In this document: piece by piece, positions 1 to 64,000 of the stretch
Position numbering within the stretch: the first letter of the stretch is position 1
Layout: each line of letters begins with the position of its first letter
Source of the DNA: Bacilli bacterium
GTDB lineage: Bacteria; Bacillota_I; Bacilli_A; RF39; UBA660
DNA length: 64,000 nt
Assembly: GCA_017541885.1 (NCBI GenBank)
Contig: JAFXYF010000013.1
Location: forward strand, 1-64,000
Reading direction: 5' to 3'
The notes under the pieces: model-generated
Seen by the model: the letters and a program-made list of their open reading frames with translations, nothing else
Databases searched by the model: none
What the model was told of the DNA's origin: nothing
Made by a program: the position numbers and the translations under genes

Positions 1-114
1 ATACTCAACAACATCATCAGTATCTAATTTAAGATTTTTCTTAATTCTATCAATACCCATTTCGGTAGTGTGAACTTTATCTATATTATTAAATAATACT
101 TGTTTATCTTCCAT
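1..114 (-). CDS. DUF3781-like protein, N-terminal part only
   Basis: The reading frame opens at an ATG at 114 behind AGAGGAGA and runs off the left edge, giving 38 residues. The stretch HTTEMGIDRIKKNL followed by LDTDD resembles the start of small DUF3781 proteins as I remember them; no function is established for that family. The gene is divergent from the GIY-YIG gene and lies at the edge of the accessory region. Only the N-terminus is visible, so the family call rests on one short motif. Confidence 0.6.
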   Translation of the reverse strand, partial: MEDKQVLFNNIDKVHTTEMGIDRIKKNLKLDTDDVVEY

Positions 115-243
115 AAATATCTCCTCTACAAATTACTATTTATCTGTCAATATAATTATACCACAAAATCTAGCCATTTTATCATTGACATAGAGTTCGC
201 AATATTACTATTTTCCGAATATATTAGTCCCATTTTCTTGATA

Positions 244-252
244 TGATATAAT
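244..252 (+). promoter_or_regulatory. extended -10 promoter of the GIY-YIG gene
   Basis: TGA-TATAAT lies at 244-252, with no good -35 box upstream. Transcription would start near 259, leaving a leader of only about 16 bases before the ATG at 275. Confidence 0.45.
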
Positions 253-274
253 AATGAATTGAGAGGTTTTGCTT

Positions 275-1039
275 ATGGAAAAAATCAAACATTTTAATGT
301 AAATATTCAAAAAAACGAAAATAATCTATTAACTAGAGAAAACTATTGCAAACCTACTGATGAGTTAGATTATAAAGAAAAGAAAAATATAAAAAATCTT
401 AATGATTTTTATAAGTTGCATGGAAGAAAGCCTGGATTATTTCCTGTTCCTGATTATTATTTTAATATTCCAAATGAATTGTTTGCTGATGAAGAACACT
501 ATACTAAAGAATTTGTAGATAGTCATTATCAAAATTGTATGAAGAATTTCGATTTAAATATGAATTACTTCAATAGCTTAGACCATGACAAGTTTAATAT
601 TAGCCTTAACTCATTTGTAAAGAAAAATGGATTTAAAGAGGAATTCGACTTAAATAATCTAAATGAAGTAGAAGGTTTTTACATTATAGTGCTAGATAAG
701 TATAACCAAGTCTATATTGGAATGACAAATAACATAAAAAAAAGGATTCTTTCTCATTGGAGTAAGAAAAAACATTTTAGTAGATTAATTTCCGGTACAG
801 TTGATAATTCTATTTTATCAATTGATTCGTTTGGTGCATTAGATACTACTAGAATTTTTTACAAAAAACTTAATTGGTATAATGATATTAATAAACTTGA
901 AGAGAAATATATAGATTCATTTAATAGTAAATATGTTTTAAATAGAGTTAGTGGTGGCCTTAACGGAGAAACAGATTCAACCTTAAGAAATATGCAATTG
1001 ATTAGTAATAAAAGAAATCGTGAATTAAATAAAGGATAG
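275..1039 (+). CDS. GIY-YIG domain protein
   Basis: A 254-residue protein. The GIY-YIG nuclease core lies in the C-terminal half: GFYII and then VYIG about 16 residues later, followed by a basic helix (KKRILSHW). Further on, the segment EEKYIDSF contains the acidic residue expected of the catalytic site, and LNRVSGG ends the domain. The first 120 residues are polar and unmatched; I see no DNA-binding motif there. I chose the ATG at 275 because GAGAGG lies 8 bases upstream; the TTG at 269 has no suitable site. It could be a homing-type or element-borne endonuclease. It faces the relaxase fragment and shares a terminator with it. Confidence 0.75.
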   Translation: MEKIKHFNVNIQKNENNLLTRENYCKPTDELDYKEKKNIKNLNDFYKLHGRKPGLFPVPDYYFNIPNELFADEEHYTKEFVDSHYQNCMKNFDLNMNYFNSLDHDKFNISLNSFVKKNGFKEEFDLNNLNEVEGFYIIVLDKYNQVYIGMTNNIKKRILSHWSKKKHFSRLISGTVDNSILSIDSFGALDTTRIFYKKLNWYNDINKLEEKYIDSFNSKYVLNRVSGGLNGETDSTLRNMQLISNKRNRELNKG

Positions 1040-1060
1040 AACAAATCAGTTCTATCCTTT
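1031..1060. terminator. shared bidirectional terminator
   Basis: A perfect 12-bp stem (1031-1042 with 1049-1060) with a 6-base loop. The stop codons of both converging genes are TAG triplets inside the stem: TAG on the plus strand in the left arm, and TAG on the minus strand in the right arm. U-runs are short on both sides. Confidence 0.7.
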
Positions 1061-1585
1061 AATTTCTTTCCATACTTTTTTAGTTATTTCTTCACGTTTT
1101 TTATAAAACTTCTTTTCATTAAAGCTTTCATTACCAGTTGGAATAATGATCATATGGTTATGAATATTTTCTTTATTGCTATGTGTTACCATAACAGTGG
1201 TAAAAGTTAAAGGCCACATTTCTTCTTGAAATTTCACGCCTATATTATGAGCTTCATTAACTGTTACTGAACCTTTTGAAAAAGCTTGATAAACATGATA
1301 TGCACATGGAATTCTGTCATCAGAATTTTCAACCATTTTATCCATAAACCATTTTTCTTTTCCTTTTAATTCTTCATAACCTGATAAATCCCACAAGAAA
1401 TCTATTTCCATTTTTTCATTGTGAATATCATAGTTTTTAATAGAATTTCTACTTCTTTCTACATTAATGTAGAACTCAGTATTATCCTTGTCTTGTTCTA
1501 GGATTTCTTGTGGATTCTTTAAATAGTAATAAATTTTTAGCATTTCTTTTTTAGTTCTTATGGAGTGTACTGCAGTGGTGAACAT
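1052..1585 (-). CDS. MOBP-type relaxase N-terminal fragment
   Basis: A 177-residue protein matching the N-terminal half of MOBP relaxases. It begins in the usual way (AVHSIRTKKEML...YYLKNP). It carries the block AYHVYQAFSKGSVT, then the EAH segment, and the metal-binding motif ENIHNHMIIIP. Full family members continue well beyond this motif, whereas this protein stops about 25 residues after it, inside a terminator stem. It is therefore truncated, or a decayed relaxase that still has a promoter. The start at ATG 1585 follows AAGGAAG at 8 bases; an in-frame GTG at 1594 is less likely. It lies beside a complete MOBV relaxase, so it is probably not needed for mobilization of this element. Confidence 0.65.
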   Translation of the reverse strand: MFTTAVHSIRTKKEMLKIYYYLKNPQEILEQDKDNTEFYINVERSRNSIKNYDIHNEKMEIDFLWDLSGYEELKGKEKWFMDKMVENSDDRIPCAYHVYQAFSKGSVTVNEAHNIGVKFQEEMWPLTFTTVMVTHSNKENIHNHMIIIPTGNESFNEKKFYKKREEITKKVWKEIKG

Positions 1586-1610
1586 AAGTATCACTTCCTT
1601 TTAGTGAACT

Positions 1611-1638
1611 ATTATATAGATTTTTATATAATTTTCAA
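1611..1638 (-). promoter_or_regulatory. promoter of the MOBP fragment
   Basis: On the minus strand, TTGAAA and TATAAT are separated by 16 bases. The start would lie near 1604, about 20 bases before the ATG. Confidence 0.7.
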
Positions 1639-1644
1639 GTCTGA

Positions 1645-2016
1645 TTATTCATCTTCATTACGTACAACAATGATTTTTCCTGGAGGTAAATAATCTCCAA
1701 AATCAATTCCACGGTCAACTAAATTGCATACACATTCATCAATAGTTGGACCATCTTCAGCAAATTGCATATGAACTATATGACCATTCACTTTAATAAA
1801 ATATGGATTATATCCTTGATCTAAATACTTTAATATTCTTTCTAAAGGTGTTTTAGTTCCACTTAAATCCAAGTCTTTAATATCTGGAATACTATCCTTA
1901 TCAATTGTTTCTAAAGTTTCTTCTCTACATTCAAAGTAGTAGTCTAAAATCTTTGTTAAATTGTATTTTCTTTTTAATCTTTTATATTCTTTTTCATCTA
2001 TACTATAATCTTTCAT
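1645..2016 (-). CDS. small DUF6870-like accessory protein
   Basis: A 123-residue soluble protein. The central and C-terminal part, with a PDIKDLDLS segment, a Leu-Glu-Arg helix, then NPYFIKVNGHIVHMQF and the acidic TIDEC stretch, resembles DUF6870 proteins common on Firmicute conjugative elements. The match is from memory and is moderate. The start at ATG 2016 is set by AAAGGA 9 bases upstream, and the gene overlaps the end of the MOBV relaxase by 14 bases, so it is co-transcribed with it. The role is unknown; association with mobilization is inferred from position only. Confidence 0.55.
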   Translation of the reverse strand: MKDYSIDEKEYKRLKRKYNLTKILDYYFECREETLETIDKDSIPDIKDLDLSGTKTPLERILKYLDQGYNPYFIKVNGHIVHMQFAEDGPTIDECVCNLVDRGIDFGDYLPPGKIIVVRNEDE

Positions 2017-3328
2017 TTCTATCATTCCTTTCAATATAATTTTTATCTTTTAGTGGTGTTCCATGTTTTATATGGTTATATTCTTTTAAACTTAATATTT
2101 GTTTATCAACTAATCTATCAACAAGTTCTGTGAAAAAAGGATCATCTTTTATTAACACCATATTGGTTAAGAATAAAATTAATGTTGTCCAAGATTCAAC
2201 AGCTCCTGCAATTGCTTTCATTGCTTCTTCTAGATTTTTTTCTAGATTTGTTGATGGCCCTGTTAAAGTTTTAACGTTTGATACAATAAAGAATAATGTC
2301 TCTATAACTGCATTGTAATCATCCATAGTTGTTATTAATCCATTTGTCTTTTGCATGTTCTTTGTTGTATCCATTACTTTTTTGTTGTAAGTCATAAGTT
2401 CTTTAATTTGCTCATTTGTTATTTCGTATTTGTCATCAAAAGTTGGTTTCATTGTGATATTAAATAGAGTGTTTTTAATTCTATTTGAATCATTACTAAG
2501 CTCATATGATTTATCAACCAGCTCACTAATTCTATTTTCATTTTGTTTTAAATTTCTTTTGATGTAATCATAGTTTTTCATTTTTGCTACTGGAATATCT
2601 TCATTTCTTCCAACTTTTTTATCTACTAAAGTGAAGTTAACTTGATAAGTTTCATTAAATTCTTTGATACATTTTTCTCTCATAGTGTCCTGAATTTCTA
2701 CTAATCTTTCTTTCGTAAAAACTTGTGTCTTTGCTACTTGTTTTTTCATTCCGTTTTTAAATCCATCTTTAATAGGTACACCAATAATGTGCATATGTGG
2801 TGACTTTTCATCAAGATGAACTACTGCTACAGCAATCTTAAATTCTGGTACAAGTTCTTCTAAATCTTTTATTTGTTGTTTATAAACATCAACCATTTTT
2901 AACTTATCTTCAAAGCTTTGTGCTTTCCAATATACTTGATTTCCTAATTCAATTATGAATTCACAAGCAATGTCTCTTTGAGTATTTTCTGATACATGAA
3001 GTAGGTAATTATCTATCTTTCTATCATCTCTAGTTTGCTTATTATTGTATTCAATTCTTGCTTCTTCAAACTCATTTTGATAGATACTTTTGACATGATT
3101 TGTTGCTGTTTCTTTGTCTTGAGATTCACCAATTATCATTACAATATTTTCATTATTATATTCTTCTAATCTTAAATCGTGCTTCAATGCGTGACCCAAT
3201 TGATTCAAATTTTGGATAGCATTATTTGCATAAGATGTAGTTCCACTTAAACTATTTTTTGCCGCTCTCCTTGCTTTTTTTGTTTTGTTCCCATCATTAC
3301 CTAAATGACATGAATAAGATAGTTCCAT
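2003..3328 (-). CDS. MOBV (Mob/Pre) family relaxase
   Basis: A 441-residue plasmid-mobilization relaxase. Residues 160-190 hold the MOBV signature HLDEKSPHMHIIGVP (HxDE...PHxH), the three-histidine metal site. The N-terminus SYSCHLGNDGNKTKKA is the usual substrate-contact region. The C-terminal half is mostly helical and polar. The enzyme nicks oriT and attaches to the transferred strand; the nicked site is expected in the hairpin-rich DNA directly upstream (3329-3530). It has a strong AGGAGG site 4 bases from the ATG. A small DUF6870-like gene overlaps its end. Transfer would rely on a conjugation apparatus supplied in trans, as no type IV secretion gene is visible. Confidence 0.88.
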   Translation of the reverse strand: MELSYSCHLGNDGNKTKKARRAAKNSLSGTTSYANNAIQNLNQLGHALKHDLRLEEYNNENIVMIIGESQDKETATNHVKSIYQNEFEEARIEYNNKQTRDDRKIDNYLLHVSENTQRDIACEFIIELGNQVYWKAQSFEDKLKMVDVYKQQIKDLEELVPEFKIAVAVVHLDEKSPHMHIIGVPIKDGFKNGMKKQVAKTQVFTKERLVEIQDTMREKCIKEFNETYQVNFTLVDKKVGRNEDIPVAKMKNYDYIKRNLKQNENRISELVDKSYELSNDSNRIKNTLFNITMKPTFDDKYEITNEQIKELMTYNKKVMDTTKNMQKTNGLITTMDDYNAVIETLFFIVSNVKTLTGPSTNLEKNLEEAMKAIAGAVESWTTLILFLTNMVLIKDDPFFTELVDRLVDKQILSLKEYNHIKHGTPLKDKNYIERNDRNERL

Positions 3329-3382
3329 TTAACCTCCTGGATTGACCTTTTAACTTTAGGCAAAAGTCATAACGCCCTATGG

Positions 3383-3520
3383 GTTTTGACATGCTATCAA
3401 AACACCGGCGAACTCTTACGAGTTGAATCATATTTGAAATAACTCAAATATGATATCTAACAACTACTCCAAAACGTGAAGTAGTTATTGGATGGTTATG
3501 AATAATGCAGAAGCATTATT
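3383..3520. other. candidate origin of transfer with stacked inverted repeats
   Basis: The gap between the recombinase and the relaxase holds five inverted repeats: 3383-3403 (7-bp arms gttttga/tcaaaac), 3411-3424 (5-bp arms), 3427-3454 (perfect 11-bp arms, 6-base loop), 3462-3486 (7-bp arms) and 3501-3520 (perfect 8-bp arms, 4-base loop). MOBV relaxases act next to inverted repeats just upstream of their own gene, so this is the natural oriT. The nick position cannot be read with confidence. Parts may instead serve the recombinase or a terminator. Confidence 0.5.
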
Positions 3521-3530
3521 GCTTATGACT

Positions 3531-5336
3531 TTATGCCAATATTTCTTCTGGGAAGAGTGGTAATCTAGGTATTAGGATAATCTTGTCAACGAGAGTTTTA
3601 TTTTCGATTAGTGGTCTTTCAATCACACCTGCAAAATTATTATGATAATTTATTTGTTCAAAGATATTTATCATTTCTTTTTTAGAGTATGTTTGATTTT
3701 CTAATTTTGTTTTTGAAAATATTTTGTAATCTTTTTCTAGTTCTGGCAACTCTGAAATATCAACTTGTCCTTCATAATGAAAACCGAAGTTATTGTCTTT
3801 TAGAATTGTATATAAGTATTCAATATATTCTTTAGTATTTTGATTTATAAATTGTTCTGTAAATTTAATATTTTTTATTGTAATGTTGTAGAACTCATCT
3901 CTTTCAATTTCTATAACTGAAATACAATCATGTATTATTCTTTTTCGAGATTCTTCATTAATTGCTTTCCACATATCTGATAATGCAAGTTTGTTTGGAA
4001 ATTCCACATATTCTCCGTTAATATTGCCGTTATATTTTTTTATAATATCGACAATATATTCTTTAGCAATGTTTTCTGGATCCAAACTACTTTTTTGTTT
4101 TCTTAAACTATCAATATCTTTTTTTAATTTATCATTTCTCTTGTTAATGGCTTCAACATTTATATTTGATTCTAAATATAAATCTACCAAACGTTTTTCT
4201 TGTTCTTCCAATTTACTAATTGCTTTATCAATTTTATCAATTTCTTTATTAGTTGAAGTATTTGCAATCATTATTTGTTTATCCATTCCGTTCATGTATG
4301 CAGTTAACTCATCTAATACTCTGATAAGTGCTTTTTCTATTTTTCCACAATTATAATGATAACCATATCCCTCACATTTTGTATTCTTACATCTTAGATG
4401 AAAATAAACTTTTCTTTTTCCATTTTCATCTTTATATGATTCGGAAACAGAAAGAATTTCATCACACAAAGGACATTTAACAATCCCATTGAATAGGTGA
4501 ACATATTGGCCATAATTACCATGTTTATTTCTAACTATAGTTCTTCTTGTTCCATACCACATATTTTGATCAACAATTGGTTCACAATAATCTTCAACTA
4601 CTAAAATATCTTTTGCTTTTCTTTTGTATTTTCCAAATTCAAAAATACCAATATAAATTTTGTTGTTAAGAATTTTTCCAACTCTATCAGTTCTCCAAAC
4701 TCCAGTCTTTGTATTTAGATAAGCATGTTCTTTGTTTAATATTTTTGCAATATTGTTCATTGAATTTCCTTCATAGCATAATTGAAAGACTCTTCTTACT
4801 GAATTGGCTTCAAGTTCATTTATTTCTAAATGACCAGTTTCTTTATTTCGAGTATATCCAAATGGTGCTTTAGCTGGATGTACTTTTTCAAGTGCCATTT
4901 CATCTAATGCTCTCTTAGTTCTAGCTCCGATCTCCTTTCTTTCACGTTGCCCAAAAACTAGATTCATTCCAAACATCATTTCACCATTGGCAGTTGAAAT
5001 ATCATAAGGTTCTAATATGAGTTCTATTTTAACATCATTTTCCTCACAATATTTTAAGAGCCAAAAACCATCGAAATTGTCTCTTGATAGTCTGTCAGTT
5101 TTAACAGCTACAATACAATCTAGCTTATGGTCGTTAATATCTTTAAGAAGTTTTTGCATAGCAGGGCGCATTAAAGTTTTTCCTGAGTGTCCAGCATCGT
5201 CGTACACACCAATAATTTCATAATTGTTCTTCTCACAATATTCTTTTATCATTCTCATTTGAGAATCAATTGAATAACCATTATCTCTTTGATCATCAGT
5301 TGATACTCTAACGTATATTCCGGCTCTAATACTCAT
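3531..5336 (-). CDS. large serine recombinase (integrase)
   Basis: A 601-residue large serine recombinase. The catalytic resolvase domain fills about residues 1-150: YVRVSTDDQ with the nucleophilic Ser, then VKTDRLSRD. The 'recombinase' DNA-binding domain follows (APFGYTRNKETG, about 160-260). A zinc ribbon has Cys pairs in CPLC and CKNTKCEGYG, and a coiled coil lies around 370-420. This is the layout of Tn4451/TndX-type integrases. The ATG at 5336 is chosen because AAAGGATG lies about 9 bases upstream; an upstream ATG is less well placed. It integrates and excises the element at attP/attB. It reads in the same direction as the relaxase. Confidence 0.92.
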   Translation of the reverse strand: MSIRAGIYVRVSTDDQRDNGYSIDSQMRMIKEYCEKNNYEIIGVYDDAGHSGKTLMRPAMQKLLKDINDHKLDCIVAVKTDRLSRDNFDGFWLLKYCEENDVKIELILEPYDISTANGEMMFGMNLVFGQRERKEIGARTKRALDEMALEKVHPAKAPFGYTRNKETGHLEINELEANSVRRVFQLCYEGNSMNNIAKILNKEHAYLNTKTGVWRTDRVGKILNNKIYIGIFEFGKYKRKAKDILVVEDYCEPIVDQNMWYGTRRTIVRNKHGNYGQYVHLFNGIVKCPLCDEILSVSESYKDENGKRKVYFHLRCKNTKCEGYGYHYNCGKIEKALIRVLDELTAYMNGMDKQIMIANTSTNKEIDKIDKAISKLEEQEKRLVDLYLESNINVEAINKRNDKLKKDIDSLRKQKSSLDPENIAKEYIVDIIKKYNGNINGEYVEFPNKLALSDMWKAINEESRKRIIHDCISVIEIERDEFYNITIKNIKFTEQFINQNTKEYIEYLYTILKDNNFGFHYEGQVDISELPELEKDYKIFSKTKLENQTYSKKEMINIFEQINYHNNFAGVIERPLIENKTLVDKIILIPRLPLFPEEILA

Positions 5337-5402
5337 TACATCACATCCTTTCATTTAATTATTTTTATTACATCGTCGAGGGAGGACACTTTCCGCTCTC
5401 GC

Positions 5403-5439
5403 ACTAAAAAAGGACATTGGCTTTTAAACCAATGTCCTT
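5403..5439 (-). terminator. terminator downstream of the 94-residue gene
   Basis: A perfect 11-bp stem (5410-5420 with 5429-5439), 8-base loop, then a six-T run on the minus strand. It separates the small gene at 5539 from the recombinase. Confidence 0.85.
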
Positions 5440-5538
5440 AAATAATCAATGTAATAAATTTTTCTTTTCAATCTCATTTGCAAACACCCCTCAATGCAAA
5501 CATATTCTTTAAGATTAATTACATTTTATCAAATTATT

Positions 5539-5823
5539 TTATTTTGTCAACTGGCTTAAAAACTTCTTTATTTCTCTTAATGAGTATTTTTGATTTTCTT
5601 CTTCGATAATATAAGGTTTATTGTTAATATCGTTTACTCTATATTCAAGTATAGTAGTTTGAACTGGCTTATAAATAATATATTGAACTGGAAATATCAT
5701 CTTAACATTTGTTCCTTCAAGTATCTTTACAGCGCCATTAACGACCTTATAATCAGTTTTTTGTAGAAGAACGAGTATTTCTTCATTTGGCTTAATTCGT
5801 TCCTCTAGTTTGAAATTAAGCAT
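5539..5823 (-). CDS. hypothetical 94-residue protein
   Basis: I do not recognise this protein. It is soluble, with no signal peptide or membrane segment. It looks like a small beta-rich domain (about residues 15-75: EEILVLLQ, AVKILEG, VKMIFPVQYIIY) followed by a short basic helix at the C-terminus. The ATG at 5823 follows a strong AAAGGAGGG at 8 bases; the longer upstream frame lacks a site. It has its own terminator and lies between tRNA-Gly and the mobile element, so it could be a host gene or the last element gene. Confidence 0.6.
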   Translation of the reverse strand: MLNFKLEERIKPNEEILVLLQKTDYKVVNGAVKILEGTNVKMIFPVQYIIYKPVQTTILEYRVNDINNKPYIIEEENQKYSLREIKKFLSQLTK

Positions 5824-5924
5824 CAAAAAAGCCCTCCTTTCTACAAAGAAGAGCCTTTTAAACCCAGTATTTTCAATAGAAAATAAAAAGTTACGATACA
5901 AAGTACCGTAACCAAATTACTTAA

Positions 5925-5998
5925 TGGAGCGGATGAGGAGAATCGAACTCCCGTAGTCAGCTTGGAAGGCTGGGGTTCTACCATTAAACTACATCCGC
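5925..5998 (-). tRNA. tRNA-Gly (anticodon UCC)
   Basis: A full cloverleaf can be read on the minus strand. The 7-bp acceptor stem pairs 5992-5998 with 5929-5935. The anticodon loop CTTCCAA gives UCC, the T arm contains GTTCGATTC, and the 3' end is encoded as T-CCA (5925-5928). It stands alone, with a consensus promoter at 6063-6090 and a leader of about 58 bases. A short 10-bp imperfect hairpin lies downstream at about 5890-5912. Confidence 0.95.
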
Positions 5999-6013
5999 AT
6001 ATATTTTAATCAA

Positions 6014-6043
6014 CCCAGCCTTTCCGATAGCTAAGGTCGACTA
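6014..6043 (-). repeat. tRNA-Gly leader complementary to the anticodon arm
   Basis: Within the predicted pre-tRNA leader, 6014-6022 is the perfect inverted copy of 5966-5974 (aaggctggg) in the anticodon arm. The flanking words agct (6029-6032) and gacta (6039-6043) also match the inverse of 5959-5962 and 5954-5958, with small insertions between. The leader could therefore pair with the mature tRNA's anticodon side. Confidence 0.55.
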
Positions 6044-6062
6044 AATAAAGTAGACATATTTA

Positions 6063-6090
6063 ATTATACTAAAAAATAACGTATTGTCAA
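6063..6090 (-). promoter_or_regulatory. consensus promoter of tRNA-Gly
   Basis: Perfect TTGACA and perfect TATAAT on the minus strand with 16-base spacing. The start would be near 6056. Confidence 0.9.
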
Positions 6091-6108
6091 CACTTTTTTA
6101 AAGAAAAA

Positions 6109-6128
6109 GAGCAGTAAATTTACTGCTC
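6109..6128 (-). terminator. terminator of the GNAT-ispH unit
   Basis: A 20-base perfect palindrome centred on the stop codon of the acetyltransferase gene, followed on the minus strand by TTTTTCTTT. Confidence 0.8.
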
Positions 6129-6605
6129 TAACTTTTTAATTACACGATGCATTCTGTTATGATAGCCTTCTCTAGCATAAAAATTGATAGCATTTTTATT
6201 GTATGCAAAGACATCAATTCCAATATATTCGCATCCTTTATCTTTGAAGTATGATTCCAACTTATCCATTAATTTATGACCTATACCTTTGCTGCGGATG
6301 TCTTTTGAAACTATTAATTCAATTACTTCTCCTGCTTTTGGACATTTATAGTCTAAATAATCATATGGTTCATATGGTCTTATTCCACCAATAATTGCCC
6401 CTACTACTTTATTATCTTCTATTGCTAGATAACATATACCTTCGTTATCATATGCTTCTTTAAGACTTAATATAGCCATTTTTTCCCAATATTCTGGATG
6501 AAGTTGATCTAACTCATCTTCATCTATTGAAATTATATATTCTTCTAACTCTGTTAATAAGTCTCTTACATCATTCAAATATTTTTCTTCATATTCTATT
6601 ATCAT
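6120..6605 (-). CDS. GNAT family N-acetyltransferase
   Basis: A 161-residue single-domain GNAT. The acetyl-CoA binding loop is RSKGIGHKLMD (about residues 105-115), preceded by the beta4 strand GEVIELIVSKD and followed by the typical ending YAREGYHNR. The substrate cannot be predicted. It starts one base after the ispH stop region (the genes are 1 base apart), so it is co-transcribed with ispH and lies last in that unit. Its stop codon is inside the terminator palindrome. Confidence 0.88.
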   Translation of the reverse strand: MIIEYEEKYLNDVRDLLTELEEYIISIDEDELDQLHPEYWEKMAILSLKEAYDNEGICYLAIEDNKVVGAIIGGIRPYEPYDYLDYKCPKAGEVIELIVSKDIRSKGIGHKLMDKLESYFKDKGCEYIGIDVFAYNKNAINFYAREGYHNRMHRVIKKLEQ

Positions 6606-6606
6606 T

Positions 6607-7458
6607 TTATCTTCCTTCCAAATAATCTATTATTTCTTTTACAACGATCTCTGGAGTAGAAGCTCCTGCCATTATTCCTACTTTACATGTATCTTCTATT
6701 TTTACATCTTGTAAATCAGATGTATCTTGTACTAGATATACGCGATTACAGTTTTCTTTAGAAATTACTTCTAATTCTTTTGTATTAGAGCTTTTCTTTC
6801 CACCTACTATAATCATTACATCTACATTTTTTGACAATTCTCTTGTTTCTTCTTGACGATTACTTGTCGCATCGCAAATTGTCTTATCGACAATTATTTC
6901 ATCTGTAAATACTTTATTAATAGCGTCAATTAGTAAATCAAATTTATCACTATTAAAGGTTGTTTGTGATACTATGTATAGTTTGTTTTTATTTGATTTT
7001 TTATAAATATCTAGAAATTCATTTATATCTTCTTCATTTTCTAAGATATATGAATCATCTCCTGAGAAGCTTTGTACTCCCAAAGTTTCTGGATGATTCT
7101 TCTTACCTATTATTATTATAAAATAATCATCCATTTTATTATTTATTTTAGTACGAATTGCTTTTATCTTACCGCATGTTAGATCAAGTAATTCTATACC
7201 TTTTTCTTCTGCTCTATCATATGTTGATTTAATTTCTCCGTGAGCTCTTATAATGACTTTAGAATTATCTTCAGCATCTTCTATAGAAGAAATAGTTTTC
7301 ATACCTTTCTTTTCTAAATCTTCTATTACTCTTTCATTATGTACTAATTCTCCTAAACAATAGATTGATTGATTTGAATCTACTGCTTCATTTGCTTTTT
7401 CAACAGTATATCTAACTCCATTACAAAAGCCACTATATTTTCCTACTATTATTTCCAT
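6607..7458 (-). CDS. ispH: 4-hydroxy-3-methylbut-2-enyl diphosphate reductase
   Basis: A 283-residue protein of the usual family length. It performs the last step of the MEP pathway, giving IPP and DMAPP with a 4Fe-4S cluster. The three cluster cysteines are visible: GFCNGV (about residue 12), LTCGKIK (about 95) and TICDATSNRQ (about 195). Substrate residues appear in GELVHN, RAHGE and NHPET. The second cysteine motif reads DLTCGK rather than the common DATCP, a sequence variation without loss of the ligand. It implies that this organism makes isoprenoids, including undecaprenyl phosphate for the glycan genes, by the MEP route. The downstream GNAT gene follows at one base. Confidence 0.93.
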   Translation of the reverse strand: MEIIVGKYSGFCNGVRYTVEKANEAVDSNQSIYCLGELVHNERVIEDLEKKGMKTISSIEDAEDNSKVIIRAHGEIKSTYDRAEEKGIELLDLTCGKIKAIRTKINNKMDDYFIIIIGKKNHPETLGVQSFSGDDSYILENEEDINEFLDIYKKSNKNKLYIVSQTTFNSDKFDLLIDAINKVFTDEIIVDKTICDATSNRQEETRELSKNVDVMIIVGGKKSSNTKELEVISKENCNRVYLVQDTSDLQDVKIEDTCKVGIMAGASTPEIVVKEIIDYLEGR

Positions 7459-7487
7459 AGCATCATCTTCTTTCCATATTATTCGTT

Positions 7488-8144
7488 TTACTTTGTTAAT
7501 GTAAAACTAATATTGATTAACTCCTCTAATTCTTGATCTTTTATTGAATCATCTAATATAAATGATATCCAGTATTTTTTATTCATGTGATATGCTTTAT
7601 AAAATCCTTCTTTTTTTAATAGATCATTTATTAGATCTGGAGGTAATTTCACATTCATTACTTCTACTAATTTATTCTCTTTAGTTAATTTATTTTTATT
7701 TATCTCCATTATGATGCCATACCATTTTTTTGTTTTATCATGTCTATACACAGCATTTTTATCATCATCCCATAGAAATTCTGGATTATTAGAGAATGTA
7801 TCTTTTATCCAATTATTAATTCTATTAGTTTGGGGATAAATAAAAGTATTACTCTTTGTACATTTATCTTTTATATCTAATAATATCTTTTTATATTCAT
7901 CTCTTATATTGTTTACAAATTCACCTATTTGGTTTTCTATACGGTAATTAAAATATTCTTCATTTAATTCTTTTTCAATTATTTTACCTTTTATTATATT
8001 ATTAGTAATTGTGATAATCACTTGGAATTCATTATTAAGAATATCTTTTTTGTATATATAAATATCTTGTTCTTTAACAAAACCATATTTTAGACATTTA
8101 TCATAATCAATGATACTTTTTTTAAAGATTTCTTCTTCAAACAT
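7488..8144 (-). CDS. MmcQ/YjbR family protein
   Basis: A 218-residue protein. The C-terminal half (about 105-218) is a YjbR domain: LWDDDKNAVYRHDKTKKWYG, the VKLPPDLI segment, YHMNKKYWISFILD and the ending LINISFTLTK. The family has a CyaY-like double-wing fold linked to DNA binding, with no firm function. The N-terminal 100 residues are a charged helix/strand extension seen in longer members. The gene lies 29 bases upstream of ispH and may be in the same unit. Confidence 0.8.
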   Translation of the reverse strand: MFEEEIFKKSIIDYDKCLKYGFVKEQDIYIYKKDILNNEFQVIITITNNIIKGKIIEKELNEEYFNYRIENQIGEFVNNIRDEYKKILLDIKDKCTKSNTFIYPQTNRINNWIKDTFSNNPEFLWDDDKNAVYRHDKTKKWYGIIMEINKNKLTKENKLVEVMNVKLPPDLINDLLKKEGFYKAYHMNKKYWISFILDDSIKDQELEELINISFTLTK

Positions 8145-8175
8145 AGTACCACTCCTTATAGATATTCTAACACAA

Positions 8176-8200
8176 AAAAAGAGATTATTAATCTCTTTTT
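8176..8200 (-). terminator. terminator of htrA
   Basis: An 11-bp stem (8176-8186 with 8190-8200) with a 3-base loop and a T-run on the minus strand. It touches the htrA stop codon. Confidence 0.8.
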
Positions 8201-9446
8201 ATTGTAATGTTACGACTACTTCTTTTTCACTATATTTCTTTTTATTTGTATAGGCAACTGTAAGTTTAATCTTATCTCCTTTTTTCTTTGTATAAAGAAC
8301 ATCTTTAATATCAGATAAGTTAGTTACATCTTTTCCTTCAATCTTAGTAATAATATTACCAATTTCAAGACCTGCTTTATCAGCTCCTGATCCATCTTCT
8401 ACTTTAGAAATATAGAATCCTGTAGGCATATTGTATGCACTATTATTTACAATAGTTCCTTCAATACCGATTGTTACATCTGATGTATCATCTTCACCAT
8501 TCATTAATGATTCAATAATATCTTTTACATCACTAATTGGAATTGCAAAACCCATTCCTTCAATACTTGCAGATGTTAATGTACCACCTGATGAGTATTT
8601 AGCTGAGTTAATTCCAACTACTTCTCCTGCACTATTTAATAGTGCTCCACCTGAGTTACCACCATTAATTGCAGCATCTATTTGAATCATCTTTGTAGTG
8701 ATATCATCTATTGTTACTTCTCTATCTAATGCACTTACAACTCCTGTTGTAACTGATTGTCCATAACCTAAAGCATTACCAATAGCAATAATACCATTTC
8801 CTACTTTTAATTCAGTACTATCACCCATAGTAGCAATCTTAATTGCTTCACTTGTTTCTTTATCTAAGTTTTTAATTTTAACTGAGATAACTGCTACATC
8901 TTTTCTATCAGATGTTCCTTTAACAGTTGCATCTGCACTTTTACCATTAATAAATTGTACTGATAATTCTTCTGCACCTTCAACAACATGATTATTAGTT
9001 AGGATTAATAATTCATTATCAGTTTGACTAATAATAATTCCTGATCCAGCACCTTCACTATATTGTTGTCCTCCAAAGAAACTTGGACCATAATATCCTT
9101 GATTAACTAATGTCTTAGATGTAATTGCTACGATTGATGGCATTACTTCTTCTACTACATCGGATACATCTGTAATATAAATTCCTTCTCTTTTTTCTTT
9201 TGCAGTGTCAGTATATTTTAATGTCACTTTTTTCTTATTTGTTACTTCTTCTAATGGTCCTATATTTAATAGTCCAATATTATTTAAAGCTACTACAAAA
9301 GCACCAAACACTAATAGAATAAATAAGCATAGGACAATATAAATTCCTTTTCCTTTCTTATTTTTCTTTTTAGGCTCTGCTTGTACTTCTACTTTTTCTT
9401 CTTCAACTTTTGCCTCTTTTACTTCTTTTTCTTTTTTATCTTCCAT
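8199..9446 (-). CDS. htrA: HtrA/DegP-type membrane serine protease
   Basis: A 415-residue envelope quality-control protease. Residues 1-30 are charged and cytosolic, and a membrane anchor lies at about 36-58 (GIYIVLCLFILLVFGAF). The trypsin-like domain follows with the triad His in LTNNHVVEG, Asp in DRKDVAVISV and Ser in AAINGGNSGGAL. A single PDZ domain closes the protein (GADKAGLEIGNIITKI). The anchor and one PDZ domain fit Gram-positive HtrA. The ATG at 9446 follows GAGGTG; the upstream GTG is not preferred. It has an extended -10 (TGGTATAAT) but no clear -35. Confidence 0.93.
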   Translation of the reverse strand: MEDKKEKEVKEAKVEEEKVEVQAEPKKKNKKGKGIYIVLCLFILLVFGAFVVALNNIGLLNIGPLEEVTNKKKVTLKYTDTAKEKREGIYITDVSDVVEEVMPSIVAITSKTLVNQGYYGPSFFGGQQYSEGAGSGIIISQTDNELLILTNNHVVEGAEELSVQFINGKSADATVKGTSDRKDVAVISVKIKNLDKETSEAIKIATMGDSTELKVGNGIIAIGNALGYGQSVTTGVVSALDREVTIDDITTKMIQIDAAINGGNSGGALLNSAGEVVGINSAKYSSGGTLTSASIEGMGFAIPISDVKDIIESLMNGEDDTSDVTIGIEGTIVNNSAYNMPTGFYISKVEDGSGADKAGLEIGNIITKIEGKDVTNLSDIKDVLYTKKKGDKIKLTVAYTNKKKYSEKEVVVTLQ

Positions 9447-9553
9447 TATTATCACCTCTGTTTACTCTACTACTATATATGTTTTTTATTAAATGAATAT
9501 TAAATGTTTCACTATTCTTTAACATTATACCACAAAAATTACTTCTTAGAGCA

Positions 9554-10582
9554 TTAATCTTCAATTTTTATGTTGCCTTCTCTAATAACTTGGATATCTC
9601 CATTTTCTACTTTAACAATAGTTGATGCTTTTTGTAGTTTTGTTTTACCACCATCAATAATTGCATCTACTTTTCCATCAAAGTATGTAATAAAGTCTTG
9701 TACATCTACTCCGTCTGATTCTCCTGATTCATTTGCTGAAGTTGTCGCAAGTGGATATGGATATCTTTCTAAGAGTTTTAGAGCTATTTTATTATCTGGA
9801 ATTCTTACTCCTATAGTATCAAGTCCTGCAGTTAATAAGTCTGATACTCCATCTTTTTTATTTAGAATAACAGTTAATGCTCCAGGCATATACTTATCAA
9901 TTAGTTTCTTTTCTATTTCATTAGTTGTCGCAACTAAATTAATTTTATCAACAGAGTCTGTTAATACACTAATTGGTTTATATTTAGCGCGTTTTTTAAT
10001 TTCAAAAATCTTTTCAATTGCTTTATCACTAAAGGCATTACAAGCTAATCCATAAACTGTATCTGTTGGGAAAATAATTAATCCATCATTATCTAAAATA
10101 TCAATTGCTTTTTCTAATTCTTTTTCATCTATTTCATCTTCCCAGTTCCAAAGCTCTGATTCTTTTGGTGTTGTTCTTAGAATCATTCCATCTCCTAATC
10201 TTGCTTCACGTCTTGTGATGAATCCAAATTTACGATAGAATTCTTCTTTACCAAAATCTGGTCCTACATATACTCTTAGTTCAGGACTTACCTTTTTATA
10301 TTCTTCTACTTTCTCAATTAATCTATTCATAATATGAGAACCAATTTTCTTTCCTTGATAGTCAGGTAATACAGTTATGTCTTGGACATATAGGAAACAA
10401 GTTTCATCTCCAACTAATCTTCCATAACCAACTATTTCTCCTTGATCATAAGCAGAAACACAAAATACTGTTTTTTCTAAAGCAGTTTTTACAATATCTT
10501 CATCTCTTTTACCCCAACCTACTCCTTCATACATTTTGTTATATTCTTTTACATCTTTTACGTTGTCAACATATGTAATCAT
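9554..10582 (-). CDS. GNAT acetyltransferase fused to TsaC/Sua5-type threonylcarbamoyl-AMP synthase
   Basis: A 342-residue two-domain protein. Residues 1-137 form a GNAT domain (QDITVLPDYQGKKIGSHIM, then FYRKFGF). Residues about 150-342 form a Sua5/YciO/YrdC domain: IIFPTDTVYGLACNAF, the substrate loop KRAKYKPISVL, PGALTVIL, GVRIPD and the ATTSAN motif. The second domain makes threonylcarbamoyl-AMP from Thr, bicarbonate and ATP for the tRNA t6A37 modification. No internal start codon with a ribosome site separates the halves, so the fusion looks real. It ends with the YrdC domain and lacks the C-terminal Sua5 domain. What the GNAT half acetylates is unknown. Confidence 0.9.
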   Translation of the reverse strand: MITYVDNVKDVKEYNKMYEGVGWGKRDEDIVKTALEKTVFCVSAYDQGEIVGYGRLVGDETCFLYVQDITVLPDYQGKKIGSHIMNRLIEKVEEYKKVSPELRVYVGPDFGKEEFYRKFGFITRREARLGDGMILRTTPKESELWNWEDEIDEKELEKAIDILDNDGLIIFPTDTVYGLACNAFSDKAIEKIFEIKKRAKYKPISVLTDSVDKINLVATTNEIEKKLIDKYMPGALTVILNKKDGVSDLLTAGLDTIGVRIPDNKIALKLLERYPYPLATTSANESGESDGVDVQDFITYFDGKVDAIIDGGKTKLQKASTIVKVENGDIQVIREGNIKIED

Positions 10583-10626
10583 GTTATCACCTCTTCTTTA
10601 TTATACTATAAAATCACAAAATCGTT

Positions 10627-10635
10627 TGATATAAT
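10627..10635 (+). promoter_or_regulatory. extended -10 promoter of the M16 pair
   Basis: TGA-TATAAT at 10627-10635, 19 bases before the ATG at 10654; no clear -35 box. Confidence 0.5.
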
Positions 10636-10653
10636 TATATTAGAGGTGGCATT

Positions 10654-11910
10654 ATGAAAAAAGTGAAACGGTCCCCGGAACCGATAATATTCCAAAATCA
10701 TGATTTTAAAACTATTCAATTAAAAGTTATATTTCCTTTTAAAAGAGAAGAAAAGGAAATGATAAAAGCAAATATTTTACCTAATATGTTACAAAATGTA
10801 ACAGAAAAATATCCTACTGAAAAAGAGTTTTCTTTTGCGGCAGATAGATTATTTATTCTTAGTTGTTTTTGTTCATATGACGTAGTTATAGATGATGGAT
10901 ACTATTCGTTTAATTTAATGATTCCTGATGTGGAGTCTTTAGGTAAAGATTTACTTGATGAACAAATAAAATTCTTATCAGAAATGATATATCATCCAAA
11001 ACTTCAAAATAATTATTTTTGTCAGGATGAACTTGATAGAGAAATAAAGAGAATGAAAATGGAAATTGATTCTGCTTTTCAACACCCAGAGTCATATGCT
11101 GATATTAAATCTAGAGAAGTATTAGATCCAGATGGTATTGTTTCTAATACAATTTTTAATCATCAAGAATTAATTGATTTAGTAACTGTTAAAAACTTAT
11201 ATGAATTCTATTTAGATAATATTTATAATAACTCTCCATTTATATTTATATTTGGAAATGTTGATGAAGATAGAATTAAAAAATTATGCCACAAATATTT
11301 ATATTTAAAGCCTGTAAAAGAAACTACTTTTGATTTAGAAACATACAATTATTTACCTTTATCTAATGATATAAAAATTGTATCTGAGAAATCTAATTTT
11401 AGGAATTCAGTTTATATTGAATTCTATAAAGTTAAAGATATGAAAGAAGAAGATAAAATACTTTTAGATACAATTGCTAAGATACTTGCTTCTTCTTCAT
11501 CTAGATTACTTAGTAAATCTCTTAGAAATGAATCTGAACTTGTTTATGCAGTATTTGCGAAGAATTACAATCGTTATGGATTACTTCAAATAGTTGCTTA
11601 TATTAATAAGAATAATATTGATCTTACTAAGAAAAAAATAAGAGAAGTATTTGAACAAATAAAAGATGAAGATGTTATTTCTTCTTCATTAGAAAAGATT
11701 AAAGAAAAAGCTAGAGTTAGTATAATAAGACAACTTGATAATAAAATTCATGTCTTTGGTGAAAGTATTGTTCGTGAATTAAAGATTGATTATACAGGAG
11801 AAGAATACTATGAAATATTAAATAAAGTTACTCCTAAAGATATTATGGATTTTGTTGATAGATTAGTTCTTGATACACAATACTTTTTAGAGGAGGGAGA
11901 ACATGAATAA
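10654..11910 (+). CDS. M16 family peptidase-like protein, non-catalytic partner (YmfF type)
   Basis: A 418-residue protein with the M16 (pitrilysin) fold but no HxxEH zinc motif in its N-terminal domain, so it is probably not itself catalytic. M16 hallmarks that remain include the helix region ELDREIKRMKMEI, the segment IFGNVDEDRI and a second domain ending in DIMDFVDRLV. It overlaps the next gene by 8 bases. That gene carries the active site, as in the Bacillus ymfF-ymfH pair, where an inactive and an active subunit form a dimer. Cytosolic: no signal peptide. Confidence 0.8.
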   Translation: MKKVKRSPEPIIFQNHDFKTIQLKVIFPFKREEKEMIKANILPNMLQNVTEKYPTEKEFSFAADRLFILSCFCSYDVVIDDGYYSFNLMIPDVESLGKDLLDEQIKFLSEMIYHPKLQNNYFCQDELDREIKRMKMEIDSAFQHPESYADIKSREVLDPDGIVSNTIFNHQELIDLVTVKNLYEFYLDNIYNNSPFIFIFGNVDEDRIKKLCHKYLYLKPVKETTFDLETYNYLPLSNDIKIVSEKSNFRNSVYIEFYKVKDMKEEDKILLDTIAKILASSSSRLLSKSLRNESELVYAVFAKNYNRYGLLQIVAYINKNNIDLTKKKIREVFEQIKDEDVISSSLEKIKEKARVSIIRQLDNKIHVFGESIVRELKIDYTGEEYYEILNKVTPKDIMDFVDRLVLDTQYFLEEGEHE

Positions 11911-13144
11911 TATAGAGACTATTAAATTAGATAATGGTTTAACTATTTATCTATATAAAGATAATAGAAAACATTCTACCTTCTTTGAAATTGATACTTT
12001 TTGTGGAGGATTTACAAAAGATTTTATTTATCATGGAAATAAATATCATTTACAAGATGGAGTTGCTCATATCTTAGAACACTATTTAGTTGAATGTAAT
12101 GAAAGAGGTAATTTCTTAGACCTTTTAGGTGAAAAACAAATGTCTACTAATGCAACTACATCTTTAACTACGACAAGCTTTTATTTTGAAACAGTTGAAC
12201 ATGTTGCATTTGGTATTCGTACAGTATTAGAGGGAATATATAATGTAAACTTTAATAAAGAAAGACTAGAAAAATTAAAAGGACCTATATATCAAGAAGT
12301 TAGAGGAAAGAAAGATATGAGAGGTTATCATGCTTCTCATAGAAGAATTGCAAATCTATTCCATAATATGACTTATAGAGATATTGGTGGTACTTTGAAA
12401 GAAATTGAAAAGACTACTACTGATGATTTAGAAATTCTTTATAAAGCTTTTTATCATCCTAAGAATCAGTTTATTGTAGTTGCTGGAAACTTTGATAAAG
12501 ATGAAGTCTTAAATGAAATTAATAGTTTTTATAATTCTGTTTCATTTGAAGAGTATGATACTGAACTTGTAAAGACTGATGAAAAAAAAGATATTGTTAA
12601 AAAAGAAGATCATTTTAATTTTGAAGTACCTTTAGATTATACTGAAGTAGATTTTAAAATAGATATATCTAATTACTCACCTAAAGAGTTATTAGCATTA
12701 GACTTTTATTTAGCAGTTTATCTAAATAGTACAACTGGTATTACTTCTCCTTTATATCAAAGATTAATAAAAGAAGAAGTGATAAATGATTCTATTCATT
12801 TTTCAAGACAAAATTATGATAAATATATGATGATTACTGTAGGTGGATTTACTACTAATATGAAGAAATTAAGAGAAGAAATTGTTAAAGCTATTTGTTC
12901 TAAAACTTATTTTGATAAAGAGAAATATGAAATTGATAGAGATCAAGCTATACTACAAGTATCTCTTCGTGAAGAAAATATATTTAAAATGATTTTTCCA
13001 TTTATATCTAATGTAGTAATTTATAATTATCCATTTGTTGATACAGTTGAAGATGTTAAAAATGCAACATATGAAAAGTATGTTGAAGAGATTAAAAAAA
13101 TTGATTTTAGTCACTACTCTTACTTATCAATTACAAAGGAATAA
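11903..13144 (+). CDS. M16 family zinc peptidase (YmfH type)
   Basis: A 413-residue protein with the inverted zinc motif HILEH (GVAHILEHYLVE, about residue 50-60) and the distal acidic ligand region KGPIYQEVRGKK about 75 residues later. The N-terminus TIKLDNGLTIYLYKD is typical of M16B. It starts inside the end of the YmfF-like gene (8-base overlap, GGAGGGAG ahead of the ATG), so the two are translationally coupled and probably form a heterodimer that cleaves short peptides in the cytosol. The physiological substrate is unknown. Confidence 0.85.
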   Translation: MNNIETIKLDNGLTIYLYKDNRKHSTFFEIDTFCGGFTKDFIYHGNKYHLQDGVAHILEHYLVECNERGNFLDLLGEKQMSTNATTSLTTTSFYFETVEHVAFGIRTVLEGIYNVNFNKERLEKLKGPIYQEVRGKKDMRGYHASHRRIANLFHNMTYRDIGGTLKEIEKTTTDDLEILYKAFYHPKNQFIVVAGNFDKDEVLNEINSFYNSVSFEEYDTELVKTDEKKDIVKKEDHFNFEVPLDYTEVDFKIDISNYSPKELLALDFYLAVYLNSTTGITSPLYQRLIKEEVINDSIHFSRQNYDKYMMITVGGFTTNMKKLREEIVKAICSKTYFDKEKYEIDRDQAILQVSLREENIFKMIFPFISNVVIYNYPFVDTVEDVKNATYEKYVEEIKKIDFSHYSYLSITKE

Positions 13145-13146
13145 AA

Positions 13147-13168
13147 AAAAAGACCAATTGGTCTTTTT
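13147..13168. terminator. bidirectional terminator between ymfH-like and gpmI genes
   Basis: A 9-bp stem (13147-13155 with 13160-13168), AATT loop, with an A-run and T-run on either side. It abuts both stop codons. Confidence 0.85.
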
Positions 13169-14675
13169 ATTTTTCTATTAATGAGTCTCCTGTTAATTCA
13201 ACTGGAATTGGTAAATCCATTAGCTCTAAGATTGTTGGTGCAATATCTGCAAGTTTACCTTCACTCTTTAAAGTAATTCCTTTTCTATTTACTACAAAAG
13301 GTACTGGATTAGTAGTATGAGTTGTACATACTGTACCATCTGGATTAACCATTACATCACAGTTTCCATGATCAGCAGTAACAATTATTGTTCCATCTAT
13401 TTCTTCAATCTTATCTAAGATTTTCTTTAGACAAGTATCCATAAATTCTACTGCAGTAACTGCTGCTTCATAAACTCCAGTATGTCCTACCATATCTCCA
13501 TTAGCAAAGTTTAATATTACTAAATCTAGATAATCTTTATTTAATTCATTTAATAGATTATCTGTTATTTCTTCCGCACTCATTTCAGGTTTTAAATCAT
13601 ATGTTGCGACTTTTGGAGATGGAATTAATATTTTCTTTTCATTTGGTAAGTCTACATCTTTATCGCCATCAAAGAAATGTGTAACATGAACATATTTTTC
13701 TGTTTCAGCAATTCTTAATTGAGACATTCCTAGAGATGCAATATACTCACCTAATCCATTATTTATTTCTTGATGAGTGAAAGCAGTTAATCCTTTAACT
13801 GTATCAGTAATTGGCATCATTGAAACAAATTTTATATTATTAAATGTTGTGGTCTCCATTGGTGATGCATCTGGATTAGTAATTGCAGTAAACATTTCTC
13901 TTAATCTATCAGGTCTATAGTTCCATACAATTATTCCATCATTATCGGCAAGTTTTCCATCTTGTAATACGCTAGGAAGTATAAATTCATCAGAAATATC
14001 TCTATTATATTGATCATCAAATACTTCTTTTACTGAATTATAATGTTCCCCTATTCCATAGCAAATTGCATCATAAGCAATTTTTAAACGATCATAATTA
14101 TTATCACGATCCATTGCATAATATCTTCCTGAAATAGTAGTAATCTTTCCTAACTTAGTTTCATCAATCTTATCTTCTAGTTTCTTAATCCACTCTTGTG
14201 CACTATGAGTACCAGTATCTCTTCCATCTGTGAATAAATGGAAATATATTTCTTTAATACCATTTTGTCTACACATATCTACTAGAGCAAGTAAGTGAGA
14301 TGTATGAGAATGAATTCCTCCATCACTTATTAATCCCATTATATGTAATTTTGAATTATTCTCTTTAGTATGATTAATTACTTTAAGGATATTTTCATTT
14401 TCAAAGAATTCACCAGTTTCAATTGCATGATTAATCATCTCTAATGATTGGTAACAAATTCTTCCTGCTCCTATATTCATATGTCCTACTTCACTAGTTC
14501 CCATTTGTCCATCTGGAAGTCCTACTGGTTTTCCTGATGCTTGTAGAATAGTATGAGGATAATTCTCCATTAAATAATTAAAAGTTGGTTTATTTGCATT
14601 ATCAAATGCATTATATTTATTTTTTGGTGCAATACCACACCCATCAAGGATGCATAGTAACATTGTTTTTTTCAT
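13167..14675 (-). CDS. gpmI: 2,3-bisphosphoglycerate-independent phosphoglycerate mutase
   Basis: A 502-residue glycolytic enzyme interconverting 3- and 2-phosphoglycerate. It has the alkaline-phosphatase-like fold with Mn sites in LCILDGCG (N-terminus) and in VTADHGNCD near the C-terminus. The catalytic serine is in MGTSEVGHMNIGAGR (about residue 62). Substrate residues include DGRDT and the motif GRYYAMDRD. Length is normal for the family. The ATG at 14675 follows AGGAGG at 6 bases. It stands alone, with a terminator on each side. Confidence 0.96.
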   Translation of the reverse strand: MKKTMLLCILDGCGIAPKNKYNAFDNANKPTFNYLMENYPHTILQASGKPVGLPDGQMGTSEVGHMNIGAGRICYQSLEMINHAIETGEFFENENILKVINHTKENNSKLHIMGLISDGGIHSHTSHLLALVDMCRQNGIKEIYFHLFTDGRDTGTHSAQEWIKKLEDKIDETKLGKITTISGRYYAMDRDNNYDRLKIAYDAICYGIGEHYNSVKEVFDDQYNRDISDEFILPSVLQDGKLADNDGIIVWNYRPDRLREMFTAITNPDASPMETTTFNNIKFVSMMPITDTVKGLTAFTHQEINNGLGEYIASLGMSQLRIAETEKYVHVTHFFDGDKDVDLPNEKKILIPSPKVATYDLKPEMSAEEITDNLLNELNKDYLDLVILNFANGDMVGHTGVYEAAVTAVEFMDTCLKKILDKIEEIDGTIIVTADHGNCDVMVNPDGTVCTTHTTNPVPFVVNRKGITLKSEGKLADIAPTILELMDLPIPVELTGDSLIEK

Positions 14676-14711
14676 AGTATTCCTCCTAATCATTATTATA
14701 TCATTAAAAAG

Positions 14712-14742
14712 AAAAAAGTAGCTCTTATTTTGAACTACTTTT
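14712..14742 (-). terminator. terminator of the thioredoxin-fold lipoprotein gene
   Basis: A 7-bp stem with one G-U pair extended by A/T pairs, followed by TTTTTTCTTTTT on the minus strand. Confidence 0.65.
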
Positions 14743-14749
14743 CATATTT

Positions 14750-15448
14750 TTAACAAGCATTCTTTTGGCAAACATTTGCACCATTATTAATACATTCCCA
14801 TAAACATTTGAATGAATTATAACTATCTTTTTTCATATCTTCTGTTAATTCACTATATGGATCTTCTAATCCATCACTTATACCTTCAACCATCTTTTCA
14901 GCATTTCCATCTACTACTGCGACTACATTTGGAGCATAAATTCTTTTTTCTCCAACAAGAACTTCTTCTCCATCTTCCTTAGTTAAAGTATAATCAGATA
15001 GTACATCTTGCATCTTATCAATAAGTGTCATATATCCTTCTGTTCCATCTTTTGTTTTTTCTAATTCACCATTATCATTAAATGCATAAGTATCTCTTAT
15101 TTCTAGGACATCTACATAATAAATTGTTTTAATATTATTGTCTTTCGCACTTTTAATTAATTGTTCTATCATTGATCTACACCATGGACATTTAGCAAAT
15201 CCAAAGTATACTACAAATGATTCTTTATTATTCATCTTTTCTACTATTTCATCTGAAGTAGCATAAACAAATGGATTATCTTCAGAAATTTCTATAGTAC
15301 GAATCTCTTTTCCATTTCCATTATCTTCTCCATTTAATGATTCATATTCTTCTTTAAAACGATATGCATCAGTTGACTTATCAGCTTCACAAGCAGTTAA
15401 AGTAAATACTGCGATTAATAATAATAGTATTGTAAATAATCTTTTCAT
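14750..15448 (-). CDS. thioredoxin-fold lipoprotein with CPWC motif
   Basis: A 232-residue protein. A signal peptide ends in the lipobox LTAC at about residue 20, so it is anchored outside the membrane. The thioredoxin motif is FGFAKCPWCRSM (about 85-95), preceded by strand FVVYFG; APNVV is in the position of the cis-Pro loop. The C-terminal tail is unusual: four further cysteines within the last 20 residues (CLWEC, then VC and the terminal C). They suggest a second redox or metal centre. It is probably a bacteriocin-accessory/thioredoxin-like thiol oxidoreductase of surface proteins. The ATG at 15448 fits AGGTGATG best; GTG 15457 and ATG 15454 are alternatives. Confidence 0.78.
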   Translation of the reverse strand: MKRLFTILLLLIAVFTLTACEADKSTDAYRFKEEYESLNGEDNGNGKEIRTIEISEDNPFVYATSDEIVEKMNNKESFVVYFGFAKCPWCRSMIEQLIKSAKDNNIKTIYYVDVLEIRDTYAFNDNGELEKTKDGTEGYMTLIDKMQDVLSDYTLTKEDGEEVLVGEKRIYAPNVVAVVDGNAEKMVEGISDGLEDPYSELTEDMKKDSYNSFKCLWECINNGANVCQKNAC

Positions 15449-15494
15449 TTCCATCACCTAAGTACATTATACCTATTAATTAGACATATTTCTA

Positions 15495-15527
15495 CAAAAA
15501 ATAACTCAACAATAGGTTGAGTTATTT
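15495..15527 (-). terminator. terminator of the XRE-family regulator gene
   Basis: A perfect 12-bp stem (15499-15510 with 15516-15527) and a T-run on the minus strand. The stop codon lies in the stem. Confidence 0.88.
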
Positions 15528-16211
15528 ACAATTATCATTTAATTTGATTGGAATTGTATAAGTAATTGTTTTATTGTCTTTTGTAGTTGCATCTATTTCT
15601 AAGAATAAAGATGTAGATGTTAGATTCTTACAAGCAAATGCATAATTATCTACTTGAATATTTGTATCTTTTAAGAATTCTTCTAAAGTAGAATTATTCT
15701 TAGTCTCACAAGAACTGATTTTAGTTTTTGTATCTTTTTCTTTTTCATATAAAGTACATTCTATTTTCTTATATGAGTTTGTATCTTCTTTTCCACAAAA
15801 CTCTATATTAGAAATATAAATAGATGTTTTATCTTTATTATATGCAGCACTTCCTGTAATTTTAAAATCACTACATTTAGATGATATAGTTTTAAATTCA
15901 AAATCATTTGGCTTATTCATTATACTTACAATTACAATTCCAAGAATAACAAATAGTATTGGGATTAATGCTATGTACCATTTTGTTTTATTTTCTTTTA
16001 TTTGTTTTTCACCATTTAATATTTCATCAATATTAACATTAAACTCTTCACTTATTTGTTTCATAATACCGATGTCTGGTACATTCTTTCCATTTTCCCA
16101 TTTAGATACTGCTTGATATGTTACACCTAACTTATCAGCTAATTCTTTTTGAGTTAAATTATTTTCTAGACGAATTGATTTTATAAAATTACCAATTTTA
16201 TCTTGATTCAT
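15522..16211 (-). CDS. membrane-anchored XRE-family regulator
   Basis: A 229-residue protein. Residues 1-65 form a helix-turn-helix domain of the Cro/CI type (LTQKELADKLGVTYQAVSKW). A single membrane span follows at about 77-97 (WYIALIPILFVILGIVIVSI). About 130 residues would lie outside, beta-rich with four or more cysteines (C in SSKCSD, EFCG, IECTL, SSCETK, AFACKN, the end DNCK). A DNA-binding domain tied to an external Cys-rich domain suggests a one-component sensor of envelope state. Its target is unknown. Terminated separately from its neighbours; starts 10 bases upstream of nothing but mnmA's stop. Confidence 0.82.
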   Translation of the reverse strand: MNQDKIGNFIKSIRLENNLTQKELADKLGVTYQAVSKWENGKNVPDIGIMKQISEEFNVNIDEILNGEKQIKENKTKWYIALIPILFVILGIVIVSIMNKPNDFEFKTISSKCSDFKITGSAAYNKDKTSIYISNIEFCGKEDTNSYKKIECTLYEKEKDTKTKISSCETKNNSTLEEFLKDTNIQVDNYAFACKNLTSTSLFLEIDATTKDNKTITYTIPIKLNDNCK

Positions 16212-16221
16212 AGGACACCTC

Positions 16222-17325
16222 CTATAAGTACCAAAGTTTTTTACCTTCTTTTTGTACTTCTTTAATTATTCCTCCACCTAAACATTCTTCTCCATTATAG
16301 AAGACACATGCTTGTCCTGGAGTAACTGATTTTACTCCTTGAGGATATTTTACTAATACTTCATTATTATCTAACCATTCTAGTTCTACTGGTATATCTT
16401 GTTGTCTATATCTAAATTTAGCAGTACATTTAGTTATTTTAGTATCTCCTAAATAATTAATTTGATCTACTAAACAAGAAGTACTAATTAAATAATCATT
16501 ATCTTCTCCTAAACATATATATAAAATATTCTTTTGTAGATCTTTTCCTACTACAAACATCTTATCTTCTGTACCACCAATATTTAGTCCTTTTCTTTGA
16601 CCTATTGTGTAATTCATTAGACCAATGTGTTTTCCTATTACTTCATTAGTATCAATATTAACTACATCTCCAGGTTGGTTAGGTAAATAATTCTTTAAGA
16701 AATTTTTAAAGTTTCTTTCACCTATAAAACATATTCCTGTTGAATCTTTTTTCTTTGCAGTTATTAGATTATATTCTTCAGCAATTCTTCTTACTTCAGG
16801 TTTTTCCATATCACCTATTGGGAATAGAACGTTTTTAAATTGATCTTTTGACACCTGACACAAGAAATAAGTTTGATCTTTATTAGAATCTACTCCTCTT
16901 AGTAGTTTCCCATCTACTAGTCTTGCATAATGACCTGTTGCGATATAATCTGCTCCTAATTTTCTTGCTTCTTCGGCAAACATATCAAACTTAATATATT
17001 TATTACACATAATATCTGGATTTGGAGTACGACCTGCTTTTAATTCATCTAAAAAGTAAGTAAATACATAATTCCAATATTCTTTTACAAAGTCTTTTCT
17101 ATATAATGGTATTCCTAATTTATCACATACTGCTTTGGCATCATTATAGTCTTCTTCTTGTGGACAAATTCCTGATTGTGTAGTTGGTCCATTTAATTCT
17201 CCATCTGCTAGAGAATCCCAGTTTCTCATGAATAAACCAATTACTTCATAACCTTGTTTTTGAAGTATAATAGCAGCTACACTAGAGTCAACTCCTCCAC
17301 TCATACCAATTACTACTTTTTTCAT
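16222..17325 (-). CDS. mnmA: tRNA-specific 2-thiouridylase MnmA
   Basis: A 367-residue protein that thiolates U34 of tRNA-Lys, Glu and Gln. The PP-loop is [12 protein letters not shown] at the N-terminus. The first catalytic cysteine is in the [13 protein letters not shown] segment (about 102) and the second in [12 protein letters not shown] (about 200). DQTYFL and the C-terminal beta-barrel (PGQACVFY) are also present. The ATG at 17325 follows AAGGAGG at 8 bases. An extended -10 (TGC-TATAAT) lies upstream. It is followed at 10 bases by the XRE regulator. Confidence 0.96.
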
Positions 17326-17382
17326 ATACTCCACCTCCTTTTTTTCTTCGTATATTATAGCACAATTATAATAATAATTCTA

Positions 17383-19569
17383 TTATTTTATTTTTCTTAG
17401 TCTTAAAGCATTTAAAGTAACTATTAAACTACTTAGTATCATGGCAATACAAGCAATCATTGGATTTACTTTTAGTTTTGGAATTATACCTGTTGCGATA
17501 GGTATCATTAAAATATTATAGATAAATGCCCAGAATAAGTTTTGCTTCATATTTATTCTTGTTTTATGACTTATATGAAGAATATCTAATATTTTACTTA
17601 AATCATTTGAGACTAATACAATGTTTGCTGAATTAGTTGCAATATCTGTTCCACTACTTAAAGATACTCCAATAGTTGCGGATGTAAGTGATGGAGCATC
17701 ATTTATTCCATCTCCTACCATCATTACTTTATGTCCTTCTTTTATTAGTTTCTTAATGTATTCTGTTTTCTCTTTTGGTTTTACTCCAGCTACTACATTA
17801 TCTATATCCAATTCATTCGCAATAATATTTGCGGTTACTTCATGATCTCCTGTTAACATAATCACTTCTTTTTTACGTTTCTTTAACTCTTTTACTAAGC
17901 CTTTTGCTTCTTTACGAATAATATCTTTTAATCCAAAAGAAGCGATTACTTTTTTGTTTTTAACAAGATAGATTACACTATATCCTGAAGTAGTCATTTT
18001 ATTTTCTAAGTCTTCATATGAATTAATAATATCTAGTTTCTTTAATAATGCATTATTACATGCATAATAAGTATTTCTATCGTCTTTTCCTTTTACTCCA
18101 TATCCTGGAAGTTCTTCAGTTATTAAATCAAGATTTGCTTCAATATTATTTTCTTCCATATATTTATTAATTCCATTAGATATTGGATGATTACTATACT
18201 TTTCAATTGACGCTAATATTTGTAATATTTCTTTTTCTTTAAAATCACTATGATTGTGTATTTCTGCAATACTTAATGATCCATTAGTAAGAGTTCCTGT
18301 TTTATCAAAGACAATTGTGTCTACTTTACTTGCTTGTTCAAGGGACTCACTATCTTTTATTAATATTCCTTTTTTAGCACTTGTTCCTACACTTACGACT
18401 AGTGCTAGAGGTGTTGCTAAACCTAAAGCACAAGGACATGCTACTACTAATACTGTTACAAATCTAGTAATTGATATAGATATATCTTTTGTAATTAATA
18501 GATTTAATAAGAATGTAAGAACAGATATAACCATAACTATTGGTACAAAGTATAAACATATATGATCTGCTATTCTTGTTAGTTTTGTTTTTGTATTAGT
18601 TGCATCTATTACTAAATTAACTATTTCTGAAATAGTTGATTCTTTACCAATTCTTTCTGCCTTATACTCTACTGCGTTATCATAGTTAATACTTCCAGCA
18701 ATTATCTTACTAGATACTTTTTTTAATTGAGGAAGAGATTCTCCTGTAATAAATGCTTCATCAAATGTAGATGAACCTTTAACTATTTCTCCATCTACTG
18801 CTACTCTTTCTCCAGGTAAACATACTAGAATATCTCCTACTTTTACTTCATCTATTGTAATATCTAAGTATGAATCTCCTTTTTTAATATGTGCTTTTTC
18901 TGGAGTAATTTGTACTAACTCTTGAATTGATTCAGTAGTTTTATTTTTACTTCTTTCTGAAATAAATCTACCTAATTTCATAAAATATATTACAAAGACA
19001 GTAGACTCAAAATATAAGTTATGAACTATTTCTTTATTACCTAAAATTATTAGAATTGTACCAACTAAACTATAGATAAAACTAGCGAATACTCCGAGAG
19101 TTACTAAAGTATCCATATTAGGCATTTTATGTATTAAGTTTTTAATTCCATTTTTAAATATATCAAAACCATATACTAAATATGGTATTGTTGCTATTAA
19201 AAGTATTATTGAATAAGATATTGGGCTTTTATTCATATTTAAAAAAACAGGAACTGGTAAATGAAGATGATGATGCATTGTTACATACATGATTAAAAAA
19301 CCTATTATTCCTAAAATAATAAAAGGTTTAGAGTTATACTTTTTCTTATTTAATTTTTGTTCTTCTCCTAATGATTTAAATCCTACATCTTTTACAAATC
19401 TTTCTAGATCTTTAATTGTTAGATTATCATCATAAGAGATACTTGCAGTAGCCATTACTAGATTAACGCTTGCTTCTTGCACTCCATCTTGTTTATTAAG
19501 ATATTTTTCTAGTCCATTTGAACAGGCACTACAAGTCATTCCTTCTATTTTTAGAACAACTTTTTTCAT
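17383..19569 (-). CDS. copA: copper-exporting P1B-type ATPase
   Basis: A 728-residue Cu+ exporter. One N-terminal HMA domain carries GMTCSACS. A His-rich stretch sits near the first membrane segment (MHHHLHLPVP). Eight membrane spans are expected. The A-domain motif is TGES; the ion site is CPC in VACPCALGLA. The phosphorylation site is DKTGTLT, the SNHPIS motif marks the P1B nucleotide domain, and GDGINDAPSL closes the P-domain. It starts one base after the copZ-like gene and is co-transcribed with it. No copper-sensing repressor gene (CsoR/CopY) is in the immediate neighbourhood. Confidence 0.95.
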   Translation of the reverse strand: MKKVVLKIEGMTCSACSNGLEKYLNKQDGVQEASVNLVMATASISYDDNLTIKDLERFVKDVGFKSLGEEQKLNKKKYNSKPFIILGIIGFLIMYVTMHHHLHLPVPVFLNMNKSPISYSIILLIATIPYLVYGFDIFKNGIKNLIHKMPNMDTLVTLGVFASFIYSLVGTILIILGNKEIVHNLYFESTVFVIYFMKLGRFISERSKNKTTESIQELVQITPEKAHIKKGDSYLDITIDEVKVGDILVCLPGERVAVDGEIVKGSSTFDEAFITGESLPQLKKVSSKIIAGSINYDNAVEYKAERIGKESTISEIVNLVIDATNTKTKLTRIADHICLYFVPIVMVISVLTFLLNLLITKDISISITRFVTVLVVACPCALGLATPLALVVSVGTSAKKGILIKDSESLEQASKVDTIVFDKTGTLTNGSLSIAEIHNHSDFKEKEILQILASIEKYSNHPISNGINKYMEENNIEANLDLITEELPGYGVKGKDDRNTYYACNNALLKKLDIINSYEDLENKMTTSGYSVIYLVKNKKVIASFGLKDIIRKEAKGLVKELKKRKKEVIMLTGDHEVTANIIANELDIDNVVAGVKPKEKTEYIKKLIKEGHKVMMVGDGINDAPSLTSATIGVSLSSGTDIATNSANIVLVSNDLSKILDILHISHKTRINMKQNLFWAFIYNILMIPIATGIIPKLKVNPMIACIAMILSSLIVTLNALRLRKIK

Positions 19570-19570
19570 A

Positions 19571-19777
19571 CTACTCTCCTAAAGAATGAAAACCTATATC
19601 TTCAATGTATGATTCTATTTCTTCTTTAGAAATTTTATCATACTCTATTACTGCTTCTTTATTTTCAAAACTTACTTTTACTTTTTTTATATTCTTTTTT
19701 GCTTTTAAAGATTTTTCTAATCTTTCACTACATCCTGTACAATGCATTCCATCTATTTTTAATACTATCTTATTCAT
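19571..19777 (-). CDS. copZ: heavy-metal-associated copper chaperone
   Basis: A 68-residue single HMA domain with the Cu+ site GMHCTGCSE, beta-alpha-beta-beta-alpha-beta in length. It hands Cu+ to the ATPase encoded one base downstream. The ATG at 19777 is behind GGTGAT; longer upstream frames lack a site. Confidence 0.9.
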   Translation of the reverse strand: MNKIVLKIDGMHCTGCSERLEKSLKAKKNIKKVKVSFENKEAVIEYDKISKEEIESYIEDIGFHSLGE

Positions 19778-19793
19778 ATTTATCACCACTATT

Positions 19794-19823
19794 ATTATAT
19801 AACAAAACATAGATTATCGTAAA
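19794..19823 (-). promoter_or_regulatory. promoter of copZ-copA
   Basis: TTTACG and TATAAT on the minus strand with 18-base spacing. I see no TACAnnTGTA-type CopY site nearby. Confidence 0.6.
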
Positions 19824-19874
19824 TATTAAGGTATATTTTAATTATATTTATCCATACTAAAAATGGAGGTTATT

Positions 19875-20303
19875 ATGGATACAAATATTGATGTTTTAGA
19901 TGAAATAAATAAAGGATGTAGTATGGGATTAGAAGCAGTAGATATGATTATGAAGAAAACAAATGAAAATGAGTATTTAGATTTACTTAGTGATTTTCAT
20001 GATGATTATGTTAAATTATCGGATAAGATTAGAGTTTTATATCATGATTATACTGATTCTGATATTCATGAAGTAAATACTGCTGAAAAAATGATGGCTT
20101 GGTATGGGATAATGAAAGATACTATGTTAGATGATAGTATCTCAAAACTTTCTGAACTATTAATTAATGGTACTGTTATGGGTATTATTGAAGGTAGAAA
20201 AATACTTAATCATAAAAAGATGGATAAGAAAGTTCATAATCTTTGTGAGGAGTTTGTTAATATGCAAGAGAAGTATGTTGAAAAATTAAAAAAATATTTA
20301 TAA
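19875..20303 (+). CDS. hypothetical helical protein (DUF2383/ferritin-like bundle?)
   Basis: A 142-residue, all-helical, soluble protein that I do not recognise with certainty. It has four predicted helices with regularly spaced Met, Asp and Glu (CSMGLEAVDMIMKK; FHDDYVKLSDKI; AEKMMAWYGIMKD; a C-terminal EEFVNMQEKYVEKL). The arrangement suggests a four-helix bundle like DUF2383 or ferritin-like proteins. It is divergent from copZ-copA, so a link to metal handling is possible but only by position. The ATG at 19875 is preferred because GGAGG lies 5 bases upstream; an ATG at 19863 would contain that site. Confidence 0.6.
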   Translation: MDTNIDVLDEINKGCSMGLEAVDMIMKKTNENEYLDLLSDFHDDYVKLSDKIRVLYHDYTDSDIHEVNTAEKMMAWYGIMKDTMLDDSISKLSELLINGTVMGIIEGRKILNHKKMDKKVHNLCEEFVNMQEKYVEKLKKYL

Positions 20304-20330
20304 AAAAAATAGTTCATTGAACTATTTTTT
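20304..20330. terminator. bidirectional terminator
   Basis: A 12-bp A/T-rich stem (20304-20315 with 20319-20330), ATT loop, between the helical-bundle gene and the ASCH gene. It includes the ASCH stop codon. Confidence 0.8.
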
Positions 20331-20708
20331 ATATTCCCAAAATGATAATTTACCTTTAGCTGGAATTGGTTTTATTTTTTCTACATTTTCTAATTTAAAA
20401 CCATATTCTTGCTTTTCTTTTTCTTTTATTGCTCCATGATATACTATAGGATCTTTTTCTTTTAATATCTTTTTCATATTATCATCTATTACTACACAGT
20501 CTGTCATATTACATTTAGCAATTATTTCTCCTTTAGGATATTCAAGATTTAAATATTTGAAACGTTCCATTGCTTTTTTATCTACTCCTAGACCAGCATG
20601 AATATATAATTCTCCTCTGTAAGAAGATTTCCATGTCCTAAATTCATATTCTTTATATCCTTCTGCAATTAAAGAAGCAAAAGGTTGTTTTACTGTTATT
20701 ACTTTCAT
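20322..20708 (-). CDS. ASCH domain protein
   Basis: A 128-residue protein with the ASCH/PUA-like fold: ITVKQPFASLIAEGYKEYEF at the N-terminus, then RTWKSSYRGELYIHAG, and GEIIAKCNMTDCV in the middle. Family members bind RNA, and some are nucleoside deaminases or amidohydrolases. The specific role is unknown here. The ATG at 20708 follows GGAAG at 7 bases. Confidence 0.85.
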   Translation of the reverse strand: MKVITVKQPFASLIAEGYKEYEFRTWKSSYRGELYIHAGLGVDKKAMERFKYLNLEYPKGEIIAKCNMTDCVVIDDNMKKILKEKDPIVYHGAIKEKEKQEYGFKLENVEKIKPIPAKGKLSFWEYKK

Positions 20709-20737
20709 TGTTTCACTTCCATACATTTATTATAACA

Positions 20738-20746
20738 TGATATAAT
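20738..20746 (+). promoter_or_regulatory. extended -10 promoter of the ylmH gene
   Basis: TGA-TATAAT, 24 bases upstream of the ATG at 20771. No clear -35. Confidence 0.5.
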
Positions 20747-20770
20747 AAGACACATAAAGAGGTAATACTT

Positions 20771-21451
20771 ATGTATTTTGTAGAGAAGAATTTAACTCGT
20801 TTTTATAATTTGGGTTATACTTATTTCTTAAATCCTAATGAGTTAAAACAAGTGACTTATAAATTAAAAAAAGATGATTATAATATTTACTTACCTTATC
20901 CTGATAGTGAGAAAAATATTATATATCATGGTAATACTCCAGAAGTTTTACTTTATGAAATAATATGTAAAACAGAGATTCGTCATCAAGATATTTTAGG
21001 TACTATGTATTCACTAAATATTTCTTCTGACTTATTTGGAGATGTTCTTGTTATTAATAATCATTATTATGTTTATATATTACCTATTCTACAAAATTAT
21101 TTTGAAACTAATTTTACTATGATTAGAAATAGTCATATTACATTAAAAGAAATACCTCTTAGTACATTAGAAGATTATACTAGAGAATATGAAGATATAG
21201 AATTAATTGTATCTAGTACAAGAATTGATACAGTACTATCTTCTATCTTGCATGTAGGTAGAAGTATGATAGAAGATTATATTAAAAGAAAAGATGTTTT
21301 ATTAAATTATGAAATACTTAAAGATACATCTTATAAATTAAAAGAAGGAGATACTTTTAGTATTAGAAAAGTTGGTAAATTTCAATTTGTTAAAATACTT
21401 AAGAATACTAAGAGCAATCATAATATTATAGAGATAAAAAAATATATTTAA
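20771..21451 (+). CDS. ylmH: YlmH family S4-domain RNA-binding protein
   Basis: A 226-residue protein. The C-terminal S4 domain is clear: IVSSTRIDTVLSSILHVGRS, then DVLLNYEILKD, then LKEGDTFSIRKVGKFQF. The middle part is the YlmH cap domain. Family members bind ribosomes or peptidyl-tRNA and take part in ribosome rescue; in many Firmicutes the gene lies in the division cluster after sepF/ylmG. Here it stands alone, next to an ASCH gene, away from division genes. Confidence 0.88.
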   Translation: MYFVEKNLTRFYNLGYTYFLNPNELKQVTYKLKKDDYNIYLPYPDSEKNIIYHGNTPEVLLYEIICKTEIRHQDILGTMYSLNISSDLFGDVLVINNHYYVYILPILQNYFETNFTMIRNSHITLKEIPLSTLEDYTREYEDIELIVSSTRIDTVLSSILHVGRSMIEDYIKRKDVLLNYEILKDTSYKLKEGDTFSIRKVGKFQFVKILKNTKSNHNIIEIKKYI

Positions 21452-21476
21452 TTTTATCTTTTTTGTTGATTTTTAG

Positions 21477-21505
21477 TTGCTAATAACGCAACCTTACGAT
21501 ATAAT
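21477..21505 (+). promoter_or_regulatory. promoter of the zinc-ribbon membrane protein gene
   Basis: TTGCTA and TATAAT with 17-base spacing; the start would be near 21512, about 20 bases before the ATG. Confidence 0.65.
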
Positions 21506-21530
21506 CTTACTTAGAAAGAGGTGTTGATTA

Positions 21531-21899
21531 ATGGCTAAATTTTGTGTTAATTGTGGTCAAGAAGTTCCAGCAGGAAACAATGTTTGTACAAATTGTGGAA
21601 CTCCAGTAAATGGAGGTAATACTACTGTAGTAGTAAATAATACTCAACCTACTCAATCAAATGGTTTTGCATTAGCAGGATTTATTGTTTCACTTGTATC
21701 TACATTTTTATGTTGTGGATCACTTAATACTATAAGTTTAATTCTATCAATCGTTGGATTAGTTAAAGCAAAAGATTATAATGGAGCAGGAAAAGGATTA
21801 GCAATTGCTGGTATTGTTATTTCTGCAATTGTTATTGTAATTAGCATTATACTTGTTATCTTAGGATACGGTGCTGCTTTATTTGAAGAACTTGCTTAA
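21531..21899 (+). CDS. zinc-ribbon DUF4190 membrane protein
   Basis: A 122-residue protein. The N-terminal zinc ribbon has FCVNCG and CTNCG. A polar linker follows. The rest is two membrane segments typical of DUF4190 (GFALAGFIVSLVSTFLCC and GLAIAGIVISAIVIVISII), with a KDYNGAGKG loop between. Function unknown. It has its own promoter, and a terminator begins 14 bases after the stop. Confidence 0.85.
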   Translation: MAKFCVNCGQEVPAGNNVCTNCGTPVNGGNTTVVVNNTQPTQSNGFALAGFIVSLVSTFLCCGSLNTISLILSIVGLVKAKDYNGAGKGLAIAGIVISAIVIVISIILVILGYGAALFEELA

Positions 21900-22296
21900 G
21901 ATTGTTGATAAGAAGCCCTCTTTAAGGGAGGGCTTTTTTATTTCGTTCCTTTTATTGTTCGTTATAGCTTGGTTTGCTTTACTAGAACATATTCATTATC
22001 AATGTCCTTTTCTATCACTATTTCATTTGTACTGTCCAGGCTGTGGCGGTACAAGAATGGTTATTTCAATGTTACATTTTGATTTCTATCAAGCATTTCG
22101 TTGGAATCCATTAATGTTTATTGTATTTTGTTTAATATTTATATATATTCCTACAAATCTTATATTATATAAAAAGAAGAAAGTATGGATACTTCCTTCT
22201 ACATATTTTTGGATTGGTTTTATAATTGTATTAATATTATATATGATACTTAGAAACATTCCAGCATTTGAATATTTAATACCAACAGAAGTTTAA
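21871..22296 (+). CDS. DUF2752 membrane protein, start uncertain
   Basis: Up to 141 residues with three hydrophobic segments and the DUF2752 motif CPGCGGTRM. The end of the zinc-ribbon gene and its terminator lie within the 5' part of this frame. The GTG at 21871 has only a weak AGGA ahead of it and would overlap the previous gene by 29 bases. A shorter protein could begin at an in-frame ATT at 21940 behind GGGAGGG, which is the right arm of the terminator hairpin. Family function is unknown. It often accompanies small zinc-ribbon/DUF4190 membrane proteins, as here. Confidence 0.8.
   Translation: MLLYLKNLLKIVDKKPSLREGFFISFLLLFVIAWFALLEHIHYQCPFLSLFHLYCPGCGGTRMVISMLHFDFYQAFRWNPLMFIVFCLIFIYIPTNLILYKKKKVWILPSTYFWIGFIIVLILYMILRNIPAFEYLIPTEV
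21913..21939 (+). terminator. terminator of the zinc-ribbon gene, inside the DUF2752 frame
   Basis: An 8-bp G+C-rich stem (21913-21920 with 21928-21935) followed by a T-run. It also contains the only good ribosome site (GGGAGGG) for a short DUF2752 start, so it may attenuate that gene. Confidence 0.85.
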
Positions 22297-22311
22297 CTTC
22301 TGTTTTTTTAT
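22284..22311 (+). terminator. terminator of the DUF2752 gene
   Basis: A 10-bp stem (22284-22293 with 22295-22304) then seven T. The stop codon TAA lies in the loop. Confidence 0.8.
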
Positions 22312-23504
22312 TCATAACGAATATCTAGATCAACATATCCATTTATGCCATCTACTTTTCCATCATCACATAATTGCCATACATTAATTTTTCCCATATA
22401 GTTTGTTTGTTCAGTATAGTGAGCAACCCAAACTTCTACAGGATTATCCCAAACTGATTCTAGATAACTCTTAGATCCATAAAGCATACCTTTATAGCCT
22501 TTTTCTTTTAATGTTTTATTAAACTTTTGATATGAATCTTTTAATCCATAAAAACTTAAATCATAGTCTTGGAAATTACCCCAGTTTTCCCAGTCATAAA
22601 CAACTTCTAAATCTACTTTATAGTTCTTTATTTGTTTCATAATCCATTTTGCTTCACGTTCTGCATCTTTAGAACTATTAGCATTTGAATAGAAATATAC
22701 TCCTACTGGAATACCTACTTCATTAAATCCTTTGATGTTTCTTTCAAATTTATCATCAAGGACATAGTCTTTTCCAATTCCATCTCCTCTACCTACTCTA
22801 ATATAGACAAATTCTACTCCTGCTTCTTTTACTTTTTTAAAATTAATATCTCCTTGCCAATGAGAAACATCTATTCCAAATTTTGTATTTTCTGCTTTAT
22901 ATTTTTCTTTTACTTCTTCAAAACTTGTATAAGAGGTATTTCCTCCGCCACCAGTTGATTTTGGCTTATCTTTTATAGTTAAACTAAAGGAATTAGTAGA
23001 TTTATTACCTGACTGGTCTTCACCAATAAACTTTAAGTCATATACTCCCGGAGTATTAACATCATATTCTCCTTCTATTGTACATTTAGGATTTGGATCA
23101 TAATTATCTCCACAGAATAGGCTCTTTGCAAGATCTCCATCATATCCAGTATAAACTGTTTTACTTTTTAATTGAAATATTTTAGGTGGAGTAGTATCTA
23201 TTACTTCAATTTCTACTTCGTATGAGACAGGATATCCTTCATCAGTAGTATAGTTAAATTTAATAGTTTGTTTTCCTATCTTATCTGTTTTGATTTTAGG
23301 ATTAGTAGTTAACTTACCATTTATCTCTTTTATTAAAGATCTAATTCTTATATTGCTTTGATATACAGGCACTTGATTAGTTGCGAGCTCTACTATCTTT
23401 TTAGCATGAGCAACTTTATAATTCCAAATAAGTCTTTTAATTCCAAAAAATGATAATACTAAGAATACTAAAACTATAAGAATTATTATTATTTTCTTTT
23501 TCAT
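22308..23504 (-). CDS. membrane-anchored GH25 lysozyme with Ig-like domains
   Basis: A 398-residue cell-wall hydrolase. An N-terminal anchor spans about residues 5-25. It is followed by an Ig-like region (about 85-185: IDTTPPKIFQL and the CTIEGEYDVNTPGVYDLKF repeat type), a Gly-rich linker (STGGGGNTS) and a GH25 domain from about 210. Catalytic residues are visible: the first Asp in FGIDVSHWQGDI, then YIRVG, and VVYDWENWG with the Asp/Glu pair. The ending NGYVDLDIRYE is usual. It cleaves the MurNAc-GlcNAc bond of peptidoglycan. The ATG at 23504 follows AGGTGA. Confidence 0.93.
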   Translation of the reverse strand: MKKKIIIILIVLVFLVLSFFGIKRLIWNYKVAHAKKIVELATNQVPVYQSNIRIRSLIKEINGKLTTNPKIKTDKIGKQTIKFNYTTDEGYPVSYEVEIEVIDTTPPKIFQLKSKTVYTGYDGDLAKSLFCGDNYDPNPKCTIEGEYDVNTPGVYDLKFIGEDQSGNKSTNSFSLTIKDKPKSTGGGGNTSYTSFEEVKEKYKAENTKFGIDVSHWQGDINFKKVKEAGVEFVYIRVGRGDGIGKDYVLDDKFERNIKGFNEVGIPVGVYFYSNANSSKDAEREAKWIMKQIKNYKVDLEVVYDWENWGNFQDYDLSFYGLKDSYQKFNKTLKEKGYKGMLYGSKSYLESVWDNPVEVWVAHYTEQTNYMGKINVWQLCDDGKVDGINGYVDLDIRYE

Positions 23505-23531
23505 ATACTTCACCTAGGTTAATTATAACAT

Positions 23532-23560
23532 AAAAAAAGAAGAACTAATCAAGTTCTTCT
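23532..23560 (-). terminator. terminator of the TSCPD gene
   Basis: A perfect 9-bp stem (23538-23546 with 23552-23560) with a seven-T run on the minus strand; the stop codon is in the stem. Confidence 0.85.
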
Positions 23561-23787
23561 AATGCTTTTGCAAGTTGATCTGGACAAGATGTATCTCTAA
23601 ATCCACATTTAATTCCTTTTAGTTTTTCTTTTACGACATTAACGTCTTGTCCTTCTACTAGAGCTGCGATACCTTTAAGGTTTCCATTACAGCCTCCTAG
23701 TACTTTTAAATTATGTATTTTATTATCTTCTACATCAAAATCCATTTGAACACTACATGTTCCTTTTGGTTTATAAGTTTTATGCAT
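23545..23787 (-). CDS. TSCPD domain protein (TIGR03905 type)
   Basis: An 80-residue protein with the TSCPD motif as DTSCPDQLAKAL at the C-terminus, plus GTCSVQMDF and GGCNGNLKGI. The cysteines could bind a metal or cluster. The domain also occurs at the end of some class II ribonucleotide reductases; the stand-alone form has no fixed function. It starts 4 bases after femX, so the two are in one unit. Confidence 0.88.
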   Translation of the reverse strand: MHKTYKPKGTCSVQMDFDVEDNKIHNLKVLGGCNGNLKGIAALVEGQDVNVVKEKLKGIKCGFRDTSCPDQLAKALEELD

Positions 23788-23791
23788 ACTA

Positions 23792-25021
23792 CTAACCTCT
23801 AATCTTATGAACTAATTTTATTAATTTATAATATAGTGGAGATATTGGTAATTCATATTCACCAATTAACTCTTCTACATAACCATTAAATCCTCTTTTA
23901 AATTCATATATTCCATAATCTTTTGGATGCTCATTTATATTTGCAGGGATTCCATAAAAGTTATGTTTCTTAAATCCATTTTTAATTCCATATTTAATTA
24001 ATTCCCATTGTATTAAGTATTGAGAATTAAACTTCATATATTCTTCATAATTACCACTAGATAAGTATATAATTTCAGGTTGGATTAACATAAACATTGA
24101 TCCTGATAAAGTAATAATTTCTTTACCTGTTTCTTTCATAATAGTCTCTGACTCTTCTACTCTCTTATCAATAGCAGCCATTTCATTTGTTAAATTCTTT
24201 TTAGCACCATCATTATATTTTGCATCAGTTAAACTATCAAGTTTAGCTTGCTTTTCTTCTTTTTCTTTTAGTAATCCTTCTACATACTTCTTTAAGTTTA
24301 ATTCAGTAATAAAGTATTTAACTTCATTCTTATCATGGAATAGTTTATACATTTCTTGGAAGTATTCTATATTTCTAACTTTGAATCCTTTACGAGCACC
24401 AGTTTCCACCATAATCTTTTGGAATCTATCTAATTCATCATAACCTATTTCATTAACAGTTATTCCAAACTTCTCAGTTTTCTTAATTTGGTTTCTTGTA
24501 TTAGGTTTCATCTCTTTTAGAATAGTTTCTTCATCTTTTCCATCAAGTCCTAGAGAGAACATCCAAATTACTTGTTCTGTATCTTTAATTGGAACTTTTT
24601 TAAATCCTAATTCTTCTAGATGTTTTACTACTCCTCTATTATCTACTCCATCTTCAACAATATTTCCATCTAAATCTCTTTCTCTATAAATTAAGTATGG
24701 ATCTACTCTAAAGATATAACCATTTCTTTCTTTAATATATTTTTTTAATTCATTTGTAAAGAAAGTAACTAGTTCTGTATTATTAAAATCTAATAAGTAT
24801 CCTCTAGGAGAATAAAACTCTTTCTTATTAAAATGTCTAATATGGGATAGTAACATTGTAGCGGCAATAATCTTATCATTTTCTTTTACTCCAACGTATA
24901 CTGTATCCCATCCTTGTTTATCTCTTAATTTAGATATTTCAGGAGCAGATAAAAATGTTTTTAATGGATGTGTCTCCCAAAATGTTCTATATTCTTTCTC
25001 GGTAATTTCTTGAAACTTCAT
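23792..25021 (-). CDS. FemX/FemA-type peptidoglycan bridge aminoacyltransferase
   Basis: A 409-residue Fem-family enzyme that uses aminoacyl-tRNA to add amino acids to the lipid II stem peptide. Two GNAT-like lobes are seen (TEKEYRTFWETHPLKTFL...DTVYVGVKE; and YLIQWELIKYGIKNGFKKHN with YGIPANI). The typical coiled-coil arm lies between them (about 255-320, LKEKEEKQAKLDSL...). NTRNQIKK and GYVEELIGEYELPI are family blocks. Only one Fem gene is in the window, so it is probably the FemX-type first step. The ATG at 25021 follows GAGGTG at 6 bases; the longer frame would run through a terminator and is rejected. Confidence 0.92.
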   Translation of the reverse strand: MKFQEITEKEYRTFWETHPLKTFLSAPEISKLRDKQGWDTVYVGVKENDKIIAATMLLSHIRHFNKKEFYSPRGYLLDFNNTELVTFFTNELKKYIKERNGYIFRVDPYLIYRERDLDGNIVEDGVDNRGVVKHLEELGFKKVPIKDTEQVIWMFSLGLDGKDEETILKEMKPNTRNQIKKTEKFGITVNEIGYDELDRFQKIMVETGARKGFKVRNIEYFQEMYKLFHDKNEVKYFITELNLKKYVEGLLKEKEEKQAKLDSLTDAKYNDGAKKNLTNEMAAIDKRVEESETIMKETGKEIITLSGSMFMLIQPEIIYLSSGNYEEYMKFNSQYLIQWELIKYGIKNGFKKHNFYGIPANINEHPKDYGIYEFKRGFNGYVEELIGEYELPISPLYYKLIKLVHKIRG

Positions 25022-25050
25022 ATAAAGCACCTCATTATTATTATAACACA

Positions 25051-25075
25051 AAAAAACTACTGAAATCAGTAGTTT
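25051..25075 (-). terminator. terminator of the 25074 gene
   Basis: A 10-bp stem (25054-25063 with 25066-25075) with a T-run on the minus strand, overlapping the stop codon. Confidence 0.82.
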
Positions 25076-25808
25076 ATTCTTTATTTTGCTTTGCTTGTTT
25101 TTCTTGTTTCTTTTTCTTTTGACGTTCAAACATAAATCTTGCTCGATCTATTCCTTCATCGAAAGTATTATCTACTTTATCAACAATTCTATCTTTATCA
25201 AATAGCGTTGCGATTAATAGTGCAAAAACAAAGAAACTTAATAATAGAGATGCGAATAAGAAGATACTAAATTCATCTTCTTGTCCTCTTGTAGTATCTA
25301 AATAACTATTTGTTAGATATGTTTCATAATTATCTTCTGTAATCTTTACTTCGTTTTCTGCTGGTACAAAGTTTGGAATATTTTTAATTGCTAGTTTCTT
25401 TAATTCTTCATTTACAATTACTGGGTAACCATATACTTTTTTAGGTCTTGGTTCTCTATCAGTTCTTTCATATGTAAAGTCAATTATCTTTTTATAATCA
25501 TCATAATCATCTTCATCTATTGCAATTAAATATGTATGCCAAAGACCAGTTTTTTCTTTTTCAATTACAAAATGTATTCCAATATTTGCTTCTTCATAAT
25601 AAGCAAACTTTTCAGACATTCTACAAATAGTAATGTATGTATAATCTTCTACATTTTCTACATCAGTCCATGGAACAATATCTTTCTTCTCCTCAAATAA
25701 TTGGTATGAGCAGACTATTAATATTGTCATTACTACAAGATAAACTAAACACATAAAAAGTTTGATAGCCAAACGACTTTCATTTACTTTTTTCTTTTTA
25801 GTTTTCAT
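25074..25808 (-). CDS. hypothetical two-span membrane protein
   Basis: A 244-residue protein of unknown function. Membrane segments lie at about 14-37 (IKLFMCLVYLVVMTILIVC) and 183-205 (FSIFLFASLLLSFFVFALL). A 140-residue acidic loop between them, probably outside, contains a conserved-looking strand pattern (YTYITICRMS; GIHFVIEKEK). The C-terminus is a Lys/Gln-rich cytosolic tail. It overlaps the upstream DUF2238-like gene by 4 bases (ATGA), so the two products likely work together. Confidence 0.7.
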   Translation of the reverse strand: MKTKKKKVNESRLAIKLFMCLVYLVVMTILIVCSYQLFEEKKDIVPWTDVENVEDYTYITICRMSEKFAYYEEANIGIHFVIEKEKTGLWHTYLIAIDEDDYDDYKKIIDFTYERTDREPRPKKVYGYPVIVNEELKKLAIKNIPNFVPAENEVKITEDNYETYLTNSYLDTTRGQEDEFSIFLFASLLLSFFVFALLIATLFDKDRIVDKVDNTFDEGIDRARFMFERQKKKKQEKQAKQNKE

Positions 25809-26656
25809 ACTTTTACTTCTTCCTCTTTAGATTGTTTTCTTAATCTTGGAATTAATATTTCTATAAAGCGATAACCTTCCCTATTCTTAACATATAAATA
25901 TCCTATTATTGAGAAGATTGTAGCTCCTAAGAAATTTACTATAAGATCTTTCATTGTATCATTAATTCCGATATCTAAATATCCATTATCTATTATTATT
26001 ACAGTATTTCCATTATCAGCATAGATTTCTGTTTTTTCTATATCTTCTACTTCTATTGGAACATTTTCTCCATCTGGGTTTATTTTTACTGATTGAAACT
26101 TCTCTACTATTTTATCTTTTTGCATATCTTTTAAGAAATATCTATCTGCAGTAAATTCTGCGAATTCCCATAATACTCCTACTGTCATTGAAAATGAGAA
26201 AGCAACTAATGCGGCAAATGCAGGAGACATTTTAATATGTATTTCATCATTATTATTTAAGATATCAACTAGTGAGAATCCTATCGCAGCACACAAGAAA
26301 CCATTTAATGTATGTAAAATAGTATCCCAATGTTCAAAGATTCCATAGAAATTTTGAATTTCTCCTAAAATCTCAGCAGAAAAGATAAATAAGTAAACAA
26401 TTATTTCTAATGGTTCTGGTAAATCAATATTAAATTTACTTGATATAAGATTTGGTAATGTAAATAATATTAATGTCAAAACACATAAAGCAACGTTATT
26501 CCAGTTACCATTTAGTCCTTGACCAATCATACTTATAATTACTAAAGCTCTTAATAAGAAATAGATTGTAAGATTACCTTTTCTTTTTAATTTTGATTGA
26601 ATTTTTCTTTTGTTATTCTTATTAATTGTTTTGGATAAAGACTTCTCTTTTCCCAT
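25805..26656 (-). CDS. DUF2238/YjdF-like membrane protein
   Basis: A 283-residue protein with about six membrane segments. The block HWDTILHTLNGFLCAAIGF, then FSMTVGVLWEFAEFTADRYF, and a last span with NFLGATIFSIIGYLYVKN match the DUF2238/YjdF pattern as I recall it. It also carries a soluble 50-residue insert before the last span (about 195-245), with strands and Ile/Asp-rich repeats, not typical of the family. The basic N-terminus is cytosolic. Function unknown. Coupled to the two-span protein downstream (4-base overlap). The ATG at 26656 follows AGGTGATT. Confidence 0.7.
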   Translation of the reverse strand: MGKEKSLSKTINKNNKRKIQSKLKRKGNLTIYFLLRALVIISMIGQGLNGNWNNVALCVLTLILFTLPNLISSKFNIDLPEPLEIIVYLFIFSAEILGEIQNFYGIFEHWDTILHTLNGFLCAAIGFSLVDILNNNDEIHIKMSPAFAALVAFSFSMTVGVLWEFAEFTADRYFLKDMQKDKIVEKFQSVKINPDGENVPIEVEDIEKTEIYADNGNTVIIIDNGYLDIGINDTMKDLIVNFLGATIFSIIGYLYVKNREGYRFIEILIPRLRKQSKEEEVKV

Positions 26657-26668
26657 AAGAATCACCTA

Positions 26669-27589
26669 CTATTCATCAAATAATTCTTCTGCCGTTTCTT
26701 TAGGTACTTGCATCTTCATGTTCTTTTCTACACGAAAGACAAATTTATTTGTATCAGTTTTATATTCTTCTCCATCAATACACCAACTTGTTTTTGGTTT
26801 ATCAATAAAGTTTATTTCAAAGTTATTTGTACGATAATATGTAACATCTGGAATATCTTTAACATCCATTGTACTTGCGAGTACTAATAGTCTTAATATT
26901 TCTTTTTTATTTTTACATCTTGCAAGACATACTTCAAACATATTATCATCTAATTTAACATCATAATAAATGTCAGGTTGACCGGCAATACGAGATGAGT
27001 TTGAGATAAAGAAGAAGGAATATGTTCCTATATGCTTTTCTCCATCTACTGTATATTCTATGTCGTATTGATGTATTTTGTTTCTTAATTGCTTCATACC
27101 ATACAAGATATAAGCAATCTTTCCATATTTTTTCTTTAAACTTCTAGGAGTAGCATATGCCATATCTATATAATCTCCTAAACATGCAACATATACAAAA
27201 GGAGAGTCATTAATAAAGCATACATCTATTTTTTTTGCTTTTCCTCTAAGTATTAATTCTAAGTTTTCATATACACTATGATCTAGTCCATACATATTTC
27301 CTACATCATTTGTACTTCCTAATGGTAATGGTGCTATAGTTAAGCGTTTTTCTCTTTTTAAGTTACCTGAAACTATTTCATTTAAAGTTCCATCTCCACC
27401 ACCACTGATAACTAAATCCACACTTTTATCAATACCTTGAATAATCTTTTCGGCATCTCCTCTAGCTTTAGTTAAAATGATTTCTGTATCATAGCCGTAT
27501 TTTCTTCCAATATCATAAAAGTCTTGATAAGTAGTAATTTTATGTTTCTTACCACTTTCTGGATTTAGGATGATAACACACTTTTTCAT
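26669..27589 (-). CDS. diacylglycerol kinase family lipid kinase
   Basis: A 306-residue DagK-like kinase. The nucleotide motif is ISGGGDGTLNEIVSG (about 62-76). The substrate region is PLPLGSTNDVGNMYGL, and the later block is CIDGEEYKT near residue 270. This family phosphorylates diacylglycerol to phosphatidic acid, recycling the diacylglycerol released when LtaS takes glycerol phosphate from phosphatidylglycerol. An LtaS gene lies at 60.4 kb. It has an extended -10 (TGT-TATAAT) upstream and is separated from the glycan operon by a terminator. Confidence 0.88.
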   Translation of the reverse strand: MKKCVIILNPESGKKHKITTYQDFYDIGRKYGYDTEIILTKARGDAEKIIQGIDKSVDLVISGGGDGTLNEIVSGNLKREKRLTIAPLPLGSTNDVGNMYGLDHSVYENLELILRGKAKKIDVCFINDSPFVYVACLGDYIDMAYATPRSLKKKYGKIAYILYGMKQLRNKIHQYDIEYTVDGEKHIGTYSFFFISNSSRIAGQPDIYYDVKLDDNMFEVCLARCKNKKEILRLLVLASTMDVKDIPDVTYYRTNNFEINFIDKPKTSWCIDGEEYKTDTNKFVFRVEKNMKMQVPKETAEELFDE

Positions 27590-27663
27590 GGCACCATCTC
27601 CTCTTTTATAAATCGAATTTATTATAACATGATTTTAGGAAAATATAAAGATACCTAGAATAT

Positions 27664-27693
27664 AAAAAAGAAGACTTAAATTGTCTTCTTTTT
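27664..27693 (-). terminator. terminator of the UDP-FucNAc/glycosyltransferase operon
   Basis: A perfect 10-bp stem (27666-27675 with 27683-27692), 7-base loop holding the stop codon of the GT2 gene, T-run on the minus strand. Confidence 0.85.
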
Positions 27694-29229
27694 ACTTTTC
27701 TTATAATTGTAATATTTATAATACATTCTAAATGTTCTAGAGAACTTTAATTCTCTAAATTCATCAGAATCTTCATACATATATACTTTCTTACCTTCAG
27801 TATTATATTTATTATAAATTACTGATATATCATAGTTTAGAGAAGCTATTTGATGATTATTTGCTTTAGAATCATTCATGACTCTTCTTAAATAATCATA
27901 TACTTCTTCCATATTATATTCTTCTTTAACACCCTCTAGGAAGTTTTCTTCTTCAACAAATGATCCACCTTTAACTGCTAGATCATACATATATTGATAT
28001 GGAGTTTCAAATTTAGCTTTATCTTTATTCTTGAAGATTACTCCATCAATTGGTGTTAGATAAGAACATAAGTTATCAGAGTATCCTGTTCTTAAAGGTC
28101 TCTTATAATCTGAAATAATTACATTTTTATTTGTTGCGAGAGCAATTAGAATTTGATGCTCTAAGAAGTTTTCTTTTACTGTTACTCCTGCATTAATAAA
28201 TGTATAGTAATCAGTTTTTATATTTTTAATAGATTCTTCTCTTGTTTTTGTAGTCTTATATTTTTTATTTTTACCTTCGACAATTATTTCTGGTTTATAT
28301 TTTTGTTTTAATAATGACTCAATAGTATTATTAACATCTTCTAATTTACCATTATCAATAACTACTACTGTAGTAGTTATATCTTTTACTTTTTTCTTTA
28401 GTGCATCTAGACTCTTTTCAGCCATATCATGAACATTTTTTTCTGCTTCTTTATATGGAGAACTCTTTAAATAGTTTTCCATTTCTTTATAGAATAAATA
28501 TTCACTACCTTCATATTTTTCTTTCTTTTTCTTTGGATAATTTTCAGTCATATATGTCCATAACCAATTACCTTCTGTTAACATTTTTGGAGATGTCATA
28601 GTAACTTGTTTTGGATGAACACGAGATGCAGCTAAAACATCAGTCATATGAATGAATGTATAATGGTCTAAGAATTCAAACCATTTTAGATAGTCTTGTA
28701 CACATCTTAATTTAGTATCAAAACCACCACATTCATCAAAAGCACTCTTAGGAATAAGTAAACTAATTCCACTAATATCTCCTCTTAGTAAGGCATAATC
28801 AGGTTTAGCCATTAACATTTCATGATCATAAATTACAGTTGAGAATACTTTTCCATTTAGATCAATCATATCAATATTAGAATATAGAATTGTATGATCA
28901 TCATACTTTTCTATTAATTCCATTTGTTTCTCTAATTTATTTGGATAATATAGGTCATCATGACTTAACCATGAAAAATAATCACCTGTCATTTTTTCAA
29001 TTCCAAGATTTAGAGCAGTTGATACTCCTCCGTTTTCTTTTTCATAGTATGTTACTTTATCTCCATATGATTTAACAATATCACGAGTTGCTCCTTCATC
29101 TGTTGAACCATCGTTAACAACAATAATTTCTTTATTTTTATAAGTTTGTGCTAAAGCACTATCAATTGCTTCTTTTACATAATTTGATCCATTATAAACT
29201 GGAATAATTATACTTACTTTCTTTCCCAT
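27676..29229 (-). CDS. family 2 glycosyltransferase with second GT2-like domain
   Basis: A 517-residue cytosolic transferase. Residues 1-235 are a GT-A domain: VSIIIPVYNGSNYVKEAI, IVVNDGSTD, the metal site WLSHDDLYYP (in place of DxD) and a base region around AASRVHPKQVT. Residues about 285-400 look like a second, decayed GT2 Rossmann unit (TTTVVVIDNGKLEDVNNTIE; TDYYTFINAG). A basic C-terminal tail ends in KYYNYKKSKKKT. Last gene of the operon begun by capE. The ATG at 29229 overlaps nothing; its stop is in the terminator loop. Confidence 0.88.
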   Translation of the reverse strand: MGKKVSIIIPVYNGSNYVKEAIDSALAQTYKNKEIIVVNDGSTDEGATRDIVKSYGDKVTYYEKENGGVSTALNLGIEKMTGDYFSWLSHDDLYYPNKLEKQMELIEKYDDHTILYSNIDMIDLNGKVFSTVIYDHEMLMAKPDYALLRGDISGISLLIPKSAFDECGGFDTKLRCVQDYLKWFEFLDHYTFIHMTDVLAASRVHPKQVTMTSPKMLTEGNWLWTYMTENYPKKKKEKYEGSEYLFYKEMENYLKSSPYKEAEKNVHDMAEKSLDALKKKVKDITTTVVVIDNGKLEDVNNTIESLLKQKYKPEIIVEGKNKKYKTTKTREESIKNIKTDYYTFINAGVTVKENFLEHQILIALATNKNVIISDYKRPLRTGYSDNLCSYLTPIDGVIFKNKDKAKFETPYQYMYDLAVKGGSFVEEENFLEGVKEEYNMEEVYDYLRRVMNDSKANNHQIASLNYDISVIYNKYNTEGKKVYMYEDSDEFRELKFSRTFRMYYKYYNYKKSKKKTI

Positions 29230-29243
29230 ATAAACCTTACCTC

Positions 29244-30809
29244 TCACTTTCTCATTAACTTTCTTAATAAGAATTTAGGATTATGAACTACTAAATATAG
29301 TGTTTTTTCTATATATAATTTTATATTATTATCAAATGATATATCTGGATTGTTTTCTGCAATATCCTCTAATTTATTAAAGTAATCTAATGTTACTTCT
29401 TGTAATACTGGATCACTATAATGATATTGATATCTATCTATTCTTTTACTTTTTGGTTTGTACATTAAACTCTTTCCATATTTATTTGTTGTTCCAAAAA
29501 GTCTTATTGTAACATCATTTAAATAATATTTGAATTGCTCAGTATTATCATTTGTCTCAGGAAGAATCTCTTCTTCTTGTTTTTCTCTTTTACGATTATA
29601 TACTTCTAAATACATCTTTCTTAATTCTTTATAGTATTTTTCATTAGTATATTCTTCTTCAACTATTTTTCTTCCTAGCTTTCCTCTTTTAATTCTATCT
29701 TTTTCATCTTCTACAAGATGTTTAATTGCTAAAGAAAGGTCATGTGAATCTCTATTCTTAACTAAATATCCACATTCTGGAGCATGTGTTGTATATGGCA
29801 AGGCAGAGTTATCAAAGACAACTACTGGTTTAGAACAAACCATTGCCTCTATTGCCATTAGTCCAAAACTTTCTCCAATTGATGGCATTAAGAATATATC
29901 ACAAGCATTCATTGCAGTAATCATTTCTTTATCATTTAAAAGACCTAAGTCCATAACTCTTACTTTATCTTGTACTTCATCAAGTAATCCTTTATTTTCA
30001 CAAGTCATGATTACTACTTTTTTATCAGTTTCTAATTCTTTAAGAGCTTCTAATACATAAGGTGTTCCTTTAAATTCATTCTGGGCTCTATGAAATAGTA
30101 CTACTTCATCATCTTTTAATCCTAATTTTTTTCTTGCTTCTTCTCGAGTGATACTTGAGAAGTTTTCTATATCAATACCAAAAGTTATTCTATGAAGATG
30201 ATTTTGATTTCCTAATATTGGACTTTCTTTGATATTATCTCCAGTCCACTCTGTAGGATAAATTATATCTACATCTAGATTATTAAAAGTATTCTTTTTT
30301 AATTCCCATAATTCATGACAATTATCTTCTTTTAATGGGAAATATGTATCTAGATGTTCACAGTTCTTACAACCTGTTTTCCATTTATTACAATCAAAAT
30401 AATGGACACATCTTCCTGTTAATAACCATGGATCATGCATTGATACTACTAAGCGTTTTTCTTTAGCAATTTTCTTTAATGCATATAAAGAAAGACCTGA
30501 ATTGTGCAACATATGAATGTGCACAATGTCGGCCTCCTTGTACTCTTTCATTTTAAATAAAGCAGGAGTAGTAATAGATAAAACATTCTTAATTGATTGT
30601 TTTGGTTCTTCATAATACATAATCTTATCATGTATTACTTTTAAAGGTTTATTCTTTAAAATTTCTATTACATTAGGATTATCAGATCTTTTTTCTATAA
30701 CAGCTTGTTTGATTTCAAATTCTTTTCCACTTAATTTTTCAATCATATCATAACCGTTATATCTATTTCCTAAAGTATCAATATTATTTACTTCTAAGAT
30801 TTTAATCAT
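29244..30809 (-). CDS. family 4 glycosyltransferase with C-terminal extension
   Basis: A 521-residue GT-B enzyme. The N-terminal acceptor domain includes ADIVHIHMLHNSGLS and MHDPWLLTGRCVHYFDC, a WcaC-like block with several Cys (CNKWKTGCKNC). The donor domain has the E-x7-E motif GESFGLMAIEAMVCSKPVV. Residues about 400-521 form an extension of charged helices without an obvious family. It lies directly after the epimerase gene and probably transfers FucNAc or another sugar to a lipid-linked intermediate. Confidence 0.88.
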   Translation of the reverse strand: MIKILEVNNIDTLGNRYNGYDMIEKLSGKEFEIKQAVIEKRSDNPNVIEILKNKPLKVIHDKIMYYEEPKQSIKNVLSITTPALFKMKEYKEADIVHIHMLHNSGLSLYALKKIAKEKRLVVSMHDPWLLTGRCVHYFDCNKWKTGCKNCEHLDTYFPLKEDNCHELWELKKNTFNNLDVDIIYPTEWTGDNIKESPILGNQNHLHRITFGIDIENFSSITREEARKKLGLKDDEVVLFHRAQNEFKGTPYVLEALKELETDKKVVIMTCENKGLLDEVQDKVRVMDLGLLNDKEMITAMNACDIFLMPSIGESFGLMAIEAMVCSKPVVVFDNSALPYTTHAPECGYLVKNRDSHDLSLAIKHLVEDEKDRIKRGKLGRKIVEEEYTNEKYYKELRKMYLEVYNRKREKQEEEILPETNDNTEQFKYYLNDVTIRLFGTTNKYGKSLMYKPKSKRIDRYQYHYSDPVLQEVTLDYFNKLEDIAENNPDISFDNNIKLYIEKTLYLVVHNPKFLLRKLMRK

Positions 30810-30827
30810 GATAAGCCTCCTAGCTTT

Positions 30828-32015
30828 TTAGAATTTTTTTCTCCATACCATTTTATCCACAACACCTGTGTAACTTTGAATTATTTTCACAACTTTTGTG
30901 GAAACATTTTCTTCTACATAGTCTGGTACTGGTATTCCAACATCACCATTCTTAGTCATTTCAACTGCAGTATCTACTGCTTGAAGTAGATTCTTTTCAT
31001 CTATTCCTGCAAGGATAAAGCAAGCTTTATCTAATGCTTCAGGACGCTCAGTTGATGTTCTAATACATACTGCTGGGAATGGTTTACCAATACTTGTATA
31101 GTAACTTGATTCTTCAGGTAATGTTCCTGAATCACTTACTACACAGAATGCATTCATTTGTAAATTGTTATAATCATGGAATCCTAATGGTTCATGCATT
31201 ACAACTCTAGGATCTAATTTAAATCCACTAGATTCTAGTCTCTTTCTACTTCTTGGATGGCATGAATATAATATTGGCATATCATATTTCTCAGCCATTT
31301 TATTAATAGCAGTAAATAAACTATTAAAGTTTGCTTCTGTATCAATATTTTCTTCTCTATGTGCTGATAATAAGATATATTTTTTAGGTTCAAGATTTAA
31401 TCTTGTTAAAATATCAGAGCTTTCAATATCTTTTAAGTTATTGTGTAATACTTCTGCCATTGGAGATCCTGTTACGTATACTCTTTCTTTTGGAAGCCCA
31501 CACTCATGAAGATATTTTCTTGCATGTTCTGAATATGCTAAGTTTACATCAGAGATAATATCTACGATTCTTCTATTAGTCTCTTCTGGTAAACATTCAT
31601 CTTTACATCTATTTCCTGCTTCCATATGGAAAATTGGAATATGTAGACGTTTAGCACTAATAGCAGATAAACAACTATTTGTATCTCCTAATATTAATAA
31701 AGCATCTGGTTTAATTTGATTCATTAATTTATATGATGCAGCTATGATATTACCTACTGTTTCTCCTAGGTCATCTCCTACTGCATCCATATATACTTCT
31801 GGATTATCTAATTTTAAATCTTTAAAGAATACTCCATTTAAGTTATAGTCATAGTTTTGACCAGTATGAGCTAAGATACAATCAAAATATTTACGACATT
31901 TTGTAATAACTGCTCCTAAACGAATAATTTCTGGTCTTGTTCCTACGATAATTAATAATTTTAATTTACCATTTTCTTGCCATTTAACGTCACTATAATC
32001 TTTTCTAACTTCCAT
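30828..32015 (-). CDS. capG: UDP-N-acetylglucosamine 2-epimerase type, CapG/FnlC
   Basis: A 395-residue enzyme of the WecB fold: IVGTRPEIIRLGAVI, HTGQNYD, HMEAGNR, LSAHREENI and VSDSGTLPEESSY. By analogy with S. aureus CapG it converts UDP-N-acetyl-L-pneumosamine to UDP-N-acetyl-L-fucosamine, the third step after CapE and CapF, which are encoded immediately upstream. The ATG at 32015 follows GGAGGT; the longer frame overlaps capF and is rejected. The gene gap to capF is 1 base. Confidence 0.92.
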   Translation of the reverse strand: MEVRKDYSDVKWQENGKLKLLIIVGTRPEIIRLGAVITKCRKYFDCILAHTGQNYDYNLNGVFFKDLKLDNPEVYMDAVGDDLGETVGNIIAASYKLMNQIKPDALLILGDTNSCLSAISAKRLHIPIFHMEAGNRCKDECLPEETNRRIVDIISDVNLAYSEHARKYLHECGLPKERVYVTGSPMAEVLHNNLKDIESSDILTRLNLEPKKYILLSAHREENIDTEANFNSLFTAINKMAEKYDMPILYSCHPRSRKRLESSGFKLDPRVVMHEPLGFHDYNNLQMNAFCVVSDSGTLPEESSYYTSIGKPFPAVCIRTSTERPEALDKACFILAGIDEKNLLQAVDTAVEMTKNGDVGIPVPDYVEENVSTKVVKIIQSYTGVVDKMVWRKKF

Positions 32016-32016
32016 A

Positions 32017-33216
32017 CTATACCTCCATTCCATATGTATCAGGATGATTTGGATCAAATAATTCATTTGCCCACATTACTGTTATTAAGTCTTCTGTATC
32101 AGATAGATTCTTAATATTATGAGTATATCCTGGAAGCATATGTACTGCTTCTATTTTGTCACCACTTACTTCAAATGAGATTACTTCATCTGAACCAACT
32201 TTTCTCTCTTCAATTAAAGCATGTCCAGATACTACCATAAAGAATTCCCATTTAGTATGATGCCAATGTTGTCCTTTTGTAATTCCAGGTTTACTTATAT
32301 TAACAGAGAATTGCCCACAGTTTTCTGTTTTTAATAATTCTGTAAAACTTCCTCTATCATCTTTATTCATTTTTAATTCAAACTTAACTTTTTCTTTTGG
32401 TAAATAAGATAAATAAGTTGAATATAATTTCTTTGCGAATGAATTATTCTTTATTTCTGGCATTACTAATGTATTTGGTTGTTCTTTAAATACATTTAAT
32501 AATTCTACTATTTCACCTAATGTAACTTTATGAGTTGTAGGTATATAACAATATGCTCCATCTTTATCATCTATTGCAGTTACTCCATCAAAATGGCAAT
32601 GATGTTCTTTTCCTTCTAGAGCATCTAACATTTCTCTTACAACGTCATCTATATAACATAATTCTAATTCTGCATTAGGATCATTTACTTGCATTTCTAA
32701 ATCATTGGCAATATTGTTACAGAAAGTTGCTACTACACTATTGTAGTTTGGTCTACACCATTTACCAAATAAATTAGTAAAACGATATACTAGAACTTTA
32801 CTATTATTTTCTTTAGCATAATCGAAGAATAAGTTTTCTCCTTCTAGTTTACTTTTTCCATAATCGCTTTCTGCATATCTACCAATTAGAGTTGCTTGAA
32901 TAGATGAAGATAACATAACAGGACATTTATTATTATTCTTTTTTAATGTATCTAATAAAGTAGATGCAAAACCAAAGTTTCCTTCCATGAATTCTGCATT
33001 ATCTTTTGGACGATTTACTCCAGCAAGATTAAATACAAAATCACAAGTCTTACAGTATTCATCTAATAATTTTGGATCTGTATCTTTATCATATTCATAG
33101 ATTTCTTCTATTACTAATTCTGGTCTTGTACGATCTTTATTATCTTTTAGATTCTTTAGAGATTCTACTAAGTTTTGTCCTACAAAACCTTTAGCTCCTG
33201 TTACTAATACTTTCAT
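32017..33216 (-). CDS. capF: bifunctional UDP-sugar reductase/epimerase, CapF/FnlB
   Basis: A 399-residue protein. The N-terminal SDR domain has VTGAKGFVGQNL and the active site Tyr/Lys as YAESDYGKSKLEGE. The C-terminal cupin (from about 285) has metal ligands in GQHWHHTKWEFFMVVSG and LPGYTHNI. In S. aureus CapF both domains act on the CapE product, giving UDP-2-acetamido-2,6-dideoxy-L-talose. Length is slightly above CapF (369). It lies between capE and capG with gaps of 9 and 1 bases. Confidence 0.93.
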   Translation of the reverse strand: MKVLVTGAKGFVGQNLVESLKNLKDNKDRTRPELVIEEIYEYDKDTDPKLLDEYCKTCDFVFNLAGVNRPKDNAEFMEGNFGFASTLLDTLKKNNNKCPVMLSSSIQATLIGRYAESDYGKSKLEGENLFFDYAKENNSKVLVYRFTNLFGKWCRPNYNSVVATFCNNIANDLEMQVNDPNAELELCYIDDVVREMLDALEGKEHHCHFDGVTAIDDKDGAYCYIPTTHKVTLGEIVELLNVFKEQPNTLVMPEIKNNSFAKKLYSTYLSYLPKEKVKFELKMNKDDRGSFTELLKTENCGQFSVNISKPGITKGQHWHHTKWEFFMVVSGHALIEERKVGSDEVISFEVSGDKIEAVHMLPGYTHNIKNLSDTEDLITVMWANELFDPNHPDTYGMEV

Positions 33217-33225
33217 ACTATCCTC

Positions 33226-34287
33226 CTACTTATGCTCTTCTTGCCATTTCTTTAATTCTTCTTGTACATAGTCTGTTGTTAAAATTTTTTCAACAGTTCC
33301 ATCTACGTCTAGTCTGTTAGTATTATGAGATGTATATGACTCATCTGCCATTGTTTTAACATCTCCTTTTACTACGAATTTATCATAGTTAAGGTCACGA
33401 GAGTCAGCTGCAACTCTGTAGTAATGACCCATATCTTCACTTCTTAATCTCTCTTCTCTAGTCATTAATGTTTCATATAATTTTTCACCATGACGAGTTC
33501 CGATAATATTAGTTCCTGTATCACCAAACAATTTTTGAACAGCTTTTGCTAAATCTCCAATTGTTGATGCATCAGATTTTTGAATAAATAAATCTCCAGG
33601 ATTTCCATTTTCAAATGCAAATTGAACTAAGTCTACTGCTTCATCTAAGTTCATTAAGAAACGAGTCATGTTAGGATCTGTAATAGTGATTGGTCTTCCG
33701 TTTTTGATTTGATCAATAAATAATGGAATAACACTACCTCTTGAACACATAACATTACCATATCTTGTACAGCAAATTACTGGTCCTCCTCTTTGAGCAG
33801 AAACTCTAGCATTTGCATAAATAACTTTTTCCATCATTGCTTTAGAAGTTCCCATTGCATTGATTGGGTAAGCTGCTTTATCAGTTGATAAACATACAAC
33901 TCTTTTAACTCCTTCTTCCATTGCTGCATGAAGTACATTATCAGTTCCAATTACATTTGTTCTAACTGCTTCCATTGGATAGAATTCACAAGATGGAACT
34001 TGTTTTAATGCAGCAGCATGGAAAATATAATCTACTCCAACCATTGCGTCTTTAACACTTTGTAAGTTTCTAACATCACCAATATAGAATGTTACCTTAC
34101 TTGCATATTCAGGATATTTAGCTTGTAATTCATGTCTCATATCATCTTGTTTTTTCTCATCTCTTGAAAAGATTCTTATTTCTCCAATATCACTTTTTAA
34201 GAAATGTTTAAGTACTGTATTACCAAAAGATCCTGTACCTCCAGTAATCATTAAAGTCTTTCCTTTAAAAATACTTTTATCGCTCAT
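33226..34287 (-). CDS. capE: UDP-N-acetylglucosamine 4,6-dehydratase/5-epimerase, CapE/FnlA
   Basis: A 353-residue SDR enzyme starting UDP-L-FucNAc synthesis from UDP-GlcNAc. NAD site: ITGGTGSFGNTVLKHF. Then IGDVRN, AAALKQVPSCEFYPMEAV and LSTDKAAYPINAMGTSKAMM. In this class Met replaces the usual active-site Tyr of the YxxxK motif, as seen in MGTSK. First gene of the operon, with its promoter at 34349-34377 and a leader of about 55 bases. Confidence 0.94.
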   Translation of the reverse strand: MSDKSIFKGKTLMITGGTGSFGNTVLKHFLKSDIGEIRIFSRDEKKQDDMRHELQAKYPEYASKVTFYIGDVRNLQSVKDAMVGVDYIFHAAALKQVPSCEFYPMEAVRTNVIGTDNVLHAAMEEGVKRVVCLSTDKAAYPINAMGTSKAMMEKVIYANARVSAQRGGPVICCTRYGNVMCSRGSVIPLFIDQIKNGRPITITDPNMTRFLMNLDEAVDLVQFAFENGNPGDLFIQKSDASTIGDLAKAVQKLFGDTGTNIIGTRHGEKLYETLMTREERLRSEDMGHYYRVAADSRDLNYDKFVVKGDVKTMADESYTSHNTNRLDVDGTVEKILTTDYVQEELKKWQEEHK

Positions 34288-34348
34288 TTTTTTACCTCTT
34301 TCCTCAAAAAAAATAATACTATTTCATTTTTTATAATAGTTCTATTTT

Positions 34349-34377
34349 ATTTTAGCATAATAAGTATGTAATGTAAA
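34349..34377 (-). promoter_or_regulatory. promoter of the capE operon
   Basis: TTTACA and TAAAAT on the minus strand with 17-base spacing and a TGC extension before the -10. Confidence 0.78.
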
Positions 34378-34400
34378 ACAAATAGGCGTTTTTTTATAAG

Positions 34401-34427
34401 AAAAAAAGACTATTTTTATAGTCTTTT
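34401..34427 (-). terminator. terminator of the ABC exporter operon
   Basis: A 9-bp stem (34404-34412 with 34419-34427), T-run on the minus strand, overlapping the permease stop codon. Confidence 0.82.
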
Positions 34428-35199
34428 ATAATTCTTCTACAAATGTTTTTTCTAGTTTTTTGAATAATAGATATCCAAATACTAAGATTACTACACTTAA
34501 TAATCCCCAAACTTCTAACCAGAATAAATCAGGAGTTTGATGGTAGTATAATGCAGAACGATATGACTCTACTATTACTGCCATTGGGTTAACATGCATT
34601 GCCCATTGGAATTTTTCTGGTAACATTGTTGATAAATAAACAATTGGTGTTGCGTAGAATCCTAAAGTCATTCCGATTTGTACGAAATGAGCTACATCGT
34701 TTACAAATACTGTAATACTAGATAGGATAAAGTTTATACCTAATGTTAGTAAGAATTGAATTAATACAATTAATGGGAAATATAGGAAATGAATTGTAAA
34801 TCCTACTCCACTTACTAATATAAATAAGAACATTATCAAGCATGTAATTAAAAAGTTTATTAATTGAGAAATTGTTACTGATAGAGGAATAATTTCTCTT
34901 GGGAAATATACTTTCTTTAGGATTGCTCCATTAAGGTTAATACAACTTGTTCCTGAAATAACTGCTGTTGTGAAGAAATTCCAAGGAATTAAAGCAACTA
35001 TCATAAAGATTGTATAGTTTTCTACTTCTACTCTTAAGATATATGGGAATACAAAGGCATATACTGCTAGCATTAATAATGGATTTAAGAATGTCCATAT
35101 TACTCCTAACCATGATCCTTTATATTTACCTCTTATCTCTTTTTTAACATTTGTTTTTAGAAGTTCTCGATACTTATATAATTCACTAAATACGTTCAT
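34426..35199 (-). CDS. ABC-2 type polysaccharide/teichoic acid exporter permease (Wzm/TagG)
   Basis: A 257-residue membrane protein with about six spans. The amphipathic N-terminus (YKYRELLKTNVKKEIRGKYK) and GVIWTFLNPLLMLAVYAFVF are the ABC-2 export signature. NDVAHFVQIGMTLGFYATPIVYL lies near the end. It exports a lipid-linked polymer with the ATPase encoded just upstream. The ATG at 35199, after GGGTGATT and immediately past the ATPase stop, is preferred to the overlapping GTG at 35214. Confidence 0.93.
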   Translation of the reverse strand: MNVFSELYKYRELLKTNVKKEIRGKYKGSWLGVIWTFLNPLLMLAVYAFVFPYILRVEVENYTIFMIVALIPWNFFTTAVISGTSCINLNGAILKKVYFPREIIPLSVTISQLINFLITCLIMFLFILVSGVGFTIHFLYFPLIVLIQFLLTLGINFILSSITVFVNDVAHFVQIGMTLGFYATPIVYLSTMLPEKFQWAMHVNPMAVIVESYRSALYYHQTPDLFWLEVWGLLSVVILVFGYLLFKKLEKTFVEEL

Positions 35200-35204
35200 C
35201 TTAA

Positions 35205-35948
35205 TCACCCACACACTTTAGAATATTCGTCTAGAACTTCTTCTACCTTTCCGTCTTTTCTAACTTCACCTTCGTATAGCCAAACTGCTCTATCACAGAA
35301 TTGTCTTACTTGATTCATATCATGAGTAACTATTACAATTGTTTTTCCTGCAGCTTTTAATTCTTTTAATTTCTTAAAACATTTTTCTTGGAAGTGATGA
35401 TCTCCTACTGCTAAGATTTCATCAATTAATAGAATATCTGCTTGAACATTAATAGCTACTGAGAAAGCTAGTCTCATATACATTCCAGAAGAATATGTTC
35501 TTACTGGATTATCAATAAATTCTTTTAATTCAGAGAACTCTATAATTTCATTAATTTTAGAATCAATTTCTTTTCTTGTTAGGCCAAAGATTGATGCATT
35601 AAAGTAGATATTTTCTCTACCTGTAAAATCATCATGGAATCCTGCACCTAACTCAAGTAATGAAGTTAATTTACCAACTGTAGTAATTCTTCCTTTATTT
35701 GGATAAATGATTTTAGTCATTAATTTTAATAAAGTTGATTTACCACTACCATTAGTACCAATTAAAGCTACGCTTTCACCTTGTTTAACTTCTAAATTAA
35801 TATCTTTTAAAACATGTAGTATATGATTTTTTTCTCTATTCTTTCTAGAAAAGAATAATAGCTTTTCTTTAAGAGTATGAGCTTTATCATAGTATAGTTT
35901 AAAATCTTTAGATACATGTGATACTTTTATTGCTACATCTTTTTCCAC
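35205..35948 (-). CDS. ABC exporter ATPase (Wzt/TagH type)
   Basis: A 247-residue ATPase: Walker A GTNGSGKST, Q-loop region, signature YSSGMYMRLAF, Walker B ILLIDEILAVGDHHF and the switch His in VIVTHDMNQV. It lacks the C-terminal carbohydrate-binding domain of long Wzt proteins, so it belongs to the short TagH/KpsT-like group and should not read a polymer-capping group. It begins at GTG 35948 behind AGAGGT. Its promoter is at 35989-36017. Confidence 0.93.
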   Translation of the reverse strand: MEKDVAIKVSHVSKDFKLYYDKAHTLKEKLLFFSRKNREKNHILHVLKDINLEVKQGESVALIGTNGSGKSTLLKLMTKIIYPNKGRITTVGKLTSLLELGAGFHDDFTGRENIYFNASIFGLTRKEIDSKINEIIEFSELKEFIDNPVRTYSSGMYMRLAFSVAINVQADILLIDEILAVGDHHFQEKCFKKLKELKAAGKTIVIVTHDMNQVRQFCDRAVWLYEGEVRKDGKVEEVLDEYSKVCG

Positions 35949-35988
35949 ACTAATACCTCTTTTCGCATTTCAATAATTGTACATTCCT

Positions 35989-36017
35989 ATTATAACAATT
36001 TTTAACTTACTTGTAAA
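35989..36017 (-). promoter_or_regulatory. promoter of the ABC exporter operon
   Basis: TTTACA and perfect TATAAT on the minus strand, 17-base spacing. Confidence 0.85.
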
Positions 36018-36042
36018 ACAAAAGAAAGCATTTGCTTTCTTT
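36018..36042 (-). terminator. terminator after the SGNH gene
   Basis: A perfect 10-bp stem (36021-36030 with 36033-36042), then TTTTGTTTT on the minus strand. Ends the long glycan operon. Confidence 0.78.
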
Positions 36043-36707
36043 TATTTATAAATATATTTCATTAGGATTTCTGTTATTTTTGCATATCCTAGTCCATTTG
36101 GATGTAAGCCATCATCAGTATAAGCTTCATCAAATAATCCATCTGTTCCAGTTAATTGATTATAGGCATCAATATATTCTACTCCATCAGTTTCAGCACA
36201 ATATTTCTTTAAATATGAATTGATAATTTTTATTTCTGAAATATGTCTTTCATTTACTCCAGGATGACTATTATTAACTGGGTATATAGAAATAATATAT
36301 ACTTCACTTTGACTTCTATTTTTTCTTACACCTTCAGCAATCTTTTCTATATTTCTAGCAACTTCTTTATTTAATTCTTCACTATCTTCCCATTCAATAT
36401 CATTTGTTCCGACATGAATAAATACTTTAGTTGGATTATATCTATAGATTCGCTTTTCCATATCTTTTAGGATGTCTGTAGTTTTATTTCCACAAACTCC
36501 ACTATTTACAATTGGAAAATCACTAAAGATTTTATCTGTTGGATACCAATCAAAGATAGAGTCTCCTACAAATACAATATTTTCATTTTGATATATATTA
36601 GTTGTTTTTGCTTGAACTTCTCCTAAGTTCATTGCCATAATCTTATTTGTACAAGTCATGATTAATAATGCTAGTATCACAACTCCTATTACGATTGTTT
36701 TTTTCAC
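36042..36707 (-). CDS. secreted SGNH/GDSL hydrolase
   Basis: A 221-residue esterase. An N-terminal hydrophobic signal/anchor spans about 5-25. SGNH blocks: VFVGDSIFDWYP (Ser), NSGVCGNKT (Gly), HVGTNDIEWE (Asn) and DDGLHPNGLGY (Asp-x-x-His). It probably removes or adds O-acetyl groups on the surface glycan. It lies 11 bases after the acyltransferase fusion gene, a frequent partner of SGNH enzymes. Start is GTG at 36707 behind AGGAGA. Confidence 0.9.
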   Translation of the reverse strand: MKKTIVIGVVILALLIMTCTNKIMAMNLGEVQAKTTNIYQNENIVFVGDSIFDWYPTDKIFSDFPIVNSGVCGNKTTDILKDMEKRIYRYNPTKVFIHVGTNDIEWEDSEELNKEVARNIEKIAEGVRKNRSQSEVYIISIYPVNNSHPGVNERHISEIKIINSYLKKYCAETDGVEYIDAYNQLTGTDGLFDEAYTDDGLHPNGLGYAKITEILMKYIYK

Positions 36708-36718
36708 AGTTTATTCTC

Positions 36719-39199
36719 CTAACTTTTTCTTTGTTTTCTATAGTTAGTAAGTGCACATAATCCAATATAAGCATTTACTAGGAATAATGGAATAAAGTTT
36801 ACTAAATATCTTGATCTTGTTTCCCATATTAATAAGAATAAGAATATACCGAATGTTGTGATATATAGAAGCAAGCTAAATTCTTTTAATTCTTTTGGAA
36901 GATATTTTCGATAACTAATTCCAAAGATCATTAACAATAATAGAATGAACCACTCTCCATTAGAAATACTCCAATAGATTATATCTTCTCCTTTAGAAGA
37001 TGATACTAGTTTTGTATATTTTTCATGTACTGGTTCTCTTACTAGTTTTACTCTTGAATAGAATGTTCCATCTGTCCATGTGTATGCAATCTTTCTATTA
37101 TAGAATGATAATACTTCATTATTCTTTGTCATTTCTTTAATTCTATTTTTAAGATTTTTCTTTACGACATTAATCTTAGTATCTTCTCCAACATAAGAGT
37201 TTATCTCTTTATATCTTTTTTCTGAATACTCTCCATTATTTTCCATTCCTATTAGAATATAATGAAGTGTTGGGATACGATACTTATTAATTGATTCTTT
37301 ATCAAAGAAATGATTTATGAATACTTTTTGTCCAATTAATGGTATTACTACTAACATAATAATTAGTGGAACAAAGATATATTTGTTTACTTTCTTGTTC
37401 TCTACTATTATTAAATAAATTAGTATGGCTATTAATAAAATTAATGTTGTTGGTTTTATTAATGAGCCGATTCCTATCATTGACCCTGATACCATTATAT
37501 AACTAATTTTTTGTTTTAGGAAGAAATATTTATACAAATAATAAATTGGTACAATGATAAATGGTAAAGATATAGTATCTGTATAAAATATTGGAATATA
37601 GAATACTAAAGGTGATAAGAATAATGCTAGTATCATGAATGAGAAACTATACTTTTCATTTATTAGTTTTATTAATTTATAAGTATATAATAATGCTACA
37701 TCTATCATGATAATATTTAGTATAATTCCTACTTCTATGAAATGACTCTTTATTCCAATTAAATATACTAACTTAAATAATATATCTAGAAGTGCTGCAA
37801 ACATAATATTGTTATCACAGACATAAAGATATGCTGAACCAAAAATTGGATGAGAAGATTTGGCGAAATCTACTGCTATATTAAATACTTGTCCAAAGTC
37901 CCATGATGGTTTAACCATAAACATATAAGCTATTCCTATTTGGAATAGAATATATAAAACTATTAAAATTATATTTATTACTTTATTTGTTTTTACTTTT
38001 TTTAATAGGAAATATAAACTTACTAAAATAATAATTGAAATAATTGTAGTTAAATAATTTAACTTAATAAAATGATATGGATTTATTATTAAATTTATTA
38101 CTATTAATACTAATAATAAAAACATTACTATCATAAATACTTTTATTAAGAATTTTGATATTTTATCAAAGTTCTTTTTTATTAATTCTTTTAGTGTTAC
38201 CCAAATCTTACTAAAGATAAATGATAATACTGATACTGATATCCATAGTAGAATTATTACTCCTAGATCTTTATATATGTTTTCATTTTGTATTGTTTTA
38301 GAAAAGATATTATAAATAATATTTTGGAATAATACATGAACTAGATAAACATAGAATACTAAGTTAGCACTTTTTTCTACAAAGTTATCTATAATTTTTG
38401 GTAGATTAAATTTCTTATTTTTAAAAAATAAGAATACTAACATAGTAGGAGCAACAACGAATATTGATAATGAGTTTAAGAAGACATCTATTAGAGTAGT
38501 TCTTGATACTATAAGTGTACATATTGGAATCATTATTATAGATATGATACTTGTAATTAATAATCTTTTAGATATCTTATAATCATACTTATATAAGTAA
38601 TAACCTAAGAATAGATAATTAGTATAACCTATTAAATTAGGTAATAAGAAATTACTCATTAGAGAATAACCAAATACTGTAGTTATTGCTTGGATACCTA
38701 AGAATGTATTACACATTATAAATATTAAAGCTATTAGTGTTTTTAATTCTTTTTGTTTTAAATTTAAGACTAATTTCTTTAAGAATGGAATAAACAAATA
38801 AATAGTAATTATTACTGGCATAAACCATAGATGATACTCTGTATTAGAACTTGTTATTTGTCTTACCATTTCAAAAATACTTAGTGTTGTTGTTTTAGTT
38901 ATTACATGATAAATATAATAAACAAACGAAAAGAAGAGAAATGGTACTATTAGACGCATTACTCTTTTTTTGAAATATGTAAAATAGTCTTCATCTTTTT
39001 TATTAAATAGTAAAATACCAGTCATCATAAAGAAGATTGGTACTCCTACTCTAGTAAATGAACTTAGGAGAGTCATAAGTAGAAATGACTTTGTATATCC
39101 AAAATATTTATAACAAAATATTCCTAATACATGTAAAAGAATAATCATTAGTATAGAAAATATTCTTAATTCATCAAGATATTTTATTCTTTTATTCAT
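36719..39199 (-). CDS. acyltransferase-3 domain fused to a polytopic GT-C-like domain
   Basis: An 826-residue integral membrane protein of about 20 spans. The N-terminal third (about 1-340) is an acyltransferase-3 (OatA/WecH-like) unit: YLDELRIFSILMIILLHVLG with its catalytic His, FMMTGILLF, YHLWFMP and FYVYLVHVLF. The C-terminal half resembles GT-C glycosyltransferases of the mannosyltransferase/ArnT kind: MFMVKPSWDFGQVFNIA as the first outer loop with an Asp, FYTDTISLPFIIVPIYYL, and a final soluble loop plus terminal spans. It may acylate and glycosylate the same polymer outside. The ATG at 39199 follows GGAGGAGAGG. Confidence 0.8.
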   Translation of the reverse strand: MNKRIKYLDELRIFSILMIILLHVLGIFCYKYFGYTKSFLLMTLLSSFTRVGVPIFFMMTGILLFNKKDEDYFTYFKKRVMRLIVPFLFFSFVYYIYHVITKTTTLSIFEMVRQITSSNTEYHLWFMPVIITIYLFIPFLKKLVLNLKQKELKTLIALIFIMCNTFLGIQAITTVFGYSLMSNFLLPNLIGYTNYLFLGYYLYKYDYKISKRLLITSIISIIMIPICTLIVSRTTLIDVFLNSLSIFVVAPTMLVFLFFKNKKFNLPKIIDNFVEKSANLVFYVYLVHVLFQNIIYNIFSKTIQNENIYKDLGVIILLWISVSVLSFIFSKIWVTLKELIKKNFDKISKFLIKVFMIVMFLLLVLIVINLIINPYHFIKLNYLTTIISIIILVSLYFLLKKVKTNKVINIILIVLYILFQIGIAYMFMVKPSWDFGQVFNIAVDFAKSSHPIFGSAYLYVCDNNIMFAALLDILFKLVYLIGIKSHFIEVGIILNIIMIDVALLYTYKLIKLINEKYSFSFMILALFLSPLVFYIPIFYTDTISLPFIIVPIYYLYKYFFLKQKISYIMVSGSMIGIGSLIKPTTLILLIAILIYLIIVENKKVNKYIFVPLIIMLVVIPLIGQKVFINHFFDKESINKYRIPTLHYILIGMENNGEYSEKRYKEINSYVGEDTKINVVKKNLKNRIKEMTKNNEVLSFYNRKIAYTWTDGTFYSRVKLVREPVHEKYTKLVSSSKGEDIIYWSISNGEWFILLLLMIFGISYRKYLPKELKEFSLLLYITTFGIFLFLLIWETRSRYLVNFIPLFLVNAYIGLCALTNYRKQRKS

Positions 39200-39221
39200 A
39201 TAACCTCTCCTCCCTATCAAT

Positions 39222-40160
39222 TTATTTATATAGTTTACAATAAATCTTTGTTAATAATTTATTTTTTTCTATTGTTCTTCTTAAGAATCCTCTATTTTCA
39301 TAATAGTAATTCTTTTTATAATCAGGTACTTCTTTCTTTAAATATGCAAATGCTTCATCAATGAATTCCATACCTACTCTTTTATCTTTTTGTACTCTTT
39401 GTTGAATTGTATAGTTTGTTACTATTCTTACTGTTAAACGATTTATTTTATCTTTTAACTCAGGTGTATCTTTTGTTAATTTACGAATCTTATCTATTAT
39501 TTTTAAGATATCAAAACAACGTCTATCTCTTACTGTTGTTTCACTATTACCATGAATTAAATAATAATTTAGACATTCATTTACTTTACCTATTTTATTT
39601 GCTTTTAGATATGCTTCTATTACAAAAGGTGCATCTTCATATTTTAAGTTTTCAACAAATCTAATTTTATTTTTAATTAATAAATCTCTTTTATAAATCT
39701 TTGCCCAAGGACATAGATATTCTGTAATTATATCTGGATTTTCTATTAAAGTAGAATCTTCAAAATCAGAAGTTCTTATTTCTTCAATATTACCATTATC
39801 ATATTCTTTATAGAAATCACATACTACTACATCTAAATTATTATTTTCTGCTTTATTAAACATTTCTTCACAAGCATTTTTTGCTAGATAGTCATCACTA
39901 TCTAAGAACATAATGTATTTAGAAGTTGCTTTTTCTATTCCGAAGTTTCTAGTTTTACCTATTCCTTGATTTTTATTTTTAAAATATTTTATTCTTTTAT
40001 CTTTATATTTTTTTACAAGATCTTCTGTACTATCAGTTGATCCATCATTAACAATAATAAACTCTAATTCTTTTTTAGTTTGATTAATTAATGAATCTAA
40101 ACATTTTTCAATATATTTTTCTGCATTATAAGCTGGTACTATGATACTAATATCACTCAT
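39222..40160 (-). CDS. family 2 glycosyltransferase
   Basis: A 312-residue GT-A transferase: ISIIVPAYNAEKYIEKCLDS, FIIVNDGSTD, the DxD site FLDSDDYLA and PWAKIYKRDLL as the acceptor-side block. The basic C-terminal tail ends with LLTKIYCKLYK, so it is probably peripheral on the inner membrane face. It builds the repeating unit; the sugar is unknown. 22 bases from the fusion gene downstream. Confidence 0.92.
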   Translation of the reverse strand: MSDISIIVPAYNAEKYIEKCLDSLINQTKKELEFIIVNDGSTDSTEDLVKKYKDKRIKYFKNKNQGIGKTRNFGIEKATSKYIMFLDSDDYLAKNACEEMFNKAENNNLDVVVCDFYKEYDNGNIEEIRTSDFEDSTLIENPDIITEYLCPWAKIYKRDLLIKNKIRFVENLKYEDAPFVIEAYLKANKIGKVNECLNYYLIHGNSETTVRDRRCFDILKIIDKIRKLTKDTPELKDKINRLTVRIVTNYTIQQRVQKDKRVGMEFIDEAFAYLKKEVPDYKKNYYYENRGFLRRTIEKNKLLTKIYCKLYK

Positions 40161-40172
40161 AATTTCACTCCT

Positions 40173-41045
40173 TTATAGTACATAAATTATTGTAATCATA
40201 CTTATCATATATAAGATTATACATATTATTAATTTCTTATCTGATAGAATTACATCTATTGGATCTCCATATGAATTACCTTCTATATTTAAGCTATATA
40301 ATTGAAGAATTACCATTAATAATGGAATTGTCCAGAATATATAACTATTTCCAATATGCTCTATTGTAGTTGGATCTATACACCATAAGATGTATGAAAC
40401 AATTGCTAGAGAAAATGCTACATACATATTTTTATCTAAGAATTCTTTATTATATAGTGTTAAAGATGTTCTAGACTTATCTCCATTTTTCATTATTTCA
40501 TTTCTTCTTTTACCAAAAGCTAAATAGAATGATCCAAAGATTATCATTAAGTATAGGTATTTAGATACTTCTACATTAATTACTAATCCTCCATAAATAA
40601 CTCTTAATATAAATCCTGTAACGATAACTACTACATCGATTATTGGAATATCTTTTAGTTTTTTACTATAGGCTATATTCATTACTAAATAGATTATTGG
40701 TATTAATAATACCCAAATACTTTCAATACTTTTTGAGATTATTCCTAAAAGAATTCCTAATACTATTAGTAGAATTCCTCTTATTAGTTTTGCTTCTTTA
40801 ATAGATACTTTTCCACTTGCTAGAGGTCTATTCTTTTTTATTGGATGTAATTTATCTTTATCAATATCTGCTATATCATTTGTTACATAGACAATACTTG
40901 AAGTAAATGAAAAGATAAAGAATGCTAAAACACTTGTTAATAACATTTCTTTATTTAAAATATTTAAACTAAAGAAGATTGGTAAAAATACTAAACCATT
41001 TTTTAACCAATGTTTTACTCTGATTAATTTTAAATAATTCTTCAT
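40173..41045 (-). CDS. UbiA family prenyltransferase, DPPR synthase-like
   Basis: A 290-residue membrane protein with about nine spans. The first loop motif is YVTNDIADIDKDKLHP (NDxxDxxxD) followed by KKNRPLASGKVS; the second is YSKKLKDIPIIDV. The N-terminus RVKHWLKNGLVFLPIFFS matches decaprenyl-phosphate 5-phosphoribosyltransferases rather than quinone-pathway enzymes. The expected reaction is transfer of phosphoribose from PRPP to polyprenyl phosphate, giving a donor for a pentose in the glycan after dephosphorylation. The HAD phosphatase at 44.7 kb is a candidate for that step. It is 2 bases from the DPM1-like gene upstream. Confidence 0.85.
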   Translation of the reverse strand: MKNYLKLIRVKHWLKNGLVFLPIFFSLNILNKEMLLTSVLAFFIFSFTSSIVYVTNDIADIDKDKLHPIKKNRPLASGKVSIKEAKLIRGILLIVLGILLGIISKSIESIWVLLIPIIYLVMNIAYSKKLKDIPIIDVVVIVTGFILRVIYGGLVINVEVSKYLYLMIIFGSFYLAFGKRRNEIMKNGDKSRTSLTLYNKEFLDKNMYVAFSLAIVSYILWCIDPTTIEHIGNSYIFWTIPLLMVILQLYSLNIEGNSYGDPIDVILSDKKLIICIILYMISMITIIYVL

Positions 41046-41046
41046 A

Positions 41047-42009
41047 TTATTTTTCCTCTAAATTCTCGGCAATTATATATCTAGGTCTTTGTTTTGTTTC
41101 ATTATACATTTTACCAATATATTCTCCAATAATACCGATAGAAATCATTTGTAATCCACCAATAAACCAAATAGATATTGATAAGAATGTCCAACCTGAA
41201 ACTGTATTTCCTGTTAAGTAACGGACTAGAGAATAAATCATTATTCCAATACTAATAAATAAAATTAAGAATCCTAAGATACAAATAAATCTTAATGGTT
41301 TAACTGAGAATGATGTAATACCATCCCAAGCAAAGTTTAACATTTTCTTTAGTGGGTATTTTGATTCTCCAGCAAAACGTTCTCTTCTTTCATAATAAAC
41401 AATATCTGATTTAAATCCTACTAAAGGAAACATTCCTCTTAAGAATAGATTTACTTCTTTATAATTAGAGAATTCTTCTAATACTCTTTTAGAAGTTAGT
41501 CGATAGTCTGCATGATTATATACACAATCTACTCCTAAGAATTTCATAAATTTATAGAATCCTTCTGCAGTTACTCGTTTAAAGAAAGTATCTTTCTTTC
41601 TAGCACTTCTAACTCCGTATACTACATCGCAACCATCTTTATACTTTTTAATCATTTCATCAATAGCATTAATATCATCTTGTAAATCTGCATCCATTGA
41701 AATTACTACATCGGCATAATTCTTTGCAGTCATTAATCCACCTAATAAAGCATTTTGATGTCCTCTATTTCTAGATAAAGTTATTCCGGTAAAAAGTTTT
41801 TCATGTTTATGAATATCTTTTATAATATCCCAAGTTTTATCTTTTGATCCGTCATTAACATACATTACTTTACTCTTTGGAGATATTTCTTTATCCTTTA
41901 TTAATTTTTGCATTTTTACTTTTAATTGTCTTGTAGTTTCTTCTAATACTTCTTCTTCGTTATAACAAGGAACTACAACATATAAAATTGGTTCTTTATG
42001 AAAGAACAT
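41047..42009 (-). CDS. DPM1-like polyprenyl-phosphate glycosyltransferase
   Basis: A 320-residue enzyme of the GtrB/ArnC group. The catalytic domain has VVVPCYNEEEVLEET, YVNDGSKDKTW and the metal site SMDADLQDD; GESKYPLKKMLNFAWDGITS precedes two membrane spans (about 235-260 and 272-295). It loads a nucleotide-activated sugar onto polyprenyl phosphate for use on the outer face. First gene of a unit with its own promoter at 42033-42061. Confidence 0.92.
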   Translation of the reverse strand: MFFHKEPILYVVVPCYNEEEVLEETTRQLKVKMQKLIKDKEISPKSKVMYVNDGSKDKTWDIIKDIHKHEKLFTGITLSRNRGHQNALLGGLMTAKNYADVVISMDADLQDDINAIDEMIKKYKDGCDVVYGVRSARKKDTFFKRVTAEGFYKFMKFLGVDCVYNHADYRLTSKRVLEEFSNYKEVNLFLRGMFPLVGFKSDIVYYERRERFAGESKYPLKKMLNFAWDGITSFSVKPLRFICILGFLILFISIGIMIYSLVRYLTGNTVSGWTFLSISIWFIGGLQMISIGIIGEYIGKMYNETKQRPRYIIAENLEEK

Positions 42010-42032
42010 ATAATCACCACTTTCTAAATTCT

Positions 42033-42061
42033 ATTATAGTAAACAAAAGGGATTTATGCAA
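42033..42061 (-). promoter_or_regulatory. internal promoter of the 41047-36042 gene block
   Basis: TTGCAT and TATAAT on the minus strand, 17-base spacing. The -35 box lies in the loop of the terminator hairpin of the gene before it. Confidence 0.65.
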
Positions 42062-42073
42062 ATTATAAATCCC
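42045..42073 (-). terminator. terminator-like hairpin after the 889-residue protein gene
   Basis: A perfect 9-bp stem (42049-42057 with 42065-42073), then TTTTGTTT on the minus strand; the stop codon is at the loop. It may be leaky, as related genes follow. Confidence 0.6.
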
Positions 42074-44732
42074 CTGTTTCATCTAATAATAGTAATAATA
42101 ATTCTGATGCAGACCAACTATGCAATGGAGATGATACTTGTTGTGTCATTCCAGGCATAGTACTTGAATAATTATTGTAATTTGCAGAAGATGCTAAACT
42201 CTCCCAAGATAATGGATATAAACTTCTATTTATTGGTATTGTTCCACTACCAAGCTTATGTACTGCGGCATATGAAAGGTATGGATAATTTTTTTCACTA
42301 TTATATGGAGTTTTATCTTTTGTTTCATAATTACTCCACCAAGCCATTTTAGAATATGAATCTTCTGGAATACTATTTAGATCAAATGGATAAGTCTTTC
42401 CAACAGATTCAATTCCTAATTTATACCAAAGATTTTGATATAAGTACTGATCTCCAAAATCAGTTTTACCATAAATATAATATCCATTTGGATTAGATTC
42501 TGCTAAACGATAAGCTTCTTTTTCAATTCTTTCTACAAGATCATATCTTATTTCTTTTTGAGTTGATAAAATGTATAGAAGTTCTCCTAAATTATCAGGT
42601 TCTTCTACTCCATTATTTTGTTTATCATAAATATTTTCAATACTAGATACCCAATCACTAATTAGATCAGTATTATTTGTTTTCTTTAATACCATACTAG
42701 TTAGAGCTGCATCTCTATACCAAGCATCTTTATAGACTACAATATTTGGATATATTTTACTATCTTTAATATTAAATAGAATTTCTCCATATAGTACTTT
42801 TTTCATATTACTATATTTTTGATTACTAAAATCATATAAGTTAATTTTAGTATTTGTTCCTTTTAATACTTTATCATTATAAAATACTCCATCTTCTGTT
42901 TCTTTTATTGTGATAAATTTATTACCTTTTGTTTCCACAATAACTGTGTATAAGTTTGGAATTATATAGTGTTCTTTTTCTTCAAAACTATATACTACTT
43001 CATTTGTATTTATATTTTTTATTTGTCCTTCAAGATAAATATATTTTTCTCTATTAGCCATTCCAAAATAATAATAATCTTGCCAGTTAACATTATCTAA
43101 TTCTTCTACATTATGAGTAGATTTAAATTCATTATATTCATCTTGATATTCTTTTAATGATTTTAATTCTTCTTTAAATTCATCTTTGAATTCTTTAGCA
43201 ATATAATTTGTTTTAACTTGTTTTTCTACTACTCCATCATTTCCTTTTAAATGGAATCCTAAGAAACGATTAGTATCTTTTGGACTTTCTAAAGCAATAA
43301 ACATTAATTCTGTTACTACTAGTAATGTTATTACTCCAGCACCTAATAATAACTTTTTATCAGTATTTTTTTCTTTTACTAAGTTCTTAATTAAGTTAAA
43401 GATTAAAATCATAAATAGAATTGTTAAAGCAATTACAATTACTTCTACTAGTATTAATAATCCATAAGGTAGATTAGCAAGTAAATAATTCTTATTTATT
43501 ATTCCATCTACATATTCTATTACTTTTATAAATATATTTGTATTTTGTAATACTTCTAATATTAAAAATACTATTAAGAAAATATATGATCCTTTCTTAA
43601 TCTTTTTATCTTCTTCTTTAGATAAGTTAATACCTAATAATAAAATTATTAAATATAAGAAATGTAATGAGTAAAGAAATGGACTATTATTTCCATAAAC
43701 TGTATGTAATATTGAATTATATACTATTGATAATACTAATGCTGTATTTAGCATTTTATTTTTTTTATAATTTCTTGCGGTAATAATTAATACTACTCCA
43801 TAGAATAATAAGAATATAAACATACTTAAGTAATTTGTTTCATTAAAAGTAATCATATAATTTTGTTCGTTGTATTCTGAACCATAATTTACTTTTAAAT
43901 AAATATCATTACTTATTATTGAATTAATATAATCATCATTTACTACATTTTTTATATTCTTTAGACCTATTTTATTTTCTGAATATAGAGTAGCTTCTCC
44001 ATATGGGTTTAGATTCCATATAACTGGAGTATTATTCCATATTAGTCTTTGTCCTAGATTTAGTCCTAATAATACTACTATTGTACCTATACCCATTATT
44101 ATTAATTTTTTTAGTTTTACTTTTTTAAAGATCCATAATACAAAACATATTATTAAGAAAACAATATAATTTGTAATTGTCATTGAAAATGATAATACTC
44201 CTAAGATACCTAATAATAGATACTTTTTATTATCAAATTCATTATCTTTATTCTTTATAAAGTAATACCATAATAGTACTAGAAAGAATGCTGCAAAGTT
44301 ATATGTTTCTATTCCTGATGTAAAGATTATATTTGAGAATGAGAATAAATATAATAGTGATAAAAGTATACTTGTTTTTTCTTTTAATCCTACTAATTTT
44401 AATATTCTATAAATATAAACTACTGTTAGAGAACTTGCTAGAGCTGATAGAATAATAATTGCTAGAATTCTATTTACTACTAATCCTTTTATTAGAAATA
44501 CTAATGGTTGAATAATAATTACAAATAATGGATGAACATCTAATCGATAATGACTAGCTGCAATTATTGTAGAATCTAACATTACTCTTCCTGTATCAGA
44601 ATCAAATAATAAATTATAGTTATCAAATAAATTATAATTATAATTTAGAAATACTCCTAAGAGTGTTAAAAAAAACATAGAGCCTATTAATAAATAGAAC
44701 TCTGTTTTTTGTTTTTTAAAAAAGTTTTTCAT
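42063..44732 (-). CDS. polytopic GT-C-like glycosyltransferase with large external toroid-like domain
   Basis: An 889-residue membrane protein. Residues 1-470 have about 12-13 spans with an early outer loop DSDTGRVMLDSTIIAASHYR that contains acidic residues and YRLDVHPLFV, the pattern of GT-C transferases that use polyprenyl-phosphate sugars. From about 490 the chain is soluble and outside. The last 270 residues look like an alpha/alpha-toroid glycosidase-like fold (DAWYRDAALTSMVLKK; VEEPDNLGELLYIL; YLYQNLWYKLGIES; HSWSASELLLLL). I cannot assign catalytic residues. A transferase fused to a glycan-binding or trimming domain would be unusual. The call on the C-terminal fold is an inference. Confidence 0.7.
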   Translation of the reverse strand: MKNFFKKQKTEFYLLIGSMFFLTLLGVFLNYNYNLFDNYNLLFDSDTGRVMLDSTIIAASHYRLDVHPLFVIIIQPLVFLIKGLVVNRILAIIILSALASSLTVVYIYRILKLVGLKEKTSILLSLLYLFSFSNIIFTSGIETYNFAAFFLVLLWYYFIKNKDNEFDNKKYLLLGILGVLSFSMTITNYIVFLIICFVLWIFKKVKLKKLIIMGIGTIVVLLGLNLGQRLIWNNTPVIWNLNPYGEATLYSENKIGLKNIKNVVNDDYINSIISNDIYLKVNYGSEYNEQNYMITFNETNYLSMFIFLLFYGVVLIITARNYKKNKMLNTALVLSIVYNSILHTVYGNNSPFLYSLHFLYLIILLLGINLSKEEDKKIKKGSYIFLIVFLILEVLQNTNIFIKVIEYVDGIINKNYLLANLPYGLLILVEVIVIALTILFMILIFNLIKNLVKEKNTDKKLLLGAGVITLLVVTELMFIALESPKDTNRFLGFHLKGNDGVVEKQVKTNYIAKEFKDEFKEELKSLKEYQDEYNEFKSTHNVEELDNVNWQDYYYFGMANREKYIYLEGQIKNINTNEVVYSFEEKEHYIIPNLYTVIVETKGNKFITIKETEDGVFYNDKVLKGTNTKINLYDFSNQKYSNMKKVLYGEILFNIKDSKIYPNIVVYKDAWYRDAALTSMVLKKTNNTDLISDWVSSIENIYDKQNNGVEEPDNLGELLYILSTQKEIRYDLVERIEKEAYRLAESNPNGYYIYGKTDFGDQYLYQNLWYKLGIESVGKTYPFDLNSIPEDSYSKMAWWSNYETKDKTPYNSEKNYPYLSYAAVHKLGSGTIPINRSLYPLSWESLASSANYNNYSSTMPGMTQQVSSPLHSWSASELLLLLLDETGDL

Positions 44733-44736
44733 ATAA

Positions 44737-45303
44737 TCACTTCTTTCTTAGATACTTTGTGATTTCGTTCCCCTTTACTACATATCCTTCTTCAGCATAT
44801 TCAAGCATTGCTTTATCTGCTTTTATTGAGTCTGTGTAGAATTTTTTTACTTTTTCATCAAATAACTCTTCATATCTTTTTATTTTTTCATAATCATGAC
44901 AGTTTTTAGAAGTAAATCTTCCTGTTTTAGTATCTACACATGAAGCAATTACTTTAAAATTCATTTCTTTTTCTAATGGTTTTAATAAAAACTCTGGAGA
45001 TGCTGAAATAATTACATCAGTATCTTCTTTTTGATCTAGATACCATTTTTTTATATTATCTTTATGACTCTTCCAAAAGTCATCTACATAACTATCTACA
45101 TCATCTATTCTTTTTAAATACGAAAAGATTCTTTCTTTCATTCTTGTCTTATCAGTTATTTTTAAAATATAAAGAAGTGCTCCCCATGCTTGTATAGGCA
45201 TTTGTAGAAGTACTTTTTTATTTCTTTTAAGACAGTAGAAATAAAAATCTACAGATGAGTCTCCATCATAAATTGTTTCATCAAAATCATATGCGTTAAT
45301 CAT
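44737..45303 (-). CDS. HAD-IB family phosphatase
   Basis: A 188-residue HAD hydrolase. Motif I is YDFDETIYDGDS with the two catalytic Asp, motif II is VIISASPEFLL, and motif III/IV is FYTDSIKADKAMLEYAE. The relation is to SerB-like HAD-IB enzymes that are often fused to UbiA prenyltransferases. Here it lies in the same locus as a UbiA protein, so removal of phosphate from polyprenyl-phospho-phosphoribose is a reasonable role, though unproven. It sits 4 bases from the 889-residue protein gene and 8 from a DPM1-like gene. Confidence 0.85.
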   Translation of the reverse strand: MINAYDFDETIYDGDSSVDFYFYCLKRNKKVLLQMPIQAWGALLYILKITDKTRMKERIFSYLKRIDDVDSYVDDFWKSHKDNIKKWYLDQKEDTDVIISASPEFLLKPLEKEMNFKVIASCVDTKTGRFTSKNCHDYEKIKRYEELFDEKVKKFYTDSIKADKAMLEYAEEGYVVKGNEITKYLRKK

Positions 45304-45311
45304 AGTCTCTC

Positions 45312-46253
45312 CTATTTAGTCTTTTCTGTTTCTTTTACAATATATACTGGTCTATGTTTTATCTCTAAATAAATCTTTGATAGATACATTCCTATTACTC
45401 CTAAGAAGAATAATTGTACTCCACTGACAAAGATAATAATACATGCCATAGATGGCCATCCTGATGTTGGATCTCCCCAAACTAATGTCTTTACAATAAT
45501 AAAGATAATTGCGAGAAAGGCAATAAAACAGAATGTTATACCAACATATGCTGATAATAATAATGGTGTTGTTGAAAATGCCATTATTCCTTCCATTGCA
45601 TATTTAATTAGTTTTCTTAAATTAAATTTAGAAGTTCCTGCTGCTCTGTCTGGTGCATCATAAGCTAACCATTTAGTTTCAAATCCAACAAAACCAAACA
45701 TACCTTTTGTATATCTATTATATTCTTTCATATCTAGAATAGCATCTACCATTTGTCTTGTCATAAGACGGAAATCTCTTGCTCCTGGAACTTGATGAGA
45801 ATCTGATATTTTATCAATTAATTTATACCAACAATTAGTTAATGCTTTTCTAATAAAATTATATCCTTTATGAGATTCTGTATATAATGCTACACAGTCA
45901 TAATCTTCAGTTTTAATAATCTCATACATTTCAATTAACTTCTCTGGTGGATCTTGCATATCAGCATCCATAATTGCTGCATAGTCTCCTGTTACTGCTT
46001 CTAGACCAGCATACATTCCAGCTTCTTTTCCAAAGTTTCTTGAAAATGATATATATCTTACTCTTTTATCTTTCTTAGATAATTCTCTAAGAATTGGTAA
46101 AGTCTTATCTTTAGAACCATCATTTACAAAGATCATTTCAAAATCTACATTTTTCATTTTTTTAGATACTTTATTTGTCTCTTCATAAAATAATGGAATA
46201 GACTCTTCTTCATTAAAGCATGGAATAATTAAAGATATTTTTTCTTTTGCCAT
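45312..46253 (-). CDS. second DPM1-like polyprenyl-phosphate glycosyltransferase
   Basis: A 313-residue enzyme: LIIPCFNEEESIPLFYEET, FVNDGSKDKTLPIL, the metal site IMDADMQDPP and AAGTSKFNLRKLIKYAMEGI before two C-terminal membrane spans. The same class as the 41047 gene but from a different subgroup, so two distinct polyprenyl-phosphate sugars are probably made. It overlaps no gene; 11 bases separate it from the GT2 gene upstream. Confidence 0.92.
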   Translation of the reverse strand: MAKEKISLIIPCFNEEESIPLFYEETNKVSKKMKNVDFEMIFVNDGSKDKTLPILRELSKKDKRVRYISFSRNFGKEAGMYAGLEAVTGDYAAIMDADMQDPPEKLIEMYEIIKTEDYDCVALYTESHKGYNFIRKALTNCWYKLIDKISDSHQVPGARDFRLMTRQMVDAILDMKEYNRYTKGMFGFVGFETKWLAYDAPDRAAGTSKFNLRKLIKYAMEGIMAFSTTPLLLSAYVGITFCFIAFLAIIFIIVKTLVWGDPTSGWPSMACIIIFVSGVQLFFLGVIGMYLSKIYLEIKHRPVYIVKETEKTK

Positions 46254-46264
46254 ACTACCTCTCC

Positions 46265-47179
46265 TTATTTATGTCTATAGTACATTTTTGGACTTATTTT
46301 TAATAAAGTCTTTTTTATTTTTCTACCAAAAGAATCAGTTAATATTTGATCAAATACTTTTTCTTTCTTTAATATTTTTTTATACTCTCTATAATCTTTT
46401 CCTTTTAACTCAGTAATCTTTAAGATTAAAGAATTAGCAATAAAGCTTTTAAATATTTTAGAGTCTAATTTTGTTTTATCTATTTCTCTTGTTAAAAATC
46501 TATAATGTTCTAAGAAGTCATTTACTTTCTTCTTGGTTTTTTCATAGTTTACTGTACTCATAATACTATTTTGTCTTTGTCTATAGTTATAACCTATATA
46601 CTCAATTGATTTTGCACGAGACGCTTTCATTATAACTAATGGCATTAGACCAAAGTCTTCATGAATCATACCTTTAGCAAATTCATATTTTTCTTTTTCA
46701 TAATAACTTCTTTTAATACAATAACTCCAAGCATTTTCTACGAAATGATATTTACATATTTTAGAGAATGCTTTTTCTCCTTTGCATGTATTAAATCCTG
46801 TTTCTTTAAATTCTTTCTTAGACTTATCTTCATAATATTCTTGGATTTGGAATCTTATTAAATCTGGTTTATCAGAAGTTGCTTCATTTAATTCTTTTAA
46901 AAGATCAGGCTCTATAGTATCATCACTATCTATAAATAAAAGATATTCCCCTTTAGCATGTTTTGCTCCATTATTTCTTGCAGCACTAAGTCCACCATTT
47001 TCTTGATTAATGGTTTTTACTTTGTACTTTTTAACAATGTCCATGCTGTTATCCTTTGTACCATCATTTACTACTATTACTTCATAATCCTTGAATGTTT
47101 GATTCATAATACTATCTAAACATTCTTTAATGTAGTCTTCTACATTATATACAGGAATTACAATACTAAACTTTGGCAT
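46265..47179 (-). CDS. family 2 glycosyltransferase
   Basis: A 304-residue GT-A transferase: FSIVIPVYNVEDYIKECLDS, VIVVNDGTKDNS, the DxD site LFIDSDDTIEP and NAWSYCIKRSYYEK. Basic C-terminal end (KIKKTLLKISPKMYYRHK). First gene of the leftward block; the gap upstream (47180-47213) contains only an extended -10 (TGT-TAGAAT). Confidence 0.92.
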   Translation of the reverse strand: MPKFSIVIPVYNVEDYIKECLDSIMNQTFKDYEVIVVNDGTKDNSMDIVKKYKVKTINQENGGLSAARNNGAKHAKGEYLLFIDSDDTIEPDLLKELNEATSDKPDLIRFQIQEYYEDKSKKEFKETGFNTCKGEKAFSKICKYHFVENAWSYCIKRSYYEKEKYEFAKGMIHEDFGLMPLVIMKASRAKSIEYIGYNYRQRQNSIMSTVNYEKTKKKVNDFLEHYRFLTREIDKTKLDSKIFKSFIANSLILKITELKGKDYREYKKILKKEKVFDQILTDSFGRKIKKTLLKISPKMYYRHK

Positions 47180-47213
47180 ATAATCACCTCATATAATTAT
47201 TCTAACATATAAT

Positions 47214-47240
47214 TAAAAAAATAACTATTTCTAGTTATTT
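47214..47240 (-). terminator. terminator of the O-antigen ligase/GT4 fusion gene
   Basis: A perfect 9-bp stem (47219-47227 with 47232-47240), TTTC loop, T-run on the minus strand. Confidence 0.8.
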
Positions 47241-47242
47241 TC

Positions 47243-49546
47243 TTATGCATTAAAGACTTTATATAACTTCTCTAAACGTTTATCTTGAAGTTCATCTAGA
47301 TTAATATTTTGTTTCTTTTCTTTCTTCTTTAAAATGTCTTTTACTTGTTTAACCATTTCTTCTTCATTTTTAGAAATTACATAAGCATACTTATTCATAT
47401 CAATTGCATCATCACTAGTTGGGAAAGTTGTAATTACATTTTTATCTAGAGTAATTGCTTCTAAGTATGTTACTGGGAATCCTTCATAATCAGATGTTAA
47501 GATAACATAATCTGCTTCATTCATATATGGGAATGGATTTTGTTTTCTTCCAAAGAATGTTACTTTCTTTTCTAGATGATTATCTTTTACTTCTTTTTCA
47601 TAACGTTCTCTATCAGGGCCATCTCCAATAATCCATAATTCTAAGTCTTTTATTTCTTTTACTAAATTAATTTGTCTTGATACTTTCTTTGCGGCATCAT
47701 CTAATCTTCCTACAAAGATTAATAGTGTTTTATTTTTATCTTTCTTTGCATCAATTTTTTCTTTAGATTGTGCTCTAATTTCTTCTGTATTTACAAAGTT
47801 ATTAAATACTACACATTTATCTTTTAAGTCTTTATATTTCTTTATAAATCCATTCATATTTTCATTAGATACAAAGATTATATTATTGTACTCTCTAATA
47901 TTTCTTGAATCAAAGAAATGATAGAAGTCATTATCATCAGGATAGACTATTGCATAATCATTATGTACATAAAGAGCAGTATTTGATGACGCCATAAGCG
48001 TTAATTTAGAACTACTATAACTATATGTTGTGTAGCAGCAACTAAAGTCATAATTATGATCATTTAGTATTTTAAACCAAAGTTTTCTAGATACATTAAT
48101 TGCTTTTCTAATAATTGCATCTTTGTAATTACTTACTTTACAAACTTCTACTCTTACATCTTTATCAATTAGATCTAAGAATATTCCTTTTTTCTCTTCT
48201 AATATTATTGTGACATTATATTTTTCTTTATCAATACGATTTACTAAGTTTAGAAGAGCTTTTTCTATTCCACCTAAATCCATATTGTATGATGCGAATA
48301 GTAAATCTTTCTTATTTCTATTTTCCATATTAATTAATAATAGAATTACTACGTAACTTACTGCAGGAGCAGTTATAATATGTCCTGTCATAAATGCTAA
48401 GAAGACGATTAGGAAGAATGATAAAAGTCTCATTCCATTTTCATAACTTTTTCTTTTTCTATTTTCTAAAATACCAAATAATGGGAATAATACCATTGTA
48501 AAGTAAATAATAAATCCAATTATTCCGTGACTATAATAAATATCAAAATAATCCATTTCTATTTGTTTAGTTTCTTTATCAAAATTAACATAACCTATAC
48601 CGAATAATTTTTCATATGTAGAAGATTCTTTATAAAGATAAGCTTTATTCTTCATAAATTTTAATCTTGAACTAAAGATAAAATGATCTACTAGTTTTTC
48701 ATCTTTAAATACTTCTGTTACATGTTCTAATCCTAAATAATTAAGATGAGTTTTAATATTCTTATAAAAGTTTGTTCTTGGAATTATTAATAGTAATGCA
48801 GCACACCCTATTAAGATTACTCCTACTGATGCTCCTATTAGAGCATATTTCTTTTCTTTTCTAAAATAATTCCATAAGTATAAAATACTAACTCCAATAG
48901 TAATAATTAATGTAAGTAATGGAGTTTTAGTACCTACCATTAAGATTACAATCATATATGTAATAATAAACATTATTACTGGAATAATTCTTTTTGATTT
49001 ATAACAAATTACAAATAATAATGGAGTTAAGATTGAAATTATTCCACTTATTTCATTTGCTGAATTAAAGAATCCTAATGTACCTACTTTAGTAATTTGA
49101 TATGTTTTATATCCTATACCAATTATTGTTGGGACAAAGATAAATAAAATATATAAAAGTATCATAGTAAAGAATGTCATATTACTGATACGAATATTAT
49201 CTTTAATTGAATAAAGAGATATAAATAATATAGGGAAATAGAATGCTCTTATTAGATTTTGAACATCAGTCATAATACCTGAATCTTTATAAACGAACAT
49301 ACCTATTGTATACAGAATAAAATAAAATCCTAATAATAGATAAGGTATAAGTAAATGTTTCTTTTTAAAGATAAAGATTACTATAAAACAAATAAATAGT
49401 AAGAATAAAACTCTAACTATTATTCCAATAGTAATATTAATATGTAATGTATTAATACATACTCCTGTCAATAAATCTAAAATTGGTTGTAAAAGCAAGA
49501 ATATTGCTAAAATCTTATTAATATTATTTTTCATCCATTTTTCCAT
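47243..49546 (-). CDS. O-antigen ligase/polymerase-like domain fused to a GT4 glycosyltransferase
   Basis: A 767-residue protein. Residues 1-415 have about 11 spans and the O-antigen ligase pattern: a large outer loop (about 270-330) ending in SSTYEKLFGIGYVNF and YYSHGIIGFIIYF. Residues 420-767 are a cytosolic GT-B domain of family 4: FASYNMDLGGIEKALLNLV (the GG acceptor loop), LLIFVGRLDDAAKK, LWIIGDGPDRERYE and the E-x7-E site DYEGFPVTYLEAIT. One chain thus has a cytosolic transferase and a membrane polymerase/ligase module. A single-gene unit with an extended -10 (TGT-TATAAT) upstream and a terminator downstream. Confidence 0.85.
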   Translation of the reverse strand: MEKWMKNNINKILAIFLLLQPILDLLTGVCINTLHINITIGIIVRVLFLLFICFIVIFIFKKKHLLIPYLLLGFYFILYTIGMFVYKDSGIMTDVQNLIRAFYFPILFISLYSIKDNIRISNMTFFTMILLYILFIFVPTIIGIGYKTYQITKVGTLGFFNSANEISGIISILTPLLFVICYKSKRIIPVIMFIITYMIVILMVGTKTPLLTLIITIGVSILYLWNYFRKEKKYALIGASVGVILIGCAALLLIIPRTNFYKNIKTHLNYLGLEHVTEVFKDEKLVDHFIFSSRLKFMKNKAYLYKESSTYEKLFGIGYVNFDKETKQIEMDYFDIYYSHGIIGFIIYFTMVLFPLFGILENRKRKSYENGMRLLSFFLIVFLAFMTGHIITAPAVSYVVILLLINMENRNKKDLLFASYNMDLGGIEKALLNLVNRIDKEKYNVTIILEEKKGIFLDLIDKDVRVEVCKVSNYKDAIIRKAINVSRKLWFKILNDHNYDFSCCYTTYSYSSSKLTLMASSNTALYVHNDYAIVYPDDNDFYHFFDSRNIREYNNIIFVSNENMNGFIKKYKDLKDKCVVFNNFVNTEEIRAQSKEKIDAKKDKNKTLLIFVGRLDDAAKKVSRQINLVKEIKDLELWIIGDGPDRERYEKEVKDNHLEKKVTFFGRKQNPFPYMNEADYVILTSDYEGFPVTYLEAITLDKNVITTFPTSDDAIDMNKYAYVISKNEEEMVKQVKDILKKKEKKQNINLDELQDKRLEKLYKVFNA

Positions 49547-49715
49547 AAAATCACTCTCTTTAAAAAAATTATAACATGAACTTTAGTAGAATACTATTTT
49601 TTTACTCATTTTTACTATTTGTAAAGTACTTATGTTAATACTGTAAAACGTCTTTCAATTCATAGACTTTTTAGTCATTTTTTAGTAAACTTATAATAGG
49701 ATTGGAGGGAGCATT

Positions 49716-51818
49716 ATGGCTAAAAATGAATCCAATAAAAAGAAAGATTTAGAAGCTACAGATGAATTAATGGATGCTGTTGATAAAGCATTTGATGATC
49801 CATTTGAAAATGATTCTAAAGAAGAAATAAAAGAAGAGAAAAAAGAAGAAGTTAAAGAAGAGACTGATGTCATTAATACTGAAATATTTTCAAAGATTGA
49901 AGATGAGATGGAAGATGATATGTATTCTTTTAAGAATGATAAACCTACTAGAGAAAGAGATTATTCTTATAAACCTCAAATTAGTGTTCCATTAATCATA
50001 TTAATTGGTACTGCAATACTTTGTGCAATTGCTACATTTATTGCGACACTTATTAATAAAGATTCTAGTGTTACACAAATAATTATGAGTGCAATACTTA
50101 GTTTATTTTCTATTCTATACTTAGTAGTATGTCTTACTTCTAGTAGAAAGAATGAGGCTCCTGTTTATATTACAACTATTCTATTAATTGCTTTATTTAT
50201 ACTTAATATGAATAGAAGTCCAGAAGAAACTGTTGTATCACAAAGTAGAGTTCAAAACTTCAGTGGTAAAACAATTACTGATGTAGTTAAATGGGCTAAG
50301 AAAAATGATTTAAAAGTAACTCAAGAATATGAATATAGTGATATGGTTCCTGAGTATGAAGTTATTTCACAAAATGTTAAGGTTGGTACTGATGTTAGAG
50401 ACATAGATGAAATTGTTGTTGCTATATCTGAAGGACCTAATCCTTTTAAAGAAATAATTGTTCCTAGTATGCTTACTTGGGATGATGAAAGAGTAATTAA
50501 CTTTGTACTTAAGAATTATTTAAATAATGTAATAGTTGATTTCGTAGAATCTGATCAAGTTAAAGATACTGTTATTGAACAAAATAAGAGTGGTAACTTA
50601 AGAAGAAATGATGAATTAAGATTAGTATTCTCTTATGGAGATGAAGGTAATACTAATGAAGTTAATTTAATTGATTTTACTGATAAGACTAAATTTGAAA
50701 TAGAGTTCTATATGAAACAACATAAATTAAATTATGACTTTGTATATGACTTCTCTGATACTATTAAGAAAGGTAATGGAGTTAAACAAAGTGTAGATCC
50801 TGGAACTGTAGTTCAAGTAGATGGAGATAAAATTCAAATTACTATTAGTAAAGGTCCAAAGATTGCTATACCTGATCTTTCTGGTAAGAGTGTAGATGAA
50901 ATTACTGAATGGGCTATTGAAAATAGATTAAAACTTGAATTTGTTGATAAATATGATGATACTGTTAAAAAAGGAAAAGTAATTTCTATTGATAAAGAAC
51001 AAGGTGAACTTGTTGAGCAAGGAACATTAGTAAAAGTTACATTATCATTAGGAAGTTTAAAGATGCCTGAGTTTAAGAATATTGATGAGTTCTACACATG
51101 GGCAGATAAATATGGAATTAAATATGAAGTAGTTCATGAATTTAGTAGTAGTGTTAAAGCTGGAGAAGTTATTAAATATTCTCATAAGAAAGGTGCTGTA
51201 ATTAAGAATGATGAAGCAATTACTATTACTGTTAGTGATGGTGAGAAAGTTTCAGTTCCTAACTTAATTGGTTTAACTAAGAGTGAAGCTACTAAGAAAT
51301 TAAATAATGCTAATTTAAATTATAACTTTGTATATAAAAATAATACTAAGAAGAAAGATACAGTAATTGGTCAATCTATTAGTAGTGGTTCAGAAGTATC
51401 TAGCGGTACTACTGTTACTGTTACATTAAGTAATGGTAAATCTGGAGGAAGTAATTCTTCTTCTGGAAATAATTCTTCTGGTAATAATAATTCAGGAGGA
51501 AATAATAATTCTGGTGGAAATAATAACTCTGGAGGTAATACTACACCTACTCCTCCACCTACTCCAACATGTAATAGTTGTAATGTTACAGGAGTTAGAA
51601 ATCAAGTTTATAATAACTATACTGGATATCAAGCTACTGCTAATGCATTAATTAGTTATATTGAAGGACAATGTCCTGGAATTGATGTACAAGTAAGACC
51701 AGAAGATTCTGATAAGAATTCAGGAGTATTTGTTAGAGGATTCTATCAAGGTGATAAAGATGAAAATGGTAATCCTTTAACTACTTGTAGTACAGTACAT
51801 ATTTGGTTAGCAAAATAA
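49716..51818 (+). CDS. PASTA-repeat membrane protein without a kinase domain
   Basis: A 700-residue protein. Residues 1-88 are a cytosolic, very acidic and Lys-rich tail. Three spans lie at about 90-168. Six PASTA repeats follow (about 180-580; see the repeated ends VAISEG, VFSYG, ITISKG, VTLSLG, ITVSDG, VTLSNG). Next come a Gly/Asn/Ser linker (GNNNS repeats), a Pro/Thr stretch and a C-terminal domain with four cysteines (CNSCNVTG...CPGI...CSTVHIW). PASTA repeats bind muropeptides or peptidoglycan. The usual Ser/Thr kinase half (PknB/PrkC) is absent. TATAAT lies at 49692, and GGAGGG precedes the ATG. Confidence 0.88.
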   Translation: MAKNESNKKKDLEATDELMDAVDKAFDDPFENDSKEEIKEEKKEEVKEETDVINTEIFSKIEDEMEDDMYSFKNDKPTRERDYSYKPQISVPLIILIGTAILCAIATFIATLINKDSSVTQIIMSAILSLFSILYLVVCLTSSRKNEAPVYITTILLIALFILNMNRSPEETVVSQSRVQNFSGKTITDVVKWAKKNDLKVTQEYEYSDMVPEYEVISQNVKVGTDVRDIDEIVVAISEGPNPFKEIIVPSMLTWDDERVINFVLKNYLNNVIVDFVESDQVKDTVIEQNKSGNLRRNDELRLVFSYGDEGNTNEVNLIDFTDKTKFEIEFYMKQHKLNYDFVYDFSDTIKKGNGVKQSVDPGTVVQVDGDKIQITISKGPKIAIPDLSGKSVDEITEWAIENRLKLEFVDKYDDTVKKGKVISIDKEQGELVEQGTLVKVTLSLGSLKMPEFKNIDEFYTWADKYGIKYEVVHEFSSSVKAGEVIKYSHKKGAVIKNDEAITITVSDGEKVSVPNLIGLTKSEATKKLNNANLNYNFVYKNNTKKKDTVIGQSISSGSEVSSGTTVTVTLSNGKSGGSNSSSGNNSSGNNNSGGNNNSGGNNNSGGNTTPTPPPTPTCNSCNVTGVRNQVYNNYTGYQATANALISYIEGQCPGIDVQVRPEDSDKNSGVFVRGFYQGDKDENGNPLTTCSTVHIWLAK
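51479..51537 (+). repeat. 21-bp tandem repeat coding for a Gly-Asn-Ser linker
   Basis: About three imperfect copies of a 21-base unit coding GNNNSG-G within the PASTA gene. Copies differ at third positions. Likely to vary in number between strains. Confidence 0.75.
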
Positions 51819-51840
51819 AAAGAAGCATATGCTTCTTTTT
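51817..51840. terminator. bidirectional terminator between the PASTA and lipoprotein genes
   Basis: A 24-base perfect palindrome touching both stop codons, A/T-runs at both ends. Confidence 0.85.
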
Positions 51841-52623
51841 TTATGCTTTCTTGTATTCTTTAAATACTAAATTATTCTTTTCTCTTACAAAGATAAATTC
51901 ATATGTATCTAACTTATCTTTATAATCTTCTACTACTTGTTCAATATCTACAGTTGGGAATTGAGCCATTGGATCATTATCAACATACTTATCATTATTA
52001 TCAATTTCTACTAAAGAGTTTGTACCATTCTTCGCATCACTATAACTCTTATAAGCTTTACCATAATCACATGGACCAATATCATGACATACTGCAGTTC
52101 CATAGAATAATACTTTAGCTTTATAATGGTATTCATTAGAGATAATATCTACACTATCGAATGCCATTTTACTACCAATGAACTCTTCTCCTCCACCACC
52201 ATGTCCTGGATGTTTATCATTATAGACATATCTATCTTTTTCTTTATCGAAGTATAACATTACATTTTCTTCTTTAGAGCCGTGATCCCATGGACACATA
52301 ATATCCTCATACTCTACTTTTAGATCTTCTCCAAAATACTTTCTAAAGTTTTTAGTCATTTCTGTACCTGAAGTATCTGTGAAATATCCATAAAACTCTA
52401 CTGCTATTTTTCCATTTTCTTCAGGAGTTAAATCTTTAATTTTTAACTCTTCTTTTTCAACGTTAAAAATAGCTTCTGAGACCTTTTTAAATGTCTCCAT
52501 ATCTTGTTCTGTTACTGTAACTTTTTCAACTAATGTAGGACGTTTTTCGTCTTTTTTTAGACTACATCCTGTAGATACTAATGCGATTAATAATACTAAT
52601 CCAAATAATAATTTTTTTCTCAT
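51841..52623 (-). CDS. lipoprotein of unknown function
   Basis: A 260-residue protein with a signal peptide and lipobox STGC at about residue 20. The mature part is mixed alpha/beta. It has a Cys/His-containing middle (EDIMCPWDHGSK; HPGHGGGGEEFIG; GTAVCHDIGPCDYG) that may bind a metal or form disulfides. I do not recognise a family. It lies between the PASTA and glucosaminidase genes, so a cell-wall role is plausible by position only. Confidence 0.75.
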   Translation of the reverse strand: MRKKLLFGLVLLIALVSTGCSLKKDEKRPTLVEKVTVTEQDMETFKKVSEAIFNVEKEELKIKDLTPEENGKIAVEFYGYFTDTSGTEMTKNFRKYFGEDLKVEYEDIMCPWDHGSKEENVMLYFDKEKDRYVYNDKHPGHGGGGEEFIGSKMAFDSVDIISNEYHYKAKVLFYGTAVCHDIGPCDYGKAYKSYSDAKNGTNSLVEIDNNDKYVDNDPMAQFPTVDIEQVVEDYKDKLDTYEFIFVREKNNLVFKEYKKA

Positions 52624-52660
52624 AAAAGCCTCCTTATATTTTCATTATAATTCAGACATA

Positions 52661-52690
52661 AAAAAAAGACAAAATAATTTGTCTTTTTTT
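52661..52690 (-). terminator. terminator of the glucosaminidase gene
   Basis: A 13-bp A/T-rich stem around GAC/GTC (52661-52673 with about 52678-52690), T-run on the minus strand. Confidence 0.75.
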
Positions 52691-55600
52691 ATTCAATAGT
52701 TAATTCTAATCTATCTTGTCTATCTTTATTGTATGTAATGTGATATGTTCTACCATTAATTGTTTTTTCTTCATCTAGAATATCAAACATATCATTTAAT
52801 TCTCCATAGTCTTCTGCATTAGATGTCTTAGTATAAACTTGTAAACTATAAGTACCTTTTTCTAAGTTAGTTAAATCTAATTCTGTTTCATACCAAGCGT
52901 ATGTTTTATCTAAGTTATCTTTAGAAGTTAAAGTATATGGACCTTTCTTACAACCAACATCAATTACTGTTTGTTTATAAGTATCAGTGTTTTCTAAGAT
53001 TAGTTTTCTTGTGATTGCGAGAGGTGCACTATATATACCTCCATAGTTATATGAATAACCTTCTATGTATAATTTATTATTTTTAAATTCTACTACTTCA
53101 TAGTCATTAATCATATTACGATATGTTGGTGCTTCACTTGTTGTATATAACTCATCACGAATCATAACTTCTAGCCTTTGAGATTTTAATCTATTTAAGA
53201 CTTTGAAACTATATCCATGCTTATCATCTTCTGCTCTTCTATCAATTGTTTGATTAGCAAAGTTATCAACATATTCTTCTGAATAATACATATCACTATA
53301 AGCAATCATATAGATATCATAATCTCCATTATTAATATCTTTTAGATCTATTGTACCTTTAAACCATGAATCATTATAGTCTTTTCCATTTACTTTTCCT
53401 AATGGATATGGAACATTATCAGTCCAACGATCTACTTTTACACGATATGAATAATCTTTATTCTTTTCTCTAAACTCAATGTAATATGTTTTATCTATAT
53501 TATCTTGATTTAGAATTGTTAAATATCCACTAATTGTATAAACTTTTTTAGTTTTATCAAAGTCTAGGCTTTCTAGATAGAATTCTCCAGGCTCTTTAAT
53601 ATAAGCATCTGTTACTTCTACTGTGATAGTTTTAATAGTTTTATGTTGTTTAGAATCTTCTACTTCATATGTTACTTCATAAGTACCAATCTTACTTGTA
53701 TCAACAGTATTATTTGTAACTTTAATCTTAGAAGTTAAGTCTCCATCTTCTTTATCTGTTGCGGTAACATTTTCTAATTCTTTAAATTCACCATCAATAA
53801 TAACTTTCTTATCAGTTGCATTAATTACTGGTTCTTCATCTTTTAGAACTGTTACTTTAATTGTCTTAGTTGTCTCTAAACTAGAACTATCAGTTACTTT
53901 ATATGTTACAACATATTCTCCAGCAACATCTTTATTTACTGTATTATTTGTAATTTCTATAGAACTTGTTAAATCTCCATCTTCTGTATCATATGCAGTT
54001 ACATCTTTTAAAGGATCAAATTCTTCTCCTTCTAAGAATGATTTATCTTCTGCATTAATTACAGGAGGTTGTGCTGTAGCAGGAGTAGATGAAACATCAA
54101 TCTTAATATAAGTTGAATATTTAGCTAAAGTATATCCATAAACATTATCATTTGTAGATAGGCTTACAGGTACTTTATACCAAACTTCTCCATTTACAGT
54201 TACTGATTCTAGAATAGGAACTATTGCATAAGTATATAATCCACCAATCTTAGAATAAGCTTTATCTTCTGTATTATAGTTAACCCATGTATATTGATTA
54301 TCATCTGTATCTACTGTTACTTTACCATATGGAGTATTAGTTAATTTAATTGAATCAGCTGATACCCAATGTTTTTGATCATAGTAATAATCACTTGTGA
54401 CTAGGTATGATACTGGTATACCATTTTCTGATGCGACTGCATGTACTATTACATATCTATCTTTTAATAGAGTTTGTCCTTTAGATGAAGTTAGAGATGA
54501 ATCATAATAGTATGTAGTATTCTTTGTAGAGATACCAACTCTAGGTTTAAATTCAGTATTCTCTATATATAAGTTATATTCATAATTACTATTTTGATAA
54601 TCTGTAACAGAAGTTGGTGCAATATAACCATTCTTACCAGTATTGATCTTTTTAATATTAGATGCATTTACATATACATAACCATTCCAGTTATAATTAC
54701 CAGAATAGATTTCATTATAATTAGCATCAATATTTAAGTCACTTTGTACTTTATACCATTTTTCATTACCATTAGTTACTTCACCAACTATTAATACTGC
54801 ATCTTCTGCTTCTGGATATTCATATACCCATTTAGATGAAGTTGAAGGTCCAGCATAAGCTTGTGCTTTATTCTTTAATACACCTAATTGATAATAGTTA
54901 TAATCTTGAAGACCAAAGGCTTTATCTAAACCATAATAGTATGATGCCATTTTTTCTGACCAATAAGTATCAGATGCATATTTAACATTCATACCTACCC
55001 ATTTGTCTCCAAATTGTGGACCAAAGTATCTCCAATCTCTTGGATGAGCAAATCCATAAGTAACCCATTTAGATGCATATCCTAAAATACTACTTCCAAA
55101 TGTTGCATACCAGTTTGCTCCATTAATTGGATTAGAGTCTACTGCATTAAGACCAAATCCATTATTTTTATTAATTGCTAAATAACTTCTACCGTTACCA
55201 GTTTCATTTCTACTTAAACTTAATGATAGAACTGCATTTACTCCATATTTTTGTTGAGCATAATAGAAGAATGTTCCTGATCCATATAATCTTGATGTAC
55301 CATCACTTGCTTTATGTCCATAAACATCTTTACTATAACCCATATTGTTTCTTATATATTCATCTATATTAATACTAGAGTAAGCAGTCTTACTATGATT
55401 AGATAGATACATATAATAGTTATAGTATGGATTATCTTTATTTACTGAGTTAGCATAAGTATTATTCTTATAATCTTTCATTAACTTAGATAGATTATCA
55501 TAGAAATAATGACCATCATAACTGTAATATACTCCAGGATTTAACATTGTAGGTTTAGGTCCTATTGTATTTCCTCCAGAAGATCTATATTCATTTTGAA

Positions 55601-56171
55601 TTTTTGTTACATAACAGTGTCTAATATTTTCATCTGTTACTGTGTAGTGGCTATGAGATTTAATCCATGTGATTGGAACTATTTCATATGCTTCTCCTGG
55701 AATCCATCCAGTAAAGTTACCAATTCTTACTTTAGCAACACATTTACCTTTAGCATTACTCCATCCCATATCTAGGAATCCACCATCTACTCCACCGTAT
55801 AGTGAACCAGTATCCATATATGTATACTGACGAGATGTTAATTCTTTATTCTCATAGAAATATGTTAACTGTGTTGGATTTACACTTAGATCAAGTAATG
55901 CCATGTTTGCATCAATGATCTTAGTTTGTCCATTTACTTTAGTCATCATTGCAAGATCTGCAGCACCATTTGTCTTCATCATATTTTGAGCTTCTCCAAA
56001 GCTTTCAAAACATCCTACTGGATCAATTACTCCATCAGAGTGGAATCCAGCAACTTCATAAGTACCGCATAATCCTTTATTCTTATAATTATTTACGTCA
56101 AAGGCATATACATTTTTATATGTAAATAAACATGTAAAAAGCACTGTTAACAATAACAATTTCTTTTTCAT
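52689..56171 (-). CDS. secreted multi-domain N-acetylglucosaminidase
   Basis: An 1160-residue peptidoglycan hydrolase. The signal peptide ends near VYAF (about residue 24). An N-terminal module (about 25-200) resembles a surface-layer/SPOR-like unit (CFESFGEAQNMMK). The GH73-type glucosaminidase domain lies at about 290-430: SLSLSRNETGNGRSYLAINK with the catalytic Glu, and NNGFGLNAVDSNP. SH3-like repeats follow (AYAGPSTSSKWVYEYP; VHAVASENG). Two Ig-like DUF5011 domains lie near 710-870 (each with EDGDLTS and a terminal YxVxD strand). A C-terminal beta-rich region of about 290 residues has unknown function. It cleaves GlcNAc-MurNAc bonds. The ATG at 56171 follows GGAGGTG. Confidence 0.9.
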   Translation of the reverse strand: MKKKLLLLTVLFTCLFTYKNVYAFDVNNYKNKGLCGTYEVAGFHSDGVIDPVGCFESFGEAQNMMKTNGAADLAMMTKVNGQTKIIDANMALLDLSVNPTQLTYFYENKELTSRQYTYMDTGSLYGGVDGGFLDMGWSNAKGKCVAKVRIGNFTGWIPGEAYEIVPITWIKSHSHYTVTDENIRHCYVTKIQNEYRSSGGNTIGPKPTMLNPGVYYSYDGHYFYDNLSKLMKDYKNNTYANSVNKDNPYYNYYMYLSNHSKTAYSSINIDEYIRNNMGYSKDVYGHKASDGTSRLYGSGTFFYYAQQKYGVNAVLSLSLSRNETGNGRSYLAINKNNGFGLNAVDSNPINGANWYATFGSSILGYASKWVTYGFAHPRDWRYFGPQFGDKWVGMNVKYASDTYWSEKMASYYYGLDKAFGLQDYNYYQLGVLKNKAQAYAGPSTSSKWVYEYPEAEDAVLIVGEVTNGNEKWYKVQSDLNIDANYNEIYSGNYNWNGYVYVNASNIKKINTGKNGYIAPTSVTDYQNSNYEYNLYIENTEFKPRVGISTKNTTYYYDSSLTSSKGQTLLKDRYVIVHAVASENGIPVSYLVTSDYYYDQKHWVSADSIKLTNTPYGKVTVDTDDNQYTWVNYNTEDKAYSKIGGLYTYAIVPILESVTVNGEVWYKVPVSLSTNDNVYGYTLAKYSTYIKIDVSSTPATAQPPVINAEDKSFLEGEEFDPLKDVTAYDTEDGDLTSSIEITNNTVNKDVAGEYVVTYKVTDSSSLETTKTIKVTVLKDEEPVINATDKKVIIDGEFKELENVTATDKEDGDLTSKIKVTNNTVDTSKIGTYEVTYEVEDSKQHKTIKTITVEVTDAYIKEPGEFYLESLDFDKTKKVYTISGYLTILNQDNIDKTYYIEFREKNKDYSYRVKVDRWTDNVPYPLGKVNGKDYNDSWFKGTIDLKDINNGDYDIYMIAYSDMYYSEEYVDNFANQTIDRRAEDDKHGYSFKVLNRLKSQRLEVMIRDELYTTSEAPTYRNMINDYEVVEFKNNKLYIEGYSYNYGGIYSAPLAITRKLILENTDTYKQTVIDVGCKKGPYTLTSKDNLDKTYAWYETELDLTNLEKGTYSLQVYTKTSNAEDYGELNDMFDILDEEKTINGRTYHITYNKDRQDRLELTIE

Positions 56172-56319
56172 TGTATACACCTCCATATTACTATATATTT
56201 ATTATATCAATAAAGGGTTTGTAAAGGAAGAAATTCAAAGGAATTATTTTTGTTTTACGTATATTTTACAAGTTATTCATTCATATTGATTTTAAATTGG
56301 AAAGATATCGGCCCTTTTC

Positions 56320-56348
56320 TTGAAAAAACATTGATTTTTCGATATAAT
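56320..56348 (+). promoter_or_regulatory. promoter of the LytR-CpsA-Psr gene
   Basis: TTGAAA and perfect TATAAT with 17-base spacing. The start would be near 56355, and the leader is about 27 bases. Confidence 0.85.
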
Positions 56349-56381
56349 CTTATAGTAAGCTATTATGTTTGGAGGACGATT

Positions 56382-58319
56382 ATGGGCAAAATTCTAAATA
56401 AATTTTTAATACTATTTTTAATTATCGCTCTTATTACGAGTGGTATTGCTATATATGGAATATTCTTATTTGGTGGAATTGAATCTTTAATTAGATATAT
56501 AGTTATGGGTTTAATTGCATTATACGATTTAAGATTAATACTTAAAGTTAGAAAGATTGTTAAAGGTAAGACTAAGAAGAAACCTCATAAAGTTTTATGG
56601 TTAATATGGTTAATACTTTATGCAGTTATTTGTTTCGCTGTTGGTTATGCACTTAACTTTGTATATACTAGATTAAGTAATGTTAATAAGAGTGATGTTA
56701 CTTATACATCTTATTTAGTAGTACTTGCATCTAACCCTACTAATGATATTAAGGATGCAAAGAATTTAACTATTGGATTACTTAATGATGAAAAGAATCC
56801 TGATGGATATATAATTCCACAAGAGATGATTAAAAAATATAAATTACAAGATAATAATGAAATTAAAGATTATGAAGATTATACTTCTATGCTTGCTGAT
56901 TTATATGCTAAGGAATTAAATGCTATGTTTGTTCCTTCTGGATATGTATCAATGTTTAGTAATATTACAGGATATGAAAATATTGAAACTGATACTAAAA
57001 TAATTGGTAAAGCTAGTAAGACTATGAAGAAAGCTAATGTATCTAAAGTAGAAACTGCTTCTTCTGGTAAGAGTGTAACTGAACCTTTCACAATACTTTT
57101 AATGGGAATTGATTCTACTGATGAAGTATTAGAGAAGAATGCTATTGCTAATGGTGATACATTAATTCTTATTACATTTAATCCTAAGACATTAAATGCT
57201 ACTATGTTATCTGTTCCTAGAGATTCTTATGTACCTATTGCTTGCTGGGGAGGACATCCTGAAAATAAAATAACTCATGCAGCTGCTTATGGTAATGACT
57301 GTATGATTAATACTATTGAAGATTACTTTGACGTTAATATTGATTATTATGCAAAGATTAATTTCAAAGGACTTGTAAAACTTGTTAATGCTGTTGGTGG
57401 AGTTGAAGTTGATGTTCCTAAGACACTTTGTACTGATGACTCATCAAGAGGCGGAAATGTATGTATTAAAGCTGGTAGACAAGTATTAAATGGTGAACAA
57501 GCTTTAGTATTTGCTAGAAATAGAAAACAACTTGAAGATGGAGACTTTGGAAGAGCAAGACATCAACAAGAAATTATAATGGCACTTGTTAATAAAATGA
57601 AAGAAGTTAAAGATGTTAAAACATTTATGAATATCTTAGATACTATTTCAAATAGTATGGATACTAACTTAACTACAAAACAAATCTTATCATTCTATAA
57701 TGTAGGAAAAGATATTATAAAGAAGAGTTTAAGTAGTGATGATGCAGATCTTGTAAATATTCAACAATTATATTTATCAGGTTCTGGTCAAATGATTTAT
57801 GATGAAAGAGCTAGAATGGTTTTATGGGATTATATACCAAATACTGCTAGTCGTGATGAAATTATAAAAGCAATGAAAGTTAACTTAGAAGAAATTGGAC
57901 ATACTGATATTAAAGAGTTCCATTTCTCAATTAATAAGCCTTATACAAAAGCTGTAATTGGTGAGAATCCTGGAAGAGCAACAAAGACTTATGTATTACT
58001 TCCAGACTTCACAGGAGATACAGAAGAGACTGCTACTAGAACTTGTAGTCAATATAATATTAAATGTGTATTTAAAGGCGAAGGTGGAACTGTTACAGAA
58101 CAGAGTGAACCATTCCGTAAAAGAGTTGATTTAATGAAAGGTGACTTAGTACTTACCCTTTCAGGAAATAAAGCAAAAGATAAAGAAAAAGATGATGATG
58201 AAGATGATGGAGAAGATGATGGTGAAGGCGATAAGCCAACAGGTGGAGAAGTAGATCCAAAACCTTCTACTCCAGATGAACCTACTCCTGATCCTGAATC
58301 AAATGAAGGTAATGATTAA
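56382..58319 (+). CDS. LytR-CpsA-Psr family glycopolymer transferase
   Basis: A 645-residue protein. Three membrane segments lie in the first 100 residues (about 7-30, 33-52, 70-95). An accessory domain (about 105-215) precedes the LCP domain (about 225-425): FTILLMGIDS, MLSVPRDSYVPI with the catalytic Arg, YYAKINFKGLVKLVNAVGGV, ALVFARNRKQLEDGDFGRARHQQ. A C-terminal PASTA-like unit (TYVLLPDFTGDT...) and an Asp/Glu/Pro-rich tail close the protein. It attaches wall glycopolymer from the polyprenyl-pyrophosphate carrier to peptidoglycan. Start ATG 56382 has GGAGG at 6 bases, and the promoter lies just upstream, which rules out the earlier frame start. Confidence 0.93.
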   Translation: MGKILNKFLILFLIIALITSGIAIYGIFLFGGIESLIRYIVMGLIALYDLRLILKVRKIVKGKTKKKPHKVLWLIWLILYAVICFAVGYALNFVYTRLSNVNKSDVTYTSYLVVLASNPTNDIKDAKNLTIGLLNDEKNPDGYIIPQEMIKKYKLQDNNEIKDYEDYTSMLADLYAKELNAMFVPSGYVSMFSNITGYENIETDTKIIGKASKTMKKANVSKVETASSGKSVTEPFTILLMGIDSTDEVLEKNAIANGDTLILITFNPKTLNATMLSVPRDSYVPIACWGGHPENKITHAAAYGNDCMINTIEDYFDVNIDYYAKINFKGLVKLVNAVGGVEVDVPKTLCTDDSSRGGNVCIKAGRQVLNGEQALVFARNRKQLEDGDFGRARHQQEIIMALVNKMKEVKDVKTFMNILDTISNSMDTNLTTKQILSFYNVGKDIIKKSLSSDDADLVNIQQLYLSGSGQMIYDERARMVLWDYIPNTASRDEIIKAMKVNLEEIGHTDIKEFHFSINKPYTKAVIGENPGRATKTYVLLPDFTGDTEETATRTCSQYNIKCVFKGEGGTVTEQSEPFRKRVDLMKGDLVLTLSGNKAKDKEKDDDEDDGEDDGEGDKPTGGEVDPKPSTPDEPTPDPESNEGND

Positions 58320-58322
58320 AAT

Positions 58323-58350
58323 AAAAAGAATGCTTTAAGCATTCTTTTTT
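58323..58350 (+). terminator. terminator of the LCP gene
   Basis: A stem of about 12 bp around GAATGCTT/AAGCATTC with a following T-run. Confidence 0.85.
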
Positions 58351-58399
58351 ATATTGAAACAATACTAAAATGTAGATGTAATATTACTTATTACCGTTT

Positions 58400-59425
58400 T
58401 TAATCATCAAAGCAAAATGATAATCCGTTAGCATGAACAACACAATACCAACCACCATCGTTTATTCCTTTAATCGTAACAGCTCCTTTAGGAGAAATGT
58501 TTGCTGTTAAATTATTATTTGAGCATGTATAAGCTGCAGAAGAATAATAATTAGAATTTGAACAGTTATTTTCTCCAAAAGCTCTTTTTAAAACTTCTTT
58601 ATTGCTTTCAAAATAGATACTGTCCTCATCATAAATGTTCTCTTCTATTAATGTAGCTCCTTCTCCTTTTATATAATATACTTCATTATTAATTATAAAT
58701 CCAACATATTTTCCTTCGGCAATGTTATTATTATTCATTTCAAGCATTAAGAAAAAGCTATGTCCAAAATCATCTACTATTTCCTCATATGATTCAAAAT
58801 ATGGAATTTCATTTGCATGTACCGGCTCTAGTGTACTATCGGCATAGACACCATGATTTGTGAATATAACTCTTGTTGCATTAAATGCTTCTTCATTTGC
58901 TTGAATGTATGTTACTCCGAATGATAATGATATGCTTTGGCTAGTGGATGGTAAATCACTAGGGTTTATATTATTCGAGTATTCTATTCTTACCTTGTAA
59001 ACCTCTGTAGAATTTGATCTTAAATAGTTCTTTTGGGATATTTCTGCTCCACTTGAGTAAGTAATAGTATATTTAAGATAGTTAGGAATTGTAGATGTCT
59101 TAGTTATATTATCGATCATAGCATCTATTGTACCAGCATTTACTGCATCTACTGTGAATTCATAAAATTCTCCAGGTTCTTTTAATCTTACATGAAATGA
59201 TACTGTAGTTTTATTTGTATCTATAGTTGGAGTTTGTGTTACTTGTTCTCCTGTTACTGAACCAGATGTTACTTGAACATTATTCCAGTACACATTCCAA
59301 GTATTTGAATCTATATCTGTTGTTCCATTTATTGATAGAGTTGTTGAAAGATAAGCATAACCTATTCCTAAAAATAATACTAATAGTATTATTCCTAGTG
59401 TATACGTTTTTCTTTTGTTTCTCAT
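58400..59425 (-). CDS. secreted protein with TasA/SipW-like N-terminus and Cys-rich C-terminus
   Basis: A 341-residue protein. The signal/anchor region is LGIILLVLFLGIGYAYLSTT. It is followed directly by LSINGTTDIDSNTWNVYW and a beta-rich domain (about 25-170). That start resembles camelysin/TasA-like or related small surface proteins of Firmicutes. The C-terminal half (170-341) is different, ending with a cluster of five cysteines (NCSNSNYYSS, YTCSNN, GGWYCVVHANGLSFCF), perhaps a disulfide-bonded adhesive or pilin-like tip. No sortase motif is present. Function unknown. It has no clear terminator downstream. Confidence 0.65.
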   Translation of the reverse strand: MRNKRKTYTLGIILLVLFLGIGYAYLSTTLSINGTTDIDSNTWNVYWNNVQVTSGSVTGEQVTQTPTIDTNKTTVSFHVRLKEPGEFYEFTVDAVNAGTIDAMIDNITKTSTIPNYLKYTITYSSGAEISQKNYLRSNSTEVYKVRIEYSNNINPSDLPSTSQSISLSFGVTYIQANEEAFNATRVIFTNHGVYADSTLEPVHANEIPYFESYEEIVDDFGHSFFLMLEMNNNNIAEGKYVGFIINNEVYYIKGEGATLIEENIYDEDSIYFESNKEVLKRAFGENNCSNSNYYSSAAYTCSNNNLTANISPKGAVTIKGINDGGWYCVVHANGLSFCFDD

Positions 59426-59510
59426 ATAATCACCTACTATATATTGATTATATCATAAGAATAATAATAATTCTATTAGATATATAGTCTCAATTTACAA
59501 ATTTGATTGT

Positions 59511-59539
59511 TTTACAAGTACATTGCTATATGCTAGGAT
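59511..59539 (+). promoter_or_regulatory. promoter of the small hydrophobic peptide
   Basis: TTTACA, 17-base spacing, TAGGAT, with a TGC extension before the -10. The start would be at 59546, the first base of GACATTTGG. Confidence 0.6.
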
Positions 59540-59612
59540 ACCAAAGACATTTGGTGTATCATTGCTTCTCTCAGGGGGTTCTTTCGAGGATTCTTTAGAG
59601 GAGGTGATACTT

Positions 59613-59690
59613 ATGAGAAATAAAGAAATTTATTTTTTTATAATTATTGTTTTACTATTTATTGTAATCTTCGGATTATTATATAGATAA
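59613..59690 (+). CDS. 25-residue hydrophobic peptide, candidate type I toxin
   Basis: A 25-residue peptide: basic start MRNKEIYF, one membrane-spanning stretch rich in Ile, Leu, Val and Phe, and ending GLLYR. The ribosome site is the longest in the window, AGGAGGTGAT, 3 bases before the ATG. That pattern is known from small holin-like and TxpA/BsrG-type toxins of Firmicutes. No sequence identity to a named toxin is claimed. The gene sits in a 376-base gap that otherwise contains only its promoter, hairpins and a minus-strand terminator. Confidence 0.6.
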   Translation: MRNKEIYFFIIIVLLFIVIFGLLYR

Positions 59691-59753
59691 TAAAAAGCAC
59701 TCTAGTCAGATGACTAGAGTGTTCCCACAAAGCACTTGGTATTCCCAAATGTC
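59690..59753 (-). ncRNA. candidate antisense RNA (antitoxin) overlapping the toxin 3' end
   Basis: A transcript of about 64 bases is predicted from the minus-strand promoter at 59760-59788 to the terminator at 59692-59721. It would be fully complementary to the region just after the peptide's stop codon. Confidence 0.4.
59692..59721 (-). terminator. minus-strand terminator opposite the peptide gene
   Basis: A perfect 11-bp stem (59698-59708 with 59711-59721) followed on the minus strand by CTTTTTATT. The plus-strand side has no T-run. The neighbouring 59802 gene already has its own terminator, so this one implies another minus-strand transcript or a backup. Confidence 0.75.
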
Positions 59754-59759
59754 ATTTTA

Positions 59760-59788
59760 AATTTATCATATTACTATTATTTTTGCAA
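59760..59788 (-). promoter_or_regulatory. weak minus-strand promoter of the antisense RNA
   Basis: TTGCAA and TAAATT with 17-base spacing, four of six matches each. The start would be at 59753. Confidence 0.35.
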
Positions 59789-59814
59789 TAAAAAAGAACT
59801 ACTATTGTAGTTCT
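59788..59814 (-). terminator. terminator of the ltaS operon
   Basis: A perfect 8-bp stem (59795-59802 with 59807-59814), T-run on the minus strand, overlapping the stop codon of the last gene. Confidence 0.82.
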
Positions 59815-60431
59815 ACTAAACTTAGTTTTTTACCATCATGGATAAACTTTAATGTTGCAGTTTTTTGATATGTTGAGAAGTCTGTATCAGTATAATCCCA
59901 AGATACTTTTACTGAATATGCTTTCTCATCTGTTTTTTCTCCATAAGCAAATGGTGCTTGAGTACATTCTTTAATCTCAATATCTTTTACTATTGGTAAC
60001 TTTTGAGTACGATTACCATAGATATTACTTTCTACATATTTATAGAATGTATTTTGAGCATTTTGTAAGAAGTTTTCTAATATACCATTATATACAAAAT
60101 CTACTCCACCAATATCAGTTTTAGCATCTTTATCATTTAATGAATAGAAGTCATAGATAAACATTTCTGAGATCTTTTTAACATAAGCTTCTTCATCTAC
60201 TTCATCTTCTTTTAAGATATCTTCTAGTTCTTTAAACATATCTTTATATGCTTTTGGTTTATTTTCTTTTAACTTATAACCATAGTCATCAATCTTACTA
60301 ACTATTTTTGTTTCTTTTACCTCTTTTTGTTCTGGAGAGAAACTCTTATAAACAAAGAAGGCAAGTACTAATAGTAATAGTACTATCACAACTCCTATAA
60401 TTATTTTTTTGATTTTCTTTTTCATTTTCAT
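59802..60431 (-). CDS. hypothetical membrane-anchored protein, partner of LtaS
   Basis: A 209-residue protein: a basic start, one membrane span (about 11-29), then an external domain of about 175 residues with helix-rich first half and beta-rich end (AYSVKVSWDYT; TATLKFIHDGKKLSLVEL), similar to a NTF2-like layout. I do not recognise a family. It overlaps the ltaS-like gene by 4 bases (ATGA), so the two are made together; it may regulate or assist LTA synthesis. Confidence 0.72.
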   Translation of the reverse strand: MKMKKKIKKIIIGVVIVLLLLVLAFFVYKSFSPEQKEVKETKIVSKIDDYGYKLKENKPKAYKDMFKELEDILKEDEVDEEAYVKKISEMFIYDFYSLNDKDAKTDIGGVDFVYNGILENFLQNAQNTFYKYVESNIYGNRTQKLPIVKDIEIKECTQAPFAYGEKTDEKAYSVKVSWDYTDTDFSTYQKTATLKFIHDGKKLSLVELQ

Positions 60432-62506
60432 TTCTCTTCAACCTCCTTAAGTGCTGTATTCTTTTCTGGATTTAATAAATCAAATACTATGATGTTATTA
60501 GAAACATCTAATAGTTTATTTGTATATTCTGTATTGCCTGTAATTTCTTCTTCTGTGATTGGTTGTTCTGTTAGAGGAAGATACTCTGCTTTTTGACTAT
60601 TGTAGTAAACATTGGCATTTAACCAGTTACCATTAGGGAATACTACAATATTATTTTCTCTTGTAGAGAATATATCATGACCTAAAGCATATTTATTGTA
60701 GAATCCAAACATATTTCCTAAAGTTGGTTGTACATCGTACATACCCATTGTATAAGTATAATTATTATTTAAATATGTACCAGCTAAATCTTTAGTCCAA
60801 ATAATGAATGGTACTTTTCTACCTAATTCATATTGATAATAATCATATTCTTTATATAATTCATCTTCTTCATCTCTAATCTCATGCGTTTCCATATTGT
60901 AATTATAAAGACGATTATAATCTTTCTTAGGAAGTCTTGCATCATGATCTCCATATAATACTATTACTGTATTTTCTAGAAGTCCTGCTTCATCTAATCC
61001 TACCATTAATTCTCCTAAAGCAGAATCTGCATAATGAAGAGATTTAAAGTAATTTCCTAGTTTAGTTCCTTCCATATATGGATAAGTTACTGTTTCTGGA
61101 GTTCCATCAGCTCCTAATACTGTTGTAGTTACATCTACATTATAATCTCCATAATGTTCTACATCAGAGAATGGTGTATGGTTAGATAACATTATCATTA
61201 CTCCATACCAATGTTCATGTTCTTCATTTATTGTTTTTAATTTTTCAATTGATTGTTTAAAGAATTCTTTATCAGATAATCCTAATCCAATAACGTTTTC
61301 TTTTTCTACAACATAATCTGCTTTACTAAAGAATTGATCATAACCAATACTGTTATACATATTACGTCTATTCCAGAAGTCTGCATTATTGGCATGCATA
61401 CTAAATGTGAAATAGCCTTGTTCTTTAAATAGTTTTGGAATTGAATTAAATGTTCTATCTGAATATGATACAAATGCTGTACCACTCTTAGTAGGCATTA
61501 ATGATGTATTATAAGTTAATTCTGAATCACTACTTGTACCTACACTAACTTGTGAATAGAAGTTAGAGAAGAACATTCCTTCTTTAGCTAATCTATTTAA
61601 GTTTGGTGTTACTTCTTGTCCATTAAATGATAGACTCATTGCATTTGTCATCATACTTTCTGCATGAATAACAATAACATTTTTACCTTTAAATCTATCT
61701 GTTACTTCATTTGGTGCAGATTTTTCTTTATCTGCGAAGTAATCTGCAAAATCTTTATTTGCTTGATCATAACCAAACATTGAATTAATCTTTGGTTGAA
61801 TACTAGATACAACATCGTTTACTTGATACACATAAATACCAAATCTCATGACAATATATTCTTTATTCCATTGTTTAACAAATCTTGAAACATCTAATGA
61901 AGACATTGTTACTAAGAATAAGATTCCTAATAATCCAGAGAATACTAATGTATGGATCATTTTCTTTTTACGATCAGATTTTAAATCTATTTTTTTATAA
62001 TAATTCTTTTTCTTTAATCTTATATGAACAATAATTAGGGCTAAAGGTCCAATTATATAAATCATATCTTTTAGTTGTAATACATTTTCTACTACAGCAT
62101 CTCCTACATCACCAATATATTGAGTTAGAGATAACATTGATACTGATGCGAATGATGTATAGAAAGTATAATATACTGAGTTAACTACACATAATGCAGT
62201 TAGAATAATATTTACTATTAATAAATATGTGAATCTATTCTTTGGCTTTGCTAGATATCCAAAAGATCCTAAAGCAATTACTACTGCAAAATCTGCAAGA
62301 ACTGCTTTCCATGATAAGTAGTTCTCTATAGAGTGCATACAGAAGAATCTAAGAATAGTCGCATTTAGTACTCCAGTAATTACAAAAGCAATAAATAAAA
62401 CATTATTCTTACAATAATTACGAATGATATGATCCTCTTTTATATGTTTCATTTTTTGTTTCATATATTTAGATAATTTTTTAAAACCTATTTTAATTCT
62501 TTTCAT
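60428..62506 (-). CDS. ltaS: lipoteichoic acid synthase family sulfatase-fold protein
   Basis: A 692-residue protein. Five membrane spans lie in about residues 30-215. An extracellular sulfatase-fold domain follows: IVIHAESMMTN (metal-binding Glu), SVGTSSDSELTYN with the catalytic Thr, MHANNADFWNR, and LYGDHDARLP with metal ligands. It polymerizes glycerol phosphate from phosphatidylglycerol onto a lipid anchor. The released diacylglycerol would be recycled by the DagK-like kinase at 26.7 kb. The C-terminal tail of about 60 residues is longer than usual. Its promoter lies at 62525-62553. Confidence 0.92.
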   Translation of the reverse strand: MKRIKIGFKKLSKYMKQKMKHIKEDHIIRNYCKNNVLFIAFVITGVLNATILRFFCMHSIENYLSWKAVLADFAVVIALGSFGYLAKPKNRFTYLLIVNIILTALCVVNSVYYTFYTSFASVSMLSLTQYIGDVGDAVVENVLQLKDMIYIIGPLALIIVHIRLKKKNYYKKIDLKSDRKKKMIHTLVFSGLLGILFLVTMSSLDVSRFVKQWNKEYIVMRFGIYVYQVNDVVSSIQPKINSMFGYDQANKDFADYFADKEKSAPNEVTDRFKGKNVIVIHAESMMTNAMSLSFNGQEVTPNLNRLAKEGMFFSNFYSQVSVGTSSDSELTYNTSLMPTKSGTAFVSYSDRTFNSIPKLFKEQGYFTFSMHANNADFWNRRNMYNSIGYDQFFSKADYVVEKENVIGLGLSDKEFFKQSIEKLKTINEEHEHWYGVMIMLSNHTPFSDVEHYGDYNVDVTTTVLGADGTPETVTYPYMEGTKLGNYFKSLHYADSALGELMVGLDEAGLLENTVIVLYGDHDARLPKKDYNRLYNYNMETHEIRDEEDELYKEYDYYQYELGRKVPFIIWTKDLAGTYLNNNYTYTMGMYDVQPTLGNMFGFYNKYALGHDIFSTRENNIVVFPNGNWLNANVYYNSQKAEYLPLTEQPITEEEITGNTEYTNKLLDVSNNIIVFDLLNPEKNTALKEVEEK

Positions 62507-62524
62507 ATATATACCTCATTAGTC

Positions 62525-62553
62525 ATTATATCATTTTATCAAGTATTTTACAA
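62525..62553 (-). promoter_or_regulatory. promoter of the ltaS operon
   Basis: TTGTAA and TATAAT on the minus strand with 17-base spacing, plus a TGA extension before the -10. Confidence 0.75.
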
Positions 62554-62589
62554 TGTTTTGGAGTATCTCTATTATTACTTTTATTATAT

Positions 62590-62620
62590 AAAAAAAGAGG
62601 AATTATTTCAATTCCTCTTT
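62590..62620 (-). terminator. terminator of the yihY gene
   Basis: A perfect 11-bp stem (62594-62604 with 62610-62620), T-run on the minus strand, overlapping the stop codon. Confidence 0.88.
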
Positions 62621-63418
62621 ATAACTACTTGCATTTAAAACCATTCCTAAAACAAAGATATATGATAGTAAGTAAATCCATAAGAATAATACTAAAATAT
62701 TTGAAATACTACCATAGAATACATCATATCTAGCAAAACGTTCTAGATAGAATGAAAATATTTCTGTTGATAGTACCCAACCTATTGCGGCAAATGCTGC
62801 TCCTTTATTAGTTGTCTTTGATGGTATTTCTTCATCTGGAGCAATTATATACATTAACTTAATATTAACAAATAAGAATATTAACATAATTGGATATTTA
62901 AGAATTGTTAATATTTTTTTAATCATTAAAGGAAGTGCTCTACTACCTGTTACTCCAATAATAATTTCTGATATTGTTCCACCAAATACTGGTACTGCTA
63001 ATAAGAAGATAAGTAAGAACATGATAATAAAGATCATTACTATTGCTTTTACTCTTCTACTTATTACATTCTTTGGTTTTACTTTATATATTTCATTTGA
63101 TGTATTTATCATTGAATAAGTACCATTACTTGCTAAAAGTATAGCTGAGAAATAGAAAACTATAATGTTAAAGTTAATTCCATCTCCAGTAATAATACCA
63201 TTTAAGATATTTGCTAAACCATCTGGAATTGATTCTGATATTGCTACTCTAACAGTATCTGCTGATATAGATAAAGCTGCAGCAATTGTAACTATTAGGG
63301 CTAGCATGGGAATGATTGTCATGACAAAGAAAAAAGCAAGTTGTCCTGGTAATATTCTCATCTCTGGTCTCATTAAGTATTTGAATATTTTTAAAATAAA
63401 CTCTCTTGCTTTTTCCAT
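62603..63418 (-). CDS. YihY/BrkB family membrane protein
   Basis: A 271-residue protein with six membrane spans. Family blocks: LPGQLAFFFVMTIIPMLALIV near the N-terminus, SNGTYSMINTSNEIYKV in the middle, and FYGSISNILVLFLWIYLLSYIFVLG at the end. Family function is unresolved; it was wrongly named ribonuclease BN in the past. It starts 15 bases after the GGDEF gene and is probably co-transcribed with it. Confidence 0.92.
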   Translation of the reverse strand: MEKAREFILKIFKYLMRPEMRILPGQLAFFFVMTIIPMLALIVTIAAALSISADTVRVAISESIPDGLANILNGIITGDGINFNIIVFYFSAILLASNGTYSMINTSNEIYKVKPKNVISRRVKAIVMIFIIMFLLIFLLAVPVFGGTISEIIIGVTGSRALPLMIKKILTILKYPIMLIFLFVNIKLMYIIAPDEEIPSKTTNKGAAFAAIGWVLSTEIFSFYLERFARYDVFYGSISNILVLFLWIYLLSYIFVLGMVLNASSYKEELK

Positions 63419-63433
63419 TTTTTAATTCACCTT

Positions 63434-64000
63434 TTATTTATATTCCTCTTTGTTTGTGATCATCTCTAGTGTTGCTTCATTAATAGCATCATCTAAAGTT
63501 TTAATCTCATCTGTAATCATACTATATCCTACAGCTGCACCAAACTCGTGAGGTAGGTTTCTCATTTCTTTGGATAATTTCTTTGTATATGTACTAATTT
63601 GTCTTTCACTATATCCAACTAAATAAATTAAGAATTCGTTTCCATCTGTTCTTACGATTTCACTATTCTCTAATTGGGTATTTACTAAGATACCTGCTGC
63701 TCTAATGATTAATTGGTCTCCTTCTTCATGACCATAGTTATCATTAACATATTTAACATTGTTTAAGTCTACCATAACGATAGCTTGAGGGAATACTTCA
63801 CAATCTTCCCATTCTTGCATCTTCATATTTAAATAATTTCTATTCTTTAATGAAGTAAGCATATCAGTATATTTATGTCTATCTGTTATTTTAACTTTCT
63901 TCTTTCTGTTCTTAGCTTTAATTATTAATACAATTAATCCAATTATTACTAATGGAGTAAAGATTATTGCTAGAACAATACTATATACTTGTTCTAATGT
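63434..64000 (-). CDS. membrane GGDEF domain protein, N-terminus beyond the window
   Basis: The reading frame is open to the window edge, at least 188 residues. A membrane span lies near the visible N-terminus (IVLAIIFTPLVIIGLIVLII), then a basic linker and a GGDEF domain: MVDLNNVKYVNDNYGHEEGDQ is the usual metal and nucleotide site. The signature reads RTDGNEF instead of RxGGDEF, so the Gly-Gly-Asp is changed to Asp-Gly-Asn. Diguanylate cyclase activity is doubtful; a GTP-binding or inactive role is possible. The ATG at 63862 is internal. The Asp of the metal site is present. Confidence 0.88.
   Translation of the reverse strand, partial: TLEQVYSIVLAIIFTPLVIIGLIVLIIKAKNRKKKVKITDRHKYTDMLTSLKNRNYLNMKMQEWEDCEVFPQAIVMVDLNNVKYVNDNYGHEEGDQLIIRAAGILVNTQLENSEIVRTDGNEFLIYLVGYSERQISTYTKKLSKEMRNLPHEFGAAVGYSMITDEIKTLDDAINEATLEMITNKEEYK

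Follow-up and report, generated by a model that had tools for sequence, protein, structure and literature searches.

A predicted GT-C membrane transferase carrying a GH15-like alpha/alpha toroid in a surface-glycan gene cluster of a Bacilli bacterium

The locus and its gene neighbourhood

The window analysed here is a stretch of 64,000 nucleotides from a Bacilli assembly of 1.45 Mb in 16 contigs, with an estimated contamination of 7%. It contains a minus-strand run of surface-glycan genes, within which positions 42063-44732 hold an intact open reading frame with an ATG start, encoding 889 residues. A plus-strand reading of the same interval was rejected, stops being found throughout. Considering the reading frame and the structure models, the protein would be a fusion of a GT-C transferase (residues 1 to about 490), a beta domain (about 540-636) and an alpha/alpha toroid (641-889).

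Directly upstream of this gene lies a HAD-IB phosphatase gene with a DFDET motif (44737-45303, minus strand; PF12710, 1.3e-11). On the other side, it is adjoined by a gene resembling GT2 polyprenyl-phosphate-sugar synthases of the PgfS/ArnC type (41047-42009, minus strand). Two genes downstream, a UbiA family member is encoded (40173-41045, minus strand; NF008977, 3e-61). Its best family is decaprenyl-phosphate phosphoribosyltransferase, with 207 bits, just below the curated cut-off of 234. In all, two GT2 genes are found upstream and two downstream of the GT-C gene. The run also includes an ABC-2 polysaccharide exporter pair (34426-35948, minus strand), made of a membrane part (34426-35214) and a TagH/Wzt-like ATPase (35205-35948), and three nucleotide-sugar genes recognised by Pfam matches (30828-34287, minus strand), which we presume are probably of the CapE/F/G type, for UDP-L-FucNAc. 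No MATE flippase was found by Pfam among the genes of 29244-49546; flippase-family genes (PF01943, GtrA) are present only elsewhere in the genome.

Two fusion proteins are also encoded in this run. At 36719-39220 (minus strand), an Acyltransferase-3 domain is fused to a second GT-C (PMT_2, TIGR03766-like) in one chain of 833 residues. At 47243-49546 (minus strand), an O-antigen-ligase-like membrane domain and a GT4 glycosyltransferase share a chain of 767 residues. Elsewhere in the window, the product of the plus-strand gene at 49716-51818 has a membrane region followed by five PASTA repeats, Pfam matching neither a kinase nor a transpeptidase domain in it.

The association with UbiA and HAD recurs in the loci of relatives (designated L003 to L049). 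UbiA is present in every locus from L010 to L022, and HAD in all of these except L020, where only the start of the gene remains. The UbiA motif NDxxDxxKDxxHPxKKxRPLASG, or a close variant, occurs in the relatives' loci that carry UbiA. In L003/L022, L004, L012, L018/L019 and L049, the HAD domain and the GT-C form a single chain. The smallest cassette is that of L022, where UbiA and a HAD-GT-C-toroid protein stand amid unrelated genes, with no adjoining GT2 gene. In L010, L011, L014-L017 and L021, the GT-C gene is succeeded by one for a GT2 enzyme. In L018/L019 (7904-11140), the DxD of the HAD part lacks one or both Asp residues (YNFNKT, YNLNKT; NxN in L018). As the catalytic Asp motif is lost, this HAD part may be inactive.

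Architecture of the 889-residue protein

In the membrane half (residues 1-490; 43263-44732, minus strand), about 11 helices are predicted from hydropathy and 13 are counted on the AlphaFold2 model. Beyond about residue 484, the protein is soluble. From the helix count in the model, this soluble part would probably lie outside the membrane, where other GT-C enzymes also have theirs. It begins with a linker helix and the beta domain (residues 513-636; 42825-43196, minus strand), delimited from DSSP of the models, and ends with the toroid (641-889; 42066-42812, minus strand). The last 270 residues, described as an external fold when only the letters had been read, thus come close to the modelled toroid; the stretches then singled out, YRDAALTSMV and HSWSASELLLLL, are residues 672-681 and 871-882. 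AlphaFold2, run with 13 aligned sequences, gave a pLDDT of 86.6 and a pTM of 0.73 for the whole chain, and 88.1 and 0.89 for the C-terminal 405 residues.

The membrane half has a multi-helix GT-C fold with the first external loop present in the model. It is closest to ALG12 (Z 25.1, 330 residues, 3.4 A; model m86359c32b287), and the same model matches Pmt4 (Z 23.0), ArnT (21.2) and AftB (20.5). Foldseek also yielded a match (E 3.6e-5), and a Pfam PMT_2 match is weak and below the cut-off. The matches to ALG12, ArnT and AftB, together with that of Foldseek, bear out the GT-C transferase that the sequence-only reading had seen in the first half. Asp46, Arg49, Arg63 and His67 are invariant in the first external loop. 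The Asp of the DSD motif after the first membrane helix, Asp46, is kept in 13/13 members and is a candidate catalytic residue, probably the catalytic base of this half.

When the C-terminal model was searched with Foldseek by itself, no toroid scored below E 0.001. The fold claim therefore rests on the structure alignments made in a second look with VIA-align, on a profile match and on the agreement of both models. In VIA-align, the GH15 dextran dextrinase 9ju0 comes first (Z 15.6), its alignment taking in the beta domain and the toroid together over 347 residues, and it is followed by the structures 5z3a-e (Z 15.2-15.5; 5z3c 15.5), which are those of GH15 isomaltose glucohydrolase (PMC12446779). 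MmpH (Z 14.2) and GH78 (Z 13.8) come next after these top GH15 structures, and the glucoamylase 1gah reaches Z 13.7, with 3.2 A over 229 residues. Lower scores, Z 9 to 11.6, are given by GH63, GH9, GH8, GH88, epimerases and terpene cyclases. Structure prediction followed by a fold search, the check proposed with the initial reading, thus returned an alpha/alpha toroid, GH15 enzymes heading the list. In the model, the last third of the toroid is shortened as compared to GH15.

At the sequence level, the C-terminal part has no significant Pfam, NCBIfam or PDB sequence match. The GH15 family PF00723 matched none of 13 members at E values up to 10, and was found neither in the own genome nor across 60 genomes of the class and 100 of the phylum. 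A GH15 profile was built from 15 sequences, one being a glucoamylase identical to 3EQA and the rest coming from plasmid records. In a profile-profile alignment, WYRDAALTSMVLKKT and the following DNLGELLYIL stretch are matched to the GH15 regions around TWTRDSGLVLKTL. The hhalign score is 34.9, as against a mean of 14.2 +/- 1.9 and a maximum of 18.5 for 60 column-shuffled controls and 15.5 for a reversed profile; extending over 57 columns, this match would be a weak signal of remote kinship and no proof of membership. It covers the part S1-S2 only and ends before the acid and base positions; hhalign in global mode against GH15 gave no usable alignment. Residues W671-Y672-R673-D674 (42711-42722, minus strand), kept in all intact members, are aligned to GH15 region S1 (W-x-R-D).

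A conserved pocket in the toroid

In the intact members, W671, R673, D674, E711, D713, T757, D758, D791, W798, H825, E844, H871, W873 and E877 are invariant or nearly so. The pocket rim is thus conserved and counts Asp and Glu among its residues, as the second check proposed with the initial reading required. Asp758 (42459-42461, minus strand), a candidate acid, stands ahead of the sixth helix, in the loop that carries the acid in GH15. It is kept in 12/13 members, being absent only from the decayed copy L013b, and is lost in the decayed L022 too. Glu844 in YPLSWE (42201-42203, minus strand), a candidate base, precedes the last helix; it is kept in 13/13, replaced by Lys in the decayed L022 and by Asn or Ser in the toroid-deleted L021/L027. 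His871-Ser872-Trp873 (42114-42122, minus strand) would form part of the rim where the last helix begins (His 13/13, Trp 12/13).

Active sites of toroids lie in the loops leading from odd to even helices. Invariant polar or aromatic residues make up 25/122 positions in these loops versus 12/127 elsewhere (odds ratio 2.5, p 0.02), a modest statistic for which the loop ranges were set by hand from the helix order of the model. In two decayed copies, the tandem paralog L013b (odds ratio 4.3, p 0.06) and L022 (odds ratio 4.6, p 0.02), losses fall preferentially on rim residues; W671, R673, E711, T757, D758 and W873 are lost in both.

Distribution, constraint and repeated loss of the toroid

Near-full-length relatives, 33-54% identical, are found in metagenome-assembled genomes (MAGs) of other species. 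When 193 genomes of the order were searched at the protein level, a near-full-length match came from one genome of the same genus (50% identity) and from one of the same family (35%), others giving a match to the GT-C half. The C-terminal part is rare. Searched against 84,980 species genomes it gave 13 loci, all in Bacilli MAGs; it is present in 6/386 genomes of the family, and of 392 genomes of the phylum the own one alone has it at E 0.001. The named relatives are Bacilli MAGs, several of gut or rumen origin. No relatives were found among viral contigs.

Of all parts of the chain, the toroid has the lowest dN/dS in two pairs of relatives: 0.105 in L015/L017 and 0.110 in L010/L014, versus 0.195 and 0.160 for the GT-C half. 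Thanks to this purifying selection and to the relatives in other species, the 889-residue protein can be regarded as more than a chance assembly.

The toroid is lost or decayed in L013b, L021/L027, L022, L004 and L049, all of which retain the GT-C. In L021, L026 and L027, about 130 toroid residues are deleted and remnants remain; the rest of the C-terminal part in the toroid-deleted copies has a dN/dS of 0.41 versus 0.16 for the GT-C. L004, L005 and L049 have a GT-C without the C-terminal part. In a tree of the GT-C half, L004 is sister to the toroid-bearing L018 and L021/L027 are sister to L013a, both branches being starred. As losses fall in several places on this tree, the toroid would be an accessory that has been lost repeatedly, the GT-C being kept. 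At L013 (8447-13909), two GT-C-toroid genes stand in tandem, one with an intact pocket and the other with a decayed one.

A separate case is L020 (4879-7179), where UbiA and a remnant of the HAD start are followed by a membrane-anchored toroid reading frame of 442 residues with an intact pocket. With the HAD remnant just upstream, its interpretation as a free toroid gene was rejected. It would result from an internal deletion that took out HAD and GT-C, and is therefore no proof of independent toroid function; a second HAD-GT-C, without toroid, is present in the same genome. Also at L020, a penicillin-binding-protein-like gene is split into halves about 13 kb apart (2081-4867 and 16237-17049), with a serine-recombinase-like reading frame after the first half, as if by an inserted element.

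Possible functions

A mechanism may be envisaged in which the UbiA protein would transfer ribose-5-phosphate from PRPP to polyprenyl phosphate, the HAD enzyme would take the 5-phosphate off the lipid-linked ribose, and a flippase encoded elsewhere would turn the lipid over. On the outer face, the GT-C half would then hand the pentofuranose on to a surface glycan, Asp46 probably acting as the catalytic base. A pocket offered by the outer beta domain and the GH15-like toroid would engage the glycan acceptor, most likely at its non-reducing end, and would set which chains get modified, or how far. Such a polyprenyl-phosphate-dependent pentofuranose transferase, holding its acceptor in an outer toroid, is given a little better than an even chance; donor, acceptor and outer location are all inferred. 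What the computations show is a fold in two parts, a rim of conserved residues, a toroid under constraint, genes for UbiA and HAD that go with the GT-C gene, and a GT-C that survives where the toroid has repeatedly been lost. Counting against the proposal are the cluster's want of a MATE flippase, unlike its prototype, the UbiA score below the cut-off and the failure of Foldseek by itself to match a toroid.

Whether the pocket binds or cuts is finely balanced, binding being only slightly favoured. At least five conserved carboxylates, exceeding the need of a binding pocket, count against pure binding. It may be imagined that the toroid itself is catalytic, as an exo-glycosidase or transglycosidase in which Asp758 serves as acid and Glu844 as base or nucleophile, so that one chain would both add sugars and trim or transfer them. 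In GH15, a Glu acid is carried by the alpha5-alpha6 loop and a Glu base by the alpha11-alpha12 loop (PMC12446779); Asp758 and Glu844 stand in matching stretches and are kept in all intact members, decayed copies lose rim residues together, and the toroid is under the strongest purifying selection of the chain. However, the canonical GH15 Glu pair was not located in the toroid, which matches no GH family model. In a by-eye alignment, the S3 acid position (W-E-E) reads Tyr-Gly-Lys. Glu844 precedes Trp873 by 29 residues as compared to 17 in glucoamylase, and what follows helix 8 is far shorter than its GH15 counterpart. The initial statement that the chain "binds or trims" its product was therefore too strong, the canonical acid/base pair being unassignable. 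A bifunctional enzyme of gut Bacilli, in which an outer-face GT-C pentofuranosyltransferase is joined to a GH15-like domain that works as a glycosidase or transglycosidase by means of an Asp/Glu pair, is the main alternative, if a tentative one. If true, it would determine how long the chains of a surface glycan become or how they are decorated, and would found a new glycoside hydrolase family.

Two further proposals for the toroid fare worse. A structural scaffold or protein-protein interaction surface devoid of a sugar site is improbable: although the C-terminal domain of the cyclic beta-1,2-glucan synthase Cgs matters even when inactive (PMC10901819), the rim of the present toroid displays invariant Trp, His, Asp, Glu and Arg, which disappear jointly from copies that keep the fold. 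A non-hydrolytic activity, such as that of an epimerase or lyase, suggested by a match to cellobiose 2-epimerase (Z 11.0) and by the invariant His825 and His871, seems about as improbable, GH15, MmpH and GH78 scoring about 3 to 4 Z above. As for the donor, it may be a hexose, since a GT2 polyprenyl-phosphate-sugar synthase adjoins the GT-C. The GT-C half would then use a polyprenyl-phosphate hexose made by this PgfS/ArnC-like enzyme, UbiA and HAD serving another GT-C in the cluster. The GT2 gene following the GT-C gene in many loci and the acyltransferase-fused GT-C of the window would agree with this scheme, which is nevertheless rather unlikely in view of the fusion of HAD to the toroid's own GT-C in several loci and of the L022 cassette, devoid of an adjoining GT2 gene. 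The pentofuranose transferase with an acceptor-holding toroid is thus retained as the preferred reading.

Comparison with known systems

The prototype is the three-component system of Kelly et al. (2024), in which PRPP is used to form polyprenyl-phosphate-ribose-5-phosphate, followed by dephosphorylation, flipping and transfer by a GT-C on the outer face (PMC11127046). There, GT136 ORF12 of Citrobacter youngae is a GT-C with an outer, C-terminal, Ig-like CBM that binds the acceptor, and its partners are a UbiA enzyme making polyprenyl-phosphoribose and a HAD phosphatase (PMC11127046), for which the UbiA and HAD proteins of the present cluster would be the counterparts. In the 889-residue protein, a beta domain and a toroid take the place of the CBM. 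The HAD is fused to UbiA in the GT136 system, whereas it is free or fused to the GT-C here; a MATE flippase gene is part of the GT136 locus, whereas no flippase gene is adjacent here.

The mycobacterial arabinosyltransferases AftB, AftD and EmbA/B/C likewise combine a GT-C fold, a polyprenyl-phosphate pentofuranose donor and added outer carbohydrate-binding domains, but these are beta-type CBMs and no toroid is present. The mycobacterial arabinose donor needs DprE1/E2. With GH15 enzymes (9JU0, 5Z3A, 1GAH), the present protein shares the predicted alpha/alpha toroid and W-x-R-D at the second helix, as well as, with the bacterial ones, a beta domain ahead of the toroid. It differs from them by the absence of a PF00723 match, by the shortened last third and by being joined to a membrane transferase.

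A precedent for such a junction involves GH94, which is an alpha/alpha toroid. In Cgs, one membrane protein unites a GT84 glycosyltransferase with a GH94 phosphorylase domain controlling chain length (PMC10901819). A single membrane chain joining a glycosyltransferase to a glycosidase-type domain is thus common to both, but in Cgs the GT84 part, GT2-like in fold, draws on UDP-glucose, the soluble domains are cytoplasmic and GH94 is not GH15-like, whereas the transferase is a GT-C here. As Cgs already joins GT84 to GH94, the "new arrangement" announced by the sequence-only reading does not hold in general, and novelty is limited to the combination of GT-C with a toroid. No GT-C with a glycosidase or toroid domain was found in the open-access literature searched, and a toroid on this class does not seem to have been described.

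The role of the outer CBM in GT136 has been left open (PMC11127046). In the present family, the role of the outer domain is directly testable, since nature offers a set of proteins that share the GT-C core and have an intact, pocket-decayed, deleted or missing toroid. GT-C enzymes are known to carry beta-type outer sugar-binding domains; with a GH15-like toroid, a novel type of accessory domain would be added to these, and it might even provide a second active site.
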